From a virus: 44,800 bases of DNA. Both the position numbers and the translations under genes were made by a program. The notes beneath the pieces are model-generated. The model searched no databases. It had not been told where the DNA came from and saw only the letters and a program-made list of their open reading frames with translations. Below, in pieces: positions 1 through 44,800 of this stretch. Location: IMG/VR virus record IMGVR_UViG_3300010430_000111, positions 1-44,800 of that record; one strand, 5' to 3'. Each line of letters begins with the position of its first letter. The first letter of the stretch is position 1.

Positions 1-104
1 GAAGACAGGTATGGCCGGGAAGCAATTGACGATCTCAGGTATCTGAAATACCAGTCAAGGAAATATGGTATCGGGGATTATGAGTTATTGATATCGGATC
101 TTGA
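1..104. repeat. Terminal direct repeat (left copy)
   Basis: The first 104 bases are identical to the last 104 bases (44697-44800). The NinG-like reading frame continues in register from one copy into the other. This is what a circular assembly, or a circularly permuted genome cut at an arbitrary point, would give. It is unlikely to be a true packaging end because it lies inside a gene. Confidence 0.95.
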
Positions 105-135
105 ACGGAAAATCAGGGGATTGGATGATGGATAA
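1..135 (+). CDS. ninG: NinG-like recombination protein, C-terminal part
   Basis: This is the end of the gene that starts at 44427. Joining 44427-44696 to 1-135 gives an uninterrupted frame of 134 codons and a TAA stop at 133-135. The tail of the protein is rich in basic and aromatic residues, as in the lambda NinG (Rap) family. NinG proteins process recombination intermediates such as Holliday junctions. The zinc-binding half is described at 44427. The next gene starts inside the last codons of this one, so translation is probably coupled. Confidence 0.85.
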   Translation, partial: EDRYGREAIDDLRYLKYQSRKYGIGDYELLISDLERKIRGLDDG

Positions 136-292
136 ACCAGAAACCACAAAAGAGCGTCACCTGGAAGAAGCGAGACAGCAGGGCCGGATACAGATGCGCG
201 ATGAGCTACTAGAGTACATAGAAAAAATGGGAGGGGCGTCCAGAAATCTTCAATTGCAGTTATTGATTATCAAAATCGAGGCTATGACATGA
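125..292 (+). CDS. Small hypothetical early protein (55 aa)
   Basis: The gene overlaps the NinG stop. Two consecutive ATG codons (125 and 128) follow a GGGG ribosome-binding site at 116-119; 128 is better spaced. The product is charged and helical, with no cysteines and no membrane segment. Its stop overlaps the next start (ATGA), placing it in the early operon. I do not recognise a family. Confidence 0.6.
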   Translation: MMDKPETTKERHLEEARQQGRIQMRDELLEYIEKMGGASRNLQLQLLIIKIEAMT

Positions 293-474
293 AAATTTTA
301 GACGAGATAGATAAAATTGTAATCGAATATTTTTATGGCAACAGAGTTATGGCTGCAAAATGGTATGCGGCAAAAAACCCATCTTTGGGTGAAATCTCAC
401 CCAATGACATGATTAATTCAGACCGTGCCGGCCGGCTGCTCGAAATGATAACCATACTGCGTGAGCCAGAATGA
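289..474 (+). CDS. Small protein resembling MbcA/ParS/Xre antitoxin C-terminal domain
   Basis: The 61-residue product has the pattern of the DUF2384/MbcA-ParS toxin-binding domain. After a tryptophan it reads NPSLGEISPNDMI and then a segment ending in GRLLEMI, which matches the family signature (N-P-x-L-G-x-x-S-P followed by G-R-x-x-x-L-L). Such domains form helical bundles in RES-type toxin-antitoxin systems, and stand-alone copies occur in phages. No RES toxin lies beside it, so a toxin-antitoxin role is not supported. It could act as a small DNA- or partner-binding adaptor. It overlaps both neighbours by 4 bases. Confidence 0.55.
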   Translation: MKILDEIDKIVIEYFYGNRVMAAKWYAAKNPSLGEISPNDMINSDRAGRLLEMITILREPE

Positions 475-680
475 CAAACGCCGAATCCAGCTATTTTGCC
501 TGGTACCTGGACCGTAACGGGCTATCCGCTACGGATCATTCAGTGCATAAGATTCCTTATGTTGCTGGATATGACGCAGCCACGGCAGAGCTTAAGCGGA
601 AATTTATCAAAATGATAGAGTCGGCCTGTGATAGAGATTCTACGCTGGCCATTATGATAACAGGAGTAAATGAGCTATGA
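471..680 (+). CDS. Small hypothetical early protein (69 aa)
   Basis: The gene is translationally coupled to both neighbours by ATGA overlaps. The product has an aromatic N-terminus, a GYDAATAELKRK stretch that looks like the start of an amphipathic helix, and one cysteine. No membrane segment or known motif was seen. Confidence 0.6.
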   Translation: MTNAESSYFAWYLDRNGLSATDHSVHKIPYVAGYDAATAELKRKFIKMIESACDRDSTLAIMITGVNEL

Positions 681-916
681 AACGAATAGGAAAGTTTTAC
701 GTAAATGGTGGATTTTTAGAGGATGGGGATTCGGCTGATATATTTGTTGGAATGAGGTTTGTTCCGTATCGGGTCGAGCATCTATATGCTGAGGATGTCT
801 TTGAATGTATTGGTGAGTCTCCGTTGTTTGATTTACTCGATAGAGGTCTGCATCCGCCAGAATATGAGATCACTATTGATAATGGGGCGGTCAGTGTGAA
901 ACGGAGCGGCAATTAG
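677..916 (+). CDS. Hypothetical early protein (79 aa)
   Basis: The start overlaps the previous stop. The product is acidic with alternating hydrophobic residues, which suggests a small beta-rich fold. The C-terminus (residues ~62-79) predicts as short strands ending in KRSGN. I recognise no family. An antisense frame of similar length covers the same bases and is judged to be a shadow. Confidence 0.55.
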   Translation: MKRIGKFYVNGGFLEDGDSADIFVGMRFVPYRVEHLYAEDVFECIGESPLFDLLDRGLHPPEYEITIDNGAVSVKRSGN

Positions 917-929
917 AGGTAAATGAGCT

Positions 930-1013
930 ATGACTGAAGATGACCGATTTATGAAGAGGGTTATTCCAGAGCCAAATTCCGGTTGTTGGCTCTGGGATGG
1001 TGCAGACATGTGA
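930..1013 (+). pseudogene. Truncated homing-endonuclease-like N-terminus (27 codons)
   Basis: ATG 930 follows a GAGGT ribosome-binding site. The peptide contains FMKRVIPEPNSGCWLWDGA, which resembles the conserved N-terminal segment (S/G-G-C-W-L-W-x-G-A) of phage HNH homing endonucleases. It stops at once at TGA 1011-1013, and no HNH domain follows in any frame here. I read it as the remnant of a deleted homing endonuclease. It may also serve as a coupling leader, because its stop overlaps the GTG start of the next frame. Confidence 0.55.
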
Positions 1014-1168
1014 CGCAGGTTAAAAGTAAATTATGTAAGAGTTGCCGACACCATACCGTTATATTTAACGGTGACTGCACCGGGAAGGTAAAACACTACT
1101 GTAGGCTGAACAGGGCTGGTGCTGTGGACTGTAACGGGTTTCAAGCCTGGGGTGCGCATGCTGAATAA
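1010..1168 (+). CDS. Cysteine-rich small protein (52 aa, GTG start)
   Basis: The likely start is GTG 1010, which overlaps the stop of the upstream remnant (GTGA). A TTG at 983 would add 9 residues. The product has a CKSCRHH cluster near the N-terminus and further cysteines about 15-30 residues later. This spacing suits binding one zinc ion. Similar small zinc-binding proteins are common in phage early operons, but I recognise no named family. Confidence 0.5.
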   Translation: MTQVKSKLCKSCRHHTVIFNGDCTGKVKHYCRLNRAGAVDCNGFQAWGAHAE

Positions 1169-1186
1169 ATATCATTGGAGAGATTA

Positions 1187-1756
1187 ATGGTTAATAAAAG
1201 CCAGTTAGTCATTGATATGGAAGATTCGCTATCTGTTGAAACTGCGCGTGACATATTAGAATATGATTGTGATACGGGGTTATTGCGATGGCGCATATCT
1301 CCAGCGTCAAATGTTAGTGTAGGCGCTATAGCCGGACACAATGATTCTGGATATAGGAAAATCAGGTATAAAGGTCGTGGATATAGGGCGCATAGATTGG
1401 CTTGGTTGATATATTATGGAACATGGCCGAGAGATCAGATAGACCACATAAATGGCGTTAAGGATGACAACAGAATTGTTAACTTGAGGGAAGTAGATGG
1501 ATCTAATAATATGCGTAATGCAAGAATACCGCATACAAATTTTAGCGGTGTTATAGGCGTTGTTTGGAATAAGGAATTATGGAAGTGGGATGTACGAATA
1601 ACGGATAATAAGGGTAATCGGTTATATCTTGGATCGTATTCGTTGATGGTAGACGCATATAAGGCAAGGAAACGGGCAGAAAAACAGTACGATTATCATG
1701 CAAATCATGGCGTGATGCCGCTGGAAAGGGCAAAGTATATTGAATCGACGCGATAG
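1187..1756 (+). CDS. HNH homing endonuclease with AP2-like DNA-binding domain
   Basis: A free-standing homing endonuclease of 189 residues. ATG 1187 has a GGAG site 6 bases upstream; a TTG at 1175 is less likely. Residues ~20-60 form the strand-rich N-terminal part. Residues ~84-110 hold the HNH core, with QIDHINGVKDDNR followed by NLREV and NNMRN, giving the H, N and N/H positions. Residues ~117-175 look like an AP2/integrase-type DNA-binding domain (SGVIGVVWNKELWKWDVRI). These genes spread by cutting alleles that lack them. It lies between NinG and the Q-like gene, a common place for such inserts. Confidence 0.85.
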   Translation: MVNKSQLVIDMEDSLSVETARDILEYDCDTGLLRWRISPASNVSVGAIAGHNDSGYRKIRYKGRGYRAHRLAWLIYYGTWPRDQIDHINGVKDDNRIVNLREVDGSNNMRNARIPHTNFSGVIGVVWNKELWKWDVRITDNKGNRLYLGSYSLMVDAYKARKRAEKQYDYHANHGVMPLERAKYIESTR

Positions 1757-2111
1757 GCTGTTCATACAGCGAGAATGGCTGGCGTGGGCTCAGTGGAAGC
1801 GCGACGGATCTGCATTTCCTAATGTGCTGGGATATGGATCGAGCACGCCGATAGGCTCGTTAATGTCGGGTGATTCCGGCGGGTGTAGCCGTAGCAGTAA
1901 AATTCCTACATGGTTCGCCGGCGATGATAATGTGGACAAGGCCGAAAAGGTGTTTTATAGACTGCCAGAGAAATCAAAGTGTGTCATTTCAGGCGTATTT
2001 TATGGTCGTATGACAGAGAGGCGCATTGCGATAATCCTGGACTGCACGCGGCATCAGGTACGGAAGCGGTTAAATGTTGGGTATAACGAGTTGTGGGAGG
2101 TGCTGAAATGA
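1740..2111 (+). CDS. Q-like late antiterminator
   Basis: The 123-residue product resembles phage antitermination protein Q of the PF06530 type. It has an N-terminal W-x-x-W segment (EWLAWAQWKRDG), a serine/glycine-rich linker, then a C-terminal helix-turn-helix resembling sigma region 4 (residues ~88-120, MTERRIAIILDCTRHQVRKR). Start is TTG 1740, with AAAGGG at 1725-1730, inside the end of the endonuclease gene. The position supports the call: about 600 bases downstream are a strong promoter and two terminators before the late genes. The family call is moderate; a sigma-like regulator is the alternative. Confidence 0.65.
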   Translation: MNRRDRLFIQREWLAWAQWKRDGSAFPNVLGYGSSTPIGSLMSGDSGGCSRSSKIPTWFAGDDNVDKAEKVFYRLPEKSKCVISGVFYGRMTERRIAIILDCTRHQVRKRLNVGYNELWEVLK

Positions 2112-2374
2112 AAATGACCGGATCTGAGAAGTATTGGGACGAATTCGAACCAATATTTAAGCTTGGGCGGGTTTTTGGCGTTTATAATTATAAAGACCGA
2201 TTTATGATACAAGAGATGTGTGATGAGTATTTTTATAAGGAAATGACAGCAGTGGAGTTGGCCCAAATTGGGAAAACATTAATAAAGATAGCTGAACAAA
2301 ATATAGAGTTATCCGGTGGCTATCAGCCAATAGTGAATGGTGATAACAATCCAAATCCGCCGGGAGATGAATAA
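2108..2374 (+). CDS. Hypothetical protein (88 aa)
   Basis: ATG 2108 overlaps the Q-like stop and follows a strong GGGAGG site at 2095-2100. A second ATG lies at 2114. The product is acidic and helical with many aromatic residues, for example an FEPIFKLGRVFGVYNYKDRF segment. It has no membrane segment. Function unknown. Its place between Q and the late promoter suggests a regulatory or lysis-timing accessory, but this is only contextual. Confidence 0.6.
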   Translation: MKMTGSEKYWDEFEPIFKLGRVFGVYNYKDRFMIQEMCDEYFYKEMTAVELAQIGKTLIKIAEQNIELSGGYQPIVNGDNNPNPPGDE

Positions 2375-2402
2375 TCCGCAACTAGTTATTGGAGGCGCTG
2401 AA

Positions 2403-2630
2403 ATGAGTGATAACGAGATATTAGAGGCTGCCGCAATAGATGCTTGCATAAAGGATAATATTGCCGACTTATTCCGTGATGTATTTAACATATACGGTGT
2501 AAAGATATGCTCGGTTGAGGCCGCATGGATGAATGTACCAAATAACTGTCAGCCAATGATAAAGATATCTGAACTATGCGCAGTAAGTGATAAGGTACAG
2601 CCAAGGCCACAACCGGCGCCTATTCGCTGA
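2403..2630 (+). CDS. Hypothetical protein (75 aa), last gene before the late promoter
   Basis: Start 2403 is chosen because GGAGG at 2391-2395 is ideally spaced. Upstream ATGs at 2337 and 2367 overlap the preceding gene and lack such a site. The N-terminal half is an acidic helix, and the C-terminus ends in a proline-rich QPRPQPAP tail. No family recognised. It closes the early/middle operon. Confidence 0.55.
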   Translation: MSDNEILEAAAIDACIKDNIADLFRDVFNIYGVKICSVEAAWMNVPNNCQPMIKISELCAVSDKVQPRPQPAPIR

Positions 2631-2696
2631 TTAATGCAATTTCAACCAAGAGCAAACAGGGCTGAATTAATAATACTTATGTAAGTGCATGATATA

Positions 2697-2725
2697 TTGA
2701 CATATTAGCCATAATGCACTATATT
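2697..2725 (+). promoter_or_regulatory. Late promoter (pR'-like)
   Basis: A consensus -35 TTGACA (2697-2702) is followed by a 17-bp spacer and a -10 TATATT (2720-2725). Transcription would start near 2732, about 30 bases before the first of two tandem terminators. It lies just downstream of the Q-like antiterminator gene. The layout parallels lambda Q-pR'-tR'. The promoter should drive the whole late operon from 2850 on. Confidence 0.75.
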
Positions 2726-2759
2726 CCAAATACGGCAAGTTGCCACTAGAATGTAATAC

Positions 2760-2790
2760 CCGCCATTTGTGTCTCCTTTCGGCGGTTTTT
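2760..2790 (+). terminator. Intrinsic terminator 1 of the late leader
   Basis: CCGCC (2760-2764) pairs with GGCGG (2781-2785) across a 16-base loop and is followed by TTTTT. The stem is short, so termination is probably partial. Confidence 0.55.
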
Positions 2791-2793
2791 AAT

Positions 2794-2826
2794 GCCCACA
2801 TCCCCCCCGATTGTGGGCTTTTTTTT
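2794..2826 (+). terminator. Intrinsic terminator 2 of the late leader
   Basis: GCCCACA (2794-2800) pairs perfectly with TGTGGGC (2812-2818) and is followed by eight T. This is a strong rho-independent terminator between the late promoter and the first late gene. It makes sense if the Q-like protein lets polymerase read through. Confidence 0.85.
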
Positions 2827-2849
2827 GGCTAAATTCTATGGGTGGGCTG

Positions 2850-3125
2850 ATGGCTATAACACAGAAATACTCAAAAGCGCCTGCAGAAGTGCTTGATTAT
2901 CTGATTAATTGGGCTACATGGTTGGACAGCGACACTATCAGTTCGTCATCCTGGTCAGCAGATACAGGTCTAACAGTTGATTCTGACTCAAATACCACGA
3001 CATCTGCAACCGTTTGGCTATCCGGTGGTGTGCTTGGAACGACATTGGTAGTGACTAACACAATCATCACGGTGGCTGGCCGGACTCGGGTGGCATCATT
3101 CAAGATTATAATCGGAGAGAGATAG
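2850..3125 (+). CDS. Fibre-tail adaptor-like virion protein (91 aa)
   Basis: First late gene. ATG 2850 follows GGGTGGG; ATG 2838 is possible. The N-terminus has the pattern K-x-P-x-E-V-L-D-Y-x-I-x-W-x-x-W-L seen in phage fibre-tail adaptor proteins. After it comes an Ig-like beta domain rich in Ser/Thr, with a VWLSGG segment and then TLVVTNTI and AGRTRVASFKI. Homologues sit with fibre and tail genes in many siphoviruses. It probably helps join a fibre or decoration protein to the virion. Confidence 0.6.
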   Translation: MAITQKYSKAPAEVLDYLINWATWLDSDTISSSSWSADTGLTVDSDSNTTTSATVWLSGGVLGTTLVVTNTIITVAGRTRVASFKIIIGER

Positions 3126-3126
3126 C

Positions 3127-3603
3127 ATGGCACAAGGTGACATCACGGTATTCGATACGGCTTTGATCATACTAAATGACAAAGGATCAGGAACTGTATG
3201 GGATATAGCAGATACGTTTAATTTTGCATTAGTTGACAATACTGATGCAGCTGCTTTGGCATCGAGAGATACTGCGGCGCCACATTGGGGGGGAACCGGT
3301 ACAACTGACTTCTCAACGAATGAAGTTGACACTGGCGCCACTGCGTATCAGGGTCCGGTTGCCTTGGCAAATCCCGCATGGACAGAAGCAGCAGCAAATA
3401 CTTTCAGGCTGGATTTCGACAATATTACGCAAATTGCGCAGGATGGGTCTGGCCCGACCGACATCTATTGGATGGTTATCTATAACAACACAGATACTTA
3501 CAAACGTGTCCTATGTTCATATGATATGGGTGGTCCTATTTCCCTCGTGGGTGGAACTCTGGACTTTTCGTTCAATGCGAACGGTGTATATCAGATTACC
3601 TGA
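3127..3603 (+). CDS. Probable virion structural protein (158 aa)
   Basis: A beta-rich, acidic protein with few charged helices. Its C-terminal region reads WMVIYNNTD and ends in LDFSFNANGVYQIT, a signature I associate with structural proteins that follow fibre-tail adaptor genes in siphoviruses. A GGAGAG site precedes ATG 3127. No enzymatic motif. It is likely part of the fibre or decoration assembly, but its place in the virion cannot be told from sequence. Confidence 0.5.
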   Translation: MAQGDITVFDTALIILNDKGSGTVWDIADTFNFALVDNTDAAALASRDTAAPHWGGTGTTDFSTNEVDTGATAYQGPVALANPAWTEAAANTFRLDFDNITQIAQDGSGPTDIYWMVIYNNTDTYKRVLCSYDMGGPISLVGGTLDFSFNANGVYQIT

Positions 3604-3618
3604 TCATAGAGGCGCTTT

Positions 3619-4089
3619 ATGAGCTTTGACAGAAACGACCCAGACGACCTACTGGCGCTGAAGACCGAGATTAATACTGACCCTTTGGGGTTGGGGTATG
3701 ACACTGATGGCAATTCAGCCGTGCTGGTTGGTGTAATCAATGAGACAAATCCTGCTTTTATCGTTAGCAAGCCAAAGATAAGCTCTGCTGCTGTTAGGTC
3801 GGCAACAACCTTTGATGCGTATGACGGTGTGCTGGCTGATGCACAAGAGTGGCTTCGGTGGATGACCGGCTCAAATGGTTTTGAAGAAGAAAACCTGATA
3901 GTTACCCCTGATCTCCGAACGCAGCTCACAGGGCCGGGATCTGTAAGCATCTGGGCTGCTGGTGAAACAGTTGAAATGAATGCGGCCATGTTAGCTCTGA
4001 TAGATATTCCAGGGTCAAGGGCAGAAATATTGTGGGGATTCGGTACGTCAATCTCTGAGCAAGACTGGTATGCTGCGAGGGATTCGTAA
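3619..4089 (+). CDS. Conserved phage protein of the fibre block (156 aa)
   Basis: The N-terminus has the LKTEINTDPLGLGY motif common to a family of unnamed phage proteins found beside tail-fibre genes. The middle reads ATTFDAYDGV and EWLRWMTGSNG, and the C-terminus is helical. Function is unknown in the family. Its stop overlaps the next start, so it is co-translated with the following virion protein. Confidence 0.55.
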   Translation: MSFDRNDPDDLLALKTEINTDPLGLGYDTDGNSAVLVGVINETNPAFIVSKPKISSAAVRSATTFDAYDGVLADAQEWLRWMTGSNGFEEENLIVTPDLRTQLTGPGSVSIWAAGETVEMNAAMLALIDIPGSRAEILWGFGTSISEQDWYAARDS

Positions 4090-4652
4090 TGACATTACAA
4101 GTATCGGTCGGGACACAAATACGGTTCTTTGTTACCGGGTCATTTTCTCCAGCAGATGCTGGTACAAACTGGACTATAGGGACTCCGACTGATGTTGTTT
4201 TGACGCTATCAGCATTGGCGACAGCAGCAGGAAGGCAGTCAGCGAAAGTCGATCTTGGTGCTGCTCGCAGCGCATTATATGAGGTTCTTGGTTGTGTTGA
4301 TTTCACAGGCGAGACTCCATCAGCCGATGTCTCAGTTGACTACTATTGGGCACCATCCACGTCTACTACTACAGGCACTGGCAATGTAGCTGGCAATAGC
4401 GGGTCTGATGCAGCAGCTCCAGACGGTGCTGTAGGCTCTCCGACGTTGGCCGAATTTCTTGCCTTATGTCAATATATAGGCTCTCTCAGTACAAGTAATA
4501 ACGCATCTGTTCAAAATGGAATAGTTGGTGTTTTCGCTCCGTCTAGTCGCTATGGCCAATTAATTGTTGTGAACAATAGCGGCGATGCCTTTGAAGCAGA
4601 TGACGTTGAAATGCATCAGGTATTCAACCCGATAGATTATGCAGATGCGTAA
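4089..4652 (+). CDS. Probable virion structural protein (187 aa)
   Basis: A Ser/Thr/Ala-rich beta protein. Residues ~85-105 read VDYYWAPS followed by a Thr/Gly-rich turn, and the C-terminus ends in a short helix after VFNPIDYADA. The composition resembles surface or fibre-associated proteins. It overlaps both neighbours at ATG/stop junctions. No named domain recognised. Confidence 0.5.
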   Translation: MTLQVSVGTQIRFFVTGSFSPADAGTNWTIGTPTDVVLTLSALATAAGRQSAKVDLGAARSALYEVLGCVDFTGETPSADVSVDYYWAPSTSTTTGTGNVAGNSGSDAAAPDGAVGSPTLAEFLALCQYIGSLSTSNNASVQNGIVGVFAPSSRYGQLIVVNNSGDAFEADDVEMHQVFNPIDYADA

Positions 4653-5395
4653 TGGCAATCTTATATTTAGAAGACGCCCTACTACGTGAGCCTAACCTGT
4701 GGGTGCCGGGTAAGAAGCCTGTAGGGGCGGTTAAGATTGATTGGGAGCATCCTTTATCAAGAGGGTTAACTGGGGTTCTTCTGGCCAGCTATGGCATGAA
4801 GAATCTAGTTGATAATGGCACCATTACTTTCCTTCCGTCTTTTGAGGGATTAGGGACAAGTCAATATGGGCAGCATCTAACATTCTTAAATTCATACGCG
4901 GATCTTCCGTCATCTATCAGGGATAAAATTATAGATACAGGGATGATGTCTATTTTTGCGCGACAGCGATTGACTAATACGATATCAGCAGACCAGCGCA
5001 TTGCCTCATGTTGGGGCGGTGGTGGTGATGCTCAATTCATTTTATGGAATGATGCTGGCGGTGGTGGTGATGGCTATGCGTTTATTATTAATAATGGTGG
5101 CGCCAGGGTTGGCGAGAGCGTGGCAAGTTCTGTTCTAAACAAGTGGCAGAATGTTTGCGGCACGTATGACAAGGTTAATTTAAAAATATATGTAGAAGGA
5201 AAAGAAAAAGCCTCGACAGCGTACACTACCAGTTTATTCGCTTCATCGGCAGAGTATGGATTGGCCCGAATTAATTCGACGGTCAACGCCTATGATGGTG
5301 ATATGGCCTGTGTGTTCTTTTGGGATAGGGGACTATCCGCACCAGAAGTGTCCTCTTTGGAAGCTGATCCCTACCAGATCCTAATGCCAGCCTGA
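4652..5395 (+). CDS. LamG/concanavalin-like virion protein (247 aa)
   Basis: The sequence follows the LamG/laminin-G jelly-roll pattern: FARQRLT early, a strand containing FILWNDAGG, then WQNVCGTYDKVNLKIYVEGK and the closing signature DGDMACVFFWDRGLSAPEVSSL. The closing motif, followed by a D-P-Y/W-Q-I-L tail, is frequent in phage structural proteins. Such domains bind carbohydrate, so a glycan-binding fibre or decoration role is likely. It follows three beta-rich structural genes and precedes the repeat protein. Confidence 0.7.
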   Translation: MAILYLEDALLREPNLWVPGKKPVGAVKIDWEHPLSRGLTGVLLASYGMKNLVDNGTITFLPSFEGLGTSQYGQHLTFLNSYADLPSSIRDKIIDTGMMSIFARQRLTNTISADQRIASCWGGGGDAQFILWNDAGGGGDGYAFIINNGGARVGESVASSVLNKWQNVCGTYDKVNLKIYVEGKEKASTAYTTSLFASSAEYGLARINSTVNAYDGDMACVFFWDRGLSAPEVSSLEADPYQILMPA

Positions 5396-6324
5396 TGAGA
5401 ATCCCACGCCTACGCATTATTGGCGCTGTTGCGGCAGGTGGAACCGCTGTAACTGGTGACGCTGCTTCATATACGTTTTCAGGAAAGACTGGTTCTGTTA
5501 CCGCAGATCGTAGTATTACAGGCAATAGTGCTAGTTACACGATAACCACATATCCTGGGACTGTTACCGCAAATAGAAGTATTACGGGTGCCAGTAGCAG
5601 TTACACGTTAACAGACTACCCCGCGACTGTTACGGCAGCTAGAAGCATCACAGGGGGCAGTGCCAGTTATACAATAACGACTTATCCAGCAACAGTTACT
5701 GCAAGCAGAAGCGTCACAGGTGCCAGTAGTAGCTATACAATAACTACTTATCCCGCGACTGTTGCTGCAGCTCGAAGCGTCACAGGTGATAGCGCCAGTT
5801 ATTCAATAACCACCTATCCCGGTGTTGTTACAGGAACAGGTGCCGGGGAAAGCGTCACAGGGGACAGTGCTAGTTATTCAATAACCACGTATCCCGGGGT
5901 TGTTACAGGCACAAGTGCCGGTACTAGCATTGCAGGGGATAGTGCTGGTTTTACTATTACCGGATATTCTGGTGATGTAGTAGCAGACAGAAGCATTACA
6001 GGTAGTGCGGAAGCCTACACGATAACTGAATATCCTGGTGTTGTTGCAGCTGGGAGAAGCATCACCGGTGAGGCTGAATCCTACACAATAACCACTTATC
6101 CAGGTGTTGTTACAGGCTCGTCAGCTGATACAGAAGTAACAGGCGCAACAACAAGTTATACAATAACAACTTATTCCGGGGTTGTTACGTGGTCAGGATC
6201 TGTTGCTACACCGGCTTGCCGGATAGTCACAATCACAAGTGAAGCCAGGTTAATCACTATAGATGAGTCAAGGCTGCTAACGGTAGATGCTGAGACAAGA
6301 TCACTAACGGTCCAATGCCAATAG
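5395..6324 (+). CDS. Repetitive beta-structured fibre-like protein (309 aa)
   Basis: After a short N-terminus, residues ~18-267 consist of 11 tandem copies of a 22-25-residue unit with consensus S-I-T-G-x-S-A-S-Y-T-I-T-T-Y-P-G-x-V-T-A-x-R. This is expected to form a regular beta fibre. Residues ~275-306 hold 8-9-residue repeats (RIVTITSEA, RLITIDES, RLLTVDAET) resembling a repeat seen at the ends of other phage structural proteins. It overlaps the LamG-like gene and the next HNH gene. A virion fibre or decoration role is inferred from context. Confidence 0.6.
   Translation: MRIPRLRIIGAVAAGGTAVTGDAASYTFSGKTGSVTADRSITGNSASYTITTYPGTVTANRSITGASSSYTLTDYPATVTAARSITGGSASYTITTYPATVTASRSVTGASSSYTITTYPATVAAARSVTGDSASYSITTYPGVVTGTGAGESVTGDSASYSITTYPGVVTGTSAGTSIAGDSAGFTITGYSGDVVADRSITGSAEAYTITEYPGVVAAGRSITGEAESYTITTYPGVVTGSSADTEVTGATTSYTITTYSGVVTWSGSVATPACRIVTITSEARLITIDESRLLTVDAETRSLTVQCQ
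5446..6195 (+). repeat. Tandem in-gene repeat, 11 units of 66-75 bp
   Basis: The DNA behind the protein repeat is itself repetitive. Most units are 66 bp, and units 6, 7 and 10 are longer because of a GTGAGE/GTSAGT/GSSADT insert. Units 6 and 7 are the most alike, which suggests recent duplication. Copy number may vary between relatives. Confidence 0.85.
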
Positions 6325-6656
6325 CAGCACCAAGAATCTGCACAAAGCCAGGCTGTAATACCCTGACACTCAAAGGCCGATGTGATGCCCACAAGGCAGA
6401 ACAGCGTGACGCTAGAAATAAGCGTGACAGGACCACATACGACAGCCGTGCATGGCGTGACAGAATAAGACCCAGCCAGCTAAGACGGCAACCACTATGC
6501 CAACACTGTGAAGCAGAAGGGTTTATCACACGGGCAACTGATGTCGACCACATAGACGGCAACAATAAGAACAATCATTCCAGTAACTTACAAAGTTTGT
6601 GTCACTCATGTCACAGCTATAAGACCGCTATTGTCGACGGCGCCTTCGGAAAATAG
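6315..6656 (+). CDS. HNH endonuclease next to the terminase
   Basis: The 113-residue product has an HNH core (DVDHIDGNNKNN then NLQSLCHSCHSYKT) framed by cysteine pairs: CTKPGC near the N-terminus, CQHC in the middle and CHSC in the core. Small HNH proteins of this kind beside terminase genes, such as HK97 gp74, stimulate cos cleavage and packaging. Its place directly upstream of TerS and TerL supports that role. The start overlaps the repeat-protein gene by 10 bases. Confidence 0.8.
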   Translation: MPIAAPRICTKPGCNTLTLKGRCDAHKAEQRDARNKRDRTTYDSRAWRDRIRPSQLRRQPLCQHCEAEGFITRATDVDHIDGNNKNNHSSNLQSLCHSCHSYKTAIVDGAFGK

Positions 6657-6959
6657 CGCAGGGAGGGGGGGTGTTATCTCTACAGGTTGAGTCTCTGGCT
6701 ACCGATAGGCAATTTTCTTTATCTCATCCCCATTATAGGATATCGCTATAACTGCTTGTTTTATAAGCTATATATAGTATAAGAAGGAAAAATTGAGTTG
6801 CTCACGCTTTTAAGTCATTGTTTTATATGCAAATTGATTTCAATGTATAAAATAAGTCAATATTATAGCTATATTGTAACTAATTGTTATCTATGACGTT
6901 TTAGCGTTCTACTGTACGGAGCCGTCTTTCAGTTTTTCGACCAATGGAATCAATGACTT
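6657..6959 (+). other. AT-rich gene-free stretch upstream of TerS; possible packaging site
   Basis: About 300 bases without a convincing gene. It opens with a G-rich tract (GCGCAGGGAGGGGGGGTG, 6656-6673) and then becomes very AT-rich with several TATA-like strings. A weak promoter is possible: TTGCTC near 6798 and TTTATA about 18 bases later. In cos phages the packaging site often lies just before the small terminase gene, so this is the best candidate region, but no cos sequence can be proven by eye. Confidence 0.4.
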
Positions 6960-7331
6960 ATGACGAGACCACTTACAGCGACAGCGTTGCTAGATGCCCG
7001 AGGGGCATTCAAAAAAAACCCGAAAAGAGCGCGTGTTGACCCTAAAGTCAGCAATCCTTTTCCTGAAGTCGCGCCCAGCCATTTAAACCCGTTGCAGGTC
7101 AAGTGTTGGCACGAGCTCCGCAAGTCGGCGCCTGATGGTGTATTGACGGCTGCAGATGTCGAGATGGTGAATGTAGCTGCTGGGTTGGTGGCTGAGAGTC
7201 GTTCTGACTTCGCGGGTATGGCGACGGCGCGGATTAGTCAGTTGGTGCTGATTCTTGGACGGTTTGGTATGTCACCATCGGACCGGGCGAAGCTGGCGAC
7301 CAAGCCTGAGGATGATGACGGTGAGTTCTGA
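6960..7331 (+). CDS. terS: Terminase small subunit, P27 family
   Basis: The 123-residue product follows the P27-type small-terminase pattern: a basic N-terminus with FKKNPKRAR, then NPFPEVAPSHLNPLQVKCWHEL, an LTAADVEMV helix start, and a C-terminal LGRFGMSPSDRAKL segment. TerS recognises the packaging site and loads the large subunit. It sits directly before TerL with a 1-base stop/start overlap. Confidence 0.88.
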   Translation: MTRPLTATALLDARGAFKKNPKRARVDPKVSNPFPEVAPSHLNPLQVKCWHELRKSAPDGVLTAADVEMVNVAAGLVAESRSDFAGMATARISQLVLILGRFGMSPSDRAKLATKPEDDDGEF

Positions 7332-9013
7332 TGTTTGTTCAGGTTGCTGCGAAATATGCTGATGATGTAGTCAGTGGGAATATTCCTGCGTGTGAGTATG
7401 CTAAGCAGGCATGTCAGCGGTTTATTGATGATTTAGCCCGTGATGATATCTGGTTAAACCATGAACAAGCTGAGATGTGGTGTGAGAATCTTGAGAAGAT
7501 TCCGCATGTTAAGGGCAGATGGGCGGCGAAGCATGAATTATTAAAGCTGTCCGATTGGCAGATATTTTGCACGGTTAACATATTTGGTTGGTATAAAGGC
7601 AAGAAACGGCGATTTCAGGATATCTATATCGAGGTTCCCCGGAAGAATGGCAAGACGTTCTGGGTGGCCGGCATTGGTATAGGCATGTTGACCTGGGGCG
7701 CTGATCATGGCGCCGAGGTTTATTGTGGCGCCGGGTCCGAGCTTCAGGCGTGGGAAGTCTTTCGGCCTGCCAGGCAGATATGCGAAAGGCTCCCGAAACT
7801 TAGAAAGAAATACAAGATCGAGGTTAATGCCAAGACGTTGGTTCGGCTGGATGATTTATCCAGATTTGCGCCTGTTATTGGCAATCCGGGTGATGGCGCA
7901 AGCCCTAGCGCGGGTCTGGTGGATGAGTTCCATGAACACAAGACATCTGACCTTGTAGACACGTTCGAGACCGGCATGGGCGCCCGGGATGAGCCGATAC
8001 TGTTACATATCACGACTGCCGGCGCTGATATGGGTGGGCCGTGCTATACAAAGCGCGACGATGTTCTCAAGATTCTGAAAGGGACGGTTGATGATGATCG
8101 GGTATTTGCCATTGTGTATACCCTGGATGATGGGGATCAGTGGGATACCATCGAGGCCCAGATCAAGGCCAATCCAAATTATGGTATATCAGTCAATGCT
8201 GATTTTCTTGCCGGCCAGTTAAAGCAGGCGCGAAGATCCCCGACAAAGCAGGCGGCCTATAAAACCAAACATTTAAATATGTGGGTTGGCGCCAAAGCGG
8301 CTTGGATGAACATGTTGGCTTTCCAGGCTTGCCGGAAGAAGAATCTTAATATTGAGGACTTCAAGGGTGAGCCTTGTTATGTGGGTATCGACCTTGCCAG
8401 CAAGATAGACATTGCGTCTATGGCGATACTGTTCCCGCATGACGGGTCTTATACGGCTTTCTTAAAGCACTACTTGCCCGAGGAAACGATAAACGATAAC
8501 ACTCGTTATCAAGGGTTCCACGCGGGCGGATGGTTAACGAGTACCCCGGGCAATGTGATTGATTTCGAGTATATCGAGGACGACCTAAAGGCTTTAAAGT
8601 CTGAACATGAGGTGAAGGAAGTTCCGTTTGATCCGTTCCAGGCTACTCAGTTCAGTACCCGGATGATGGCCGAGGGGTTTCCTATGGTCGAGGTCGGCGC
8701 CACGGTTAAGAATTTCTCTGATCCTATGAAGTCCCTAGAGGCTTTGATCTTGGATAAGAAGATCCAGTTTGAAATGGACCCCGTATTGATGTGGATGTTC
8801 GGCAATGTAACTGCCCGGGTCGATTTGAAAGACAACATATTTCCCAACAAGGAACGGCCCGAGAACAAGATAGATGGAGTGGTCGCCTTGATTATGGCAC
8901 TTAACAGAGCGCTGCCGTTTGAGGAAGTAAAAACGTCAGTCTACGATACGCGAGGGATACTTGGTAGTGACAATTCTGCAACGTCTAAGGCGGTTTCTGA
9001 ACCGGGCAACTGA
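7331..9013 (+). CDS. terL: Terminase large subunit
   Basis: 560 residues, the normal size for the HK97-like Terminase_1 family. Residues ~95-105 hold the Walker A-like PRKNGKT, and residues ~196-200 the Walker B GLVDEFHEH. The nuclease half starts with YVGIDLASKID (first catalytic Asp) and continues with VPFDPFQATQF and KIDGVVALIMAL (last acidic residue). It drives ATP-dependent packaging and cuts genome ends. The start ATG overlaps the TerS stop. Confidence 0.95.
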   Translation: MFVQVAAKYADDVVSGNIPACEYAKQACQRFIDDLARDDIWLNHEQAEMWCENLEKIPHVKGRWAAKHELLKLSDWQIFCTVNIFGWYKGKKRRFQDIYIEVPRKNGKTFWVAGIGIGMLTWGADHGAEVYCGAGSELQAWEVFRPARQICERLPKLRKKYKIEVNAKTLVRLDDLSRFAPVIGNPGDGASPSAGLVDEFHEHKTSDLVDTFETGMGARDEPILLHITTAGADMGGPCYTKRDDVLKILKGTVDDDRVFAIVYTLDDGDQWDTIEAQIKANPNYGISVNADFLAGQLKQARRSPTKQAAYKTKHLNMWVGAKAAWMNMLAFQACRKKNLNIEDFKGEPCYVGIDLASKIDIASMAILFPHDGSYTAFLKHYLPEETINDNTRYQGFHAGGWLTSTPGNVIDFEYIEDDLKALKSEHEVKEVPFDPFQATQFSTRMMAEGFPMVEVGATVKNFSDPMKSLEALILDKKIQFEMDPVLMWMFGNVTARVDLKDNIFPNKERPENKIDGVVALIMALNRALPFEEVKTSVYDTRGILGSDNSATSKAVSEPGN

Positions 9014-10514
9014 TCCAAACAACCCACTACGGGACCGGACATACATCCCGATGCTGAACGGTGGTATGCGCGTGGACCATGATACCGCGCTCCAGTTTTC
9101 GGCAGTGTTCCGGGCTATCGGTTACATATCTGGACAATTAGCTATGTTGCCGTGGCGGGTGATGACCGAGAACAACGGGCGCAAGGAAGTCATCAGGACT
9201 CATCACGTAGATCGGCTTTTACATTCTCGGCCAAATCCAGAAATGTCTGCGTTTGTCTTTCGGGAGACCCTGACCGCTCACGCATTAACGTGGGGCAATG
9301 GCTATGCCGAGATTGAGCGTGATGGCGCCAATCGACCGACTGCTTTATGGCCGATAAGCCCTGACCGGGTTGAGGTCAAGCGGGATGAAGGTGTCATATA
9401 TTATGAGGTATCTAATTCAGCCGGTCCTAATAATCGTCTATCTGCTGATAACGTTTATCATCTTCACGGGCTGGGGTTTGATGGCTTAGTCGGTTATTCG
9501 GTTGTTAATCTGGCCCGGCGAGGTATCGGGCTTGGATTGGCTGCAGAGCAGACTGGTACAAGCATTTTCGAAAACGGGTTAATGACTAACCTGGTTGTAG
9601 AGCATCCAGAGGCGTTTGGCGAATCAGCCTATAAGAACTTTAAAGACAGTTTATTGGGCTGGGTACAAGGTCCAAAAAAGGCGGGCAATCCTCTAATACT
9701 TGAGGAAGGCATCAAGGCTAAGAATTTACAGATGCCTATGGACGACATGCAGTTCCTCGAAACCCGACAGTTTCAGGTGCAGGACATAGCCAGATGGTTT
9801 GGGCTACCGCCTCACAAATTACAGTCGCTTGAGAATGCGACCTTTTCCAATATAGAACAACAGAGCATAGAAGTCGTGGTTGACGCTTTACAACCGTGGG
9901 CAACCCGGATGGAGCAGGAGGCCGACTACAAGTTGTTCGGGCAAAGGGGATCGTTCTATACCAAGCTGAACTTGAACGCCCTGCTACGTGGTGACATGGC
10001 CGCACGGTCCACGTTCTATCGTGAGTTGTGGAACCTTGGGGTCTTGAGTGTGAACGAGATCCGCGAGTTTGAGGATATGAATCCCGTTCCCTTTGGCGAG
10101 AAGCGGTTTGTGCAATTGAACATGACCACGTTAGAAAACGCGGGCGAACAGCCAGATCCTGCACCTGTACCTGTTGTTGAGGAAACGCCCGAGATTGACG
10201 AGGCCGCAGAAAAGATAGCGAACCGTGAAAGGTTTAGATTGCACGATGCTGTAAGACGGCACGCCGGAGATCGTGGCGGGTTTGTTAACTGGATGACCAC
10301 GTTCATGCCGCAGCACGAGGTTTATTGTGCGGATAAGTTAAAAGACATTGCTCCCGATGATGTCACGCGGGCGCGTATCCCTGAAATCAGACAGCGAATG
10401 CTTAACTACTTCGATGATGGGGTGCCGTATCCCGTCGAACAGATTGCCGGTGAGATCAAGTCGGCGCTACTCGGAAACGACTATGGAAATAAATCGGAAA
10501 GGCTATCAAATTAA
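8967..10514 (+). CDS. Portal protein, HK97 family
   Basis: About 515 residues. The sequence matches the HK97-type portal: FRAIGYISGQLAMLPW, then HPVDRLL-like HHVDRLLHSRPNPEMSAF, GNGYAEIERDG, and an IARWFGLPPHKLQSL segment followed by NIEQQSIEVV. GTG 8967 is the likely start; TTG 8961 would add two residues. The gene overlaps the end of terL by about 45 bases. It forms the dodecameric DNA gate of the capsid vertex. The charged C-terminus after residue ~400 is probably disordered. Confidence 0.92.
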   Translation: MTILQRLRRFLNRATDPNNPLRDRTYIPMLNGGMRVDHDTALQFSAVFRAIGYISGQLAMLPWRVMTENNGRKEVIRTHHVDRLLHSRPNPEMSAFVFRETLTAHALTWGNGYAEIERDGANRPTALWPISPDRVEVKRDEGVIYYEVSNSAGPNNRLSADNVYHLHGLGFDGLVGYSVVNLARRGIGLGLAAEQTGTSIFENGLMTNLVVEHPEAFGESAYKNFKDSLLGWVQGPKKAGNPLILEEGIKAKNLQMPMDDMQFLETRQFQVQDIARWFGLPPHKLQSLENATFSNIEQQSIEVVVDALQPWATRMEQEADYKLFGQRGSFYTKLNLNALLRGDMAARSTFYRELWNLGVLSVNEIREFEDMNPVPFGEKRFVQLNMTTLENAGEQPDPAPVPVVEETPEIDEAAEKIANRERFRLHDAVRRHAGDRGGFVNWMTTFMPQHEVYCADKLKDIAPDDVTRARIPEIRQRMLNYFDDGVPYPVEQIAGEIKSALLGNDYGNKSERLSN

Positions 10515-11169
10515 ATCAAAGGCTAAATCGGCCGAAATCCTGATCTATGAGGAAATCGGCGCGGGTTGGTTGGGCGGTATCTCTGCAAAACAGTTTGCTG
10601 ATGATGTTAAGACCCTGAAAAAGGTCAGTAATATCAATGTCCGAATTAACTCGGAAGGCGGTTCTGTGTTTGATGGTCATGCGATCTATAACACATTACG
10701 GAATCATCCTGCCCACATCACGGTAGACATTGACGGCCTTGCCGCAAGCATTGCTTCGATTATTGCAATGGCGGGCGATGAAATCCGCATGGCTGAGAAT
10801 GGCTTTATGATGATTCACGACCCGTGGATGGTAGCGGCCGGCACGGCTGACGAACTTCGCGGACAGGCTGACGTGATGGATAAGGTTCAAGAAAAACTCG
10901 TTAATACATACGTTAATAGAACGGGCGGCAATCCTGAAGATATCGCGGCATGGATGGCTGACGAGACATGGATGAATGCTGAGGAAGCATTAGAAAGAGG
11001 TTTTATTGATTCAATTAACGAAGAGACGCGTATGGCTGCGGTAGTCCACAAAGACCGCTACAAGCACACTCCGGAGAACCTGATACCACCTGAACGCCCT
11101 CGATCTGATCGCGTCGCGCTTGAAGTGTCGGCCTATGTCGCCGCGTCATTACGGTCAAAGAATTTGTAG
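10483..11169 (+). CDS. ClpP-like capsid maturation protease (S14)
   Basis: ATG 10483 begins MEINRKGY; an upstream frame-open stretch inside the portal gene is not convincing. The product is a ClpP-fold protease: VRINSEGGSVFDGHAIYN, then GLAASIASIIAMAG with the catalytic serine, and MMIHDPWM with the catalytic histidine. The C-terminus after ~residue 180 is a short tail. In HK97-like phages this enzyme matures the head by cleaving the capsid delta domain. It overlaps the portal gene by 32 bases. Confidence 0.9.
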   Translation: MEINRKGYQIKSKAKSAEILIYEEIGAGWLGGISAKQFADDVKTLKKVSNINVRINSEGGSVFDGHAIYNTLRNHPAHITVDIDGLAASIASIIAMAGDEIRMAENGFMMIHDPWMVAAGTADELRGQADVMDKVQEKLVNTYVNRTGGNPEDIAAWMADETWMNAEEALERGFIDSINEETRMAAVVHKDRYKHTPENLIPPERPRSDRVALEVSAYVAASLRSKNL

Positions 11170-11170
11170 G

Positions 11171-11190
11171 CATAACTGCCAGCGGTTATG
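11171..11190 (+). other. Hairpin upstream of the capsid gene
   Basis: CATAACTG (11171-11178) pairs with CGGTTATG (11183-11190), one G-T pair included, around the loop CCAG. There is no T-run, so it is not a terminator on its own. The loop and closing bases are repeated in the terminator 9 bases downstream. Confidence 0.55.
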
Positions 11191-11197
11191 TATCAAG

Positions 11198-11218
11198 CCC
11201 TGCCAGCGGGGTTTTTTT
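11198..11218 (+). terminator. Intrinsic terminator before the capsid gene
   Basis: CCCTG and CGGGG form a five-pair stem around CCAG, followed by seven T. It lies 36 bases before the capsid ATG. Terminators here fit an operon driven by an antiterminating polymerase, or act to adjust capsid levels. Confidence 0.7.
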
Positions 11219-11253
11219 ATGCACGATACTTTTATCAAATTGGAGAATAGACA

Positions 11254-12621
11254 ATGAACACCGAGAAATTGCAGGAATTGCGCGATAGTCTTCTGGACTA
11301 CAACGAGCAAATCCAGACCATCCAGGCCAAGGCCGATGGTGAGAAACGTGACCTGCTGGAGGATGAGGAGGACAATATTACCAAGCTGTTCGCCGAGTAC
11401 AAAAAGACTGAGCAGGAAATTGATCGTCGTGAGCGCATTGATGCTCAAACCGCCAAACTGATGGAGTCGGCTGGTCGTCAGACCGAACCGCAACAGCCAG
11501 AACGCCAGGCCGCTGTGATGACAGATGCAGCGCCGGCACCGCAGTCAACCCGGCGCCCTCAAATCAGTATTATTGAGGACCGCGGCAAGTGGGGCTGGCG
11601 TAGTTTCGGCGAGTTCGCTGCTGCGATTCGTCCTGCATCGCGTAATGGTGGGTCTGTTGACCCTCGCCTAGTGCAGAATGCGCCGACCACTTACTCAAGT
11701 GAAGGCGTAGGTGCCGATGGTGGTTTTGCTGTACCGCCTGACTTCCGTGCGGCCATTATGGAAAAGGTAATGGGTGAAGGTTCGCTGATGGGTCTTACCG
11801 ACCAGATGCAGACTTCAAGTAATACTATTACTTTCCCGAAAGACGAGACCACGCCGTGGGATTCAAGCGGCGGCCTGCAAGCCTATTGGGACGGTGAAAA
11901 CGATCAGTTGACGCAGAGCAAGGTAGCCTTGAAAGAGGAAACCCTTCGACTGAACAAGCTGACGGCACTGGTTCCTGTGACTGAAGAACTGATGTCCGAT
12001 GCCCCCGCACTGGATGGCTATCTGCGCCGGCGTGTTCCTGAGAAGTTCGATTTCAAGTGTAATCTTGCCATCGTACAGGGTACGGGTACGGGTCAACCGA
12101 CTGGCATTCTGAACTCTGGGTCTCTGGTGAGTGTTGCTCGTGAATCTGGGCAGGCTGCGGACACCCTTGTTCATGAAAACATCCTGAATATGTGGAGTCG
12201 CATGTATGGGCCGAGTCGCGCTAATGCTGTTTGGCTTCATCATCAGGACATTGAACCGCAGCTTAACTCAATGGGCTTTTCGACGACTGCAACAGCTGTA
12301 CCAATCTACATGCCGCCAGGTGGGTTGAGTGCTTCGCCTTATGGTTCACTGTTAGGGCGTCCTTTGATCCAGACGCAAGCTTGTGAGACTCTTGGAGACA
12401 AGGGTGACCTAATTTTGGTGGATTTGAACCAATATATTACGGTCACTAAAACGAGTGGAATCCGTGCAGATACCTCGATGCATCTCTGGTTCGACTACGA
12501 CACAATGGCGTATCGCTTTATCTTCCGTGTCGCCGGCGAGCCGTGGTGGAACAGTGCTATCAGTCAACGCGATGGTAGCAACACCCTGTCCTGGGCCGTT
12601 ACTTTAGACGAGCGCACATAA
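11254..12621 (+). CDS. Major capsid protein, HK97 fold
   Basis: 455 residues. Residues ~1-100 form a coiled-coil delta domain that is probably removed by the upstream protease, followed by a Q/P-rich linker. The HK97-fold body then reads SSEGVGADGGFAVPPDF, LMGLTDQMQTSSNTITFP, a LTALVPVTEELMSDA segment and QGTGTGQPTGIL. A GGAG site precedes ATG 11254. The gene is flanked by intrinsic terminators on both sides. Confidence 0.94.
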   Translation: MNTEKLQELRDSLLDYNEQIQTIQAKADGEKRDLLEDEEDNITKLFAEYKKTEQEIDRRERIDAQTAKLMESAGRQTEPQQPERQAAVMTDAAPAPQSTRRPQISIIEDRGKWGWRSFGEFAAAIRPASRNGGSVDPRLVQNAPTTYSSEGVGADGGFAVPPDFRAAIMEKVMGEGSLMGLTDQMQTSSNTITFPKDETTPWDSSGGLQAYWDGENDQLTQSKVALKEETLRLNKLTALVPVTEELMSDAPALDGYLRRRVPEKFDFKCNLAIVQGTGTGQPTGILNSGSLVSVARESGQAADTLVHENILNMWSRMYGPSRANAVWLHHQDIEPQLNSMGFSTTATAVPIYMPPGGLSASPYGSLLGRPLIQTQACETLGDKGDLILVDLNQYITVTKTSGIRADTSMHLWFDYDTMAYRFIFRVAGEPWWNSAISQRDGSNTLSWAVTLDERT

Positions 12622-12628
12622 ACCTTTC

Positions 12629-12653
12629 GCCGCCTTCGGGCGGCATCTTTTTT
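12629..12653 (+). terminator. Intrinsic terminator after the capsid gene
   Basis: GCCGCC and GGCGGC form a perfect six-pair stem around a UUCG tetraloop, followed by ATC and six T. It is strong and lies just after the capsid stop, before the decoration-type genes. Confidence 0.85.
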
Positions 12654-12665
12654 GGAGTAATAAAC

Positions 12666-13112
12666 ATGAGTAATACAAACCTTTTAGGTTCAGAGGAATG
12701 GGCGGTAGTCGGGCAGATGTATCCCGTTTCTCAAACTGCTGCAACGGTCTATACGGACGACGTGGATATGTCCCTGTTCGAGCAGGTCATCCTGGTAGTG
12801 ACAACCGGGGCACTGGGTACAGGTGCAACGATTGATGCCAGCATCGTATCTGGTACTGCCGCAAGTCCTACTACAGCCATCACTGGCAAGGCAGCGACCC
12901 AGCTACATGACTCTCCCGCTACAAATAATGATGACAATGTTGCCATTATTAACCTGCGTGGTGATGAGTTGACTGAGGGTCATCGTTATGTCCGTGGTAA
13001 GATTGTTGTGGCGACGGCAACATCAATCATGACCGCTGTCATGCTGGGCAAGGCGAAGTCTCTGCCTGCGTCTGATAGTGACTTGGCTGCAGTTGTGGAA
13101 ATCGTTGCATAG
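12666..13112 (+). CDS. Probable capsid decoration protein (148 aa)
   Basis: A small beta-rich protein with a GGAG site before ATG 12666. It lies directly after the capsid gene, where decoration or head-fibre proteins are encoded. The middle is Ala/Thr/Gly-rich, and a C-terminal strand reads YVRGKIVVATATSIMTAVML. I recognise no named domain. Neighbours and composition fit a capsid surface protein. Confidence 0.5.
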   Translation: MSNTNLLGSEEWAVVGQMYPVSQTAATVYTDDVDMSLFEQVILVVTTGALGTGATIDASIVSGTAASPTTAITGKAATQLHDSPATNNDDNVAIINLRGDELTEGHRYVRGKIVVATATSIMTAVMLGKAKSLPASDSDLAAVVEIVA

Positions 13113-13762
13113 TGGCAACCAGTAAGAAACCTGTCCCCCTGCTAGTCAGGGCTAAGGAAACCACCCCTCCGTCGGTTCAGACGGGGGGGCGGGTTACCAG
13201 TGATCTTGCGCCGCTATCGAAGGTGGAAGACGGGCTGTTATTCACTGTGGAACGTCCGGCTGATGGCATGTCCTATCAGGGGACTTTTCTGCAGATAAAG
13301 AATGCGGTTCTGTCCAAGTCCTACGCGATGATCTATACAGCTGACGGTGATGATTCTTCGCCGCAAGCCAAGCAGACAACATCATCAACGGCTACGCTAT
13401 TGGATACATGGGTCACAGATGGACTGTCGAGCAACATGACGGCGTCTGCTAGTACGGGCAGGATTACGGCTACTGTTGCTGGTGTTTATGAGGTTGATAT
13501 GTCTATTAGCTTCTCGGCCACAGCCAACAAGATATACGAAATCGAGTTATATCATGACGACATCAGCGCATCACCCACGCCGACGAAAACCGGGTTCGAA
13601 TTACAACGGAAGATGGGGACAAATGGTGATGTAGGGTGCAGTTCGATTACAGGACTGGTTGAATTGGAGGTCGGCGATTCGGTCATGGCATACATGAAAA
13701 GCGCGGACGGTGGCACAGCCTTCGTCTGTCACTATGCACAAATGAAGGTGACACAAGTATGA
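13112..13762 (+). CDS. Virion protein with C1q/TNF-like C-terminal domain (216 aa)
   Basis: GTG 13112 overlaps the preceding stop by one base. Residues ~1-95 are a linker/adaptor part. Residues ~118-216 look like a C1q/TNF jelly roll: GRITATVAGVYEVDMSISF, then KIYEIELYHDD, and a closing VELEVGDSVMAYMKSADGG. Such trimeric folds cap head fibres and may bind host surfaces. Its place after the capsid gene suggests a head fibre or decoration protein. Confidence 0.55.
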   Translation: MATSKKPVPLLVRAKETTPPSVQTGGRVTSDLAPLSKVEDGLLFTVERPADGMSYQGTFLQIKNAVLSKSYAMIYTADGDDSSPQAKQTTSSTATLLDTWVTDGLSSNMTASASTGRITATVAGVYEVDMSISFSATANKIYEIELYHDDISASPTPTKTGFELQRKMGTNGDVGCSSITGLVELEVGDSVMAYMKSADGGTAFVCHYAQMKVTQV

Positions 13763-14055
13763 TGAAAAAGATTCAGTTCCTATCGACTCAAACAGTTGAG
13801 GCACAGGGTGAGGTTGTCAGGACGTTTAATGCTGGCGAGGTGTACGAGATGGAAATATCATCGGCTCGTCGTTGGCTAAGACGGAACATGGCGACGGAGG
13901 TGCAGGGTTCAGTTAAACCCGCGCCTAAGAAAAGTGAAGTTGTGGCAAAGCCAAAGCGGAAATACACCCGCAAGCCGCCTATCACCAGTACCAAGGATTC
14001 ATCCGAATCAGACGATAGTGATTCTGGCGGGAGGCCCGTCCCTATCACAAAGTGA
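13759..14055 (+). CDS. Hypothetical protein with charged tail (98 aa)
   Basis: The N-terminal ~50 residues are a small fold containing EVYEMEISSARRWLRRNM. The rest is a low-complexity Lys/Pro then Ser/Asp-rich tail. The small fold plus basic linker resembles short head-associated proteins encoded after capsid genes. Its last ~120 bases overlap the start of the glycan cassette in a different frame. Confidence 0.5.
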   Translation: MMKKIQFLSTQTVEAQGEVVRTFNAGEVYEMEISSARRWLRRNMATEVQGSVKPAPKKSEVVAKPKRKYTRKPPITSTKDSSESDDSDSGGRPVPITK

Positions 14056-14590
14056 TGTAGACCTTACTCAGGGTCAGATAGTCATTGCGGTTAATGATTC
14101 TTATCAGATCGCACCGTGGGCAGACTATCATTATTTCTGTGACAAGAAATGGTATGACTGGCACAAGGATAGGGATGACTACAAAGCATTTGCCGGTACA
14201 CGGATTACACAAGACGAGATAGACGATCCTGACGTTATCAGGATCAAGGGGATACACAAACCCGGACTATCCGAGAGTCCCGAGGTGATTCACTATGGCC
14301 AGAACTCAGGTTTCCAGGCATTGAACATGGCCTACCTGATGGGCGCCAGTCGTATCTTGTTGTTAGGGTACGACATGAAACTGGCAGATAATGGCGCCGC
14401 GCACTGGTTCGGGGATCACCCTGACAAAGTAAGAAGCAGTTATTTATCGTGGTTGTCTAACTTCAGTATTGCCGCTGACCAGTTCAAGAAACTGGGAGTT
14501 GAGGTTATCAATTGCAGTCCAGACAGTGTTTTGAAATGTTTTAGACGGATGCCATTAGCTAAGGTGCTAAATGCTGAAGTGATCACATGA
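13934..14590 (+). CDS. MptE/DUF115-like (Maf-type) protein of the glycan cassette
   Basis: The conserved part starts at residue ~27 with TIVILAGGPSL, the nucleotide-binding motif of the MptE-like/DUF115 fold found in Maf glycosyltransferases and sugar-linked phage proteins. Later come NSGFQALNMAYLMGASRILLLGYDM and a DHPDKVRSSYLSWLSNF helix. The start GTG 13934 lies 122 bases inside the previous frame, so its exact position is uncertain. It probably transfers or activates a sugar. It is coupled to the next gene by ATGA. Confidence 0.65.
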   Translation: MKLWQSQSGNTPASRLSPVPRIHPNQTIVILAGGPSLSQSDVDLTQGQIVIAVNDSYQIAPWADYHYFCDKKWYDWHKDRDDYKAFAGTRITQDEIDDPDVIRIKGIHKPGLSESPEVIHYGQNSGFQALNMAYLMGASRILLLGYDMKLADNGAAHWFGDHPDKVRSSYLSWLSNFSIAADQFKKLGVEVINCSPDSVLKCFRRMPLAKVLNAEVIT

Positions 14591-15093
14591 TACCGATATA
14601 TATCGGAATATCAGAGCGGTTTAATTGTATCAAGGGGATGACCGAGAACAGTATCCGTTGGCATACAAATGCAGATGTGGATATTGTGCATCTGTATCCT
14701 GATGTAGAGGCAGGGTGTACGGGGTTTTCAGATGTCCGGTACGATATTGAGCGTGGCATATACTTGGATGTTGACATGATCGTGCTGGGCGATATTGCCG
14801 ATCTGTGGGCTTATCGGAAGTCAGGCCGGTTCGTCTGCATGGAGGACGGCAGCACCGAGGTGGCGGTAATTGACTGCCAACATGATTGCACTAATAAGCA
14901 CGAACAGAGCTTGTTGCCCAAGTCCTGCGACATCCCGCCGGAATGGAATGTCGAGGACCACGTTACACTAGGCGACATCCCTGAAGGGACCAAGCTGATG
15001 CATTATACGGCGCTGAAACAACAGCCCTGGACGCATGGCCCGCACCCGAATCCATACTTAGATTCCCTGTGGAGACAGTATATTGATACCTAG
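14587..15093 (+). CDS. GT-A-fold glycosyltransferase-like protein (168 aa)
   Basis: A short glycosyltransferase of the GT8/glycogenin type. A GT-A pattern runs IYIGISERFNCIKGMTENSI near the start, and GIYLDVDMIVLGDIADLW carries the D-x-D metal and sugar-nucleotide site at residues ~59-61. At 168 residues it is shorter than typical GT8 enzymes, so it may be a minimal domain. The C-terminus carries HY-x-A and W/HGPHPNPY motifs expected near the acceptor site. It overlaps both neighbours. Confidence 0.65.
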   Translation: MIPIYIGISERFNCIKGMTENSIRWHTNADVDIVHLYPDVEAGCTGFSDVRYDIERGIYLDVDMIVLGDIADLWAYRKSGRFVCMEDGSTEVAVIDCQHDCTNKHEQSLLPKSCDIPPEWNVEDHVTLGDIPEGTKLMHYTALKQQPWTHGPHPNPYLDSLWRQYIDT

Positions 15094-15760
15094 AAAGTTC
15101 TGTGGGGAAACGGCTATTGTTGCTGGCACAGGGCCGAGCCTGACGCCTGATGTTATCGAGCGATGCAACCAGGCGCGACAGGCTGGACAGGTAAGGATAT
15201 TTGCAGGAAACCGGGCGATTGACGTACTGGATGCCGATGTATTCCACGCTTGCAACTGGCAGTATTATGCCGAGTATTATGACGGCTTAAAAGACAACCT
15301 CTGTGATAAATGGACAACCAGACCAGAACTAGAGGGCAAGTATAAGGGCGTTGAATACATTGAGGAGCGATGGGCGGACGGACTAAGCAAAGACCAGTCA
15401 TACATCCATGCGCATCACGGTACTGGCCCGCAGTTAGTCAACATCGCCTATCTGTACGGATGTACTCGTTTGATTCTGGTCGGTTGGGATATGCGCTATC
15501 CCGGCAAGACAGATAACACAAACAAGCACTATTCCAAACCACGCCACTTTTTCAATGATGAGGGCCATGCGCCGGGTGAGGACTCGTTGACAGTCAATCA
15601 CTGGTCAAGGACAGACGCAGACGGAGGGAAGTTCGGACTGATTAGAGAAATGTCCACAATTATTCCGTCTGATTATGGTATTGAGATAATCAACGCATCA
15701 AAACATAGCGCGATGACCTGTTTCCCGATGAGGGATTTAAGTGAGTTATTGAATGAGTAG
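15083..15760 (+). CDS. Second MptE/DUF115-like protein of the glycan cassette
   Basis: TTG 15083 follows GGAG at 15071-15074 and overlaps the previous gene by 11 bases. Residues ~10-20 carry AIVAGTGPSLT, the same nucleotide-binding loop as the 13934 gene. Later segments HGTGPQLVNIAYLYGCTRLILVGWDM and HYSKPRHFFNDEG parallel its relatives. The two genes are probably diverged paralogues with related substrates. Confidence 0.65.
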   Translation: MIPRKFCGETAIVAGTGPSLTPDVIERCNQARQAGQVRIFAGNRAIDVLDADVFHACNWQYYAEYYDGLKDNLCDKWTTRPELEGKYKGVEYIEERWADGLSKDQSYIHAHHGTGPQLVNIAYLYGCTRLILVGWDMRYPGKTDNTNKHYSKPRHFFNDEGHAPGEDSLTVNHWSRTDADGGKFGLIREMSTIIPSDYGIEIINASKHSAMTCFPMRDLSELLNE

Positions 15761-16328
15761 CAGTATGTCAGCCCTGGCTGATCTGGCTATTGATTATGTT
15801 CGGCCTTTATTAAAGGGAACCCGGTGTTGTATTCAGGCGGGGGGTTGTATCGGTGCTTGGCCGGTACGGTTTGCCAATGTATTCGATCATGTTATTTCGT
15901 TTGAACCAGAGCCGGGAAACTTCAGCAAACTGGAGGAGGTCACACGAAGCATTGATAATGTGCGGGTCTACAATGCCGCGCTGGGAAATCAATCTGGTTT
16001 GGCTCACATGGAGATCACTGCGGGGGAATCGGCCAATGCTAATCGTGGCGCTTACTACATGCGGCCAGGTGGGGATATCCCTGTTATGATAATAGATAGT
16101 TTTGGTTTAAGTCCTGATTTGATTTACTTGGATATTGAAGGCGCAGAGTATATGGCGCTGGAAGGGGCCGCTGAAACCATTGCCCGGTCTAGTCCTGTTA
16201 TCGGGGTCGAGGATAAGGGCCACCACTCGCGGTATGGATCTCAGAGAATCGAACAACTGCTAGTTGATCTGTACGGATACAGATCGGCGGGAAGGCCGTT
16301 CAATACAGATCAAGTGTTTATAAAATAA
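15753..16328 (+). CDS. FkbM-family methyltransferase (191 aa)
   Basis: SAM-binding motif I reads CCIQAGGCIGAWPVRFA (residues ~25-41), followed by VISFEPEPGNF, the acidic motif II of the FkbM family. VYNAALGNQSG and YLDIEGAEYMALEGA complete the family signature. FkbM enzymes O-methylate sugars and natural products. It sits between two glycan genes and overlaps the first, so it most likely methylates a sugar made or transferred by this cassette. Confidence 0.85.
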   Translation: MSSSMSALADLAIDYVRPLLKGTRCCIQAGGCIGAWPVRFANVFDHVISFEPEPGNFSKLEEVTRSIDNVRVYNAALGNQSGLAHMEITAGESANANRGAYYMRPGGDIPVMIIDSFGLSPDLIYLDIEGAEYMALEGAAETIARSSPVIGVEDKGHHSRYGSQRIEQLLVDLYGYRSAGRPFNTDQVFIK

Positions 16329-16329
16329 G

Positions 16330-16905
16330 GTGGGTCGATTGCTCACAGTTATAACCATGTGTACCGGCGACAAATATTCGCCTGACTACGTTGACAAGTT
16401 AGAGCGCGCAGTAAGGCGTAATCTGAGCGTCCCTTATACGTTTGAGTGCATACGGGAAACCACATATCCCGGCTGGTGGGGCAAGGTGGAGTTGTTCAAA
16501 AGGGTGAGCGATGGTGGTTTTTTGTGGTTAGACCTCGATGTAGTTGTCACCGGGTCGCTTGATGTCCTATGCACCACTGATGCTGATATTCGCACGGGCA
16601 AGAATACAGCAAAGGCGAATCCAAACGGGTGCCAATCCTCCGTGATGTTCTGGCGACATTGCACGCCGATAGTGGACAGGTTCACGGTCAACGTGATGGA
16701 TGAGTTCAAGGGTGATCAGGATTGGATCACTCACCTGCGTGATGACAACGTGATTGATGTTGACTATTTTAATCCAGCGCACCTGGTTAGTTATAAACAC
16801 AAGTGCCTGAATGGTTTATCAGAAGATGCGCGGGTCGTTAATTTCCACGGCAAACCTGATCCGCACGAAATAGAGTCATCGTGGGTTCGAGATCATTGGA
16901 AATGA
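16330..16905 (+). CDS. Glycosyltransferase (GT-A-like, 191 aa)
   Basis: The N-terminus has VITMCTGDKYSPDYVDKL followed by WWGKVELFKR and GGFLWLDLDVVVTGSLD, with a D-x-D motif near residue 67. This fits a GT-A glycosyltransferase of the capsular/LPS type. The C-terminus carries VVNFHGKPDPHEI, where the His probably lies near the active site. GTG 16330 is the first start; an internal ATG at 16357 begins exactly where a similar DNA segment recurs at 34883-34924. Confidence 0.75.
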   Translation: MGRLLTVITMCTGDKYSPDYVDKLERAVRRNLSVPYTFECIRETTYPGWWGKVELFKRVSDGGFLWLDLDVVVTGSLDVLCTTDADIRTGKNTAKANPNGCQSSVMFWRHCTPIVDRFTVNVMDEFKGDQDWITHLRDDNVIDVDYFNPAHLVSYKHKCLNGLSEDARVVNFHGKPDPHEIESSWVRDHWK

Positions 16906-17393
16906 AAGTTCTGTTAGTTGGTAACAGTGTCGTCTTGCTAGATCAACTGCACGGGGATTTGATTGATGGATATGACAAGGTTGTTCGGTTTAACGGTGGC
17001 AACCCAGTCAAGCATCAGCACGCTATAGGAAGCAAGACCGACTACTGGTCATTCAGCACATTGAATGAAGCTGAATATCTGGGATGGAAAATCCCAGGCG
17101 CTATTCCCATGTGCTTGAATATGAGAATTGATTATCCCTTTGTAAAAGAGAACGCGGTTTATAACAACGCCGGGACATACCGCCAACTGAGGATGAACTA
17201 CGGGCACCCGCGTCCATCTACCGGATTAATTACTGCGCACTATATTTCCAAGTTGTGGGATTGTGATGTGTCTTGTATCGGATTTGATTTCTTTAAATCG
17301 GACACATGGTATCGCGGAAGCAATGAAAACATTCCGCACGACGGCAACCGGGAACGAGCGTACATGGAAGCATTGGGCGTTACGATACTGTGA
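16902..17393 (+). CDS. GT29-like sialyltransferase (163 aa)
   Basis: ATG 16902 overlaps the previous stop. Residues ~4-10 carry LLVGNSVVL, then GYDKVVRFNGG, which match the sialyl-motif-L region of family GT29. RPSTGLITAHYISKLWDCDVSCIGFDFF fits the sialyl-motif-S region. It is at the short end for GT29. It suggests transfer of sialic or another nonulosonic acid. No CMP-sugar synthetase is encoded here, so the donor would have to come from the host. Confidence 0.7.
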   Translation: MKVLLVGNSVVLLDQLHGDLIDGYDKVVRFNGGNPVKHQHAIGSKTDYWSFSTLNEAEYLGWKIPGAIPMCLNMRIDYPFVKENAVYNNAGTYRQLRMNYGHPRPSTGLITAHYISKLWDCDVSCIGFDFFKSDTWYRGSNENIPHDGNRERAYMEALGVTIL

Positions 17394-18169
17394 AGATCGT
17401 CATCTATAACGACACCACTAACGCATTTAGGCGGACGCATTTCGGGTGCCAGTTGGTCATGGAATCATTACGTGACCTGCTAACAGACTTTGACATTATC
17501 GGCAGTGTTTCGCTTGATGATGCGCTGGCTAACCGGGCGGACCAGGCATTGCTTGCAAAGGCTGATCTGGTTATTGCTAATGGTGAAGGGTCTTATCATC
17601 ACGACCGGCGACCGGACTTTGTTTGGCTGGCAAAGAATTATCCGACGGCACTAATCAACACGGTGTACGAGGACAACAACGATGACTTGAGTCATTTTAA
17701 ATACATTGCCGCCCGTGAGAGTGCCAGCAGGGATGAGATAGCCAAGCAGGTGCCGTGTGATCTGGTTCCTGATGTCCTGTTCTCGTCGCGCTACCTTGCC
17801 GGCCTGAAACCGACACATGGACAAGGTGTTGTCAGTGTGCAGCACTACCCGGAGATGTCGGTCTACAAGGGGATCACAGGATACCAGCGGGCAGTCGCTA
17901 CCTTACAGGACAAGGAAAAAGTCGTGCCGGTTATTGCAGCGGCAAACAGTGTAATGACGGGCAGTTTTCACGGGGTCTGTGTGTCGGCTTACTATGGCAA
18001 GCCCGTTACGATGTCAGCCAGCAACACCCACAAGATGCAGGGGCTGGCAGTGGATATGGGCTTGCCCTATATGTCGGACAAGGCGGAGCTGGCTAACCCT
18101 GATTATGTGCCGATGGCTCAACAGCGAATAGCGGGCATGATCGACAAGCTGAAGAAACTGGAAAGTTAA
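17390..18169 (+). CDS. Polysaccharide pyruvyltransferase-like protein (259 aa)
   Basis: GTG 17390 overlaps the previous stop. Residues ~60-75 read LVIANGEGSYHHD, and near residue 195 comes MTGSFHGVCVSAYYGKPV. Both are characteristic of the PS_pyruv_trans family (PF04230), which adds pyruvate ketals from PEP to sugars. It is somewhat short for the family. A pyruvyl cap would give the glycan a negative charge, which also fits the sialyltransferase next to it. Last gene of the cassette, three bases before the head-tail connector gene. Confidence 0.8.
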   Translation: MKIVIYNDTTNAFRRTHFGCQLVMESLRDLLTDFDIIGSVSLDDALANRADQALLAKADLVIANGEGSYHHDRRPDFVWLAKNYPTALINTVYEDNNDDLSHFKYIAARESASRDEIAKQVPCDLVPDVLFSSRYLAGLKPTHGQGVVSVQHYPEMSVYKGITGYQRAVATLQDKEKVVPVIAAANSVMTGSFHGVCVSAYYGKPVTMSASNTHKMQGLAVDMGLPYMSDKAELANPDYVPMAQQRIAGMIDKLKKLES

Positions 18170-18171
18170 TT

Positions 18172-18780
18172 ATGGGCGTATCTAATAGAAACAGAAATCG
18201 AGTAATCAGTAACGTTACGGTTATTACCCAGCCGACTATTGAGCCGGTGACGCTGGCCGAGGTAAAAGAAGTGCTTCGCATATCTAATGTTGACGATGAT
18301 GATCTGATTGACGGATACATTAGAACAGCAAGAATCTGGGCTGAGAATTACACGGATTTGTATTTCATGACGCAGGTTATAGAGATTACGATGGACACCT
18401 GGCCCGGGTATGTTATCGCGCTGGGGTCGTGGCCGATACAGTCGGTTGATTCTGTTAAGTATGACGATACCAGTAGTCCTATTACAGAGCAGACGCTTAC
18501 TGAGAACACGGATTACTATGTTGATGTCGTCTCACCGTGCGGGTTTATTGACATGATTGATACCCTGCCGAGCCTGACAACAAGACCCAATGCGGTCAAG
18601 ATCAGGCTAACGGTTGGATATGAGGTGGTGAGCGTAAGCCCTGAAGATTTAAGGAATGGCGTGCCCGAGTCTATAAAGACAGCTATCAAACTGTATGTAA
18701 AATCATTATATGACAGTGATCCATGTACCGAGGCAACGGCCCGGGCGGTTATTCACCACATGAGAAACAAGTGTGTTTAA
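18172..18780 (+). CDS. Head-tail connector, gp6-like
   Basis: The protein follows the phage gp6/connector pattern: VTLAEVKEVLRISNVDDDDLIDGYIRTA, then WPIQSVDSVKYDD and a C-terminal IKTAIKLYVKSLYD helix. These small adaptors form a ring below the portal. ATG 18172 follows GGAAAG. The normal head-to-tail gene order resumes here after the inserted glycan cassette. Confidence 0.85.
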   Translation: MGVSNRNRNRVISNVTVITQPTIEPVTLAEVKEVLRISNVDDDDLIDGYIRTARIWAENYTDLYFMTQVIEITMDTWPGYVIALGSWPIQSVDSVKYDDTSSPITEQTLTENTDYYVDVVSPCGFIDMIDTLPSLTTRPNAVKIRLTVGYEVVSVSPEDLRNGVPESIKTAIKLYVKSLYDSDPCTEATARAVIHHMRNKCV

Positions 18781-19162
18781 GCCATTCCTGAATGACTGCG
18801 GAACCTGCAAGCCTGGACAGTCGGTTGCGCATCGGATGCGGCACAAGATTACTATTCAATCTCCTGCTGGGTCCAGGAATTCTGTTGGTGAACGGGTGAC
18901 TACATGGACATCTGTATTGACTGATGTCAGTGCTGCCATTGAACCATTAACGGCCAATCAGCGATATGCGATCAGCCAGGAACAGGGCAGCATTACTCAC
19001 AGGATTTTAATACGCTATGACTCGGCACTTGCCTCTATGGATCATGCGTGGCGGGTGCTTTTCGGTGCGCGGATATTTGTAATGGTGGGTCCACCAATTA
19101 ACAAGAACGAAGAAAACAAAATACTGCAATTATTGTGCAATGAAGGGCTGCGTGAAGAATGA
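18773..19162 (+). CDS. Head closure protein, SPP1 gp16-like
   Basis: The body MRHKITIQSPAGSRNSVGERVTTW, then SAAIEPLTANQR and DHAWRVLFGARIF, matches the head-closure family (PF05521). GTG 18773 overlaps the preceding stop. An internal ATG at 18836 would give the usual family length, and the extra 21 residues (with CGTC) lack family support. It joins the connector to the tail. Confidence 0.82.
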   Translation: MFKPFLNDCGTCKPGQSVAHRMRHKITIQSPAGSRNSVGERVTTWTSVLTDVSAAIEPLTANQRYAISQEQGSITHRILIRYDSALASMDHAWRVLFGARIFVMVGPPINKNEENKILQLLCNEGLREE

Positions 19163-19515
19163 GTTTACAGAGTGACATTATTGCCCTGATGTCAGGGTCG
19201 CCTGAAATAGCAGGGGGTAAGGTTTACCCGCAGGCGGCGCCTGCCGATGCCGAACTGCCGTTTGTTATCTATCGGATATTCAGCAAAGAGCCAATCAGCA
19301 CATTAAACAATTCAGAAGATTTGATTAATTCGATAGTCGCCTTTGAATGTTATGCGGACGATTATCAAGAAGCGCTAGACCTTGCAGATGATGTGAAGGC
19401 ACGAATGTCTACTACCAGCATGGATTATTACAAGACATCATCACCAGGCGAGGAATATGTTCCACTGACGGATGACTTTATGGAGCCAGTTTATTACGGG
19501 TTTTGGCATACCTAA
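19159..19515 (+). CDS. Tail completion/terminator-like protein (DUF3168)
   Basis: The pattern LQSDIIALMSGSPEIAGGKVYPQ, then FVIYRIFSKEP and a C-terminal PVYYGFWHT, fits the DUF3168 tail-completion family. These proteins cap the tail tube at the head-proximal end. The start ATG overlaps the stop of the head-closure gene, in the expected order. Confidence 0.78.
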   Translation: MSLQSDIIALMSGSPEIAGGKVYPQAAPADAELPFVIYRIFSKEPISTLNNSEDLINSIVAFECYADDYQEALDLADDVKARMSTTSMDYYKTSSPGEEYVPLTDDFMEPVYYGFWHT

Positions 19516-19538
19516 CCTTTTAATGCGGAGAAATTGAG

Positions 19539-20183
19539 ATGGCAAGAATTGGCACGAACATGAGTGTACAGGTGGAAAGCACCAAGGCCACAGCCTTGAC
19601 GGTTTCCGGTATTACGAAGGCAAGCCCGGGCGTGGTAACAATCACAGACAGCCCGATTGTCGTAGTGGCGGGTGATATTGTTGTATTCACTGTATCGGCT
19701 GGAATGGTTGAGCTAGATGGGCAGGCGGTTCGAGTGGCTAATGTGACGGGTGATACATTCGAAATGGAATCACTTGATGCATCTGATTACAGCACATTTA
19801 CTGCAGGGACGGTGGCCATTGTTGATGCGTGGCATACCCTGGCAGGTGCGCAGAATATTTCCATGCCGGATCCTGCGCCGAACAAGATCGACATTACTAC
19901 GCTGATCGACAAGACCAAACAGAATACTTACGGTCTTCCCGAGAGTCCTGATGGCACGATTGCCGGTATCTATGATCCGTTGAATGCGGGTGTGGTTGAA
20001 ATCAAGACTGCAACCAAGGCTAATGAAACACGGGTTTTTCGGGTGAACTGGGCCGGCGGTCAGTATACGGTGTTCAATGCTAACGTATCCGGTGGGTCTG
20101 GTTTTGACCTGCAGCAGAATGGTGTTGCCACATCATCTATCGCCTTCACGCCCGTTAAAGATGTGATCGACTACGCCTCATGA
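19539..20183 (+). CDS. Major tail tube protein
   Basis: 214 residues, mostly beta. It has the tail-tube pattern MARIGTNMSVQVES at the N-terminus, an inserted hydrophobic strand pair (residues ~20-75), and a C-terminal part with KIDITTLIDKTKQ, EIKTATKANETRVFRV and VSGGSGFDLQQNG. A GGAG site precedes ATG 19539. It polymerises into the tail tube. Confidence 0.85.
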   Translation: MARIGTNMSVQVESTKATALTVSGITKASPGVVTITDSPIVVVAGDIVVFTVSAGMVELDGQAVRVANVTGDTFEMESLDASDYSTFTAGTVAIVDAWHTLAGAQNISMPDPAPNKIDITTLIDKTKQNTYGLPESPDGTIAGIYDPLNAGVVEIKTATKANETRVFRVNWAGGQYTVFNANVSGGSGFDLQQNGVATSSIAFTPVKDVIDYAS

Positions 20184-20524
20184 GTTTGATTTCCCAGATG
20201 CGCAAGGCGCGTCAGTCTATCGTTGCTGTTGACGATTATAAATTCACTATCCGCAGACCTACGGATTCAGAGGCGGCGCAGTTATTCAGGGACGGGAATC
20301 ACCAGAATCCTGAATACATTGCCAGTGAGTTTGTGGTGGGCTGGGAGGGCGTTACCGAGGCCAGGTTAGTTCAATCTGGAACGTCAGATGTTGTCGAGTT
20401 TGACTTGTCGTTATGGCGTGAATGGTGTGCGGATAGTCCACAGTTCTGGGTGCCCATCTATGCTGCTGTTATGGAAGCGTTTTCCAGTCATGTTGACAAG
20501 CGCGAGGAAGCGGCAAAAAACTAA
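20180..20524 (+). CDS. Tail assembly chaperone (G-like, unshifted product)
   Basis: 114 residues. The N-terminus overlaps the tail-tube stop. It ends at TAA after the slippery heptamer AAAAAAC. In lambda-like phages the G protein binds the tape measure during tail assembly. A longer product arises by frameshift (next entry). Confidence 0.85.
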   Translation: MSLISQMRKARQSIVAVDDYKFTIRRPTDSEAAQLFRDGNHQNPEYIASEFVVGWEGVTEARLVQSGTSDVVEFDLSLWREWCADSPQFWVPIYAAVMEAFSSHVDKREEAAKN

Positions 20525-20733
20525 CGAGCTGGCTTGAGGCTGAAAGTTTACCGGGCCGCAGGTCAGCGACCAGTGAAGAACACATAGCGATTCAAGCCTG
20601 GAATATGATGGGCGGTATTGATTGGTCAGGGATTCCTTTTGTCGTTGAATACTTTGGAGTGATTGATGTGGATGAGTTTATCTGTCGTCTGGTTGCTATC
20701 CGTGACAATGAGAGACTGAAGCATGGCGGATAG
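20180..20733 (+). CDS. Tail assembly chaperone GT fusion by -1 frameshift
   Basis: A ribosome slipping one base back at 20515-20521 reads from 20521 to TAG 20731-20733 without a stop, adding 70 residues and giving a 184-residue protein. The added part (LTSWLEAESLPGRR, HIAIQAWNMMGGIDWSG, DVDEFICRLVAIRDN) has no start codon of its own and the T-domain style of lambda GT. The frame is open and ends 11 bases into the next gene. GT fusions deliver tube protein to the tape measure. Confidence 0.85.
20515..20521 (+). promoter_or_regulatory. -1 ribosomal frameshift site
   Basis: A AAA AAC in the 0 frame (gcA AAA AAC TAA) is a classical X-XXY-YYZ slippery heptamer and is followed directly by the stop codon of the short product. 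Both the slippery string and the -1 open frame are visible. Confidence 0.85.
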
Positions 20734-21238
20734 TTCGCTGATCGGTGTTAAGGAATTAAATAGAAAACTGGAAAGGCTTGATCGGGCAACGGGTATCAAG
20801 ACGTTACGCGCTGCAATATTTAAATCCACTGGTCCAGTCTTCCGGTTAATGAAGGCGACTGTTCCTGTTGGCTCAGAGATGCACAGGACTTATCGTAAGC
20901 GATTGGTTTCTCCAGGATTTGCAAAACGGTCTATTAGGCGAATCATGGGGAAGAAGTATATAAACCAAGGAAAGTTATCTATTGCCATAGGCGTAAGGAA
21001 GGAAGCGTTTTATGCCATCATGCTTGATCAGGGACCGCATACCATTTCTAGACGCAGGCAGCAGACCAACATCAAGGCGCGAGGGCATGTAGGGTATAGG
21101 CGCCGTCATATCAAGATGAAACCTTATGTATTAAGGAAACGTCCGTGGTTTGAAACAATCTTTATTGCAAGCGAAAGGAAGATGGTTAATTCATTCAGAG
21201 ACAATCTGAAAGTTGCTATTGAAAAGGCGGTTAAATAA
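20723..21238 (+). CDS. HK97 gp10-like minor tail protein
   Basis: 171 residues. The pattern LIGVKELNRKLERLDRATG and a basic tail, with KLSIAIGVRKEAFYAIMLDQGPH, resembles the HK97 gp10 family. Those proteins usually lie before the tail tube gene; here the gene follows the chaperones. The protein is very basic, with many Arg/Lys and HTISRRRQQ. The start ATG overlaps the frameshift product's end. Confidence 0.72.
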   Translation: MADSSLIGVKELNRKLERLDRATGIKTLRAAIFKSTGPVFRLMKATVPVGSEMHRTYRKRLVSPGFAKRSIRRIMGKKYINQGKLSIAIGVRKEAFYAIMLDQGPHTISRRRQQTNIKARGHVGYRRRHIKMKPYVLRKRPWFETIFIASERKMVNSFRDNLKVAIEKAVK

Positions 21239-23148
21239 TGGTTGATATCGCACGACTAACAGTCAGGATGGAGGCTGAAAATGCCAAGCTGACCAGACAG
21301 TTAGAGAAGTCGCAACGTGACGTGCATAAATTCGAGCGCAACGCATCCAAGTCATTAAAGAAGTTTGGAACAGCAGCAAAGCTCGCCTTTAGTGCTATTG
21401 GAACTGGCATATTTGTTGCTGCTACAAGGAACGCGCTTGATTATGCTGACTCTGTAGACAAGGCTGCACAGGTGTCAGGGCTTGCCGCTACGACACTTCA
21501 GGAACTCAGGTTCGCTGGCGATCAGTTAGGGCTGACAACAAAGGAAGTTGATGAAGGGTTCAGGCGGTTCGGTCGTCGTCTGGGCAAGCTAGCTAATGAT
21601 GAGTCCGGCCCTGCGGCGAAAGCAATGGAGCAACTGGGCATTGCTGTCGAGGACACGGAAGGAAAGTTCCGTGGTACTGAGGCGGTGTTTAATGATGTCG
21701 TCAAGGCAATGGAAGGCGTTGAATCTCAAGCACAAATATCTGCATATGCGGCTGAGTTATTCGGTGATGATGCCGGTCCAAAGTTGGCCCTATTACTGAA
21801 ACAAGGCACTGCCGGAGTTAATGAACTGCGTCAAGAAGCACTGGACCTTGGTATCGTTCTTGATGATGCGTTGATTGCAACGGCTGTTGAAGCCAAAGAC
21901 CAGTTGGCAAAGTTGGGCAGGGTTATCAGTGTGCAGGTTGCCGAGTCTTTATTGAATCTCTCGCCTGTCATTATAAAGACAGCAAATGCTTTTCTCGAAT
22001 TATCACGCATTGCAAACCGGGCATTTTTTGATATCAAGACCAGCACGAATGCCAATGCTATTGAGGCAGAAATCAGTGACCTGCTTGGTAAGATTCAGTC
22101 GTCTAAAGCACGACTTGATCAGGCGCTAAAAGCAGAGGCTGGTAATTCCGCACAAGATTTCCTGGTTGCTCTTGGGCTCCCGTCCCCTGAAGTCCTGCAG
22201 CGCCGGATAGATGAATATGAAGGGGAATTAAAAACAGCTTATGCCCGGTTGAGTGAGGTCCAGTTTGATGCCGGACAGTTAATATCTCCCGCCATTGTTG
22301 GCGATGACGCCCTGCCAGAAAAGTTAAGCAGTGTGAAGGCGAAGTTTGAAGAAATGACCGGGCCGATGTCCGCGTACAATAAGCTACTGGCCGAAGCTGC
22401 GCAATTGACCAAGGCAATGATCACACCGCAGGATCAATTATTTGACAGCATGGAACGGTATGACGAGCTGCTCGAAAAGAATCTTATCTCGCAAGCTACA
22501 TGGGTTGAGGCGAACAAGAAAGCACTGGCCGACTTTAATTCTGCAGTAGATGAAGGTTTAAATCCTGCCGAGGAAAAGACCAAAGCCTTCGCGGATGCAC
22601 TAGCAGCCAATATGTCGTCAGCGTTTGAGGATGCCGTTATAGCCGGCGAGAATTTCAGTGATGTTATGAACGGGCTACTCGATGATATCCTTGCAACCAT
22701 TCTCAGGATGGCCGTTATCCGTCCGTTAACAGAAGGTATTGCTCTAGGATTGACAGGGATCTTTAATAGTGGCGGTACGACACCCACACCTACATTGTAT
22801 GAGGCGGCGGCTGGTGGACCTGCTAAAAAGCATCAACCTTTTATCGTTGGAGAGATGGGAAAAGAGTTATTCATTCCAGATGAGGCCGGCGTTATTATTC
22901 CAAACAACAAACTACCGAGCGTATCCAGTTCGACTCCATCATCGTTTGGTGGGGGCGATGTGACGGTGAATGTCCAAAACAATATTGGAGAAGCGGATGT
23001 TGATGTTTCACAGCAGACACGACCTGACGGCAAGCAGTTGATAAACATAATATTAAATAAGGTTAGTGAGTCTATCAGTACTAACGGAACCGTGGGCCAG
23101 GCTATGCAACAATCCTTTGGCTCGCGTCACACGGCGATGTCTCGCTGA
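21238..23148 (+). CDS. Tape measure protein
   Basis: 636 residues. The N-terminal ~40 residues form a coiled coil (AENAKLTRQLEKSQRDVHKF), followed by a hydrophobic stretch at ~45-62. Ala-rich helices follow, and a C-terminus rich in SSTPSSFGG then DVTVNVQNNIGEA, characteristic of tape measures. At about 0.15 nm per residue this gives a tail of roughly 95 nm. It sets tail length and crosses the cell envelope during DNA injection. Confidence 0.85.
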   Translation: MVDIARLTVRMEAENAKLTRQLEKSQRDVHKFERNASKSLKKFGTAAKLAFSAIGTGIFVAATRNALDYADSVDKAAQVSGLAATTLQELRFAGDQLGLTTKEVDEGFRRFGRRLGKLANDESGPAAKAMEQLGIAVEDTEGKFRGTEAVFNDVVKAMEGVESQAQISAYAAELFGDDAGPKLALLLKQGTAGVNELRQEALDLGIVLDDALIATAVEAKDQLAKLGRVISVQVAESLLNLSPVIIKTANAFLELSRIANRAFFDIKTSTNANAIEAEISDLLGKIQSSKARLDQALKAEAGNSAQDFLVALGLPSPEVLQRRIDEYEGELKTAYARLSEVQFDAGQLISPAIVGDDALPEKLSSVKAKFEEMTGPMSAYNKLLAEAAQLTKAMITPQDQLFDSMERYDELLEKNLISQATWVEANKKALADFNSAVDEGLNPAEEKTKAFADALAANMSSAFEDAVIAGENFSDVMNGLLDDILATILRMAVIRPLTEGIALGLTGIFNSGGTTPTPTLYEAAAGGPAKKHQPFIVGEMGKELFIPDEAGVIIPNNKLPSVSSSTPSSFGGGDVTVNVQNNIGEADVDVSQQTRPDGKQLINIILNKVSESISTNGTVGQAMQQSFGSRHTAMSR

Positions 23149-23267
23149 TGCCGTATAAACCTAGACCGACTAATGCGGTTAAGCCACCTCCACCTCCACC
23201 TCCACCGCCGCCATTAGTTCCTAATGTGCTAATAACGGTAAAAGTTAAAGGTGACGACAATGGCTAA
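23148..23267 (+). CDS. Polyproline mini-protein (39 aa)
   Basis: ATG 23148 overlaps the tape-measure stop (TGATG). The reading frame has a run of ten prolines followed by LVPNVLITVKVKG. It stops at TAA 23265-23267, inside the next gene. No known family. It is likely a short linker-like peptide, but a real protein is not proven. Confidence 0.5.
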   Translation: MPYKPRPTNAVKPPPPPPPPPPLVPNVLITVKVKGDDNG

Positions 23268-23610
23268 TTGGCCAACAACTTTACCTCAGTCGGCTCAAAT
23301 CAAAGCCTACACTCAGGGCGTAAACGATAACGTTATCCGTTCAACGATGGGCTATGGCCCTGCCAAACTAAGACGCAGAACAACCACTATTATCCAGACG
23401 GTTAGTATTGTTTTAACAATGACCGATACACAAAAAAACACGTTAATAACGTTCTACGGAACGACACTGTCCGATGGGTCTTTGGAGTTTGACTGGACCG
23501 ACCACCTGAACAGCGGGACGGTCAGTTATCGTTTTACATCGCCTATTCAATGGTCTAGTTACGGTGGCGATCTTTGGAACGCTACGCTTGCACTTGAGAT
23601 CGTTCCATAA
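23260..23610 (+). CDS. Minor tail protein, M-like
   Basis: The likely start is ATG 23260 (MANWPTTLPQS) with an AAAGGTG site; GTG 23251 would add 3 residues. The pattern WPTTLPQ, then DNVIRSTMGYGPAKLRRR and a C-terminal WNATLALEIVP, fits the small distal tail protein that precedes the DUF1833 tail-tip component. It is the M-position gene of the lambda-type tip module. Confidence 0.65.
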   Translation: MANWPTTLPQSAQIKAYTQGVNDNVIRSTMGYGPAKLRRRTTTIIQTVSIVLTMTDTQKNTLITFYGTTLSDGSLEFDWTDHLNSGTVSYRFTSPIQWSSYGGDLWNATLALEIVP

Positions 23611-24836
23611 TGCCACGGACTATCCCTACAGCCGCATTAGTCGGCATGATGGATCAGGAAACGTCAGAAGCGTATCTGATCCTGCTAAGGCTGGATTATG
23701 ACGGGGGCACGATTCGATTCACTTCGGACTCTGTGGAAACTGTATGGAATGGAAACACCTATGAGGTCTACCCTTTTGACATTGTATTGCCGACTAATGA
23801 ACAGGGCAGGGTATCAGAAGCGCAATTGACGGTTGATAATGTTGACCGCCGTATTATTGCAGAGCTAAGGTCGTTTTCCACGCCGATGGATGTTTCGATT
23901 GGTGTAATCGCCTCAAGCAATGTGTCGAGTTCGCCACAAGGCGGGCTAACAGCATTGTTCACAGATTTCAAATTACGCTCAGTCACTTATACATCAACAA
24001 CGATCAGCGGGCGATTGACGGTCGAGGACTTCCTTCAAGAACCTTATCCGAAAACAATCTTCAGCCAAGCCAAGTATCCAGGGCTTTTCTCTCAAGGATC
24101 GGAGATGCCTGCAGGGTCTTATATCCCGCCGCCTTCGGATGCTCTATCCACTATCTTTTCTGAATATTCGATTCTTACATATCCGTCGCCTGATTGGTGG
24201 GCACCTGAAGTTCCTTTTTCTCGATCAGCCTCTCCAGAGTCTATATACAGGACTCAAACGACTACCGCACAGGTCAGGAATGACGAGGGCGGCGCGAATG
24301 GCGGCCAGTATTTTTACGTTGAGTCAACGGGTGGCGCATACAATAGTCGAGACCTGTTTGGCCTTCAGTGGCGTGAGGCTGGGTATTCGGATGACGTTGA
24401 AGTCCTTGTGAACTTTATCAACATTGACCTGCCGACAAATCTTATAGGGGCAGTGGTTCGGTATGACGTGTGGACCCGTGGCCGGCCTGTTTGTTACAGA
24501 GCCATGATTGATTCAAATGGCGACGGACAGATAAACATCTATAAGGACATTGATACGCCGGATGGTACTCAACTCGGGGCTACCTATGCTCTTGGGGCAG
24601 TAGCCACAGATAGTGTATGGATACGTTTTAGAGTGATCGGTACATCGTTGAAAGCCAGGTTCTGGACCGGTGCTGTTGGATCTGAGCCGACGCCATCACC
24701 TGAATGGCACATCACCGCAACAAACGGTGAATTGTATGGCGGTGATGTTGGCTTAATGCTGAGTGGAAAGGACGTTTTAAAATGCGATGAATTCGGTGTC
24801 GCGTTTGATGGTGATACTGCTTCAATTATTCCATGA
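23610..24836 (+). CDS. Minor tail protein with DUF1833 and lectin-like C-terminal domain
   Basis: 408 residues. Residues ~1-160 fit the DUF1833 minor-tail family (L position): LLRLDYDGGTIRFTSDSVETVW and EAQLTVDNVDRRIIAEL. Residues ~165-408 look like a separate concanavalin-like jelly roll, with DNA-free pattern YRAMIDSNGDGQINIYKD and VWIRFRVIGTSLKARFW. DUF1833 proteins are often shorter, so this is a fusion. The lectin-like part could bind glycans at the tail tip. Confidence 0.65.
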   Translation: MPRTIPTAALVGMMDQETSEAYLILLRLDYDGGTIRFTSDSVETVWNGNTYEVYPFDIVLPTNEQGRVSEAQLTVDNVDRRIIAELRSFSTPMDVSIGVIASSNVSSSPQGGLTALFTDFKLRSVTYTSTTISGRLTVEDFLQEPYPKTIFSQAKYPGLFSQGSEMPAGSYIPPPSDALSTIFSEYSILTYPSPDWWAPEVPFSRSASPESIYRTQTTTAQVRNDEGGANGGQYFYVESTGGAYNSRDLFGLQWREAGYSDDVEVLVNFINIDLPTNLIGAVVRYDVWTRGRPVCYRAMIDSNGDGQINIYKDIDTPDGTQLGATYALGAVATDSVWIRFRVIGTSLKARFWTGAVGSEPTPSPEWHITATNGELYGGDVGLMLSGKDVLKCDEFGVAFDGDTASIIP

Positions 24837-25153
24837 ACCTTAGCAAGTACATTGGGTTATCTTACGATGATTATCATTGCTGGCAACTTGTACAAGCAAT
24901 TTATAAATCTGAGTTGGGAATTGAATTGCCTGATGAACCGATTCAGATGGTCGAGAGAAACAATTGGCTAGAGGTGGAGATAGAGCACGACCTGGACCTG
25001 TTACTATTTGAAACAATCGAAGGTCCGCATGTGGGATTAAGCGTCGGGGAAGGGCGCATGATTCATTCTGATAAAAACACTGGCGTGGTTATTGAGCGTT
25101 ACAAAAGAGCGAAATGGAAAAACAGACTCCACGGCAAATACCGGCACACGTAG
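24833..25153 (+). CDS. Tail-tip NlpC/P60-like peptidase (K-like)
   Basis: 106 residues. Cys in YDDYHCWQLVQ (residue ~16) fits the NlpC/P60 catalytic cysteine (D-C-x-x-L), and HVGLSVGEGRMIH supplies the histidine. The protein is shorter than the usual ~140 residues. Such tail peptidases cut peptidoglycan to help DNA entry. The ATG overlaps the previous stop by 4 bases. Confidence 0.75.
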   Translation: MNLSKYIGLSYDDYHCWQLVQAIYKSELGIELPDEPIQMVERNNWLEVEIEHDLDLLLFETIEGPHVGLSVGEGRMIHSDKNTGVVIERYKRAKWKNRLHGKYRHT

Positions 25154-28100
25154 TCGCCAATCCGTTCGGTGTCGCGCACAAAGCGCACATCTGGACCGAG
25201 GGCGACACGCTCAAAGATATACTTGTTTCCAGTGGCGTCAATCTTAATGATGGCGTCTGTGTTCTGGTCAATGGGCATCTTGTACCGAGAGAGTTCTGGC
25301 ACGCTGTACATCCTAAAACCGGGACACTGGTCACGGTTAACTGCCTGCCTCGGGGTGGCGATAGCGGTGCTCTTAGAGTTATTGCCACGATAGCTATTGT
25401 GGTTCTGGCAGCATGGGCTGGCGGTTATTTATTCGGACCTGCAGGTGGTTTCGGGGCAGGTGCTGGCGGCGGGGCATTGGGAACAAGTGCTCTTGGTGCG
25501 GCGTTTGTGTCGGCTGGTGTTTTTACCGTTGGCATGTTGGCTGTCAATGCCCTAATTCCATTATCTAACGAGATGGAAAGCGGGACAGAATCATCTAATG
25601 CCCTCTCTATCGCACCATCGCGCAATCTGATACGACCTTTCGGCGTGGCGCCGATGCTCTTGGGAACCCATAGAATATTTCCGCCTCAAGCAGCGAATCC
25701 TTTTACAGAACTAGGTGGTGATGATGAATATGTGACGATGATGTTCTATCTGTCGCATAAAGATTTGATTGTAGATTCAAGCACGGCAAAGCTGGGCGAT
25801 AACTTACTTTCTAATTATAGCGATTATCAGATTGAATATGATATCCGTGATTCGGCGGTTGATGGCCCGATCACGCTTTACAACCAGAACCATACTCAAG
25901 CGACGGTTGGAATCCTTATTCCAGAGGGTGCGGCTAACGTTATCGTTCAAGCAGCCGCAGCGAATACAACGTCGGTTGTATTGGATATCACTTTCCTTGA
26001 GGGTCTGGCTGACTACGATCATGACGGCACGGGTTCTGATCCAGCACAGTCAAACCTTGAAATAGGATATAGAGTTGTTGGGTCATCCCCGGGTACGTGG
26101 ACATCAGTAACTAGAAATCTATGGATAAGAAGGACTGATTTATTCAGGATATCGTACACAATAGACTTACCAAATGATGGTCAGTCTTATGAGATTGGCG
26201 CCTATTCAAATATTGCTATATCAGGCGCACCTGGAACGGGTATTTATAATAAAGCGACGTGGGCAACATTACACTCAAAACAAACAGGCGTTCCGGTCAA
26301 TGACGAGATGGCTGCGCTATGTGCTTTGAAGATAAAGGCGACCGATCAGTTGTCTGGAATCCCCGACACCTTTAACGTCGAAGCGACATCACGGTGTCCT
26401 GACTGGAACGGCGCCCTATGGGTGATGGCGGCGACGAATAATCCTGCTTCACTTTTAAGATATGTCTTAACAGGCAGTCAGGGTAATTCCAGAGCGTTAA
26501 CAGAAGACCGGATAGATGATGCGGCCTTTCAAGCGTTTTGGACGTGGTGTGATACCGAGGGTTATGCCTTTAATTTGTACGTGGATTTCAATACCACAGT
26601 CGACAGGCTTAGATCACAAATCGCTGCAGCTGGCAGAGCCAGATGTTTTGCCGTTGATGAAGTCTGGACGGTGGTTATTGATAAGCCACAGTCAACACTC
26701 ACTCAGCTATTCACCCCGCGTAATGTCATATCATTCAGCGGTGCAAGGGTTTACCCTGATGAGGTCCACGCGTTCCGGGTCCGGTTTATCAGCGAGGAAG
26801 AGGGATGGAAGAACTCCGAGAGGATTGTTTACAGACCTGGCTATGCTGCTGATGCGCTGGGTAGTCCAGCATTACTGCCCGCGACAAAGTTTGAGGTTCT
26901 AGAGTTTCCGGGCGTTACTGATCCTGACCAGATTTGGAACCTTGCGAGGTACTGGCATCAGGTCGCTGTATTACAACCTGAAACATTTGCTCTGACGATT
27001 GACAGTGAAAGCCTGGTTAACCTGCCCGGTGATAAAGTTACGTGGTCAGAAGATTCATTATTAATCGGGATTGGTGCAGCAAGGATAGAGTCTATTGTTG
27101 GGAACCCCGCAACGTCTATCACTCTGGACACAGAAATGTCGTTTAGCACATTAGCTGCTGACGAGTTTTACGGGTTCACGGTTCGCAGGGAAGGTACAGC
27201 TATTGGAACATTCAGTGTGGACACGCCTGCTGTCCAGCCGAATGATACCTTTGATCTGACTACGCCGACCGCTGTTGCTGTTGGGGATCTGATTACGTTC
27301 GGAGAGTTCGGGGCGATTACTCAAGACCTTTTAGTCAGAGATGTTTCACCCGGGCCTGATCTTACTGCCACGCTTACTTGTGTTCCATACGATGTGCAGG
27401 TCTACGATGTCGATAGTGATACACCACCTGTTTATGATCCTGTAATTACTGACCCGGTTGATAAGCCGGCGCCGGGTATTACCAGTGTTCGGTCAGGTGA
27501 GACGGGTATGCCGAGGGATGCGTCCGGCGTACTTATTCCGTTGATTGCTGTTTCATATGAAACATCAGGGAATACAAGGGAGTATGTTCATACAGTTATT
27601 ATATGGCGTCCAACAATCACTTCATCGCCTGAGGTCACAAATAGTACCCCATTCGATTATAAGTTGGCTTATACAATCAATGGTGGTTTTCATATCACCG
27701 GCGTAGAGGTCGGCGTCGAATATGAGATTAGGTTAGCGAATAGATACTACAGTCCGGCGCCGGATAGTGGGTACTTAAGTACCTGGACGGAAACAACCCA
27801 TACGGTTTTGCCAGATCAGGAAGTCCCTCCAGATGTTGACGGGACTGATCCGGCATTTACGCATACGCGTGATGATGTAACTGGTACGCGGACCTTTGAC
27901 TGGTCATTAGATCCTGCTGACACTTATAGAAGTCAGATAGTTGGATATAATATTCGCTGGGTTGGAGGTGCTACAGCAGATGATTCGCCCGAGGTCACAT
28001 GGGGTTCAATGTCTCCGCTTAACTGGGATTTACCAATACCAGATACTATCTATATAACGAATACATTATTTGAAAATCTTAACTATAGGTTTGCTATAAA

Positions 28101-31100
28101 GGCAATTAACAATGCAGGCAATGAGTCCGCAAATGCCACTTATATATATTATGCTCCTGATGATATTGCACCTCCGGTGTGGGTTGATGGGGCGTTCACT
28201 ACCAGCGCTGGGGCAGATGCGACCACGCAAATTGATCTATCTATCGACCCCGAGCCGATTGATGCAATCAGTGATATAGATCAATATGATTTGCACAATG
28301 CTGACACAGACGCGCTTGTGTTGTCTGATGTGATTGACGCGCAGACGATTTCTAACCTGACTCCTAATACTAATTATCCCTGGTACATCAGGGCGTATGA
28401 TGAGACAGGGAATGCCAGTAATTCAAACAGCTATCTTAGGAAGACAGATGCGAATGTCACAGAGGGGGCGGTCGGGCTAACCTCGATTTCGTTCTCGGAA
28501 GATGAAGACGCCGGGGATATGGCAATTACGCTGGGCACGTCTGGGAGAACCGGAGGTGGCAGCGGAAATATGATTGCCGTCAAAGTCGAGACTATAAACA
28601 GGACAACGGCAGGGGATGGGACGGCCTATTATGGTCGGGGTCTTTACGATGTTACCGGAGCGATGACTCGTGACAGCGCGACCGAAGGTAAGATCACAGA
28701 AACCAATATCGGTAACAGCACGGATACGGGTGATTGGCTTAGAATAGATTCAACAGGAGGAACTTATTCGGCAAACTATACCGGGTTGGTTCAGGCCATT
28801 GCCGACACGGCTGACACGGTAACTTTCTTATGGTCACAGACCGATGCCGGCAGTGATCCGGGTGTGGGCAATGATGACGATGGAGCAGCCGCTGCAGTTC
28901 ATACGGGCGTGGTTCAATGGTTGGGTACAGAGGATGACACCGACACCCAGACGATCAATATAAAATTGAAAGATCAGGCGTCTGCCAGTTCCAATGATAT
29001 GTTTGAGACCCAGATCGAATACGGGTCAGAAGATACGGGCGATGCGAACTGTACCATTGATACAATCAATTCGGCGCTCTGTTTAATTAACAGTTCAGGT
29101 TCAGGTGTTGCAGGCTATCAACAGGAGTCCAGCGGGGATCTGAAGGTTGTCATTGAAACCGAGGCGGCCAATGTAACACTGGTTAATGCCATCAAGGCCA
29201 CCAAGACGAATGAAGCTTGGGCAATCAGTGGAGCCAATGCCAGGCTATCACCCGAGGGGGGGAGCGGTCAGCAGCTACAGCCAAACAATGCAGATTCAAA
29301 CGGTGACTTCGGTACGGCAACAGTTATCGAGGCATTTGGCCCGTATGCCAGTATCCCGATTAGCTTCACCCAGACGGGCGACCATACGATTAATGCTAGG
29401 GCCAAGCGGCAGGCCGCGACGCATGAGAAGACACACTTTGCGCTTGAGCGTGCGCTTGTGTCTATTGGTGCGGATAGTAGTGGTTCGGGTGCTACACAGC
29501 TTATTGCACTGGCGGCAGATCATGGGCTAGTAGTAACTACTGACTACGTGTTCTTTGCCGGGACAGATTCTCCATCGTCAACTGCTGCTTATCAGTACAC
29601 TGCCGGGGCCAGTACGTCGTTCCCAGTCGTGGGTGTGCCAAACACAGACGAAATAGAGATTGCCAACACGGGGCTGGGTGCGGTTCCTGATGCTTCGGAC
29701 AGCGTTTGCTTTGGCGAGGCGAGGTCTATCGGTCTGCACTCGGGCGATATAGCAGAATTCCCCTCTCAGTCAAATGCGGGTTGGCGCTGGACAAGCAAGA
29801 ATTCAAGCGGCGTAGCCAGAGAGTTCTACATTGGCGCAGTGGGATCATATAACCTGAGGATGTATGAGCAGGACTACCAGGCGCAGATTGACAAGATTGC
29901 CATTGCACCGACGTCTGCTGGCTATAACCCGAACGTAGGGAACGATACAGCTAGCGCATCACTGGATGATAAATATGGCGCTTTGCAAAGCGCCTATTCA
30001 TCAGGGGTTGTGCCGGATAACCCTGAAAACCCGACGCTGCCGTCTGTTCCGTTACCCGATGATGAGATGGCTGCCACGACGCTTTACCCGCTTGTGGGTG
30101 ATTCAAATATCCCCATCGTCGGACTTGTCGTACAGGCAACCTTTCCGGGCACCGGACTGACTTATTCGACGTTTACCGTTTCTGCTAATGGCGAAAATAT
30201 AACGGGCGCAGTTCAGAATGACGGTACAACTATTTCGTTTACAGCATCAGGTTCGCAACCTGAGAATACGTTGTTTACTAATACCCTGATTGGTACGATC
30301 TACGATGAAAACCTTGTATTAAAAAAGATTGAATTGACTGGAACCGACTGGCAGTTCACGACGATTGATTCAGGCGCCGCTTCTACTTTAATGCGCGTTG
30401 ATTTCTCTAACCGCGAAGGCGGGTTTTATTCGGAAACAATGGTCAGAGAAGATTGGAATGTCAACGACCTGGGCTATGAATCAACTAACCCCTTTGTCGT
30501 CGGTCCCGATAGATACCAGACGGTCATTGTTGAAGATCCTGCAGACTTCGGGGCGCATGGGAACGTATTACGGATAACTCATCCAGCCTTTAACGGTGGC
30601 ATTGGGGCAAGTTGGCGAGCAGACTTTGGTGAAGGAACACCTTATACAAATGACGGTGATACAAAGGTTTATTTTGCTTACGACGTTTTTATAGATGCCA
30701 ATCATGACTGGGTAGAACATTGCAAGATGCCAGGATTAATGACGGGGACACGGTTGGAAGCGTCGCATAACTGGCAGGAAGTGCCGACGCCTGAAAGCGT
30801 TCTGGCCTTTAACGTTAGATTTAAAACAACCTCCCTCCCGGCCTTTCCTGCTAGGGGTGATGGGGCGTGTTGTTTGTATTATTACAATGCTTCAGAGGTG
30901 CGGGCTGACAAGTATTTCGACCCTATATCACCATCGCTGGAAGTCGCTGCAAATCAGTACACACAACCTAAAGCGCGATGGATTACCGTGGAGATCATGG
31001 TGGACTTGGGTACGCCTACGCCTTCTGCATCAGGCGCTGATGGAGAGATGAAAGCATGGGTTGTTGACCCCTCCCAATGGACGGGTGCTAAACTGGTTGC

Positions 31101-31269
31101 CAATTACACCGGCCAGTGGTTTCGGTCGGTGAACACCATGAACATTGATGGGATATGGTTTTATGACTATTACGGTGGCGACCCATCCAGCCCGACCAAT
31201 GAAGCAGACCATGAACAGTACAACTACTATGACAATTTTATCGTATCGACAGACCCGATAACGCACTAG
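25114..31269 (+). CDS. Tail tip attachment/host specificity protein (J-like) with C-terminal lyase-like domain
   Basis: 2051 residues. Residues ~1-80 form an I-like ubiquitin fold, and ~86-150 are hydrophobic and Gly-rich. About 150-780 is the J-type hub. About 780-1115 carry fibronectin-III-like modules (ISNLTPNTNYPWYIRAYDETGN). About 1115-1650 are beta-rich fibre. About 1655-1755 are SbsA/Ig-like. About 1759-2051 resemble a polysaccharide-lyase family 14 fold: VYFAYDVFIDANHDW, then CKMPGLMTG, RWITVEIMVDLGT, and IDGIWFYDYYGG closing with YYDNFIV. This region probably binds or cuts surface glycan. The gene overlaps the peptidase by 40 bases. Confidence 0.82.
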   Translation: MEKQTPRQIPAHVVANPFGVAHKAHIWTEGDTLKDILVSSGVNLNDGVCVLVNGHLVPREFWHAVHPKTGTLVTVNCLPRGGDSGALRVIATIAIVVLAAWAGGYLFGPAGGFGAGAGGGALGTSALGAAFVSAGVFTVGMLAVNALIPLSNEMESGTESSNALSIAPSRNLIRPFGVAPMLLGTHRIFPPQAANPFTELGGDDEYVTMMFYLSHKDLIVDSSTAKLGDNLLSNYSDYQIEYDIRDSAVDGPITLYNQNHTQATVGILIPEGAANVIVQAAAANTTSVVLDITFLEGLADYDHDGTGSDPAQSNLEIGYRVVGSSPGTWTSVTRNLWIRRTDLFRISYTIDLPNDGQSYEIGAYSNIAISGAPGTGIYNKATWATLHSKQTGVPVNDEMAALCALKIKATDQLSGIPDTFNVEATSRCPDWNGALWVMAATNNPASLLRYVLTGSQGNSRALTEDRIDDAAFQAFWTWCDTEGYAFNLYVDFNTTVDRLRSQIAAAGRARCFAVDEVWTVVIDKPQSTLTQLFTPRNVISFSGARVYPDEVHAFRVRFISEEEGWKNSERIVYRPGYAADALGSPALLPATKFEVLEFPGVTDPDQIWNLARYWHQVAVLQPETFALTIDSESLVNLPGDKVTWSEDSLLIGIGAARIESIVGNPATSITLDTEMSFSTLAADEFYGFTVRREGTAIGTFSVDTPAVQPNDTFDLTTPTAVAVGDLITFGEFGAITQDLLVRDVSPGPDLTATLTCVPYDVQVYDVDSDTPPVYDPVITDPVDKPAPGITSVRSGETGMPRDASGVLIPLIAVSYETSGNTREYVHTVIIWRPTITSSPEVTNSTPFDYKLAYTINGGFHITGVEVGVEYEIRLANRYYSPAPDSGYLSTWTETTHTVLPDQEVPPDVDGTDPAFTHTRDDVTGTRTFDWSLDPADTYRSQIVGYNIRWVGGATADDSPEVTWGSMSPLNWDLPIPDTIYITNTLFENLNYRFAIKAINNAGNESANATYIYYAPDDIAPPVWVDGAFTTSAGADATTQIDLSIDPEPIDAISDIDQYDLHNADTDALVLSDVIDAQTISNLTPNTNYPWYIRAYDETGNASNSNSYLRKTDANVTEGAVGLTSISFSEDEDAGDMAITLGTSGRTGGGSGNMIAVKVETINRTTAGDGTAYYGRGLYDVTGAMTRDSATEGKITETNIGNSTDTGDWLRIDSTGGTYSANYTGLVQAIADTADTVTFLWSQTDAGSDPGVGNDDDGAAAAVHTGVVQWLGTEDDTDTQTINIKLKDQASASSNDMFETQIEYGSEDTGDANCTIDTINSALCLINSSGSGVAGYQQESSGDLKVVIETEAANVTLVNAIKATKTNEAWAISGANARLSPEGGSGQQLQPNNADSNGDFGTATVIEAFGPYASIPISFTQTGDHTINARAKRQAATHEKTHFALERALVSIGADSSGSGATQLIALAADHGLVVTTDYVFFAGTDSPSSTAAYQYTAGASTSFPVVGVPNTDEIEIANTGLGAVPDASDSVCFGEARSIGLHSGDIAEFPSQSNAGWRWTSKNSSGVAREFYIGAVGSYNLRMYEQDYQAQIDKIAIAPTSAGYNPNVGNDTASASLDDKYGALQSAYSSGVVPDNPENPTLPSVPLPDDEMAATTLYPLVGDSNIPIVGLVVQATFPGTGLTYSTFTVSANGENITGAVQNDGTTISFTASGSQPENTLFTNTLIGTIYDENLVLKKIELTGTDWQFTTIDSGAASTLMRVDFSNREGGFYSETMVREDWNVNDLGYESTNPFVVGPDRYQTVIVEDPADFGAHGNVLRITHPAFNGGIGASWRADFGEGTPYTNDGDTKVYFAYDVFIDANHDWVEHCKMPGLMTGTRLEASHNWQEVPTPESVLAFNVRFKTTSLPAFPARGDGACCLYYYNASEVRADKYFDPISPSLEVAANQYTQPKARWITVEIMVDLGTPTPSASGADGEMKAWVVDPSQWTGAKLVANYTGQWFRSVNTMNIDGIWFYDYYGGDPSSPTNEADHEQYNYYDNFIVSTDPITH

Positions 31270-31280
31270 AGGACAAGACA

Positions 31281-31601
31281 ATGGGACTAAGAGATAGCAG
31301 GTTCAACAACGGGAATAAATTAGCAAACGGGCTGAAAGGCACAGACGGCGCGGCGCATGTTAACGCGTCGCCCGATAGTTATGATGTGACGCAGCATAAT
31401 ACAACCGCAGACCCGAACGGGCCATTTATTGGCATACGGTTCGATGCTGCGGGAGCTGTCTCTCTTGAGAGTGGTGGGGGTGGTGATGTTCATGCGTTGA
31501 CTGTTTTGGCTGGTGAGTATTGGCCGGGTACTGTTCTTCGTGTCAATGCTACTGGCACAGCCTTGACTAATGCACAGATGGTCGGATTTAAGAGGTCATA
31601 G
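31281..31601 (+). CDS. Spike base protein-like (106 aa)
   Basis: The middle reads SYDVTQHNTTADPNGPFIGIRFDAAG and the end GTVLRVNATGTALTNAQMVGFKRS. This is the pattern of spike base proteins (RCAP_Rcc01079 family) that attach a tailspike. It lies between the J-like protein and a beta-helix tailspike, which supports the call. Confidence 0.65.
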   Translation: MGLRDSRFNNGNKLANGLKGTDGAAHVNASPDSYDVTQHNTTADPNGPFIGIRFDAAGAVSLESGGGGDVHALTVLAGEYWPGTVLRVNATGTALTNAQMVGFKRS

Positions 31602-31603
31602 CC

Positions 31604-31768
31604 ATGTTGGTTTTAGGTATAGGGCTTAAATTTATTCCTGTTGTCGGGAGCGTGTCTTATTTGGCCGGTATCGAATTGGAAGACCTGCCTGACGGGAATT
31701 ATATAGTTGACGGCAACGGGGCGTATATCATCGGTGGCGCTAACGAACTCATAGTGGATGGTACATAA
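31604..31768 (+). CDS. Small protein between spike base and tailspike (54 aa)
   Basis: ATG 31604 lies two bases after the previous stop. The TAA at 31766-31768 overlaps the tailspike ATG. N-terminus LVLGIGLKFIPVVGSVSYL is hydrophobic; the rest is a repetitive NYIVDGNGAYIIGG beta pattern. It may be an attachment or chaperone-like peptide for the tailspike; unproven. Confidence 0.5.
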   Translation: MLVLGIGLKFIPVVGSVSYLAGIELEDLPDGNYIVDGNGAYIIGGANELIVDGT

Positions 31769-32946
31769 TGGCAATTACAACGACGACACCTGCGGGTGCT
31801 GATGCGACTTACAAGGCTGAGATAACAGAAATAGCGAGGGATGGGCTGTTTATCCCGAATATTAACGTTAGGCAGCACGGTCTTGCTCCTGGTTCAGGAA
31901 ATGCAACGGCAAATACAACAGCGTTCACTGCTTTATTAGCTACACTTGATAATTCTGCTGCGACGTTATATTTCCCCGGTACGGCAGATGGGACAGATGA
32001 TGGTGTTTATTATCTAAACGGAGAGTTCTCAACCCCTTATAATGGAATTCGCCTTACTGGTGATGGTGTATTTAATTCTGCCATAGTCTGGGAACCGACT
32101 GCTGACAATCAGACATTTTTCACATGGGAGGATACCGGAAGTGATGTAAGCCGGGGTGGAATTACTGATCTTTATATAAAGACAACTGATACAACATACA
32201 CTAAGACAGTATTGAAGGTTGTTGATGGTCGGGAGTTTTATATTGGCAGGATTTTTATATATGACTTTAACAATAATGACTCTATCGGACTCGTGTGGAA
32301 TGGCAAAGACACATCTACAATCACTGACCTTACGATAAATGCTGCAAGACCAATTGTATTTGAAGGCAATCCGAATCATGCCTATTTAGATGCAGATATG
32401 GTCAACATGAATAATCTCAGATTAAATTGTGTTGGGAGCACCCATCCGGGTATTGAATTTGAAACAGGTGTTTTTCCTTATGATATTGGTATAACCGGGA
32501 ACAATTTCATCGCAGGTGGAACGAGTGCAATCAAGATAAACACGACTGGCACAAATCAACCATCAATGATCTTAATCGATAATCTGCGGCATGAACAGAT
32601 AACAACTGGGTCAACTTATTCATTCGATATTGTTGCAAATGCTACTGGCGTTATCCAACGGGTTATTATGAGAGGCTGCAAATGTGGTACAAATGCTAAC
32701 GGTATAAAACTTGCTCATGTAAGGGCTGCTGTTATTGAAGGGCATAAGCACACACAAAATAATAAAGTAGCACTTAATTTAGATAGTGTTCGAGTGTGCG
32801 AGATAAGAGCCTGTGATCTTGGCGGCACAGGTGGCGGGTCAACCAATACCGCATCATTAACTGGTGTTGCCCTTGATACTACTGCTGATCTGTTTGCAGC
32901 GGGAGAGACAGGGTTGCCTTGTTCTGCTGTCTACCTTGGTACATAA
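31768..32946 (+). CDS. Right-handed beta-helix tailspike (392 aa)
   Basis: The N-terminal segment INVRQHGLAPGSGNATANTTAFTALLATL fits the start of pectate-lyase-like tailspikes (V-x-x-x-G-A/x-G-D-G-x-x-x-x-T-x-A-F). A long parallel beta-helix with regular strand turns (YFPGTADG, GGITDLYIK, IGRIFIYDFNNND) follows. Depolymerase activity is plausible but no catalytic site is clear. It is translated directly after the small 54-aa gene. Confidence 0.75.
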   Translation: MAITTTTPAGADATYKAEITEIARDGLFIPNINVRQHGLAPGSGNATANTTAFTALLATLDNSAATLYFPGTADGTDDGVYYLNGEFSTPYNGIRLTGDGVFNSAIVWEPTADNQTFFTWEDTGSDVSRGGITDLYIKTTDTTYTKTVLKVVDGREFYIGRIFIYDFNNNDSIGLVWNGKDTSTITDLTINAARPIVFEGNPNHAYLDADMVNMNNLRLNCVGSTHPGIEFETGVFPYDIGITGNNFIAGGTSAIKINTTGTNQPSMILIDNLRHEQITTGSTYSFDIVANATGVIQRVIMRGCKCGTNANGIKLAHVRAAVIEGHKHTQNNKVALNLDSVRVCEIRACDLGGTGGGSTNTASLTGVALDTTADLFAAGETGLPCSAVYLGT

Positions 32947-33021
32947 ATGCCAGAAGACGAGAAAACAAAGCTACTATGGTGGGCTATCGGGCTTCTCCTT
33001 ACCAGCGTAGGCATTAATTAA
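32947..33021 (+). CDS. Membrane mini-protein (24 aa)
   Basis: ATG 32947 begins directly after the tailspike stop. The peptide is a short charged head followed by LLWWAIGLLLTSVGI, one probable membrane segment. It is the first of several membrane mini-proteins in the lysis region. Small size makes the call tentative. Confidence 0.4.
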   Translation: MPEDEKTKLLWWAIGLLLTSVGIN

Positions 33022-33065
33022 TGGCCCCACACTCAAACCATCCTGATATCTCATGCCGGACATAA
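33021..33065 (+). CDS. Possible 14-residue coupling ORF
   Basis: A frame of 14 codons starts at the ATG overlapping the previous stop and stops just inside the next gene. It may only aid translational coupling. Confidence 0.2.
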   Translation: MAPHSNHPDISCRT

Positions 33066-33274
33066 CCTATAAATACATCCTGACAGGTGATGAAGTGGGC
33101 GAGGATACAATTCTCAATACTGAGCACGAGCGTTACCACGAAGTAACCATTGAGACCCTGCAAAGCATTGAAGACTTGATGAGTACACAGATAATGTACA
33201 GTAATCTACTGCTAACGTTATTAGTCGGAGTGACTATTGCAGTTGTCCTGTGGTTGTACCATAAACATAAATGA
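33053..33274 (+). CDS. Small protein with C-terminal membrane segment (73 aa)
   Basis: Residues ~1-48 are hydrophilic and acidic; ~49-68 (NLLLTLLVGVTIAVVLWLY) form a membrane segment and are followed by HKHK. The charge pattern places the N-terminus outside the cytoplasm. It lies in the lysis region and could be a spanin- or holin-associated protein. Confidence 0.55.
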   Translation: MPDITYKYILTGDEVGEDTILNTEHERYHEVTIETLQSIEDLMSTQIMYSNLLLTLLVGVTIAVVLWLYHKHK

Positions 33275-33281
33275 GGGGCTT

Positions 33282-33536
33282 ATGGCGAATGGCGATTTAC
33301 CACTGTCGTCGTGGCAGAAGCAAGCTATCGGATGGATCATAGTTGTCGTTCTTGGAGGTAACGCTGGCGCCATGCTCAATCTATCAAGGTCAACTTCAGA
33401 TGGCGAAGCTCTTGAACATCGCGTCGATGAGATATATGCCGTTCAACGCACCATGATTCATAGAATGAGTCAGCAGGAAAAGTGGCGTGATCGTTGTCGT
33501 GACCGAGTGAATAAGCACCTTATAGGTCATCCGTGA
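33282..33536 (+). CDS. Membrane protein with coiled coil (84 aa)
   Basis: Start ATG 33282 follows GAGGGG. An N-terminal segment (AIGWIIVVVLGGNAGAML) spans the membrane once. The rest is a charged helix (DEIYAVQRTMIHRMSQQEKW), rich in Glu, Arg and Gln, that looks coiled-coil. The shape is inner-membrane spanin-like, but no proline-rich outer lipoprotein partner was seen beside it. Confidence 0.5.
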   Translation: MANGDLPLSSWQKQAIGWIIVVVLGGNAGAMLNLSRSTSDGEALEHRVDEIYAVQRTMIHRMSQQEKWRDRCRDRVNKHLIGHP

Positions 33537-33853
33537 GTAATAAGAAGCTCGAACAGCAGGCCGAGTTCCTGAGAAACATTACAAGGCTGGTGGAGTTTGC
33601 ACATGCTAATAAATTTGAGCTTGTACTGGACTTGGCGCATCTGGACACAGGATGCAAGTATGGACGTGGCGTGTATTCTGCTGGACTTGCGCTTGCCTTT
33701 AAACTGTTCGGGGTTGCTCCCGATGGTCAATGGGGCTATTTCGGTTTAGATAAAGACCACGCCCTCATGTCGAAGTTTTGGCTATCGTTAGACACAAGAT
33801 GTAAATATGACGATAGGGTGTACAGTATGCCGTGGACTACGGTAGACAACTGA
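33533..33853 (+). CDS. Degenerate M15-peptidase-like protein (106 aa)
   Basis: GTG 33533 overlaps the previous stop by 4 bases. The frame aligns with phage M15 D-Ala-D-Ala endolysins: NITRLVEFAHANKFELVL at the N-terminus, GLALAFKLFGVAPDGQW in the middle and KFWLSLDTRCKYDDRVYS at the end. Where active enzymes have H, D and H as zinc ligands, this protein has Tyr48, Ala55 and Val96. It is probably not a zinc peptidase, although the neighbours are lysis genes. It may bind peptidoglycan or act as an inactive partner. Confidence 0.6.
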   Translation: MSNKKLEQQAEFLRNITRLVEFAHANKFELVLDLAHLDTGCKYGRGVYSAGLALAFKLFGVAPDGQWGYFGLDKDHALMSKFWLSLDTRCKYDDRVYSMPWTTVDN

Positions 33854-33939
33854 TGGAATTTACTACACTCCTTGAAATTATATTTCTTTGTCTAATGGTT
33901 GTCCTTGGGGTAGCTTACTTTTTATGTCAACTGGATTGA
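33853..33939 (+). CDS. Membrane mini-protein (28 aa)
   Basis: ATG 33853 overlaps the previous stop (TGATG). After a short EFTTLLE head it is a single hydrophobic segment, FLCLMVVLGVAYFLC. A holin- or toxin-like membrane peptide is possible, unproven. Confidence 0.4.
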   Translation: MEFTTLLEIIFLCLMVVLGVAYFLCQLD

Positions 33940-33949
33940 GGTGTAATAA

Positions 33950-34042
33950 ATGACTAGTAAAGCCGAAATACCTGTAATAATTTTCCTGGCGCTTGTTTGC
34001 TTTATTCTGCTGAATGCTGCTGCTGTGCTTGCAGATGGTTGA
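33950..34042 (+). CDS. Membrane/signal-like mini-protein (30 aa)
   Basis: ATG 33950 follows GAGGTGT. The peptide is MTSKAE, then VIIFLALVCFILLNAAAVLA and DG. It looks like a membrane anchor or a cleaved signal sequence ending at AxA. It overlaps the next gene by 8 bases. Confidence 0.4.
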   Translation: MTSKAEIPVIIFLALVCFILLNAAAVLADG

Positions 34043-34226
34043 AGCAATAAAGAACATGCAGGCGCCTGACAGGAAGGTGTCTGTGGGGCTGCTGAGCGGT
34101 GCCCTGATGTCGATATTTGCGTGGGCAATAGGTGAGTTCACGATAGTGCAGATACCGCCTGAGATAGCTGTGGCGGGGTCCACGGTTATAGGTTTTATCC
34201 TTTCCTACGTTGTACCAAACAAGTAG
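34035..34226 (+). CDS. Holin-like protein (63 aa)
   Basis: ATG 34035 begins MVEAIKNMQAPDRKVSVG. Two hydrophobic segments follow (GALMSIFAWAIGEF and AVAGSTVIGFILSYVV) with a short PPEI turn. The two-segment shape and small size match class II-type holins, and it is the last gene of the late operon. A shorter upstream TTG start is possible. Confidence 0.65.
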   Translation: MVEAIKNMQAPDRKVSVGLLSGALMSIFAWAIGEFTIVQIPPEIAVAGSTVIGFILSYVVPNK

Positions 34227-34351
34227 GGTGGCAATCCACTGATAGCTTGTTGTGTACACAACCGCCTTGACCATGCCAGGGAGTTGCACCCTGCTGCTAG
34301 ATGGTGCCGGTAATTACTCGGTCCAGCCTAGTGTCGCTACTACGCACTAAT

Positions 34352-34381
34352 CAGCTTCATGCCATAAACAGTTACCACCAT
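34352..34381. repeat. 30-bp direct repeat, copy 1
   Basis: Identical to 34488-34517; the two start sites are 136 bp apart. It begins CAGCTTCATG and ends TTACCACCAT. Confidence 0.85.
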
Positions 34382-34487
34382 CCGACCTGTAGTTGCTTGT
34401 TGGGTGGCAATCGGCTGGTCTTCTTAATTCACGGGGTATCGCCACTTATGGGGCGTCCTCCGTTGGGTCTCCATGCTCCCAAATCAC

Positions 34488-34517
34488 CAGCTTCATGCCA
34501 TAAACAGTTACCACCAT
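34488..34517. repeat. 30-bp direct repeat, copy 2
   Basis: Identical to copy 1. It lies directly downstream of the stop of the leftward secreted-peptide gene. Confidence 0.85.
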
Positions 34518-34523
34518 AAATCA

Positions 34524-34637
34524 TTACCAGCAGACGGGTACTTTAATCCAGTGTCCTATCCAGAGATATATATATGTGCAATTGCCTGCATGAACCGTGG
34601 CCGGCGCTAATAGTACAGTTAATATAAGTTTCTTCAT
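34524..34637 (-). CDS. Secreted mini-protein (37 aa)
   Basis: Leftward ATG at 34637 overlaps the preceding stop (TGATG), with GTAGGAGG upstream. It reads MKKLILTVLLAPATVHA, a clear signal peptide with cleavage after A-x-A, then a short two-cysteine peptide (NCTYIYLWIGHWIKVPVCW). The mature part would be about 20 residues, possibly with one disulphide. Role unknown. Confidence 0.55.
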   Translation of the reverse strand: MKKLILTVLLAPATVHAGNCTYIYLWIGHWIKVPVCW

Positions 34638-34924
34638 CAGTATCCTCCTACGTGCTCGTTTGATTCTTTACATGGGTTTCTAGGTGCGCGTCCTACACTC
34701 TCTGCTCCATCGTAGCAAACAGGGAAATACACATATTTTTCGCTCCATGCGTTGAATGGCTTTCCTTCCGGCATTCCATAACCGGCATAAAATTCATTTT
34801 TCATTTCCTCGGCTGATAGAGTGCAGGCTATTATTTCATCATGAAATTCATCAATCATCTGTTGCCATGATTCATAATCCACCTTTTCAACGTAGTCAGG
34901 CGAATACTTATCCCCGGTACACAT
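34637..34924 (-). CDS. Small phage protein with a glycosyltransferase-like N-terminus (95 aa)
   Basis: The first ~14 residues (MCTGDKYSPDYVEK) match the internal start of the glycosyltransferase at 16357, also at DNA level. The rest (WQQMIDEFHDEI, EGKPFNAWSEKYVYFPVCYDGAESV) is unlike it and resembles an unnamed phage family. The AGGGG site before the ATG supports this start. It overlaps the secreted-peptide gene. It looks chimeric. Confidence 0.6.
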   Translation of the reverse strand: MCTGDKYSPDYVEKVDYESWQQMIDEFHDEIIACTLSAEEMKNEFYAGYGMPEGKPFNAWSEKYVYFPVCYDGAESVGRAPRNPCKESNEHVGGY

Positions 34925-34952
34925 GTCTATCCCCTTGGTCTTTTTCGTTCAT
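34908..34952 (-). CDS. 14-residue leader ORF
   Basis: A strong GGAGGAG site precedes its ATG, which overlaps the lipoprotein stop. It stops inside the next gene and may serve translational coupling. Confidence 0.3.
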   Translation of the reverse strand: MNEKDQGDRHVYRG

Positions 34953-35107
34953 GATTTCTCCTCCGGTACATGACAGGTAACATTACCCGTCACAACAATC
35001 CCTGCAACACTTTCACAGGGGACTTCAGCATAGTGTACGCCTGCGCATGAGGCCAAGCCGATAATCGCAAGCCCTGTACACAGGAGCGCCAAGAATACTG
35101 CTTTCAT
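34949..35107 (-). CDS. Lipoprotein-like mini-protein (52 aa)
   Basis: ATG at 35107 overlaps the preceding stop (ATGA). The N-terminus MKAVFLALLCTGLAIIGLASC ends in the lipobox L-A-S-C, so Cys21 should be lipidated and anchored. The mature part is short with two further cysteines. It resembles an outer-membrane spanin in size but lacks the proline-rich stretch; other roles such as superinfection exclusion are possible. Confidence 0.55.
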   Translation of the reverse strand: MKAVFLALLCTGLAIIGLASCAGVHYAEVPCESVAGIVVTGNVTCHVPEEKS

Positions 35108-35472
35108 TCCTTAAACTCCCCATCAAGCGCCTGAGACGCTATCCGTCTTGCCTCACCCTTGCTGCCTGCCTCTTTTATTGCGCATAGAGCGGACTCAAGT
35201 TTGGTGTTGACATCCTGCCAGTCACAGCATTCAAGTTTCCACTTGCGGACTTCGGTCTCAAGCTCTCTCCCAAGCGTTTCTAACTCAAGCATGGCTCTTT
35301 CCGCTGACTTTGCATCGGCTCTGCACTCATCCAGACAGTCATTGAGGTTCTGCTTCTCTGCCTCAAGTTCTGCTATCCTCACAATCGCCTCCTTAAACTC
35401 CTCATATACTTTCAGGGTATCCCCCATATCCATAGCTAGTGTTTTCGTCATGCGTTGATAAAGGTTGCTCAT
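35104..35472 (-). CDS. Coiled-coil protein (122 aa)
   Basis: ATG 35472 (MSNLYQRMTKTL) is preferred over an upstream in-frame ATG at 35493. Residues ~28-75 are rich in Glu/Lys/Leu with heptad-like spacing (AELEAEKQNLNDCLDECRADA). No membrane segment. Function unknown; it overlaps the lipoprotein gene. Confidence 0.6.
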   Translation of the reverse strand: MSNLYQRMTKTLAMDMGDTLKVYEEFKEAIVRIAELEAEKQNLNDCLDECRADAKSAERAMLELETLGRELETEVRKWKLECCDWQDVNTKLESALCAIKEAGSKGEARRIASQALDGEFKE

Positions 35473-35473
35473 T

Positions 35474-35521
35474 TTATTGTTTCGCTGCCTCAAGATCCGC
35501 TATTCGGTCATCAAGTTTCAT
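35474..35521 (-). CDS. 15-residue ORF after recT
   Basis: Begins one base after the recT stop and ends just before the coiled-coil gene. MKLDDRIADLEAAKQ is helix-like; it may be a leader. Confidence 0.25.
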   Translation of the reverse strand: MKLDDRIADLEAAKQ

Positions 35522-35522
35522 A

Positions 35523-36632
35523 TCAAAATGTCGTCGGTGAGGTGGGCAGGGAGATTTTCATCCCTTCTACCTGTTTTTGCTGTTTTTTATATGCGTTCAT
35601 GTGGTCAGTGAAGCAGCTCGCGTATGTCTTCCTTATTGGCTTGCCGTCGGGGCCAGGTGGGTGGCTTAGTTTCAGTTTTCCAAGTAATTCCATTTTCTCA
35701 TCATTACTTAGCGCATCAATAATCTCAAACGCCTTGCTTGGCCCTAGTTCTTCATCGTCTTCGTCAACGAGTTCCCTGCATATGTGGGCTATCGCTTCGA
35801 CTTTCATGTGGTCTACTGGCTCAGTGCCGACCATATTATGTCCAGATGATAAGTATTCTTCCTGCAATCCTTCGGATTCGTTGACAATATGCACAGCATT
35901 ATCGAACCGGTCAGACCTTTCTGTTTTCGGCCATGTCTTTGACGCTCGCTTAATACAGGCTTTCTTCCACATCTCTTTGGTGAAGTTAACCCAAGCTGAA
36001 TACTTGGAATCGGCGCCCTTTGACTTCGCCCGTATATCCTGGATCTCGTCTGCCGTCATGGTCTCAACAAGATACTCATTGTCGGCTGTCTTTGCGATGC
36101 AGTACACGCCGATCATGTCACCTCTGTCTGTAGAGAATACATCAGCAGAATGGCTAGGCTGGCACGCTGGGCCGTTATAGATAAACGTATCGGACTCATG
36201 GACGACTTCGGCCTTAGCCCACAGGATAGAGCCTGTGTCGGTGGCTATCTTAATCAATCCCATATAACTGATATCCAGACAGATTTCGCCATCACGCGGC
36301 ACCAGATAGGCATTCTTTGTGGCTGGATTCAGCGATAGCCCGACAGCCGCCACATTTATCACTGCATTCCTGACGCTGGTCGGGTTTTTCATTGCCGTTT
36401 GCACGATATAATTGTTTTTTGTTATGGATTGCATCGCGAACATAGCTTCTTTTTCGTAGTCCATGCTAACGGCAATCTGATTAAACTTTGTCTTGGCCTT
36501 GCCTATTGCTCTCATCCACGGCACGACTTCCTTAACTTCTTCTATAACTTCTGCATGTATTCCTCTTGTGGGTAAATAGTCATTGCAATATACCCCATAT
36601 TCAACTTTATCATCTTCACTTGTCTCGTTCAT
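35523..36632 (-). CDS. recT: RecT-family single-strand annealing protein
   Basis: 369 residues from ATG 36632, which overlaps the preceding stop and has GGAG upstream. The conserved RecT pattern appears: PTSVRNAVINVAAVGLSLNP, YLVPRDGEICLDISYMGLIKIA, and SKYSAWVNFTKEMWKKACIKRAS. RecT anneals complementary strands in phage recombination and repair. The usual exonuclease partner is not seen nearby. The C-terminus beyond ~residue 270 is charged. Confidence 0.9.
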   Translation of the reverse strand: MNETSEDDKVEYGVYCNDYLPTRGIHAEVIEEVKEVVPWMRAIGKAKTKFNQIAVSMDYEKEAMFAMQSITKNNYIVQTAMKNPTSVRNAVINVAAVGLSLNPATKNAYLVPRDGEICLDISYMGLIKIATDTGSILWAKAEVVHESDTFIYNGPACQPSHSADVFSTDRGDMIGVYCIAKTADNEYLVETMTADEIQDIRAKSKGADSKYSAWVNFTKEMWKKACIKRASKTWPKTERSDRFDNAVHIVNESEGLQEEYLSSGHNMVGTEPVDHMKVEAIAHICRELVDEDDEELGPSKAFEIIDALSNDEKMELLGKLKLSHPPGPDGKPIRKTYASCFTDHMNAYKKQQKQVEGMKISLPTSPTTF

Positions 36633-36961
36633 GTCATTCTCCATCCCGGTTGCATTGATTCGATAACGTCATAGTCGTCGGGTTCACAGTAGGATGTCAC
36701 CCACTTACTCACGTAGGCGCCTATGACGCTCGTATGAATGCCTGTAAAGTTGCCCTTGATAAGCCTTGCCAGATTCTTTAAGTCGTCGTCACACTGCTCT
36801 CCCAGTGCCTCAAGCATGTATTCAGGGTCTGCTATACGTGCATCCCACATTTCCTTCTTCGCGTCCTGAAACTCGTCGGTATCTTCTATTGGATCAGGTT
36901 GGTTCCACGGCGCGTTCGGGTCGTTGTAAGTGCCTGGTGCGTAGTTGTCCTTGTCGCTCAT
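36629..36961 (-). CDS. Hypothetical protein upstream of recT (110 aa)
   Basis: Acidic protein starting MSDKDNYAPGTYNDPNAPWNQ, with a middle helix EFQDAKKEMWDARIADPEY and a C-terminal DYDVIESMQPGWRM. No nuclease motif is visible, so it is unlikely to be a RecE-type exonuclease. Its stop overlaps the recT start. Confidence 0.55.
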   Translation of the reverse strand: MSDKDNYAPGTYNDPNAPWNQPDPIEDTDEFQDAKKEMWDARIADPEYMLEALGEQCDDDLKNLARLIKGNFTGIHTSVIGAYVSKWVTSYCEPDDYDVIESMQPGWRMT

Positions 36962-37200
36962 ACCTCACCCTCCCCGGCAGTTGTCTGTGCCGCCCGGTAC
37001 TTTTCAACCCACTCAATACCCCGGTTCCTGCGCATGGTCTGAGCTTCGTCCGAGACACCGTAATTTAAAAGCCACGTATCTCTTCCGTTATGAAACAAGG
37101 GCAGCTGTTGTATTAACCCTTCAGCGGCTTTTTGCCGGTCAAAGCCGGACTGAACCTCGGCCTTGTTGAGCATAATAATTCTGGGTCTGTTTGCATTCAT
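36958..37200 (-). CDS. Small hypothetical protein (80 aa)
   Basis: ATG 37200 is preferred (MNANRPRIIMLNKAEV), with a GGAGG site about 12 bases upstream; an in-frame GTG/ATG-like extension to 37239 overlaps the upstream gene. It contains GLIQQLPLFHNGRDTWLLNYG and an Arg-rich tail. Function unknown. Confidence 0.5.
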   Translation of the reverse strand: MNANRPRIIMLNKAEVQSGFDRQKAAEGLIQQLPLFHNGRDTWLLNYGVSDEAQTMRRNRGIEWVEKYRAAQTTAGEGEV

Positions 37201-37376
37201 GTGTCTGTAACCTCCGCCTTCCCGGCAGGGTTCAGCCAATTGGACAGAGCCATGTCAGCAGCATTATTCGCTAGCTGTCTCATGACAGCACGTAATAGCT
37301 GCTCGTCAGCCGGATAGCGCAGAGCCATATCAACGGCCCTGTCAGCCAGCTCGTCAAGTCGTTTGTCTATTTCCAT
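37197..37376 (-). CDS. Small hypothetical protein (59 aa)
   Basis: ATG 37376 overlaps the preceding stop (TGATG), and the TGA overlaps the next ATG. The product is helical: DKRLDELADRAVDMALRYPA then QLLRAVMRQLANNAADMAL. No family recognised. The coupling on both sides supports it. Confidence 0.55.
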   Translation of the reverse strand: MEIDKRLDELADRAVDMALRYPADEQLLRAVMRQLANNAADMALSNWLNPAGKAEVTDT

Positions 37377-37567
37377 CAGGATTTCTCCTCAAAATTACAG
37401 CATTCCTTTGTCATCCAGACTGGATCAAAGTTAAGCGGGTAGAAAAACCACCCTGATTCAATCCCATATTTACTTCCTTTCATGTCTGGATCTGGATTCG
37501 CACAACTAATATGTGCATCGCCTGGAACTGCTCTTTTGTGTATGCAGCTATAACAATTAGTTTTCAT
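37376..37567 (-). CDS. Cys-rich small phage protein (63 aa)
   Basis: First gene of the leftward operon, with GGGGAG before the ATG. The pattern CYSCIHKR, then HISCANPDPD and a C-terminal TKECCNFE, gives cysteines in pairs that probably bind zinc. Also contains GWFFYPLNFDP, common in unnamed phage proteins of this type. Confidence 0.65.
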   Translation of the reverse strand: MKTNCYSCIHKRAVPGDAHISCANPDPDMKGSKYGIESGWFFYPLNFDPVWMTKECCNFEEKS

Positions 37568-37593
37568 GTCGCTCCCCGATGTGTTAATTGAGA

Positions 37594-37622
37594 TTGTACA
37601 ATACAGCGTATTGGGGTAGTAT
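37594..37622 (+). promoter_or_regulatory. Rightward early promoter
   Basis: TTGTAC (37594-37599), 17-bp spacer, TAGTAT (37617-37622). It would drive the ribbon-helix-helix gene and the early operon to its right. Each promoter's -35 lies over the other's -10. Confidence 0.6.
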
Positions 37623-37626
37623 GCAA
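37598..37626 (-). promoter_or_regulatory. Leftward early promoter
   Basis: On the minus strand TTGCAT (37626-37621), 17-bp spacer, TATTGT (37603-37598). It would drive the Cys-rich gene, recT and following genes. It overlaps the rightward promoter completely. Confidence 0.55.
37599..37613. promoter_or_regulatory. Inverted-repeat operator candidate
   Basis: CAATAC-AGC-GTATTG is a perfect inverted repeat centred between the two overlapping promoters. A second palindrome, ATTGTACAAT (37593-37602), overlaps its left arm. A repressor bound here would block both promoters. The ribbon-helix-helix gene directly to the right is the natural candidate to bind it. Confidence 0.55.
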
Positions 37627-37654
37627 TCTGTATTTAACAAATCAGGAGAAAATA

Positions 37655-37801
37655 ATGAATGACAAGCAGGTGATTTTACAGATGCGCCTACCGGAGCGCA
37701 TGAAAAACAAGGCTGCAAAACTTGCCAAACGTGATGATATGTCATTGTCTCGATGGGTCAGAAAGCAAATAGCAACTGGATTATTACGGGAGGCCAAATA
37801 A
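37655..37801 (+). CDS. Ribbon-helix-helix DNA-binding protein (48 aa)
   Basis: ATG 37655 follows AGGAGA. The frame fits the Arc/MetJ-type fold: QVILQMRLPERMKNKAAKLA (strand then helix) and SLSRWVRKQIATGLL (second helix). Such dimers bind short inverted repeats in DNA. Its placement beside the divergent promoters suggests a switch regulator, possibly autoregulatory. It overlaps the next gene's ATG by one base. Confidence 0.75.
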   Translation: MNDKQVILQMRLPERMKNKAAKLAKRDDMSLSRWVRKQIATGLLREAK

Positions 37802-37968
37802 TGGATAAGCCACAATTTCCAAAAGATTATGCTGATTCACAGGGCCAGGTGCCAAGAGCCGAGCGCCGTGACAGCGAGGGCAACGTGGCGATGTGCGTAG
37901 CACTATTCGCCGTGGCAGGTGGAATTGTCGGGGCCGTGGCCATGTGGCTGTTTATGGGTGGGTGCTGA
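37801..37968 (+). CDS. Small membrane protein (55 aa)
   Basis: ATG 37801 overlaps the preceding stop. The N-terminal half is hydrophilic (PQFPKDYADSQGQVPRAERR) and the C-terminal half is one membrane segment (MCVALFAVAGGIVGAVAMWLF). Function unknown; the location suggests an early host-takeover peptide. Confidence 0.5.
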   Translation: MDKPQFPKDYADSQGQVPRAERRDSEGNVAMCVALFAVAGGIVGAVAMWLFMGGC

Positions 37969-37969
37969 T

Positions 37970-38329
37970 ATGGAAAAGCCAAAGGTAGGGCAGACAGTCT
38001 ACAGTCTGAATGTCGGGAATGCGGCTAGGAACACAAAACAGAAATTAACGCCCGTCACAGTATGCAAGGTTGGGAGAAAATATTTTTATGCAAAGAGGTA
38101 TAACTGGCCAGAGAATACCGCTATCAAGTACGACTTGCTCACATGGGGGGAGGTTACAGATTACTTCGTAAATAATAAATTATTTGAAAGCGTTGAAGCA
38201 TATGAAATAAGCAAAGAGAGGGGCGATTTAATCCGTAAGCTTGAATCAGTTTTTCGGCATGGGATAGCGGATAGATTGCTGCTATCACAACTCCGTGAAA
38301 TTATTGAGGTTATCAAACGACATGACTAG
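37970..38329 (+). CDS. Conserved phage protein (119 aa)
   Basis: ATG 37970 follows a GGGTGGG site. The product contains GQTVYSLNVGNAARN, QKLTPVTVCKVGRKYFYAK and a tail of helical turns; a beta-barrel-like N-terminus is suggested. It resembles small phage proteins of unknown function. The 17 bases across its start are repeated exactly at 38329-38345. Confidence 0.55.
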   Translation: MEKPKVGQTVYSLNVGNAARNTKQKLTPVTVCKVGRKYFYAKRYNWPENTAIKYDLLTWGEVTDYFVNNKLFESVEAYEISKERGDLIRKLESVFRHGIADRLLLSQLREIIEVIKRHD

Positions 38330-38342
38330 GGTGGGTGCTGAT

Positions 38343-38663
38343 ATGAACCCCAGACACAACAAACCCGCCGAAGCGGGTCTGGTGCACCATCGGGGGATGA
38401 TTTCACTAGGCTTGACGATTGGGGCGAACAAGCGTAGTGTTTCGATTGCGAGATCGATATTGAGTAGTATATCTGTTTTTCCATATATTTCAATATCCCC
38501 TCGCCGGAAAGGGCACCGTATGCCTAGTGGCGGCATTGAGAGGGGATTAAGAACCCTCCGCAGAACCCCAGCCGGACCCAATTGGCGCTGTGCCAACGGT
38601 CGTAAACCTCGATGGATATACCACACGCAGCCGCTAAGTGTTCTCACGCGAGGGACGGGGTAG
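38343..38663 (+). CDS. Doubtful ORF in the gene-poor stretch (106 aa)
   Basis: ATG 38343 follows the same GGGTGGGTGCTGAT sequence as the gene at 37970, so it may be translated. The product starts MNPRHNKPAEAGLVHHRG but then becomes very Arg/Pro-rich with no recognisable fold, and the DNA overlaps the stem-loops. Confidence 0.25.
   Translation: MNPRHNKPAEAGLVHHRGMISLGLTIGANKRSVSIARSILSSISVFPYISISPRRKGHRMPSGGIERGLRTLRRTPAGPNWRCANGRKPRWIYHTQPLSVLTRGTG
38412..38440 (+). promoter_or_regulatory. Candidate promoter in the gene-poor stretch
   Basis: TTGACG (38412-38417), 17-bp spacer, TAGTGT (38435-38440). It could transcribe the stem-loop region and the cassette that follows. Confidence 0.4.
38495..38601 (+). 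ncRNA. Candidate structured RNA element
   Basis: ATCCCCTC (38495-38502) pairs with GAGGGGAT (38540-38547). Inside it GCCG (38503-38506) pairs with CGGC (38531-38534), and GGCA/TGCC (38512-38524) makes an apical hairpin. A second hairpin is GACC...GGTC (38575-38601) around TTGGC/GCCAA. The nested stems suggest RNA structure; no known class was recognised. Confidence 0.4.
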
Positions 38664-38723
38664 GTCTTTAAAGATTAAAAAACCGTTTTCAAGAAGATAT
38701 TAAACAAGCGATAGGAGAATTTC

Positions 38724-38805
38724 ATGGATATTTTCAAATCCTGCATGGATATCTTGATGAAAGGGCGGAAGAACTTAAAAAATGTTGCTAAAAGTGGGGT
38801 TTATA

Positions 38806-38813
<8 letters not shown>
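38724..38813 (+). CDS. Small leader peptide before the PAPS-reductase-like gene (29 aa)
   Basis: ATG 38724 has an ideal ATAGGAGA site. The peptide starts MDIFKSCMDILMKGRKNLKN and is helical. Its stop overlaps the start region of the next gene, so it may couple translation of the cassette. Confidence 0.4.
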
Positions 38814-40436
<1,623 letters not shown>

Positions 40437-40453
40437 CGAAAGGAGACGGGGAG

Positions 40454-40852
40454 ATGAAGATAATTACGCTTGAGGATATTAAGGAAACAGAAAGGCAGGT
40501 GCATTGCCCTTCTGGAGGGTTTATTAGTTACAGATACTTGCTCCGAGATGATGGTATGGGGTTTTCAATGAGTATGACGGTAATACCGAAAGGAGAGTTT
40601 CAACGCTGGCATTATAAGAATCATTTGGAGGCATGTTTCTGTGTATCCGGGGCTGGGATTATTGTAGACAATGGTACAGGCGCTGAATTTGAAATCAAAC
40701 CTACAACTGTTTATGTGCTTGATGGGTATGAAGACCACTCGTTTAAAGCAATTGAGGATACCGCTCTGATTTGTATTTTTAACCCTCCATTGATTGGCGC
40801 AGAAGTTCACAGTGATGACGGTTCTTATCCTTTGGAGGCTTGTAATGAATGA
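40454..40852 (+). CDS. Ectoine-synthase (EctC)-like cupin
   Basis: ATG 40454 follows AGGAGA. The 132-residue frame matches EctC along its length: DDGMGFSMSMTVIPKG, HYKNHLEACFCVSGAG, TTVYVLDGYEDHSF, and FNPPLIGAEVHSDDGSYPL. The iron ligands of EctC (Glu, Tyr and His) are at Glu59, Tyr87 and His95, with the family spacing kept. EctC closes the ectoine ring from N-acetyl-diaminobutyrate; no EctA/EctB is encoded here. The substrate may be different. It overlaps the ParB-like gene. Confidence 0.78.
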   Translation: MKIITLEDIKETERQVHCPSGGFISYRYLLRDDGMGFSMSMTVIPKGEFQRWHYKNHLEACFCVSGAGIIVDNGTGAEFEIKPTTVYVLDGYEDHSFKAIEDTALICIFNPPLIGAEVHSDDGSYPLEACNE

Positions 40853-41393
40853 CTATAAATCCCCTGTTTATAATGTTTTGGCTGTACCGATTGAGAAGAT
40901 AACGGCAAATGACTATAACCCTAATGCGGTTGCTCCTCCTGAGATGGCGCTGCTTGAAATATCTATTTGGGAAGACGGATATACACAGCCAGTTGTTGCC
41001 TGCTATGACGAAGAAAATGATATGTATGTTGTCGTTGATGGGTTTCATAGGTACTTAACAATAAGAAATAGCAAGCGTATTTATGACAGGGAGAAAGGGT
41101 TGCTCCCGATAGTGCTTATTGATAAAGCGATAGGTGACAGAATGGCGTCTACTATTCGCCATAACAGGGCAAGAGGAACTCATAATGTAGAGTTAATGAG
41201 TACGATTGTTTCTGAGTTGGTTGAGATGGGTAAAGGGGATCATTGGATATGTAAGCATATTGGCATGAGTGTTGATGAGCTTCTTAGGCTGAAGCAGATA
41301 ACAGGGGTTGCAGCCTTGTTTGCCAACAGGGATTTTTCTGATAGTTGGGTTGCTGATGAAATATTGGAAGATGAGTTAGATGAGGCCGTCTGA
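40845..41393 (+). CDS. ParB-like protein (IbrB-like)
   Basis: 182 residues from ATG 40845, with GGAGG at -8. The ParB/Srx pattern is YNPNAVAPPEMALLEISIWEDGYTQPVV, then VVDGFHRYLTIRNS with the GxHR motif. A C-terminal part reads HWICKHIGMSVDELLRLKQ, as in ParB HTH regions. IbrB in Escherichia coli works with IbrA; the partner gene lies upstream in this cassette. It probably binds DNA or a nucleotide. No partitioning partner is present. Confidence 0.78.
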   Translation: MNDYKSPVYNVLAVPIEKITANDYNPNAVAPPEMALLEISIWEDGYTQPVVACYDEENDMYVVVDGFHRYLTIRNSKRIYDREKGLLPIVLIDKAIGDRMASTIRHNRARGTHNVELMSTIVSELVEMGKGDHWICKHIGMSVDELLRLKQITGVAALFANRDFSDSWVADEILEDELDEAV

Positions 41394-41802
41394 TATAAAG
41401 CGCGTGTATCGGCCGTATTATGACTGGGAGGAAATTAATCATAATATGTGGGGGTGTGTCCAAGATCGGAAGCTATGGGTTAGGAGGGCCGTTAAATTCA
41501 CATCGGATCATAAGAAATATGGCAGATTTATGATGCGCGTTATAAATGAATGGACAGTTAGTTGTGAGAATGCTTTGACTGATACAACAATCAATCGAAA
41601 GGCATGGGTTGGACATGCGGCTGTAGCTTTGGCTATCGGGTGTCCTGAGGATATTGTAAGGGAAGCATGGGGGATGTTGACGGATGAGCAGCGGCTACTG
41701 GCGAATAAAGAGGCAGAACGGGCTATCAGATTGTGGGAATACAACTACTGTTGCAAGGATTCAAACTTATGTGAGGACTTGGACGGAGAGATGTTACTTT
41801 GA
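41380..41802 (+). CDS. Conserved protein of the IbrAB-type cassette (140 aa)
   Basis: ATG 41380 overlaps the ParB-like gene by 14 bases. The pattern RVYRPYYDWEEINHNMWG, then VGHAAVALAIGCPEDIVREAW and LTDEQRLLANKEAERAI, resembles unnamed phage proteins found after ParB genes. It is helical, with no catalytic motif. It is likely an accessory of the cassette. Confidence 0.65.
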   Translation: MRPSDIKRVYRPYYDWEEINHNMWGCVQDRKLWVRRAVKFTSDHKKYGRFMMRVINEWTVSCENALTDTTINRKAWVGHAAVALAIGCPEDIVREAWGMLTDEQRLLANKEAERAIRLWEYNYCCKDSNLCEDLDGEMLL

Positions 41803-42007
41803 AGGCATACCAGATGAGGTGAGTAATAGTCTTATGAAGTCAGAAAGGGTGCCGTCTTACAAGGCAATCGCCATTGCAATATTAAGTAATGACTCATCCA
41901 TGCGATCTTTGGGTTTTAGTGGGCCAGTATCATCATGGTTTTATGTGCTCAAATCAATTAGAAAGCCAAGAAGTAACCAAGGGGATTTGTTCGATGGATC
42001 TATTTGA
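41771..42007 (+). CDS. Small DUF3440-C-terminal-like protein (78 aa)
   Basis: GTG 41771 is preferred, with AAGGA upstream. The middle VPSYKAIAIAILSNDSSMRSLGF resembles VASWKRFAITILKNDHTCKYMGL at the C-terminus of the PAPS-reductase-like protein in this cassette. It looks like a stand-alone copy of that helical domain. It overlaps the genes on both sides. Confidence 0.55.
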   Translation: MRTWTERCYFEGIPDEVSNSLMKSERVPSYKAIAIAILSNDSSMRSLGFSGPVSSWFYVLKSIRKPRSNQGDLFDGSI

Positions 42008-42383
42008 AAGCTATTGGAAGTCACTACCAACTGACTTATTCACCAGCCAGTCGAAGGGCAGCAAGGCCCGGGCTAGGACAGAGTGGGAGAAGCTCAAAAT
42101 TGACGAGTCGCTATATAAGCAAATCATGGAGCACACAAAACAAAAGGAAGCTGTTGCACGGGATATGCGAAGGAAGGATAAGTTTGTTTCACCTTTCAAG
42201 CATGTGGAAAGACTTTTGAAGTACCGGTACTGGGAAGATGATTTACCAAAATTGGCTACAAAGCATACCAGGGCGCCGAATATGTGTAGCTGTGGCCAGC
42301 CAGAGGCTCACGGTGGCTATCACTTATGCTGGCGATGCTATGACAAACGTTTCGGTATTTCGTTATGCGGGCATGCGAGTTAA
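41994..42383 (+). CDS. Replication-type protein with zinc ribbon (129 aa)
   Basis: ATG 41994 begins MDLFESYWKSLPTDLF. KARARTEWEKLKIDESLYKQI, then FVSPFKHVERLLKYRYWEDDLP, resembles the C-terminal segment of phage replication/helicase-loader proteins (W-x-x-x-R-x-W-E-D). A C-terminal CSCGQ and CWRCYDK zinc ribbon follows. It may load or guide a host helicase; a weak call. Confidence 0.5.
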   Translation: MDLFESYWKSLPTDLFTSQSKGSKARARTEWEKLKIDESLYKQIMEHTKQKEAVARDMRRKDKFVSPFKHVERLLKYRYWEDDLPKLATKHTRAPNMCSCGQPEAHGGYHLCWRCYDKRFGISLCGHAS

Positions 42384-42425
42384 ACGACAGATTCAAAATC
42401 GAGTATTTATCGGGGAGCGTTAAAA

Positions 42426-42788
42426 ATGAAAAAAGGACTAGTTCATGAACAGATTGAAATAGCATCGGCGTCATTGAAAAGGCGACGAAAGTTTGAGGCT
42501 GGATGGTATGACGACCGCATAGCCGAGTTAGAATCCGCGCTCGCTGTAAAGCGGGATGATGCAATAGCTGAGGTTCGCATGACCTTTGAATCTGCTGCTA
42601 TTGACGCATGGAAGTCCGAGAATGCACGGTTACAGCAGTGTTGCACCCAGCGAGGAGCAAGGATGCAGATATTGAAAGAGTGGATGGATGAGCAGATAGA
42701 CTATAAATCAGGGGCAAGCATGTGGGATATGTTCTGGGAGTCGATGATGGATGATGAAGCATGGTTCAAGGACGGGGTGCCGAAATGA
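42426..42788 (+). CDS. Helical protein (120 aa)
   Basis: The protein is a charged helix over most of its length (SLKRRRKFEAGWYDDRIAEL, AIAEVRMTFESAAIDAW), with a C-terminal DMFWESMMDDEAWFKDG. No known motif. The stop overlaps the next start (ATGA). Confidence 0.5.
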   Translation: MKKGLVHEQIEIASASLKRRRKFEAGWYDDRIAELESALAVKRDDAIAEVRMTFESAAIDAWKSENARLQQCCTQRGARMQILKEWMDEQIDYKSGASMWDMFWESMMDDEAWFKDGVPK

Positions 42789-43015
42789 AGAAATACCCAA
42801 GGATAGACGGTTATTACAAGAAACCAGACCCAGACATGGACGGGAAAGATAATTACGGGAAACCGTGTGTCGTTTGTATGATGAATACCCGAGGTCAGAA
42901 ATGGCTCAGGGTGTCCTACATGCGCGGGGAAGATGAAACCTTGTATGTCTGTGCCAGGCACTGGAAAACGCCGGACAATGAGTTGCTGAACGCTATACAG
43001 GAGAGCCATTCATGA
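42785..43015 (+). CDS. Small zinc-binding-like protein (76 aa)
   Basis: ATG 42785 overlaps the preceding stop. CVVCMMNTRG and a later CARHW supply Cys/His pairs that could bind zinc. It is coupled to the next gene by ATGA. Confidence 0.55.
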   Translation: MKKYPRIDGYYKKPDPDMDGKDNYGKPCVVCMMNTRGQKWLRVSYMRGEDETLYVCARHWKTPDNELLNAIQESHS

Positions 43016-43218
43016 AGCAATCAATCAAATGGCATGAGGAATGCTTAGTAAGCATGACACGATTTGCCGAGGACGCTACAGAGGGTGCTGATCTGGCGAT
43101 ACGCAAAGAGAAGGATGCATGGGGCAGTGTCCGTTTACTTCAGGATCAGATATCCGAGGCAAAGAGAAAAGGAAAAGACGGATTTGATTCAGAGCGGTTC
43201 ATGGTGAAAAAGTCATGA
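43012..43218 (+). CDS. Small helical phage protein (68 aa)
   Basis: The end LLQDQISEAKRKGKDGFDSERFM matches a recurring small phage family with an IAEAKRRGKDGFD motif. Early part WHEECLVSMTRFAED. No known function. Confidence 0.6.
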   Translation: MKQSIKWHEECLVSMTRFAEDATEGADLAIRKEKDAWGSVRLLQDQISEAKRKGKDGFDSERFMVKKS

Positions 43219-43427
43219 ATTACAAGGCGATTGCAAAAATGATTTACGCTGAATCAAGGCGGTGTCCTACCGGCTCAGAGGCTAGCAGATACCGGACAAA
43301 TGCAGTCAAAGAGTATCCGAAGGAAGACAGGTATTATCTGAATTGTTATCTGGATAACATCAAGAAAGCGAATCACGTATCAGGGAAAAGCCCTTCTAGT
43401 GAATACAACGCGAGGCAAAAATCATGA
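43215..43427 (+). CDS. Small hypothetical protein (70 aa)
   Basis: Basic, with YAESRRCPTGSEASRYRTN and a Tyr-rich YYLNCYLDNIKK stretch. Overlaps both neighbours at ATGA junctions. Confidence 0.5.
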   Translation: MNYKAIAKMIYAESRRCPTGSEASRYRTNAVKEYPKEDRYYLNCYLDNIKKANHVSGKSPSSEYNARQKS

Positions 43428-43645
43428 GACAGCGAGACAGCAGCCCATACAAGCCACGGCCCGAGTTCGTTGGTGCCCTGGAAGCGGTATTAAGCGCCAG
43501 CAATAAAGGTGAAAACGGCTGGAACGGTGCCGCGAAGTTCGAGAGGTTAGAGTTTATGAAGCGGATTATCCGGTTGCGGTTGGTTGCACCTGAGCATATT
43601 GCAAGGGCGCAGCGCACGGTTATTAATCTGGAAGAACAGCTATGA
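43424..43645 (+). CDS. Small hypothetical protein (73 aa)
   Basis: Arg-rich protein with KPRPEFVGALEAVLSASNKG and a helix EHIARAQRTVINLEEQ. No motif recognised. Confidence 0.5.
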   Translation: MRQRDSSPYKPRPEFVGALEAVLSASNKGENGWNGAAKFERLEFMKRIIRLRLVAPEHIARAQRTVINLEEQL

Positions 43646-43944
43646 CAGACACAAAGCGATGTGCTCGGAAAAGCAAGTTCGGTTGTGGTCAACTGTTATC
43701 GTTAGACAACTTCCAGTTACGGCCACGGAAACGAAAGGACGGCAGCATCAGGATGGAGCCTAACAGCCGGTGCAGGGAGTGTGAGAGTCTGTTCCAGCAG
43801 AACAAAGGTGTTGAGCGACGATCGCATGAAAACAAAATCAATCCTTTCAAGCCCGAGCATTATAAGTCTATTCTGAAATACTACTGCAAGCTGCCGCCGG
43901 TGCAGATGTCTCGGGAAATCAGGATGGAGCGAAGATTATCATGA
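43642..43944 (+). CDS. Small zinc-binding-like protein (100 aa)
   Basis: Cysteines at CARKSKFGC and CRECES are spaced for a zinc site, and the sequence is very basic (RPRKRKDG). Similar small Cys4 proteins occur beside NinG genes. Possibly binds nucleic acid. Confidence 0.55.
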   Translation: MTDTKRCARKSKFGCGQLLSLDNFQLRPRKRKDGSIRMEPNSRCRECESLFQQNKGVERRSHENKINPFKPEHYKSILKYYCKLPPVQMSREIRMERRLS

Positions 43945-44273
43945 TTACTGAAGAACAACTTGAAGGCGCATTAACGTTCATGAAGAAAAAGGCCGTTGAC
44001 TATGCAGCAGCTAAGGCGTCACGGCGTTACCTGGAGGAGTTCAGGAAGACGCTAAAGGCAAGACTGTACCAGGAAGCCCCAGACGGCACGATATCAGACA
44101 AGGAATCATTTGCTTACGGGCACCACGACTATGAAGAAAACCTTATCGGGCTAAAGGCTGCAGTTGACGAGGAAGAACAATTAAGATGGCAATTAGAAGC
44201 TGCTAAGATAACCACAGAGATATACCGGACACAACATGCGGATGGCCGGAGAATGGACAGGGCGGCGCAGTGA
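43941..44273 (+). CDS. Helical hypothetical protein (110 aa)
   Basis: SRRYLEEFRKTLKARLY, then YEENLIGLKAAVDEEEQLRW and KITTEIYRTQHAD suggest a long helix bundle. A YLEEFRK pattern recurs in small phage proteins of recombination regions. Function unknown. Confidence 0.55.
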   Translation: MITEEQLEGALTFMKKKAVDYAAAKASRRYLEEFRKTLKARLYQEAPDGTISDKESFAYGHHDYEENLIGLKAAVDEEEQLRWQLEAAKITTEIYRTQHADGRRMDRAAQ

Positions 44274-44440
44274 AGCCACAAAGCACCCGTGAAGGCTACT
44301 GGCGGACGCTTGGAAAAGAGTACAGAACGTATTTCCAGCAAGGCGTTGGTGCTGCGAAGGTGTCGAGAAACTTTACGCGGAAGCAGTGTAACAAGGCGAT
44401 GCGGGCTTTCGGGAAGGGCCAAATCAATGAAGAAAAGTAA
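44270..44440 (+). CDS. Small basic HTH-like protein (56 aa)
   Basis: GTG 44270 overlaps the preceding stop. The frame TREGYWRTLGKEYRTYF, then GAAKVSRNFTRKQCNKAMRAF, is basic and helix-rich, with a helix-turn-helix-like middle. The stop overlaps the NinG gene. Confidence 0.5.
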   Translation: MKPQSTREGYWRTLGKEYRTYFQQGVGAAKVSRNFTRKQCNKAMRAFGKGQINEEK

Positions 44441-44800
44441 AAGGCAGAAGCTAAAACTTAAAGCCTGGAATCTGTTTTCCGAATGGGTTAGGCGCCGGGA
44501 TGCTGATAAAGACGGGTATGTTAACTGCGTAACGTGTGGGAAGTTGGCACACTGGAAGGGTGACGGTATGCAGGCCGGACATTTTATTGCGGGCCGTACT
44601 TTGTCGTTACTGTTTGATGAAAGGAACTGCCATACTCAATGCTACGGGTGTAACGTGGGAAGAAACGGAAGTTATGTAGAATATTTCATTTACATGGAAG
44701 ACAGGTATGGCCGGGAAGCAATTGACGATCTCAGGTATCTGAAATACCAGTCAAGGAAATATGGTATCGGGGATTATGAGTTATTGATATCGGATCTTGA
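44427..44800 (+). CDS. ninG: NinG-like recombination protein, N-terminal part
   Basis: ATG 44427 overlaps the preceding gene. Two cysteine pairs, CVTCGKLAHWK and CHTQCYGC, with an AGHFIAGR stretch between, match the NinG zinc domain. The reading frame runs to the end of the window and continues at 1-135. NinG aids phage recombination by resolving or processing branched DNA. Confidence 0.85.
   Translation, partial: MKKSKRQKLKLKAWNLFSEWVRRRDADKDGYVNCVTCGKLAHWKGDGMQAGHFIAGRTLSLLFDERNCHTQCYGCNVGRNGSYVEYFIYMEDRYGREAIDDLRYLKYQSRKYGIGDYELLISDL
44697..44800. repeat. Terminal direct repeat (right copy)
   Basis: Identical to positions 1-104; it shows where the circular sequence overlaps itself. Confidence 0.95.

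Follow-up and report, generated by a model that had tools for sequence, protein, structure and literature searches.

What a tailed phage would gain from enzymes of glycan synthesis encoded among the genes for its own head, and on what such enzymes would act, is the question raised by a locus of a metagenomic siphophage (IMG/VR record IMGVR_UViG_3300010430_000111; the window is the whole 44,800 nucleotide stretch analyzed). Seven plus strand ORFs, here A to G, occupy 13934-18169 between an HK97-type capsid gene and a gp6-like connector gene, and every ORF of the seven-gene glycan-modification cassette originally predicted inside the morphogenesis operon is present. On the left is the major capsid protein gene (11254..12621, +; phrog_10 8.9e-54), with a terminator-like hairpin at 12629-12644 directly 3′ of it and three small genes, starting at 12666, 13112 and 13759, separating it from the cassette. 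On the right is the head-tail connector gene (18172..18780, +; PF05135 4.6e-8; phrog_442 1.7e-23). From the gene at 13759 through to the connector the successive spacings are -122, -4, -11, -8, +1, -25, -4 and +2 bp, and it is this overlap, together with co-orientation, that suggests late expression.

That the ORFs around the F/G junction are more than chance follows from comparison with a contig 99.6% identical to the window, where 16 synonymous and 3 non-synonymous codon differences point to purifying selection. Homologues of F and G are almost absent from isolated phages, with one near-identical contig in IMG/VR. A search of the capsid-to-connector DNA against isolated phages, one with defence-system models and one of the literature for a capsid-connector glycan island yielded no match and no paper. 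Recent foreign origin of the cassette was considered and rejected, its GC content (49.2%) being close to that of the flanks (50.7% and 47.9%).

Gene A (13934..14590, +), the anchor of the island, has an uncertain start that falls inside the gene at 13759-14055. It encodes a Maf/DUF115- and GT42-like glycosyltransferase of the family of P1 PmgO and D3 orf7 (phrog_4603 2.6e-44; PF01973 MptE-like 5.9e-6, under the curated cut-off). The best solved folds for its predicted structure (pLDDT 92.8) are the Maf flagellin glycosyltransferase 5mu5 (Z 15.6, 192 aligned residues), Cst-I (12.0) and CstII (11.2), and the MptE HPPK 8sd5 matches with Z 11.0; the matches to 5mu5 and 8sd5, alongside the sub-cut-off PF01973 hit, identify the MptE-like/DUF115 core fold. 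With 218 aa against the 632 residues of the Maf chain, and with alignment limited to chain residues 253-516, A lacks the N- and C-terminal domains that flank the core of a full Maf, and judged from the model it is Maf-like, not a Maf. Its profile match to CstII is weak (E 0.002). The motifs are AGGPSL at 32, NSG at 124, and H157 and H162 within HWFGDHP, and His162 shares an alignment column with what we take to be the catalytic histidine of CstII. A thus has the GT42 combination of that histidine with nucleotide-binding GPSL/N motifs, and the catalytic-type motifs are conserved.

The other six genes, all on the plus strand, vary in the firmness of their assignment. B (14587..15093) encodes a GT8-like glycosyltransferase with a DxD motif (LDVD at residue 60), its PF01501 match (4.9e-4) being weak and under the cut-off. 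C (15083..15760) specifies a second DUF115/Maf-like protein (phrog_4603 1.2e-15; PF01973 MptE-like 3.4e-6, under the curated cut-off) that falls in a clade separate from A. D (15753..16328) encodes an FkbM-family SAM methyltransferase (PF05050 9.6e-11; TIGR01444 5.2e-18), and E (16330..16905) a phrog_1962 glycosyltransferase (1.7e-16) with an LDLD motif, of the family of P1 PmgQ (match 1e-6). The product of F (16881..17393; the more likely start is the ATG at 16902, in an ATGA overlap with the E stop) is a compact GT29 protein (PF00777 7.9e-8; 32.4 bits, cut-off 23) with all three sialylmotifs: L (VGNS...GSKTD), S (PSTG...GF at 112) and VS (HDGNRE at 153). G (17390..18169) encodes a marginal polysaccharide pyruvyltransferase homologue (PF04230 1.2e-5) that, at 25.8 bits, barely passes the cut-off of 25.3, and pyruvyl transfer by it is putative. 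The families first proposed accordingly stand for the DUF115-like A and C, for B and E as DxD glycosyltransferases, for the FkbM-type D and for the GT29-type F, with B and G as marginal matches. GT29 and GT42-like folds point to a CMP-activated sugar as donor, with sialic acid, Kdo or another nonulosonate as candidates.

What lies at the same junction in relatives is informative. The low number of F and G homologues meant that the island was studied via its neighbours and gene A. The span from capsid to connector ranges from 85 to 7934 bp (32 loci, window included); 95 island ORFs yielded glycan families, and 125 ORFs outside the islands on the same contigs were mainly structural. The contents are shuffled, with sulfotransferases, pyruvyltransferases, a CMP-sugar synthetase and an aminotransferase. 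A PseF/CMP-Kdo-synthetase-like gene adjoins a DUF115 gene in one island, a PseC-like aminotransferase is in another, and phrog_1962 and FkbM matches in 22 records are within the island. The hotspot set is biased in that about half of the relatives were retrieved via gene A; in the unbiased subset, fetched via the capsid, cassette families are found 7 times inside and 2 times outside the island (binomial p 8e-5, small numbers). The capsid-connector junction is a hotspot for swappable glycan genes, and a block in L067 hints that variation among strains may peak there. The original prediction called two acid-adding steps, sialyl and pyruvyl, notable, and this theme emerges stronger than claimed, related islands adding sulfotransferases, pyruvyltransferase homologues, a cytidylyltransferase and an aminotransferase.

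The reading that we consider probable is cytosolic O-glycosylation of a virion protein, started by a Maf-like enzyme with a CMP-activated acidic sugar, along the lines of mycobacteriophage Corndog though with other enzymes. The enzymes would be made together with the head proteins, as a self-contained cytosolic set. A, perhaps with C, would begin the glycan on Ser/Thr with a CMP-activated acidic sugar from the host pool (Kdo or a different nonulosonate); B, E and the GT29-like F would extend it, D would methylate it and a pyruvyl ketal may be contributed by G. The acceptor would be an abundant virion protein: the capsid protein itself, one of two small-gene products or the major tail protein. 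One small gene (12666..13112, +; phrog_28483) encodes a predicted beta-sandwich (pLDDT 83; S+T 20%), possibly a capsid cement or decoration protein. Two cement proteins, from Bordetella phage (3j4u_H, Z 8.8) and from KHP40 (7dou, Z 8.3), are among its fold matches, tied with unrelated folds, and a family name by fold was dropped for that reason. The product of the next (13112..13762, +) is S/T-rich (23%), with weak minor-tail similarity (phrog_746 1.6e-4), and is a candidate exposed fibre; in one relative (L063) its homologue is upstream of the portal gene. The third (13759..14055, +), overlapping the start of A, specifies a small basic protein whose tail is rich in S, T and D, and its homologues occupy the same place in many relatives. 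The particle would end up with an acidic coat that is variable and, with the junction recombining freely, we propose that related phages wear different coats, probably selected by antagonists that bind particles, e.g. host lectins, proteases, predators, antibodies, surfaces or debris. Acceptor, donor, order of steps and benefit are here what we infer from the gene set. Counting against virion glycosylation are the marginal matches of B and G, and a literature search in which no phage carrying an A-family gene turned up as reported to bear a glycan. A also corresponds to a catalytic core only, Mafs having approximately 630 residues with extra domains, which counts in the same direction.

The original prediction left the choice between decoration of virions and remodelling of the host surface. 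In the latter case lipopolysaccharide, capsule or exopolysaccharide would be altered late, preventing new virions from sticking to host or debris, or excluding competitors. Surface polysaccharides are the usual substrates of pyruvyltransferases, FkbM proteins and GT9-type enzymes, and the polysaccharide lyase 14 domain at the end of the tail protein encoded at 25114-31269 makes a polysaccharide on the host surface probable. Yet the cassette has no membrane, flippase or polymerase gene. A simple hydropathy scan predicted no membrane segment over threshold in A to G, unlike the membrane flippase/transferase of Gtr-type O-antigen conversion, and among the 151 island ORFs examined in relatives it predicted one in just 3. 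The O-antigen-converting phage genes known so far are membrane systems outside the head operon, whereas in distant phages and in prophages the anchor gene keeps company with genes for virion proteins; of 21 loci in bacterial contigs, scanned with a 9-row alignment, 19 have a virion gene less than 2 kb from A. Remodelling of the host surface is therefore unlikely, and virion decoration is favoured by the soluble enzymes, the Maf-like anchor, the synteny with virion genes and the Corndog precedent.

Less likely again is that the junction is a tolerated insertion point for unrelated accessory cargo, of which glycan enzymes are merely a common class with various targets (virion, host, small molecules). 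HNH/NUMOD homing genes in some islands, and many island ORFs of unknown family, fit this, but the enzyme classes make up a coherent glycan pathway that includes donor synthesis, and E is accompanied by A in at least 21 of the 30 phage records that contain it (the records are phylogenetically redundant), the two being some 1-2 kb apart where coordinates were compared. That A and E homologues serve head or neck morphogenesis without attaching sugars, as their location between capsid and connector and the P1 and P7 annotation (PmgO and PmgQ morphogenetic, HdmB and HdmD 'head morphogenesis') would have it, is very improbable, given that pmgO, pmgP and pmgQ are non-essential in P1 by CRISPRi and by deletion, and dispensable for plaques (PMC10695390 table; PMC9024508), that catalytic-type motifs are kept and that two relatives (L019 and L026) build the same junction with no A/E-type gene.

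For virion glycosylation, the dispensability of the P1 genes is compatible but gives no positive support; by the same token, decoration would not be refuted if relatives lost the genes without consequence, since dispensability is expected of it. Phage-encoded virion glycosylation is documented in few tailed phages, the cases found being mycobacteriophages. If the reading is correct, the P1, P7 and D3 genes now labelled 'putative morphogenetic' are coat-sugar genes, as are those at a diversity hotspot of many environmental phages, and phages would vary the acidic sugars on their surface in much the way that bacteria vary capsules. A wider proposal, offered tentatively and with more doubt than belief, is of an unrecognized, widespread O-glycosylation system of Gram-negative phage virions. 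In it a minimal Maf/GT42-like protein would modify head proteins with Kdo, taken from the universal CMP-Kdo pool, or with some other nonulosonate, P1 pmgO-pmgP-pmgQ being the minimal form and the island an elaborated, rapidly swapped one that gives each lineage its own acidic coat. Single-gene knockouts and the virion proteome of P1 are published, making the glycosylation reading directly testable there.

Comparison with named phages extends the kinship. P1 pmgO, pmgP and pmgQ are homologues of A, of a second DUF115 gene and of E, and D3 orf7 is a further homologue of A. P1 pmgN-pmgO-pmgP-ppp-pmgQ and P7 hdmA-hdmB-hdmC-ppp-hdmD resemble the cassette in clustering an A homologue, a second DUF115 gene and an E homologue, and in that, as in the window, a small gene overlaps the A homologue at its start. 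They differ in being elsewhere than the capsid-connector junction and in having a protein phosphatase, and homologues of B, D, F and G were not found in these clusters. In Pseudomonas phage D3 and Detrevirus the A homologue, overlapping orf6.5, does lie between capsid and head-tail adaptor, and the neck genes after it include one for a methyltransferase, a further likeness; unlike in the window, the A gene is alone at that junction, with no multi-gene cassette. The nearest named analogue of the entire island is in the tailed Tetraselmis viridis virus S20, where two DUF115 genes, an FkbM-family gene, an E gene, another glycosyltransferase and a methyltransferase directly precede head closure Hc1; gene order is different, and no GT29 or pyruvyltransferase homologue was found there. 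In the stretch examined of giant phage RAS14, A and E genes neighbour those for ribonucleotide reductase instead of virion genes, which counts against virion glycosylation.

Among characterized enzymes, Campylobacter Cst-I and Cst-II (GT42) share with A the fold (Z 11-12), the GPSL motif and the histidine loop, at a profile E of 0.002 and about 15-18% sequence identity; their acceptor is lipooligosaccharide, unlike the protein acceptor proposed for A. Maf enzymes transfer Neu5Ac or Kdo onto flagellin Ser/Thr in the cytoplasm (PMC7591256). The Magnetospirillum Maf, the top structural match, exemplifies cytoplasmic O-glycosylation of a self-assembling protein, while being approximately three times longer than A, with flanking domains and flagellin as acceptor. 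A close functional parallel is gp35-gp38 of Corndog (mycobacteriophage cluster O), compared here by published description, in which no Maf/GT42-like, GT29 or pyruvyltransferase protein is reported. The location, between portal and protease, and the mycobacterial host are different, yet there too several glycan enzymes, an O-methyltransferase and three glycosyltransferases, are encoded in the virion operon; their proteins are made in infected cells and were not identified in the best-purified virions (PMC4351075), and the Corndog capsid is reported to be glycosylated (Freeman 2023, as cited in PMC12363180).

The window, a 44.8-kb IMG/VR virus record, has the head module of an ordinary HK97-type siphophage, with profile matches placing terminase, portal, protease and capsid genes before the cassette, and connector, head closure, tail terminator, major tail and tape measure genes after it. 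The capsid-connector interval holds, besides three small genes, the cassette of seven genes (A to G, 13934-18169, + strand), whose ORFs are borne out as co-oriented and almost all overlapping; no foreign base composition was seen in the cassette, which matches its flanks. Directly 3′ of the capsid gene is a strong terminator-like hairpin (12629-12644), then a T run, that perhaps lowers expression of the genes downstream. The S/T-rich protein encoded at 13112-13762 has a homologue sited elsewhere, upstream of portal, in a related contig (L063, 2523-3173), and its gene appears to be a mobile structural gene. The start of A overlaps a small upstream gene over 13934-14055, an arrangement repeated across distant phages, as with D3 orf6.5/orf7 and P1 pmgN/pmgO (L065, 3977-4142; L091, 3970-4028).

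The capsid-connector junction is a hotspot. Among the 32 loci that contain both borders, one of them the window, capsid and connector are 85-7934 bp apart, though about half of this biased set was retrieved via gene A; in 17 non-redundant loci retrieved by capsid alone, the distance is under 1.7 kb in 10 and 2.9-5.6 kb in seven. A Pfam scan of 95 unlabelled ORFs from these islands yielded matches to methyltransferases, sulfotransferases, GT2, GT9, CgtA-like proteins, pyruvyltransferase, a DegT aminotransferase and a cytidylyltransferase, with some homing-nuclease motifs; 125 ORFs outside islands, scanned likewise, gave mostly terminase, tail and baseplate families, with one GT9 and one GT-D. 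Matches to phrog_1962 and FkbM are located in the island (22 records); of 24 records, 4 have sulfotransferase matches and 4 have pyruvyltransferase matches. One island carries a NUMOD3-repeat homing-type gene (L015, 9787-10689), a possible means of island exchange.

The island is anchored by gene A, whose family alignment retains GPSL, N54, NSGxQ, GxDM and HWFGDHP, and whose AlphaFold model (pLDDT 92.8) best matches the fold of the Maf glycosyltransferase 5mu5 (Z 15.6), followed by Cst-I/Cst-II (Z 11-12) and MptE (Z 11.0). Profile search with A reaches CstII at E 0.002, and in the profile alignment His162 falls in the column of the CstII catalytic histidine. C, like A, is a DUF115/MptE-like protein (phrog_4603); DxD motifs are present in B and in E, a phrog_1962 member, and D is an FkbM methyltransferase. 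F scores above the GT29 cut-off and keeps motifs L, S (PSTG...GF) and VS (HDGNRE) in a length of ~163-170 residues, against 275-374 in solved animal chains; G is a pyruvyltransferase homologue by a marginal match. No membrane segments are predicted in A to G.

The phage collection has 75 records with a homologue of A, and A is also present in at least 21 of 30 records having E, the records being redundant. The D3 homologue, orf7, lies between the capsid and head-tail adaptor genes. In P1, pmgO is the A homologue, pmgP encodes another DUF115 protein (profile E 1e-10; in the tree, a clade separate from that of the window's second DUF115 protein) and pmgQ is the E homologue; their P7 counterparts, HdmB, HdmC and HdmD, are annotated 'head morphogenesis'. 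An island comparable to this one precedes head closure in Tetraselmis viridis virus S20. In bacterial contigs, mostly alphaproteobacterial records, a virion gene lies within 2 kb of the A homologue in 19 of 21 loci. Among giant phages, RAS14 departs from this pattern, and in CcrColossus the homologue follows tail genes, with other glycan genes.

Across 17432-22569 a further relative, contig L067, differs from the window by one base, yet 22 differences fall within 17243-17431, a stretch in F and the first part of G, with 16 synonymous and three non-synonymous codons. The block is sharp (L067 1-196 against window 17236-17431), ending in the 5′ part of G. Purifying selection on F and G with recombination within the cassette would fit, though the block's position at a contig end makes assembly error possible.

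Elsewhere in the window, a 2051-aa tail protein (25114-31269) has a C-terminal polysaccharide lyase 14 domain (PF21294, 1e-9; residues 1846-2042, 30649-31239) that is likely a capsule or exopolysaccharide depolymerase. A RecT-family recombinase is at 35523-36644 on the - strand (PF03837, 1.4e-29), and a LamG/concanavalin-type lectin domain protein is upstream of terminase (4652-5395; PF13385, 5e-16).

As to the donor, island L011 has a sulfotransferase and an E gene preceding a cytidylyltransferase, which is fused to an RraA-like protein, adjoins a DUF115 gene and is nearest to PseF and CMP-Kdo synthetase models, under their cut-offs; L052 has a PseC/ArnB-like aminotransferase. These genes are compatible with a CMP-activated acidic sugar. 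None of the window proteins examined corresponds to either type of donor-synthesis gene, which makes a host pool the likely source of the donor. In E. coli K-12, the P1 host, the obvious pool would be CMP-Kdo. Of relevance to the sulfotransferases of related islands, the window encodes a PAPS-reductase/DUF3440 protein (38782-40122; 1.7e-55).

The best-supported model is cytosolic O-glycosylation, by the cassette enzymes, of virion proteins. The original prediction, virion decoration or late remodelling of the host surface, is upheld as to the cassette itself and supported in part as to its interpretation; remodelling is the less likely of the two, the cassette having no membrane components. 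An assembly role for A- and E-type genes is countered by P1 pmgO, pmgP and pmgQ being dispensable for plaques (PMC10695390), which fits decoration; in a P1 knockout set, 24 of 29 were without plaque defect, PmgO and PmgQ not being named in the text (PMC9024508). New here are the hotspot, an anchor gene resembling Maf, and a relationship to P1 and D3 genes that opens the way to a direct test. For cytosolic glycosylation of virion proteins, Maf enzymes offer a parallel in glycosylating flagellin in the cytoplasm from soluble donors, Neu5Ac or Kdo being reported for two of them (PMC7591256). Mycobacteriophage Corndog is a precedent, with an O-methyltransferase and glycosyltransferases within its virion operon; these enzymes are produced in infected cells and were not identified in the best-purified virions (PMC4351075), and its capsid is cited as later reported to be glycosylated (Freeman 2023, cited in PMC12363180).

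Follow-up and report, generated by a model that had tools for sequence, protein, structure and literature searches.

The window, i.e. the whole stretch of DNA analysed here, is 44,800 bases long and corresponds to a virus record. It carries an exact direct terminal repeat of 104 bp, which gives it the look of a complete circular assembly, and it encodes terminase, portal, major head protein and tape measure as well as RecT. Its origin as a virus record, the terminal repeat and the genes for terminase, portal and major head protein identify the window as a phage genome that is apparently complete. A very long protein is encoded at the end of the tail gene region, and a protein with a phage ProQ C-terminal-like domain is also present (Table 1).

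The gene under study encodes an EctC-like cupin and stands second in a conserved cassette of five genes, IbrA / EctC-like / IbrB / X / Y. A preliminary description, made from the window sequence, had pictured it as a solitary gene. That picture is superseded, as the cupin belongs to this cassette and in many loci is one protein with IbrB.

Table 1. Coordinates of the features discussed, in the window and in other loci
Feature	Record	Position	Strand	Description
Direct terminal repeat	window	1-104 = 44697-44800		exact, 104 bp
Protein at the end of the tail gene region	window	25114-31269		2,051 residues
Phage ProQ C-terminal-like domain protein	window	37964-38329		PF24203, 58.9 bits
IbrA-like	window	38782-40122	+	446 aa; PAPS-reductase-type ATP pyrophosphatase domain and DUF3440
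GIY-YIG homing-endonuclease-like ORF	window	40119-40436	+	between IbrA and cupin
EctC-like cupin	window	40454-40852	+	open frame, 132 aa; PF06339, 146.6 bits
IbrB-like	window	40845-41393	+	ParB-domain protein; phrog_2159, 255.5 bits
X	window	41380-41802	+	helical protein, 140 aa
Y	window	41684-42007	+	107 aa; separate copy of the C-terminal DUF3440 tail of IbrA
GIY-YIG homing-endonuclease-like ORF	L131	2532-2852
GIY-YIG homing-endonuclease-like ORF	L002	8890-9264
Orphan EctC-like gene	L077, Aliiroseovarius plasmid	4001-4381
SNF2-type helicase	L062	2027-3262
SNF2-type helicase	L064	3269-4492
SNF2-type helicase	L065	6653-7849
Gene row with IbrA-like protein	L067, Microbacterium phage Hendrix	2089-5637

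The cassette and its cupin in the window

The IbrA-like protein matches DUF3440 (PF11922, 188 bits), PAPS_reduct (PF01507, 44.7 bits) and phrog_2302 (358.5 bits), and is 68-69% identical to the copies of phages XCL1123 and Gaia. The start of the IbrB gene overlaps the end of the cupin gene; the IbrB protein is 79% identical to the XCL1123 copy and scores 17.7 bits against PF02195, under the cut-off of 26.3. X of the window matches nothing in PHROG, NCBIfam or PADLOC and nothing significantly in Pfam, and Y matches positions 118-174 of DUF3440 at 25.5 bits (cut-off 25). PADLOC scanning of five window proteins gave weak DndC and SspD matches to IbrA and none for the other four. The GIY-YIG ORF (phrog_314, homing endonuclease, E 7.7e-7; TIGR01453, 19.1 bits, under the cut-off of 56) is probably not part of the working cassette. 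It stands at the IbrA/cupin junction in the window and at the IbrB/X junction in Gaia, and these different positions suggest repeated invasion. Outside the window, ORFs of this kind were noted in L131 and L002.

The trio of IbrA, cupin and IbrB was also found by tblastn in the records of XCL1123, Gaia and Nebkiss. These are cultured phages, with M. smegmatis as the host of Gaia and Nebkiss and P. marina as that of XCL1123. The GenBank records of Gaia and XCL1123 name the product “ectoine synthase/ParB multidomain protein”, and the pairing of the cupin and ParB domains had thus already been spotted by annotators.

The earlier assignment of the gene product to the EctC family, with all three iron ligands, is borne out. 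A match to Pfam PF06339 (Ectoine_synth; E 5.8e-43, cut-off 27 bits) covers the whole cupin, which also matches NCBIfam PRK13290 at 143.8 bits (cut-off 128), and its sequence matches the solved EctC structures 5bxx (E 3.6e-29) and 5onm/5onn/5ono; taken together, these scores put the family match far beyond chance. Alignment to EctC places the iron ligands at Glu59, Tyr87 and His95, the P. lautus ligands being Glu57, Tyr84 and His92 (PMC6344544, in extract). Ligand spacing, described before as unchanged, is indeed identical to that of the S. alaskensis chain, but the P. lautus chain has one residue fewer between the Glu and Tyr ligands. The C-terminal ending noted earlier, FNPPLxGxEVH, is present as FNPPLIGAEVH. 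A GTG lies in frame 39 bases upstream of the cupin ATG (ORF 40415-40852); the start was placed at the ATG since relatives begin there. The cupin falls in no PHROGs family. The reported absence of EctA and EctB was also reproduced, in that no window ORF of at least 40 aa matches the V. pelagius proteins, used as single queries, at E <= 10.

Structure prediction, which the preliminary description had proposed as a check, returned the EctC fold. The AlphaFold model of the cupin, from 41 aligned relatives, has a mean pLDDT of 92.4, and its top PDB matches are ectoine synthases: 5bxx (TM-score 0.83/0.97, Z 19.8, rmsd 0.9 over 113 residues), with the P. lautus EctC structures at Z 18.7. The best cupin other than EctC reaches Z 13.4.

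Linkage across viruses, bacteria and plasmids

Scanning viral_contigs with the window cupin as a single sequence found no relative. With an alignment of three phage cupins, 56 loci were recovered from IMG/VR, and IbrA and IbrB adjoin the cupin in nearly all of them; X is present in 55 of the 58 EctC loci analysed, window included. When the search was reversed, with X as the probe, 73 of the best 80 of 206 loci carried the cupin. Among the seven of these best 80 that lack it, five have the order IbrB-X-IbrA with a divergent IbrA, and two (L174 and L184) start near the locus end. X occurs in cupin-less cassettes of this order at L134, L139, L141, L162 and L195. A broader EctC alignment probe gave the best 80 of 102 viral loci.

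Loci whose cupin-holding ORFs agree in their last 110 residues were counted once, leaving 119 distinct viral EctC-like loci among the matches listed; the cupin, X and EctC scans rank by similarity to cassette members, and lower-ranked relatives fall outside this and the following counts. One of the 119, L196 of viral_contigs, is a bacterial-type ectB-ectC contig and is excluded from the 118 cassette-type loci. Among the matches listed, these 118 hold IbrB in 117 cases, X in 114, IbrA in 112 and a separate Y in 99; cupin and IbrB form a single ORF in 59, and IbrA lies upstream of the cupin ORF at a median distance of -3 bases (109 cases). Three loci (L003, L004 and L040, the last a second record of Gaia) were left out of the alignment counts.

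All but one of the gaps in IbrB, IbrA or X over the 118 loci (among the matches listed) abut a locus end. IbrA is not visible in six loci: in four, the cupin ORF starts no more than 65 bases from the left locus end, and in L020 and L237 the locus ends at most about 740 bases downstream of the cupin. In three X-less loci (L006, L020 and L021) the cupin or IbrB runs to the locus end. The fourth, L248, is a real exception, with IbrA, cupin and IbrB followed by about 3.5 kb in which neither X nor Y is found.

A control probe built from ect-cluster EctC recovered only three viral loci, namely two cassettes and one locus with ectB, and queries with V. pelagius EctA and EctB found neither gene in any viral cassette locus. 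MT835761 was considered as a phage cassette and rejected; an EctB-like aminotransferase frame, seen on reading the translations, stands just before the cupin gene, and the record was therefore counted as an ect-cluster. Outside the cassette, no protein family of at least 110 aa occurs in more than nine of the 58 clustered loci. The cupin is very probably a component of the cassette as opposed to a free-standing ectoine synthase.

The cupin alignment matches 41 loci in bacterial genomes. Two of these, on MAG contigs of Saprospiraceae (L080) and Planctomycetota (L081), hold the whole cassette, and the other 39 have an EctC-like gene with neither EctAB nor Ibr genes in the fetched flanks. Plasmid spread of the cupin-IbrB fusion was considered and rejected: 762 plasmid records match the Gaia fusion, and none reaches 80% coverage. 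As a separate observation, an orphan EctC-like gene on an Aliiroseovarius plasmid adjoins genes for beta-ketoacyl synthase, acyl-CoA dehydrogenase and AMP-binding proteins. HMM searches of 11 EctC-less Ibr phage loci found no cupin, no X and no separate Y.

Diversity and conserved residues of the cassette proteins

The phylogenetic tree comprised 60 cassette cupins, 41 orphan EctC-like proteins and nine ect-cluster EctC proteins, an uneven sample in that cassette-type patterns had served to retrieve 39 of the 41 orphans. All 60 cassette cupins fall into one clade (SH-aLRT 99.8, bootstrap 100) on a branch of 0.40, apart from the orphans, and the ect-cluster proteins form a separate one (79.6/75), with which the clade of the window cupin does not group.

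In P. lautus numbering, Ser23, Arg25, Thr40, Tyr52, Glu57 and Tyr84 show no substitution, where present, in the 118 cassette cupins, and His92 shows one. The iron ligands are also kept in all 41 aligned orphans, and so the three ligands are not diagnostic of ectoine synthase. A different pattern is seen at Trp21, a “piston-like” residue that is invariant in 437 ect-cluster EctC proteins and whose replacement in W21A leaves 9.7% activity (PMC6344544, in extract). The corresponding residue of the window cupin is Phe23. Within the tree, a Trp near this site is found in all nine ect-cluster proteins and 40 of the 41 orphans, and in none of the 60 cassette cupins. In the larger set, one of 115 readable cassette cupins has a Trp within eight residues before Ser23, and 113 have Phe or Tyr at the site (Phe in the ect-cluster register in 75; Phe in 37 and Tyr in one in a shifted register, which is that seen in orphans; neither in two). 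Since Phe can stand in for Trp in cation-pi contacts, the loss of Trp does not by itself exclude ectoine formation. Asn38 is mostly Thr or His in cassette cupins, from which nothing is concluded, because His is also present in eight of nine ect-cluster proteins. Overall, the residue counts indicate that the core of the EctC chemistry is kept and the substrate-positioning aromatic is changed. With regard to the family tree, the other check proposed in the preliminary description, the separate clade and the Trp-to-Phe change speak largely against an ectoine synthase, while the fold and core are still those of EctC.

The IbrA proteins linked to EctC also form their own clade (19 of 19, support 1.0). 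They keep the SGGKDS ATP-pyrophosphatase loop, and Cys106, Cys107, Cys114, Cys125, Cys288 and Cys421 are present in 19 of 19; in the residue counts listed, 16 EctC-less IbrA have other residues at 106, 114 and 288. In IbrB, the motif DGFHR has D65, G66, H68 and R69 invariant in all 22 aligned sequences, and we take it, as a lead only, to resemble the DGQHR motif of DndB-type proteins. The IbrB profile matches ParB (E 5.9e-6) and Noc (E 7.2e-5) in the PDB; a “cap repeat” chain, matched in part and over a short stretch, outscores both. IbrB also shows weak similarity to SbnI (E 0.012) and SerK (E 0.062).

X has a confident helical AlphaFold model (pLDDT 89.1). Foldseek comparison of the model with the PDB gave no fold match at E <= 0.001, and the X profile found nothing convincing among PDB sequences (best E 0.27). 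One of 21 X members matches a PHROG, of unknown function. Judged from its sequences, X is a new helical family. X homologues were also noted in Pseudomonas phage Amjad_SA and Microcystis phage Mwe-JY13 (listed with L266; L267), in the latter between ParB-like and PAPS-like genes. The IbrA tail of L195 resembles Y by eye, suggesting that Y may be left over from an older third gene.

Possible functions and relation to known systems

As the cupin is one fixed part of the cassette, it probably carries out ring-closing chemistry on a molecule other than ectoine. Retention of the catalytic core and of the EctC fold suggests the same type of cyclisation step; its substrate would be a different one, given the changed aromatic, the fusion to IbrB and the lack of EctAB. 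It is reasonably likely that the cupin is still an iron-dependent cyclising or dehydrating enzyme, the activity being predicted. Ectoine synthesis is an unlikely role; with a fold and catalytic core that are those of EctC, a related cyclisation would be the best guess from sequence and model. Of the two substrates raised in the preliminary description, a different compound is therefore still a possibility, while a solitary ectoine-type enzyme acting on a host precursor was proposed without sight of the cassette neighbours and does not fit them.

The explanation that we prefer, although we hold it with a little less than even confidence, is that the cupin, as an iron-dependent cyclising enzyme, joins IbrA and IbrB in a modification pathway of the phage, with nucleic acid as the most likely target. 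The cassette itself is well supported, and the target is what we infer from it. The ATP-pyrophosphatase IbrA would activate, assemble or join the cupin substrate, which would differ from that of EctC and be supplied within the cassette, and IbrB, as a nucleotide- or DNA-binding protein, would present it. The cupin, as an Fe(II) Lewis-acid enzyme, would polarise an amide-type carbonyl and close a ring with loss of water, like EctC, in which the amide carbonyl binds Fe(II), the amine attacks and water is lost (PMC6344544, in extract). The likeliest target would be a nucleobase of phage DNA (or a nucleotide or tRNA), in a modification pathway as opposed to osmolyte synthesis.

The leaning towards nucleic acid comes from genomic neighbours. 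In the window and some relatives the cassette is close to replication and recombination genes (RecT, DnaB and YqaJ), and in three phages with different hosts an EctC-less IbrA/IbrB pair has an SNF2-type helicase gene next to it or close by. Modification-like genes also accompany distant IbrA homologues, which are only 24-28% identical to the window IbrA. In Microbacterium phage Hendrix, genes annotated as glycosyltransferase, methyltransferase and acetyltransferase are followed by an IbrA-like “adenylyltransferase”, a row that is a candidate modification cluster; the glycosyltransferase and methyltransferase genes have no Pfam match. Phage DNA hypermodification uses ATP-dependent ligases, often with ParB-domain genes nearby (PMC12783734, in extract). 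A part for the cassette cupin in nucleic-acid modification is accordingly proposed as tentative. A narrower version, in which the cassette carries out nucleic-acid hypermodification and the cupin closes a cyclic-amidine (ectoine-like) ring on a base side chain attached by IbrA and IbrB, is speculative and on balance improbable; no report of EctC chemistry on nucleic acid was found in the literature searched. If true, it would account for one set of the EctC-like proteins that lie outside ect clusters.

Several observations weigh against the preferred explanation. The IbrA chemistry rests on DndC- and PAPS-reductase-like similarity well under family cut-offs, X is without a fold relative and occurs in EctC-less IbrB-X-IbrA cassettes, and L248 has IbrA, cupin and IbrB but neither X nor Y. 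In addition, the described role of IbrAB, activation of prophage eib genes, would fit a regulator.

A first alternative, which we consider doubtful, is that the cassette serves to make or break down a free compound, either nucleotide-like or derived from an amino acid, for counter-defence or host control, and that nucleic acid is not the target. Small molecules are the substrates of EctC, of PAPS reductases and of several ParB/sulfiredoxin relatives, and the weak similarity of IbrB to SbnI and SerK would be in keeping with these precedents. However, no compound is pointed to by any analysis, and no export, uptake or second biosynthetic gene is regularly found alongside the cassette, as follows from the scarcity of shared non-cassette families described above.

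It is also unlikely that the cupin is a regulatory sensor, binding a small molecule and tuning IbrB and IbrA as transcription co-activators of the phage or host. Such a role is suggested by the fused cupin-IbrB ORFs, for which cupin domains fused to helix-turn-helix proteins are a precedent, by the resemblance of IbrB to the DNA-binding proteins ParB and Noc, and by the naming of IbrAB for eib activation and its annotation as co-activator in a phage record. IbrAB was reportedly described by Sandt in 2002 as activating prophage eib genes. Yet the iron ligands and the substrate-binding residues Arg25, Thr40 and Tyr52 are almost always kept, which is beyond the needs of a sensor, and the SGGKDS motif of IbrA is intact.

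That the cupin is a genuine ectoine synthase, an auxiliary metabolic gene product converting host N-gamma-acetyl-diaminobutyrate to ectoine and aiding salt-stressed infected cells, is very improbable. In its favour are the EctC fold and active-site core, the complementation of an ectC mutant by an orphan P. syringae EctC (PMC5924519, in extract), and a 2026 study of an estuary virome that interprets viral ectoine synthase as osmoprotective (PMC13079714, in extract). Against this stand the absence of ectA and ectB from the window and every cassette locus, the strict linkage to IbrAB, the clade apart from ect-cluster EctC, and the absence of Trp21, which EctC needs for its activity, from all 60 cassette cupins in the tree. 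Because all but one of the 119 loci among the matches listed are IbrAB cassettes, the osmoprotection reading is doubtful for this viral group. A functionless phage-borne relic or passenger, which has nothing in its favour beyond the lack of a known phenotype, is extremely improbable in view of the near-invariant core over 118 diverse cupins and the fixed cassette.

The EctC-type Ibr cassette of phages is tightly linked, has an enzymatic core, and is new, in that no description of the five-gene cassette was found in the PMC literature searched. IbrA is not mentioned in the accessible parts of BREX and Dnd surveys (PMC12839542 and PMC10853773, respectively), nor is ectoine in those of the former, and the text of PMC12783734 contains none of the terms “ectoine”, “cupin” and “PAPS”. 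With the cassette, EctC-like proteins outside ect clusters gain a strong genetic context, and IbrAB, otherwise a “co-activator”, gains an enzymatic partner with a defined active site. The cultured phages Gaia, Nebkiss and XCL1123 make the function of the cassette testable.

The preferred modification pathway can be compared with several known systems. The CmoA/CmoX/CmoY cytosine hypermodification of phages likewise includes an ATP-dependent, AMP-forming enzyme, often with a ParB-domain gene nearby (PMC12783734, in extract), but the enzyme families are other ones. DndABCDE phosphorothioation also combines an ATP pyrophosphatase, DndC, with a ParB-superfamily protein, DndB (PMC10853773, in extract). 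Membership of the Dnd system was nevertheless rejected, as the window IbrA scores 21 bits against the DndC equivalog TIGR03183, far below its cut-off of 290.4. Like the IbrA/IbrB pairs of phages, plasmids and prophages, the window has, within one cassette, a protein with a PAPS-reductase domain and DUF3440 and another with a ParB domain; it shares with these pairs the IbrA domain order, the IbrB sequence and the adjacency of the two genes. The 11 EctC-less Ibr phage loci compared differ in having no cupin, X or separate Y, and their IbrA lies outside the EctC-linked clade and its Cys set.

Bacterial orphan EctC-like proteins (Czech 2018/2019), whose function Czech and co-workers call unresolved (PMC5924519 and PMC6344544, in extract), resemble the cassette cupins in belonging to the EctC family and in lacking ectAB, and differ from them by the Trp near the active site in 40 of 41 aligned and the lack of IbrA/IbrB in the fetched flanks. 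We suspect a link to the cassette for the “group 1” orphan EctC of M. abscessus (PMC5924519, in extract). Finally, EctC itself (S. alaskensis 5bxx, P. lautus 5onm/5onn/5ono) shares with the cassette cupins the cupin fold, the iron ligands, Ser23, Arg25, Thr40, Tyr52 and the C-terminal lid motif FNPPLxGxEVH, whereas the cassette cupins stand without ectAB, adjoin or are fused to IbrB, have Phe in place of Trp21, and form a clade of their own.
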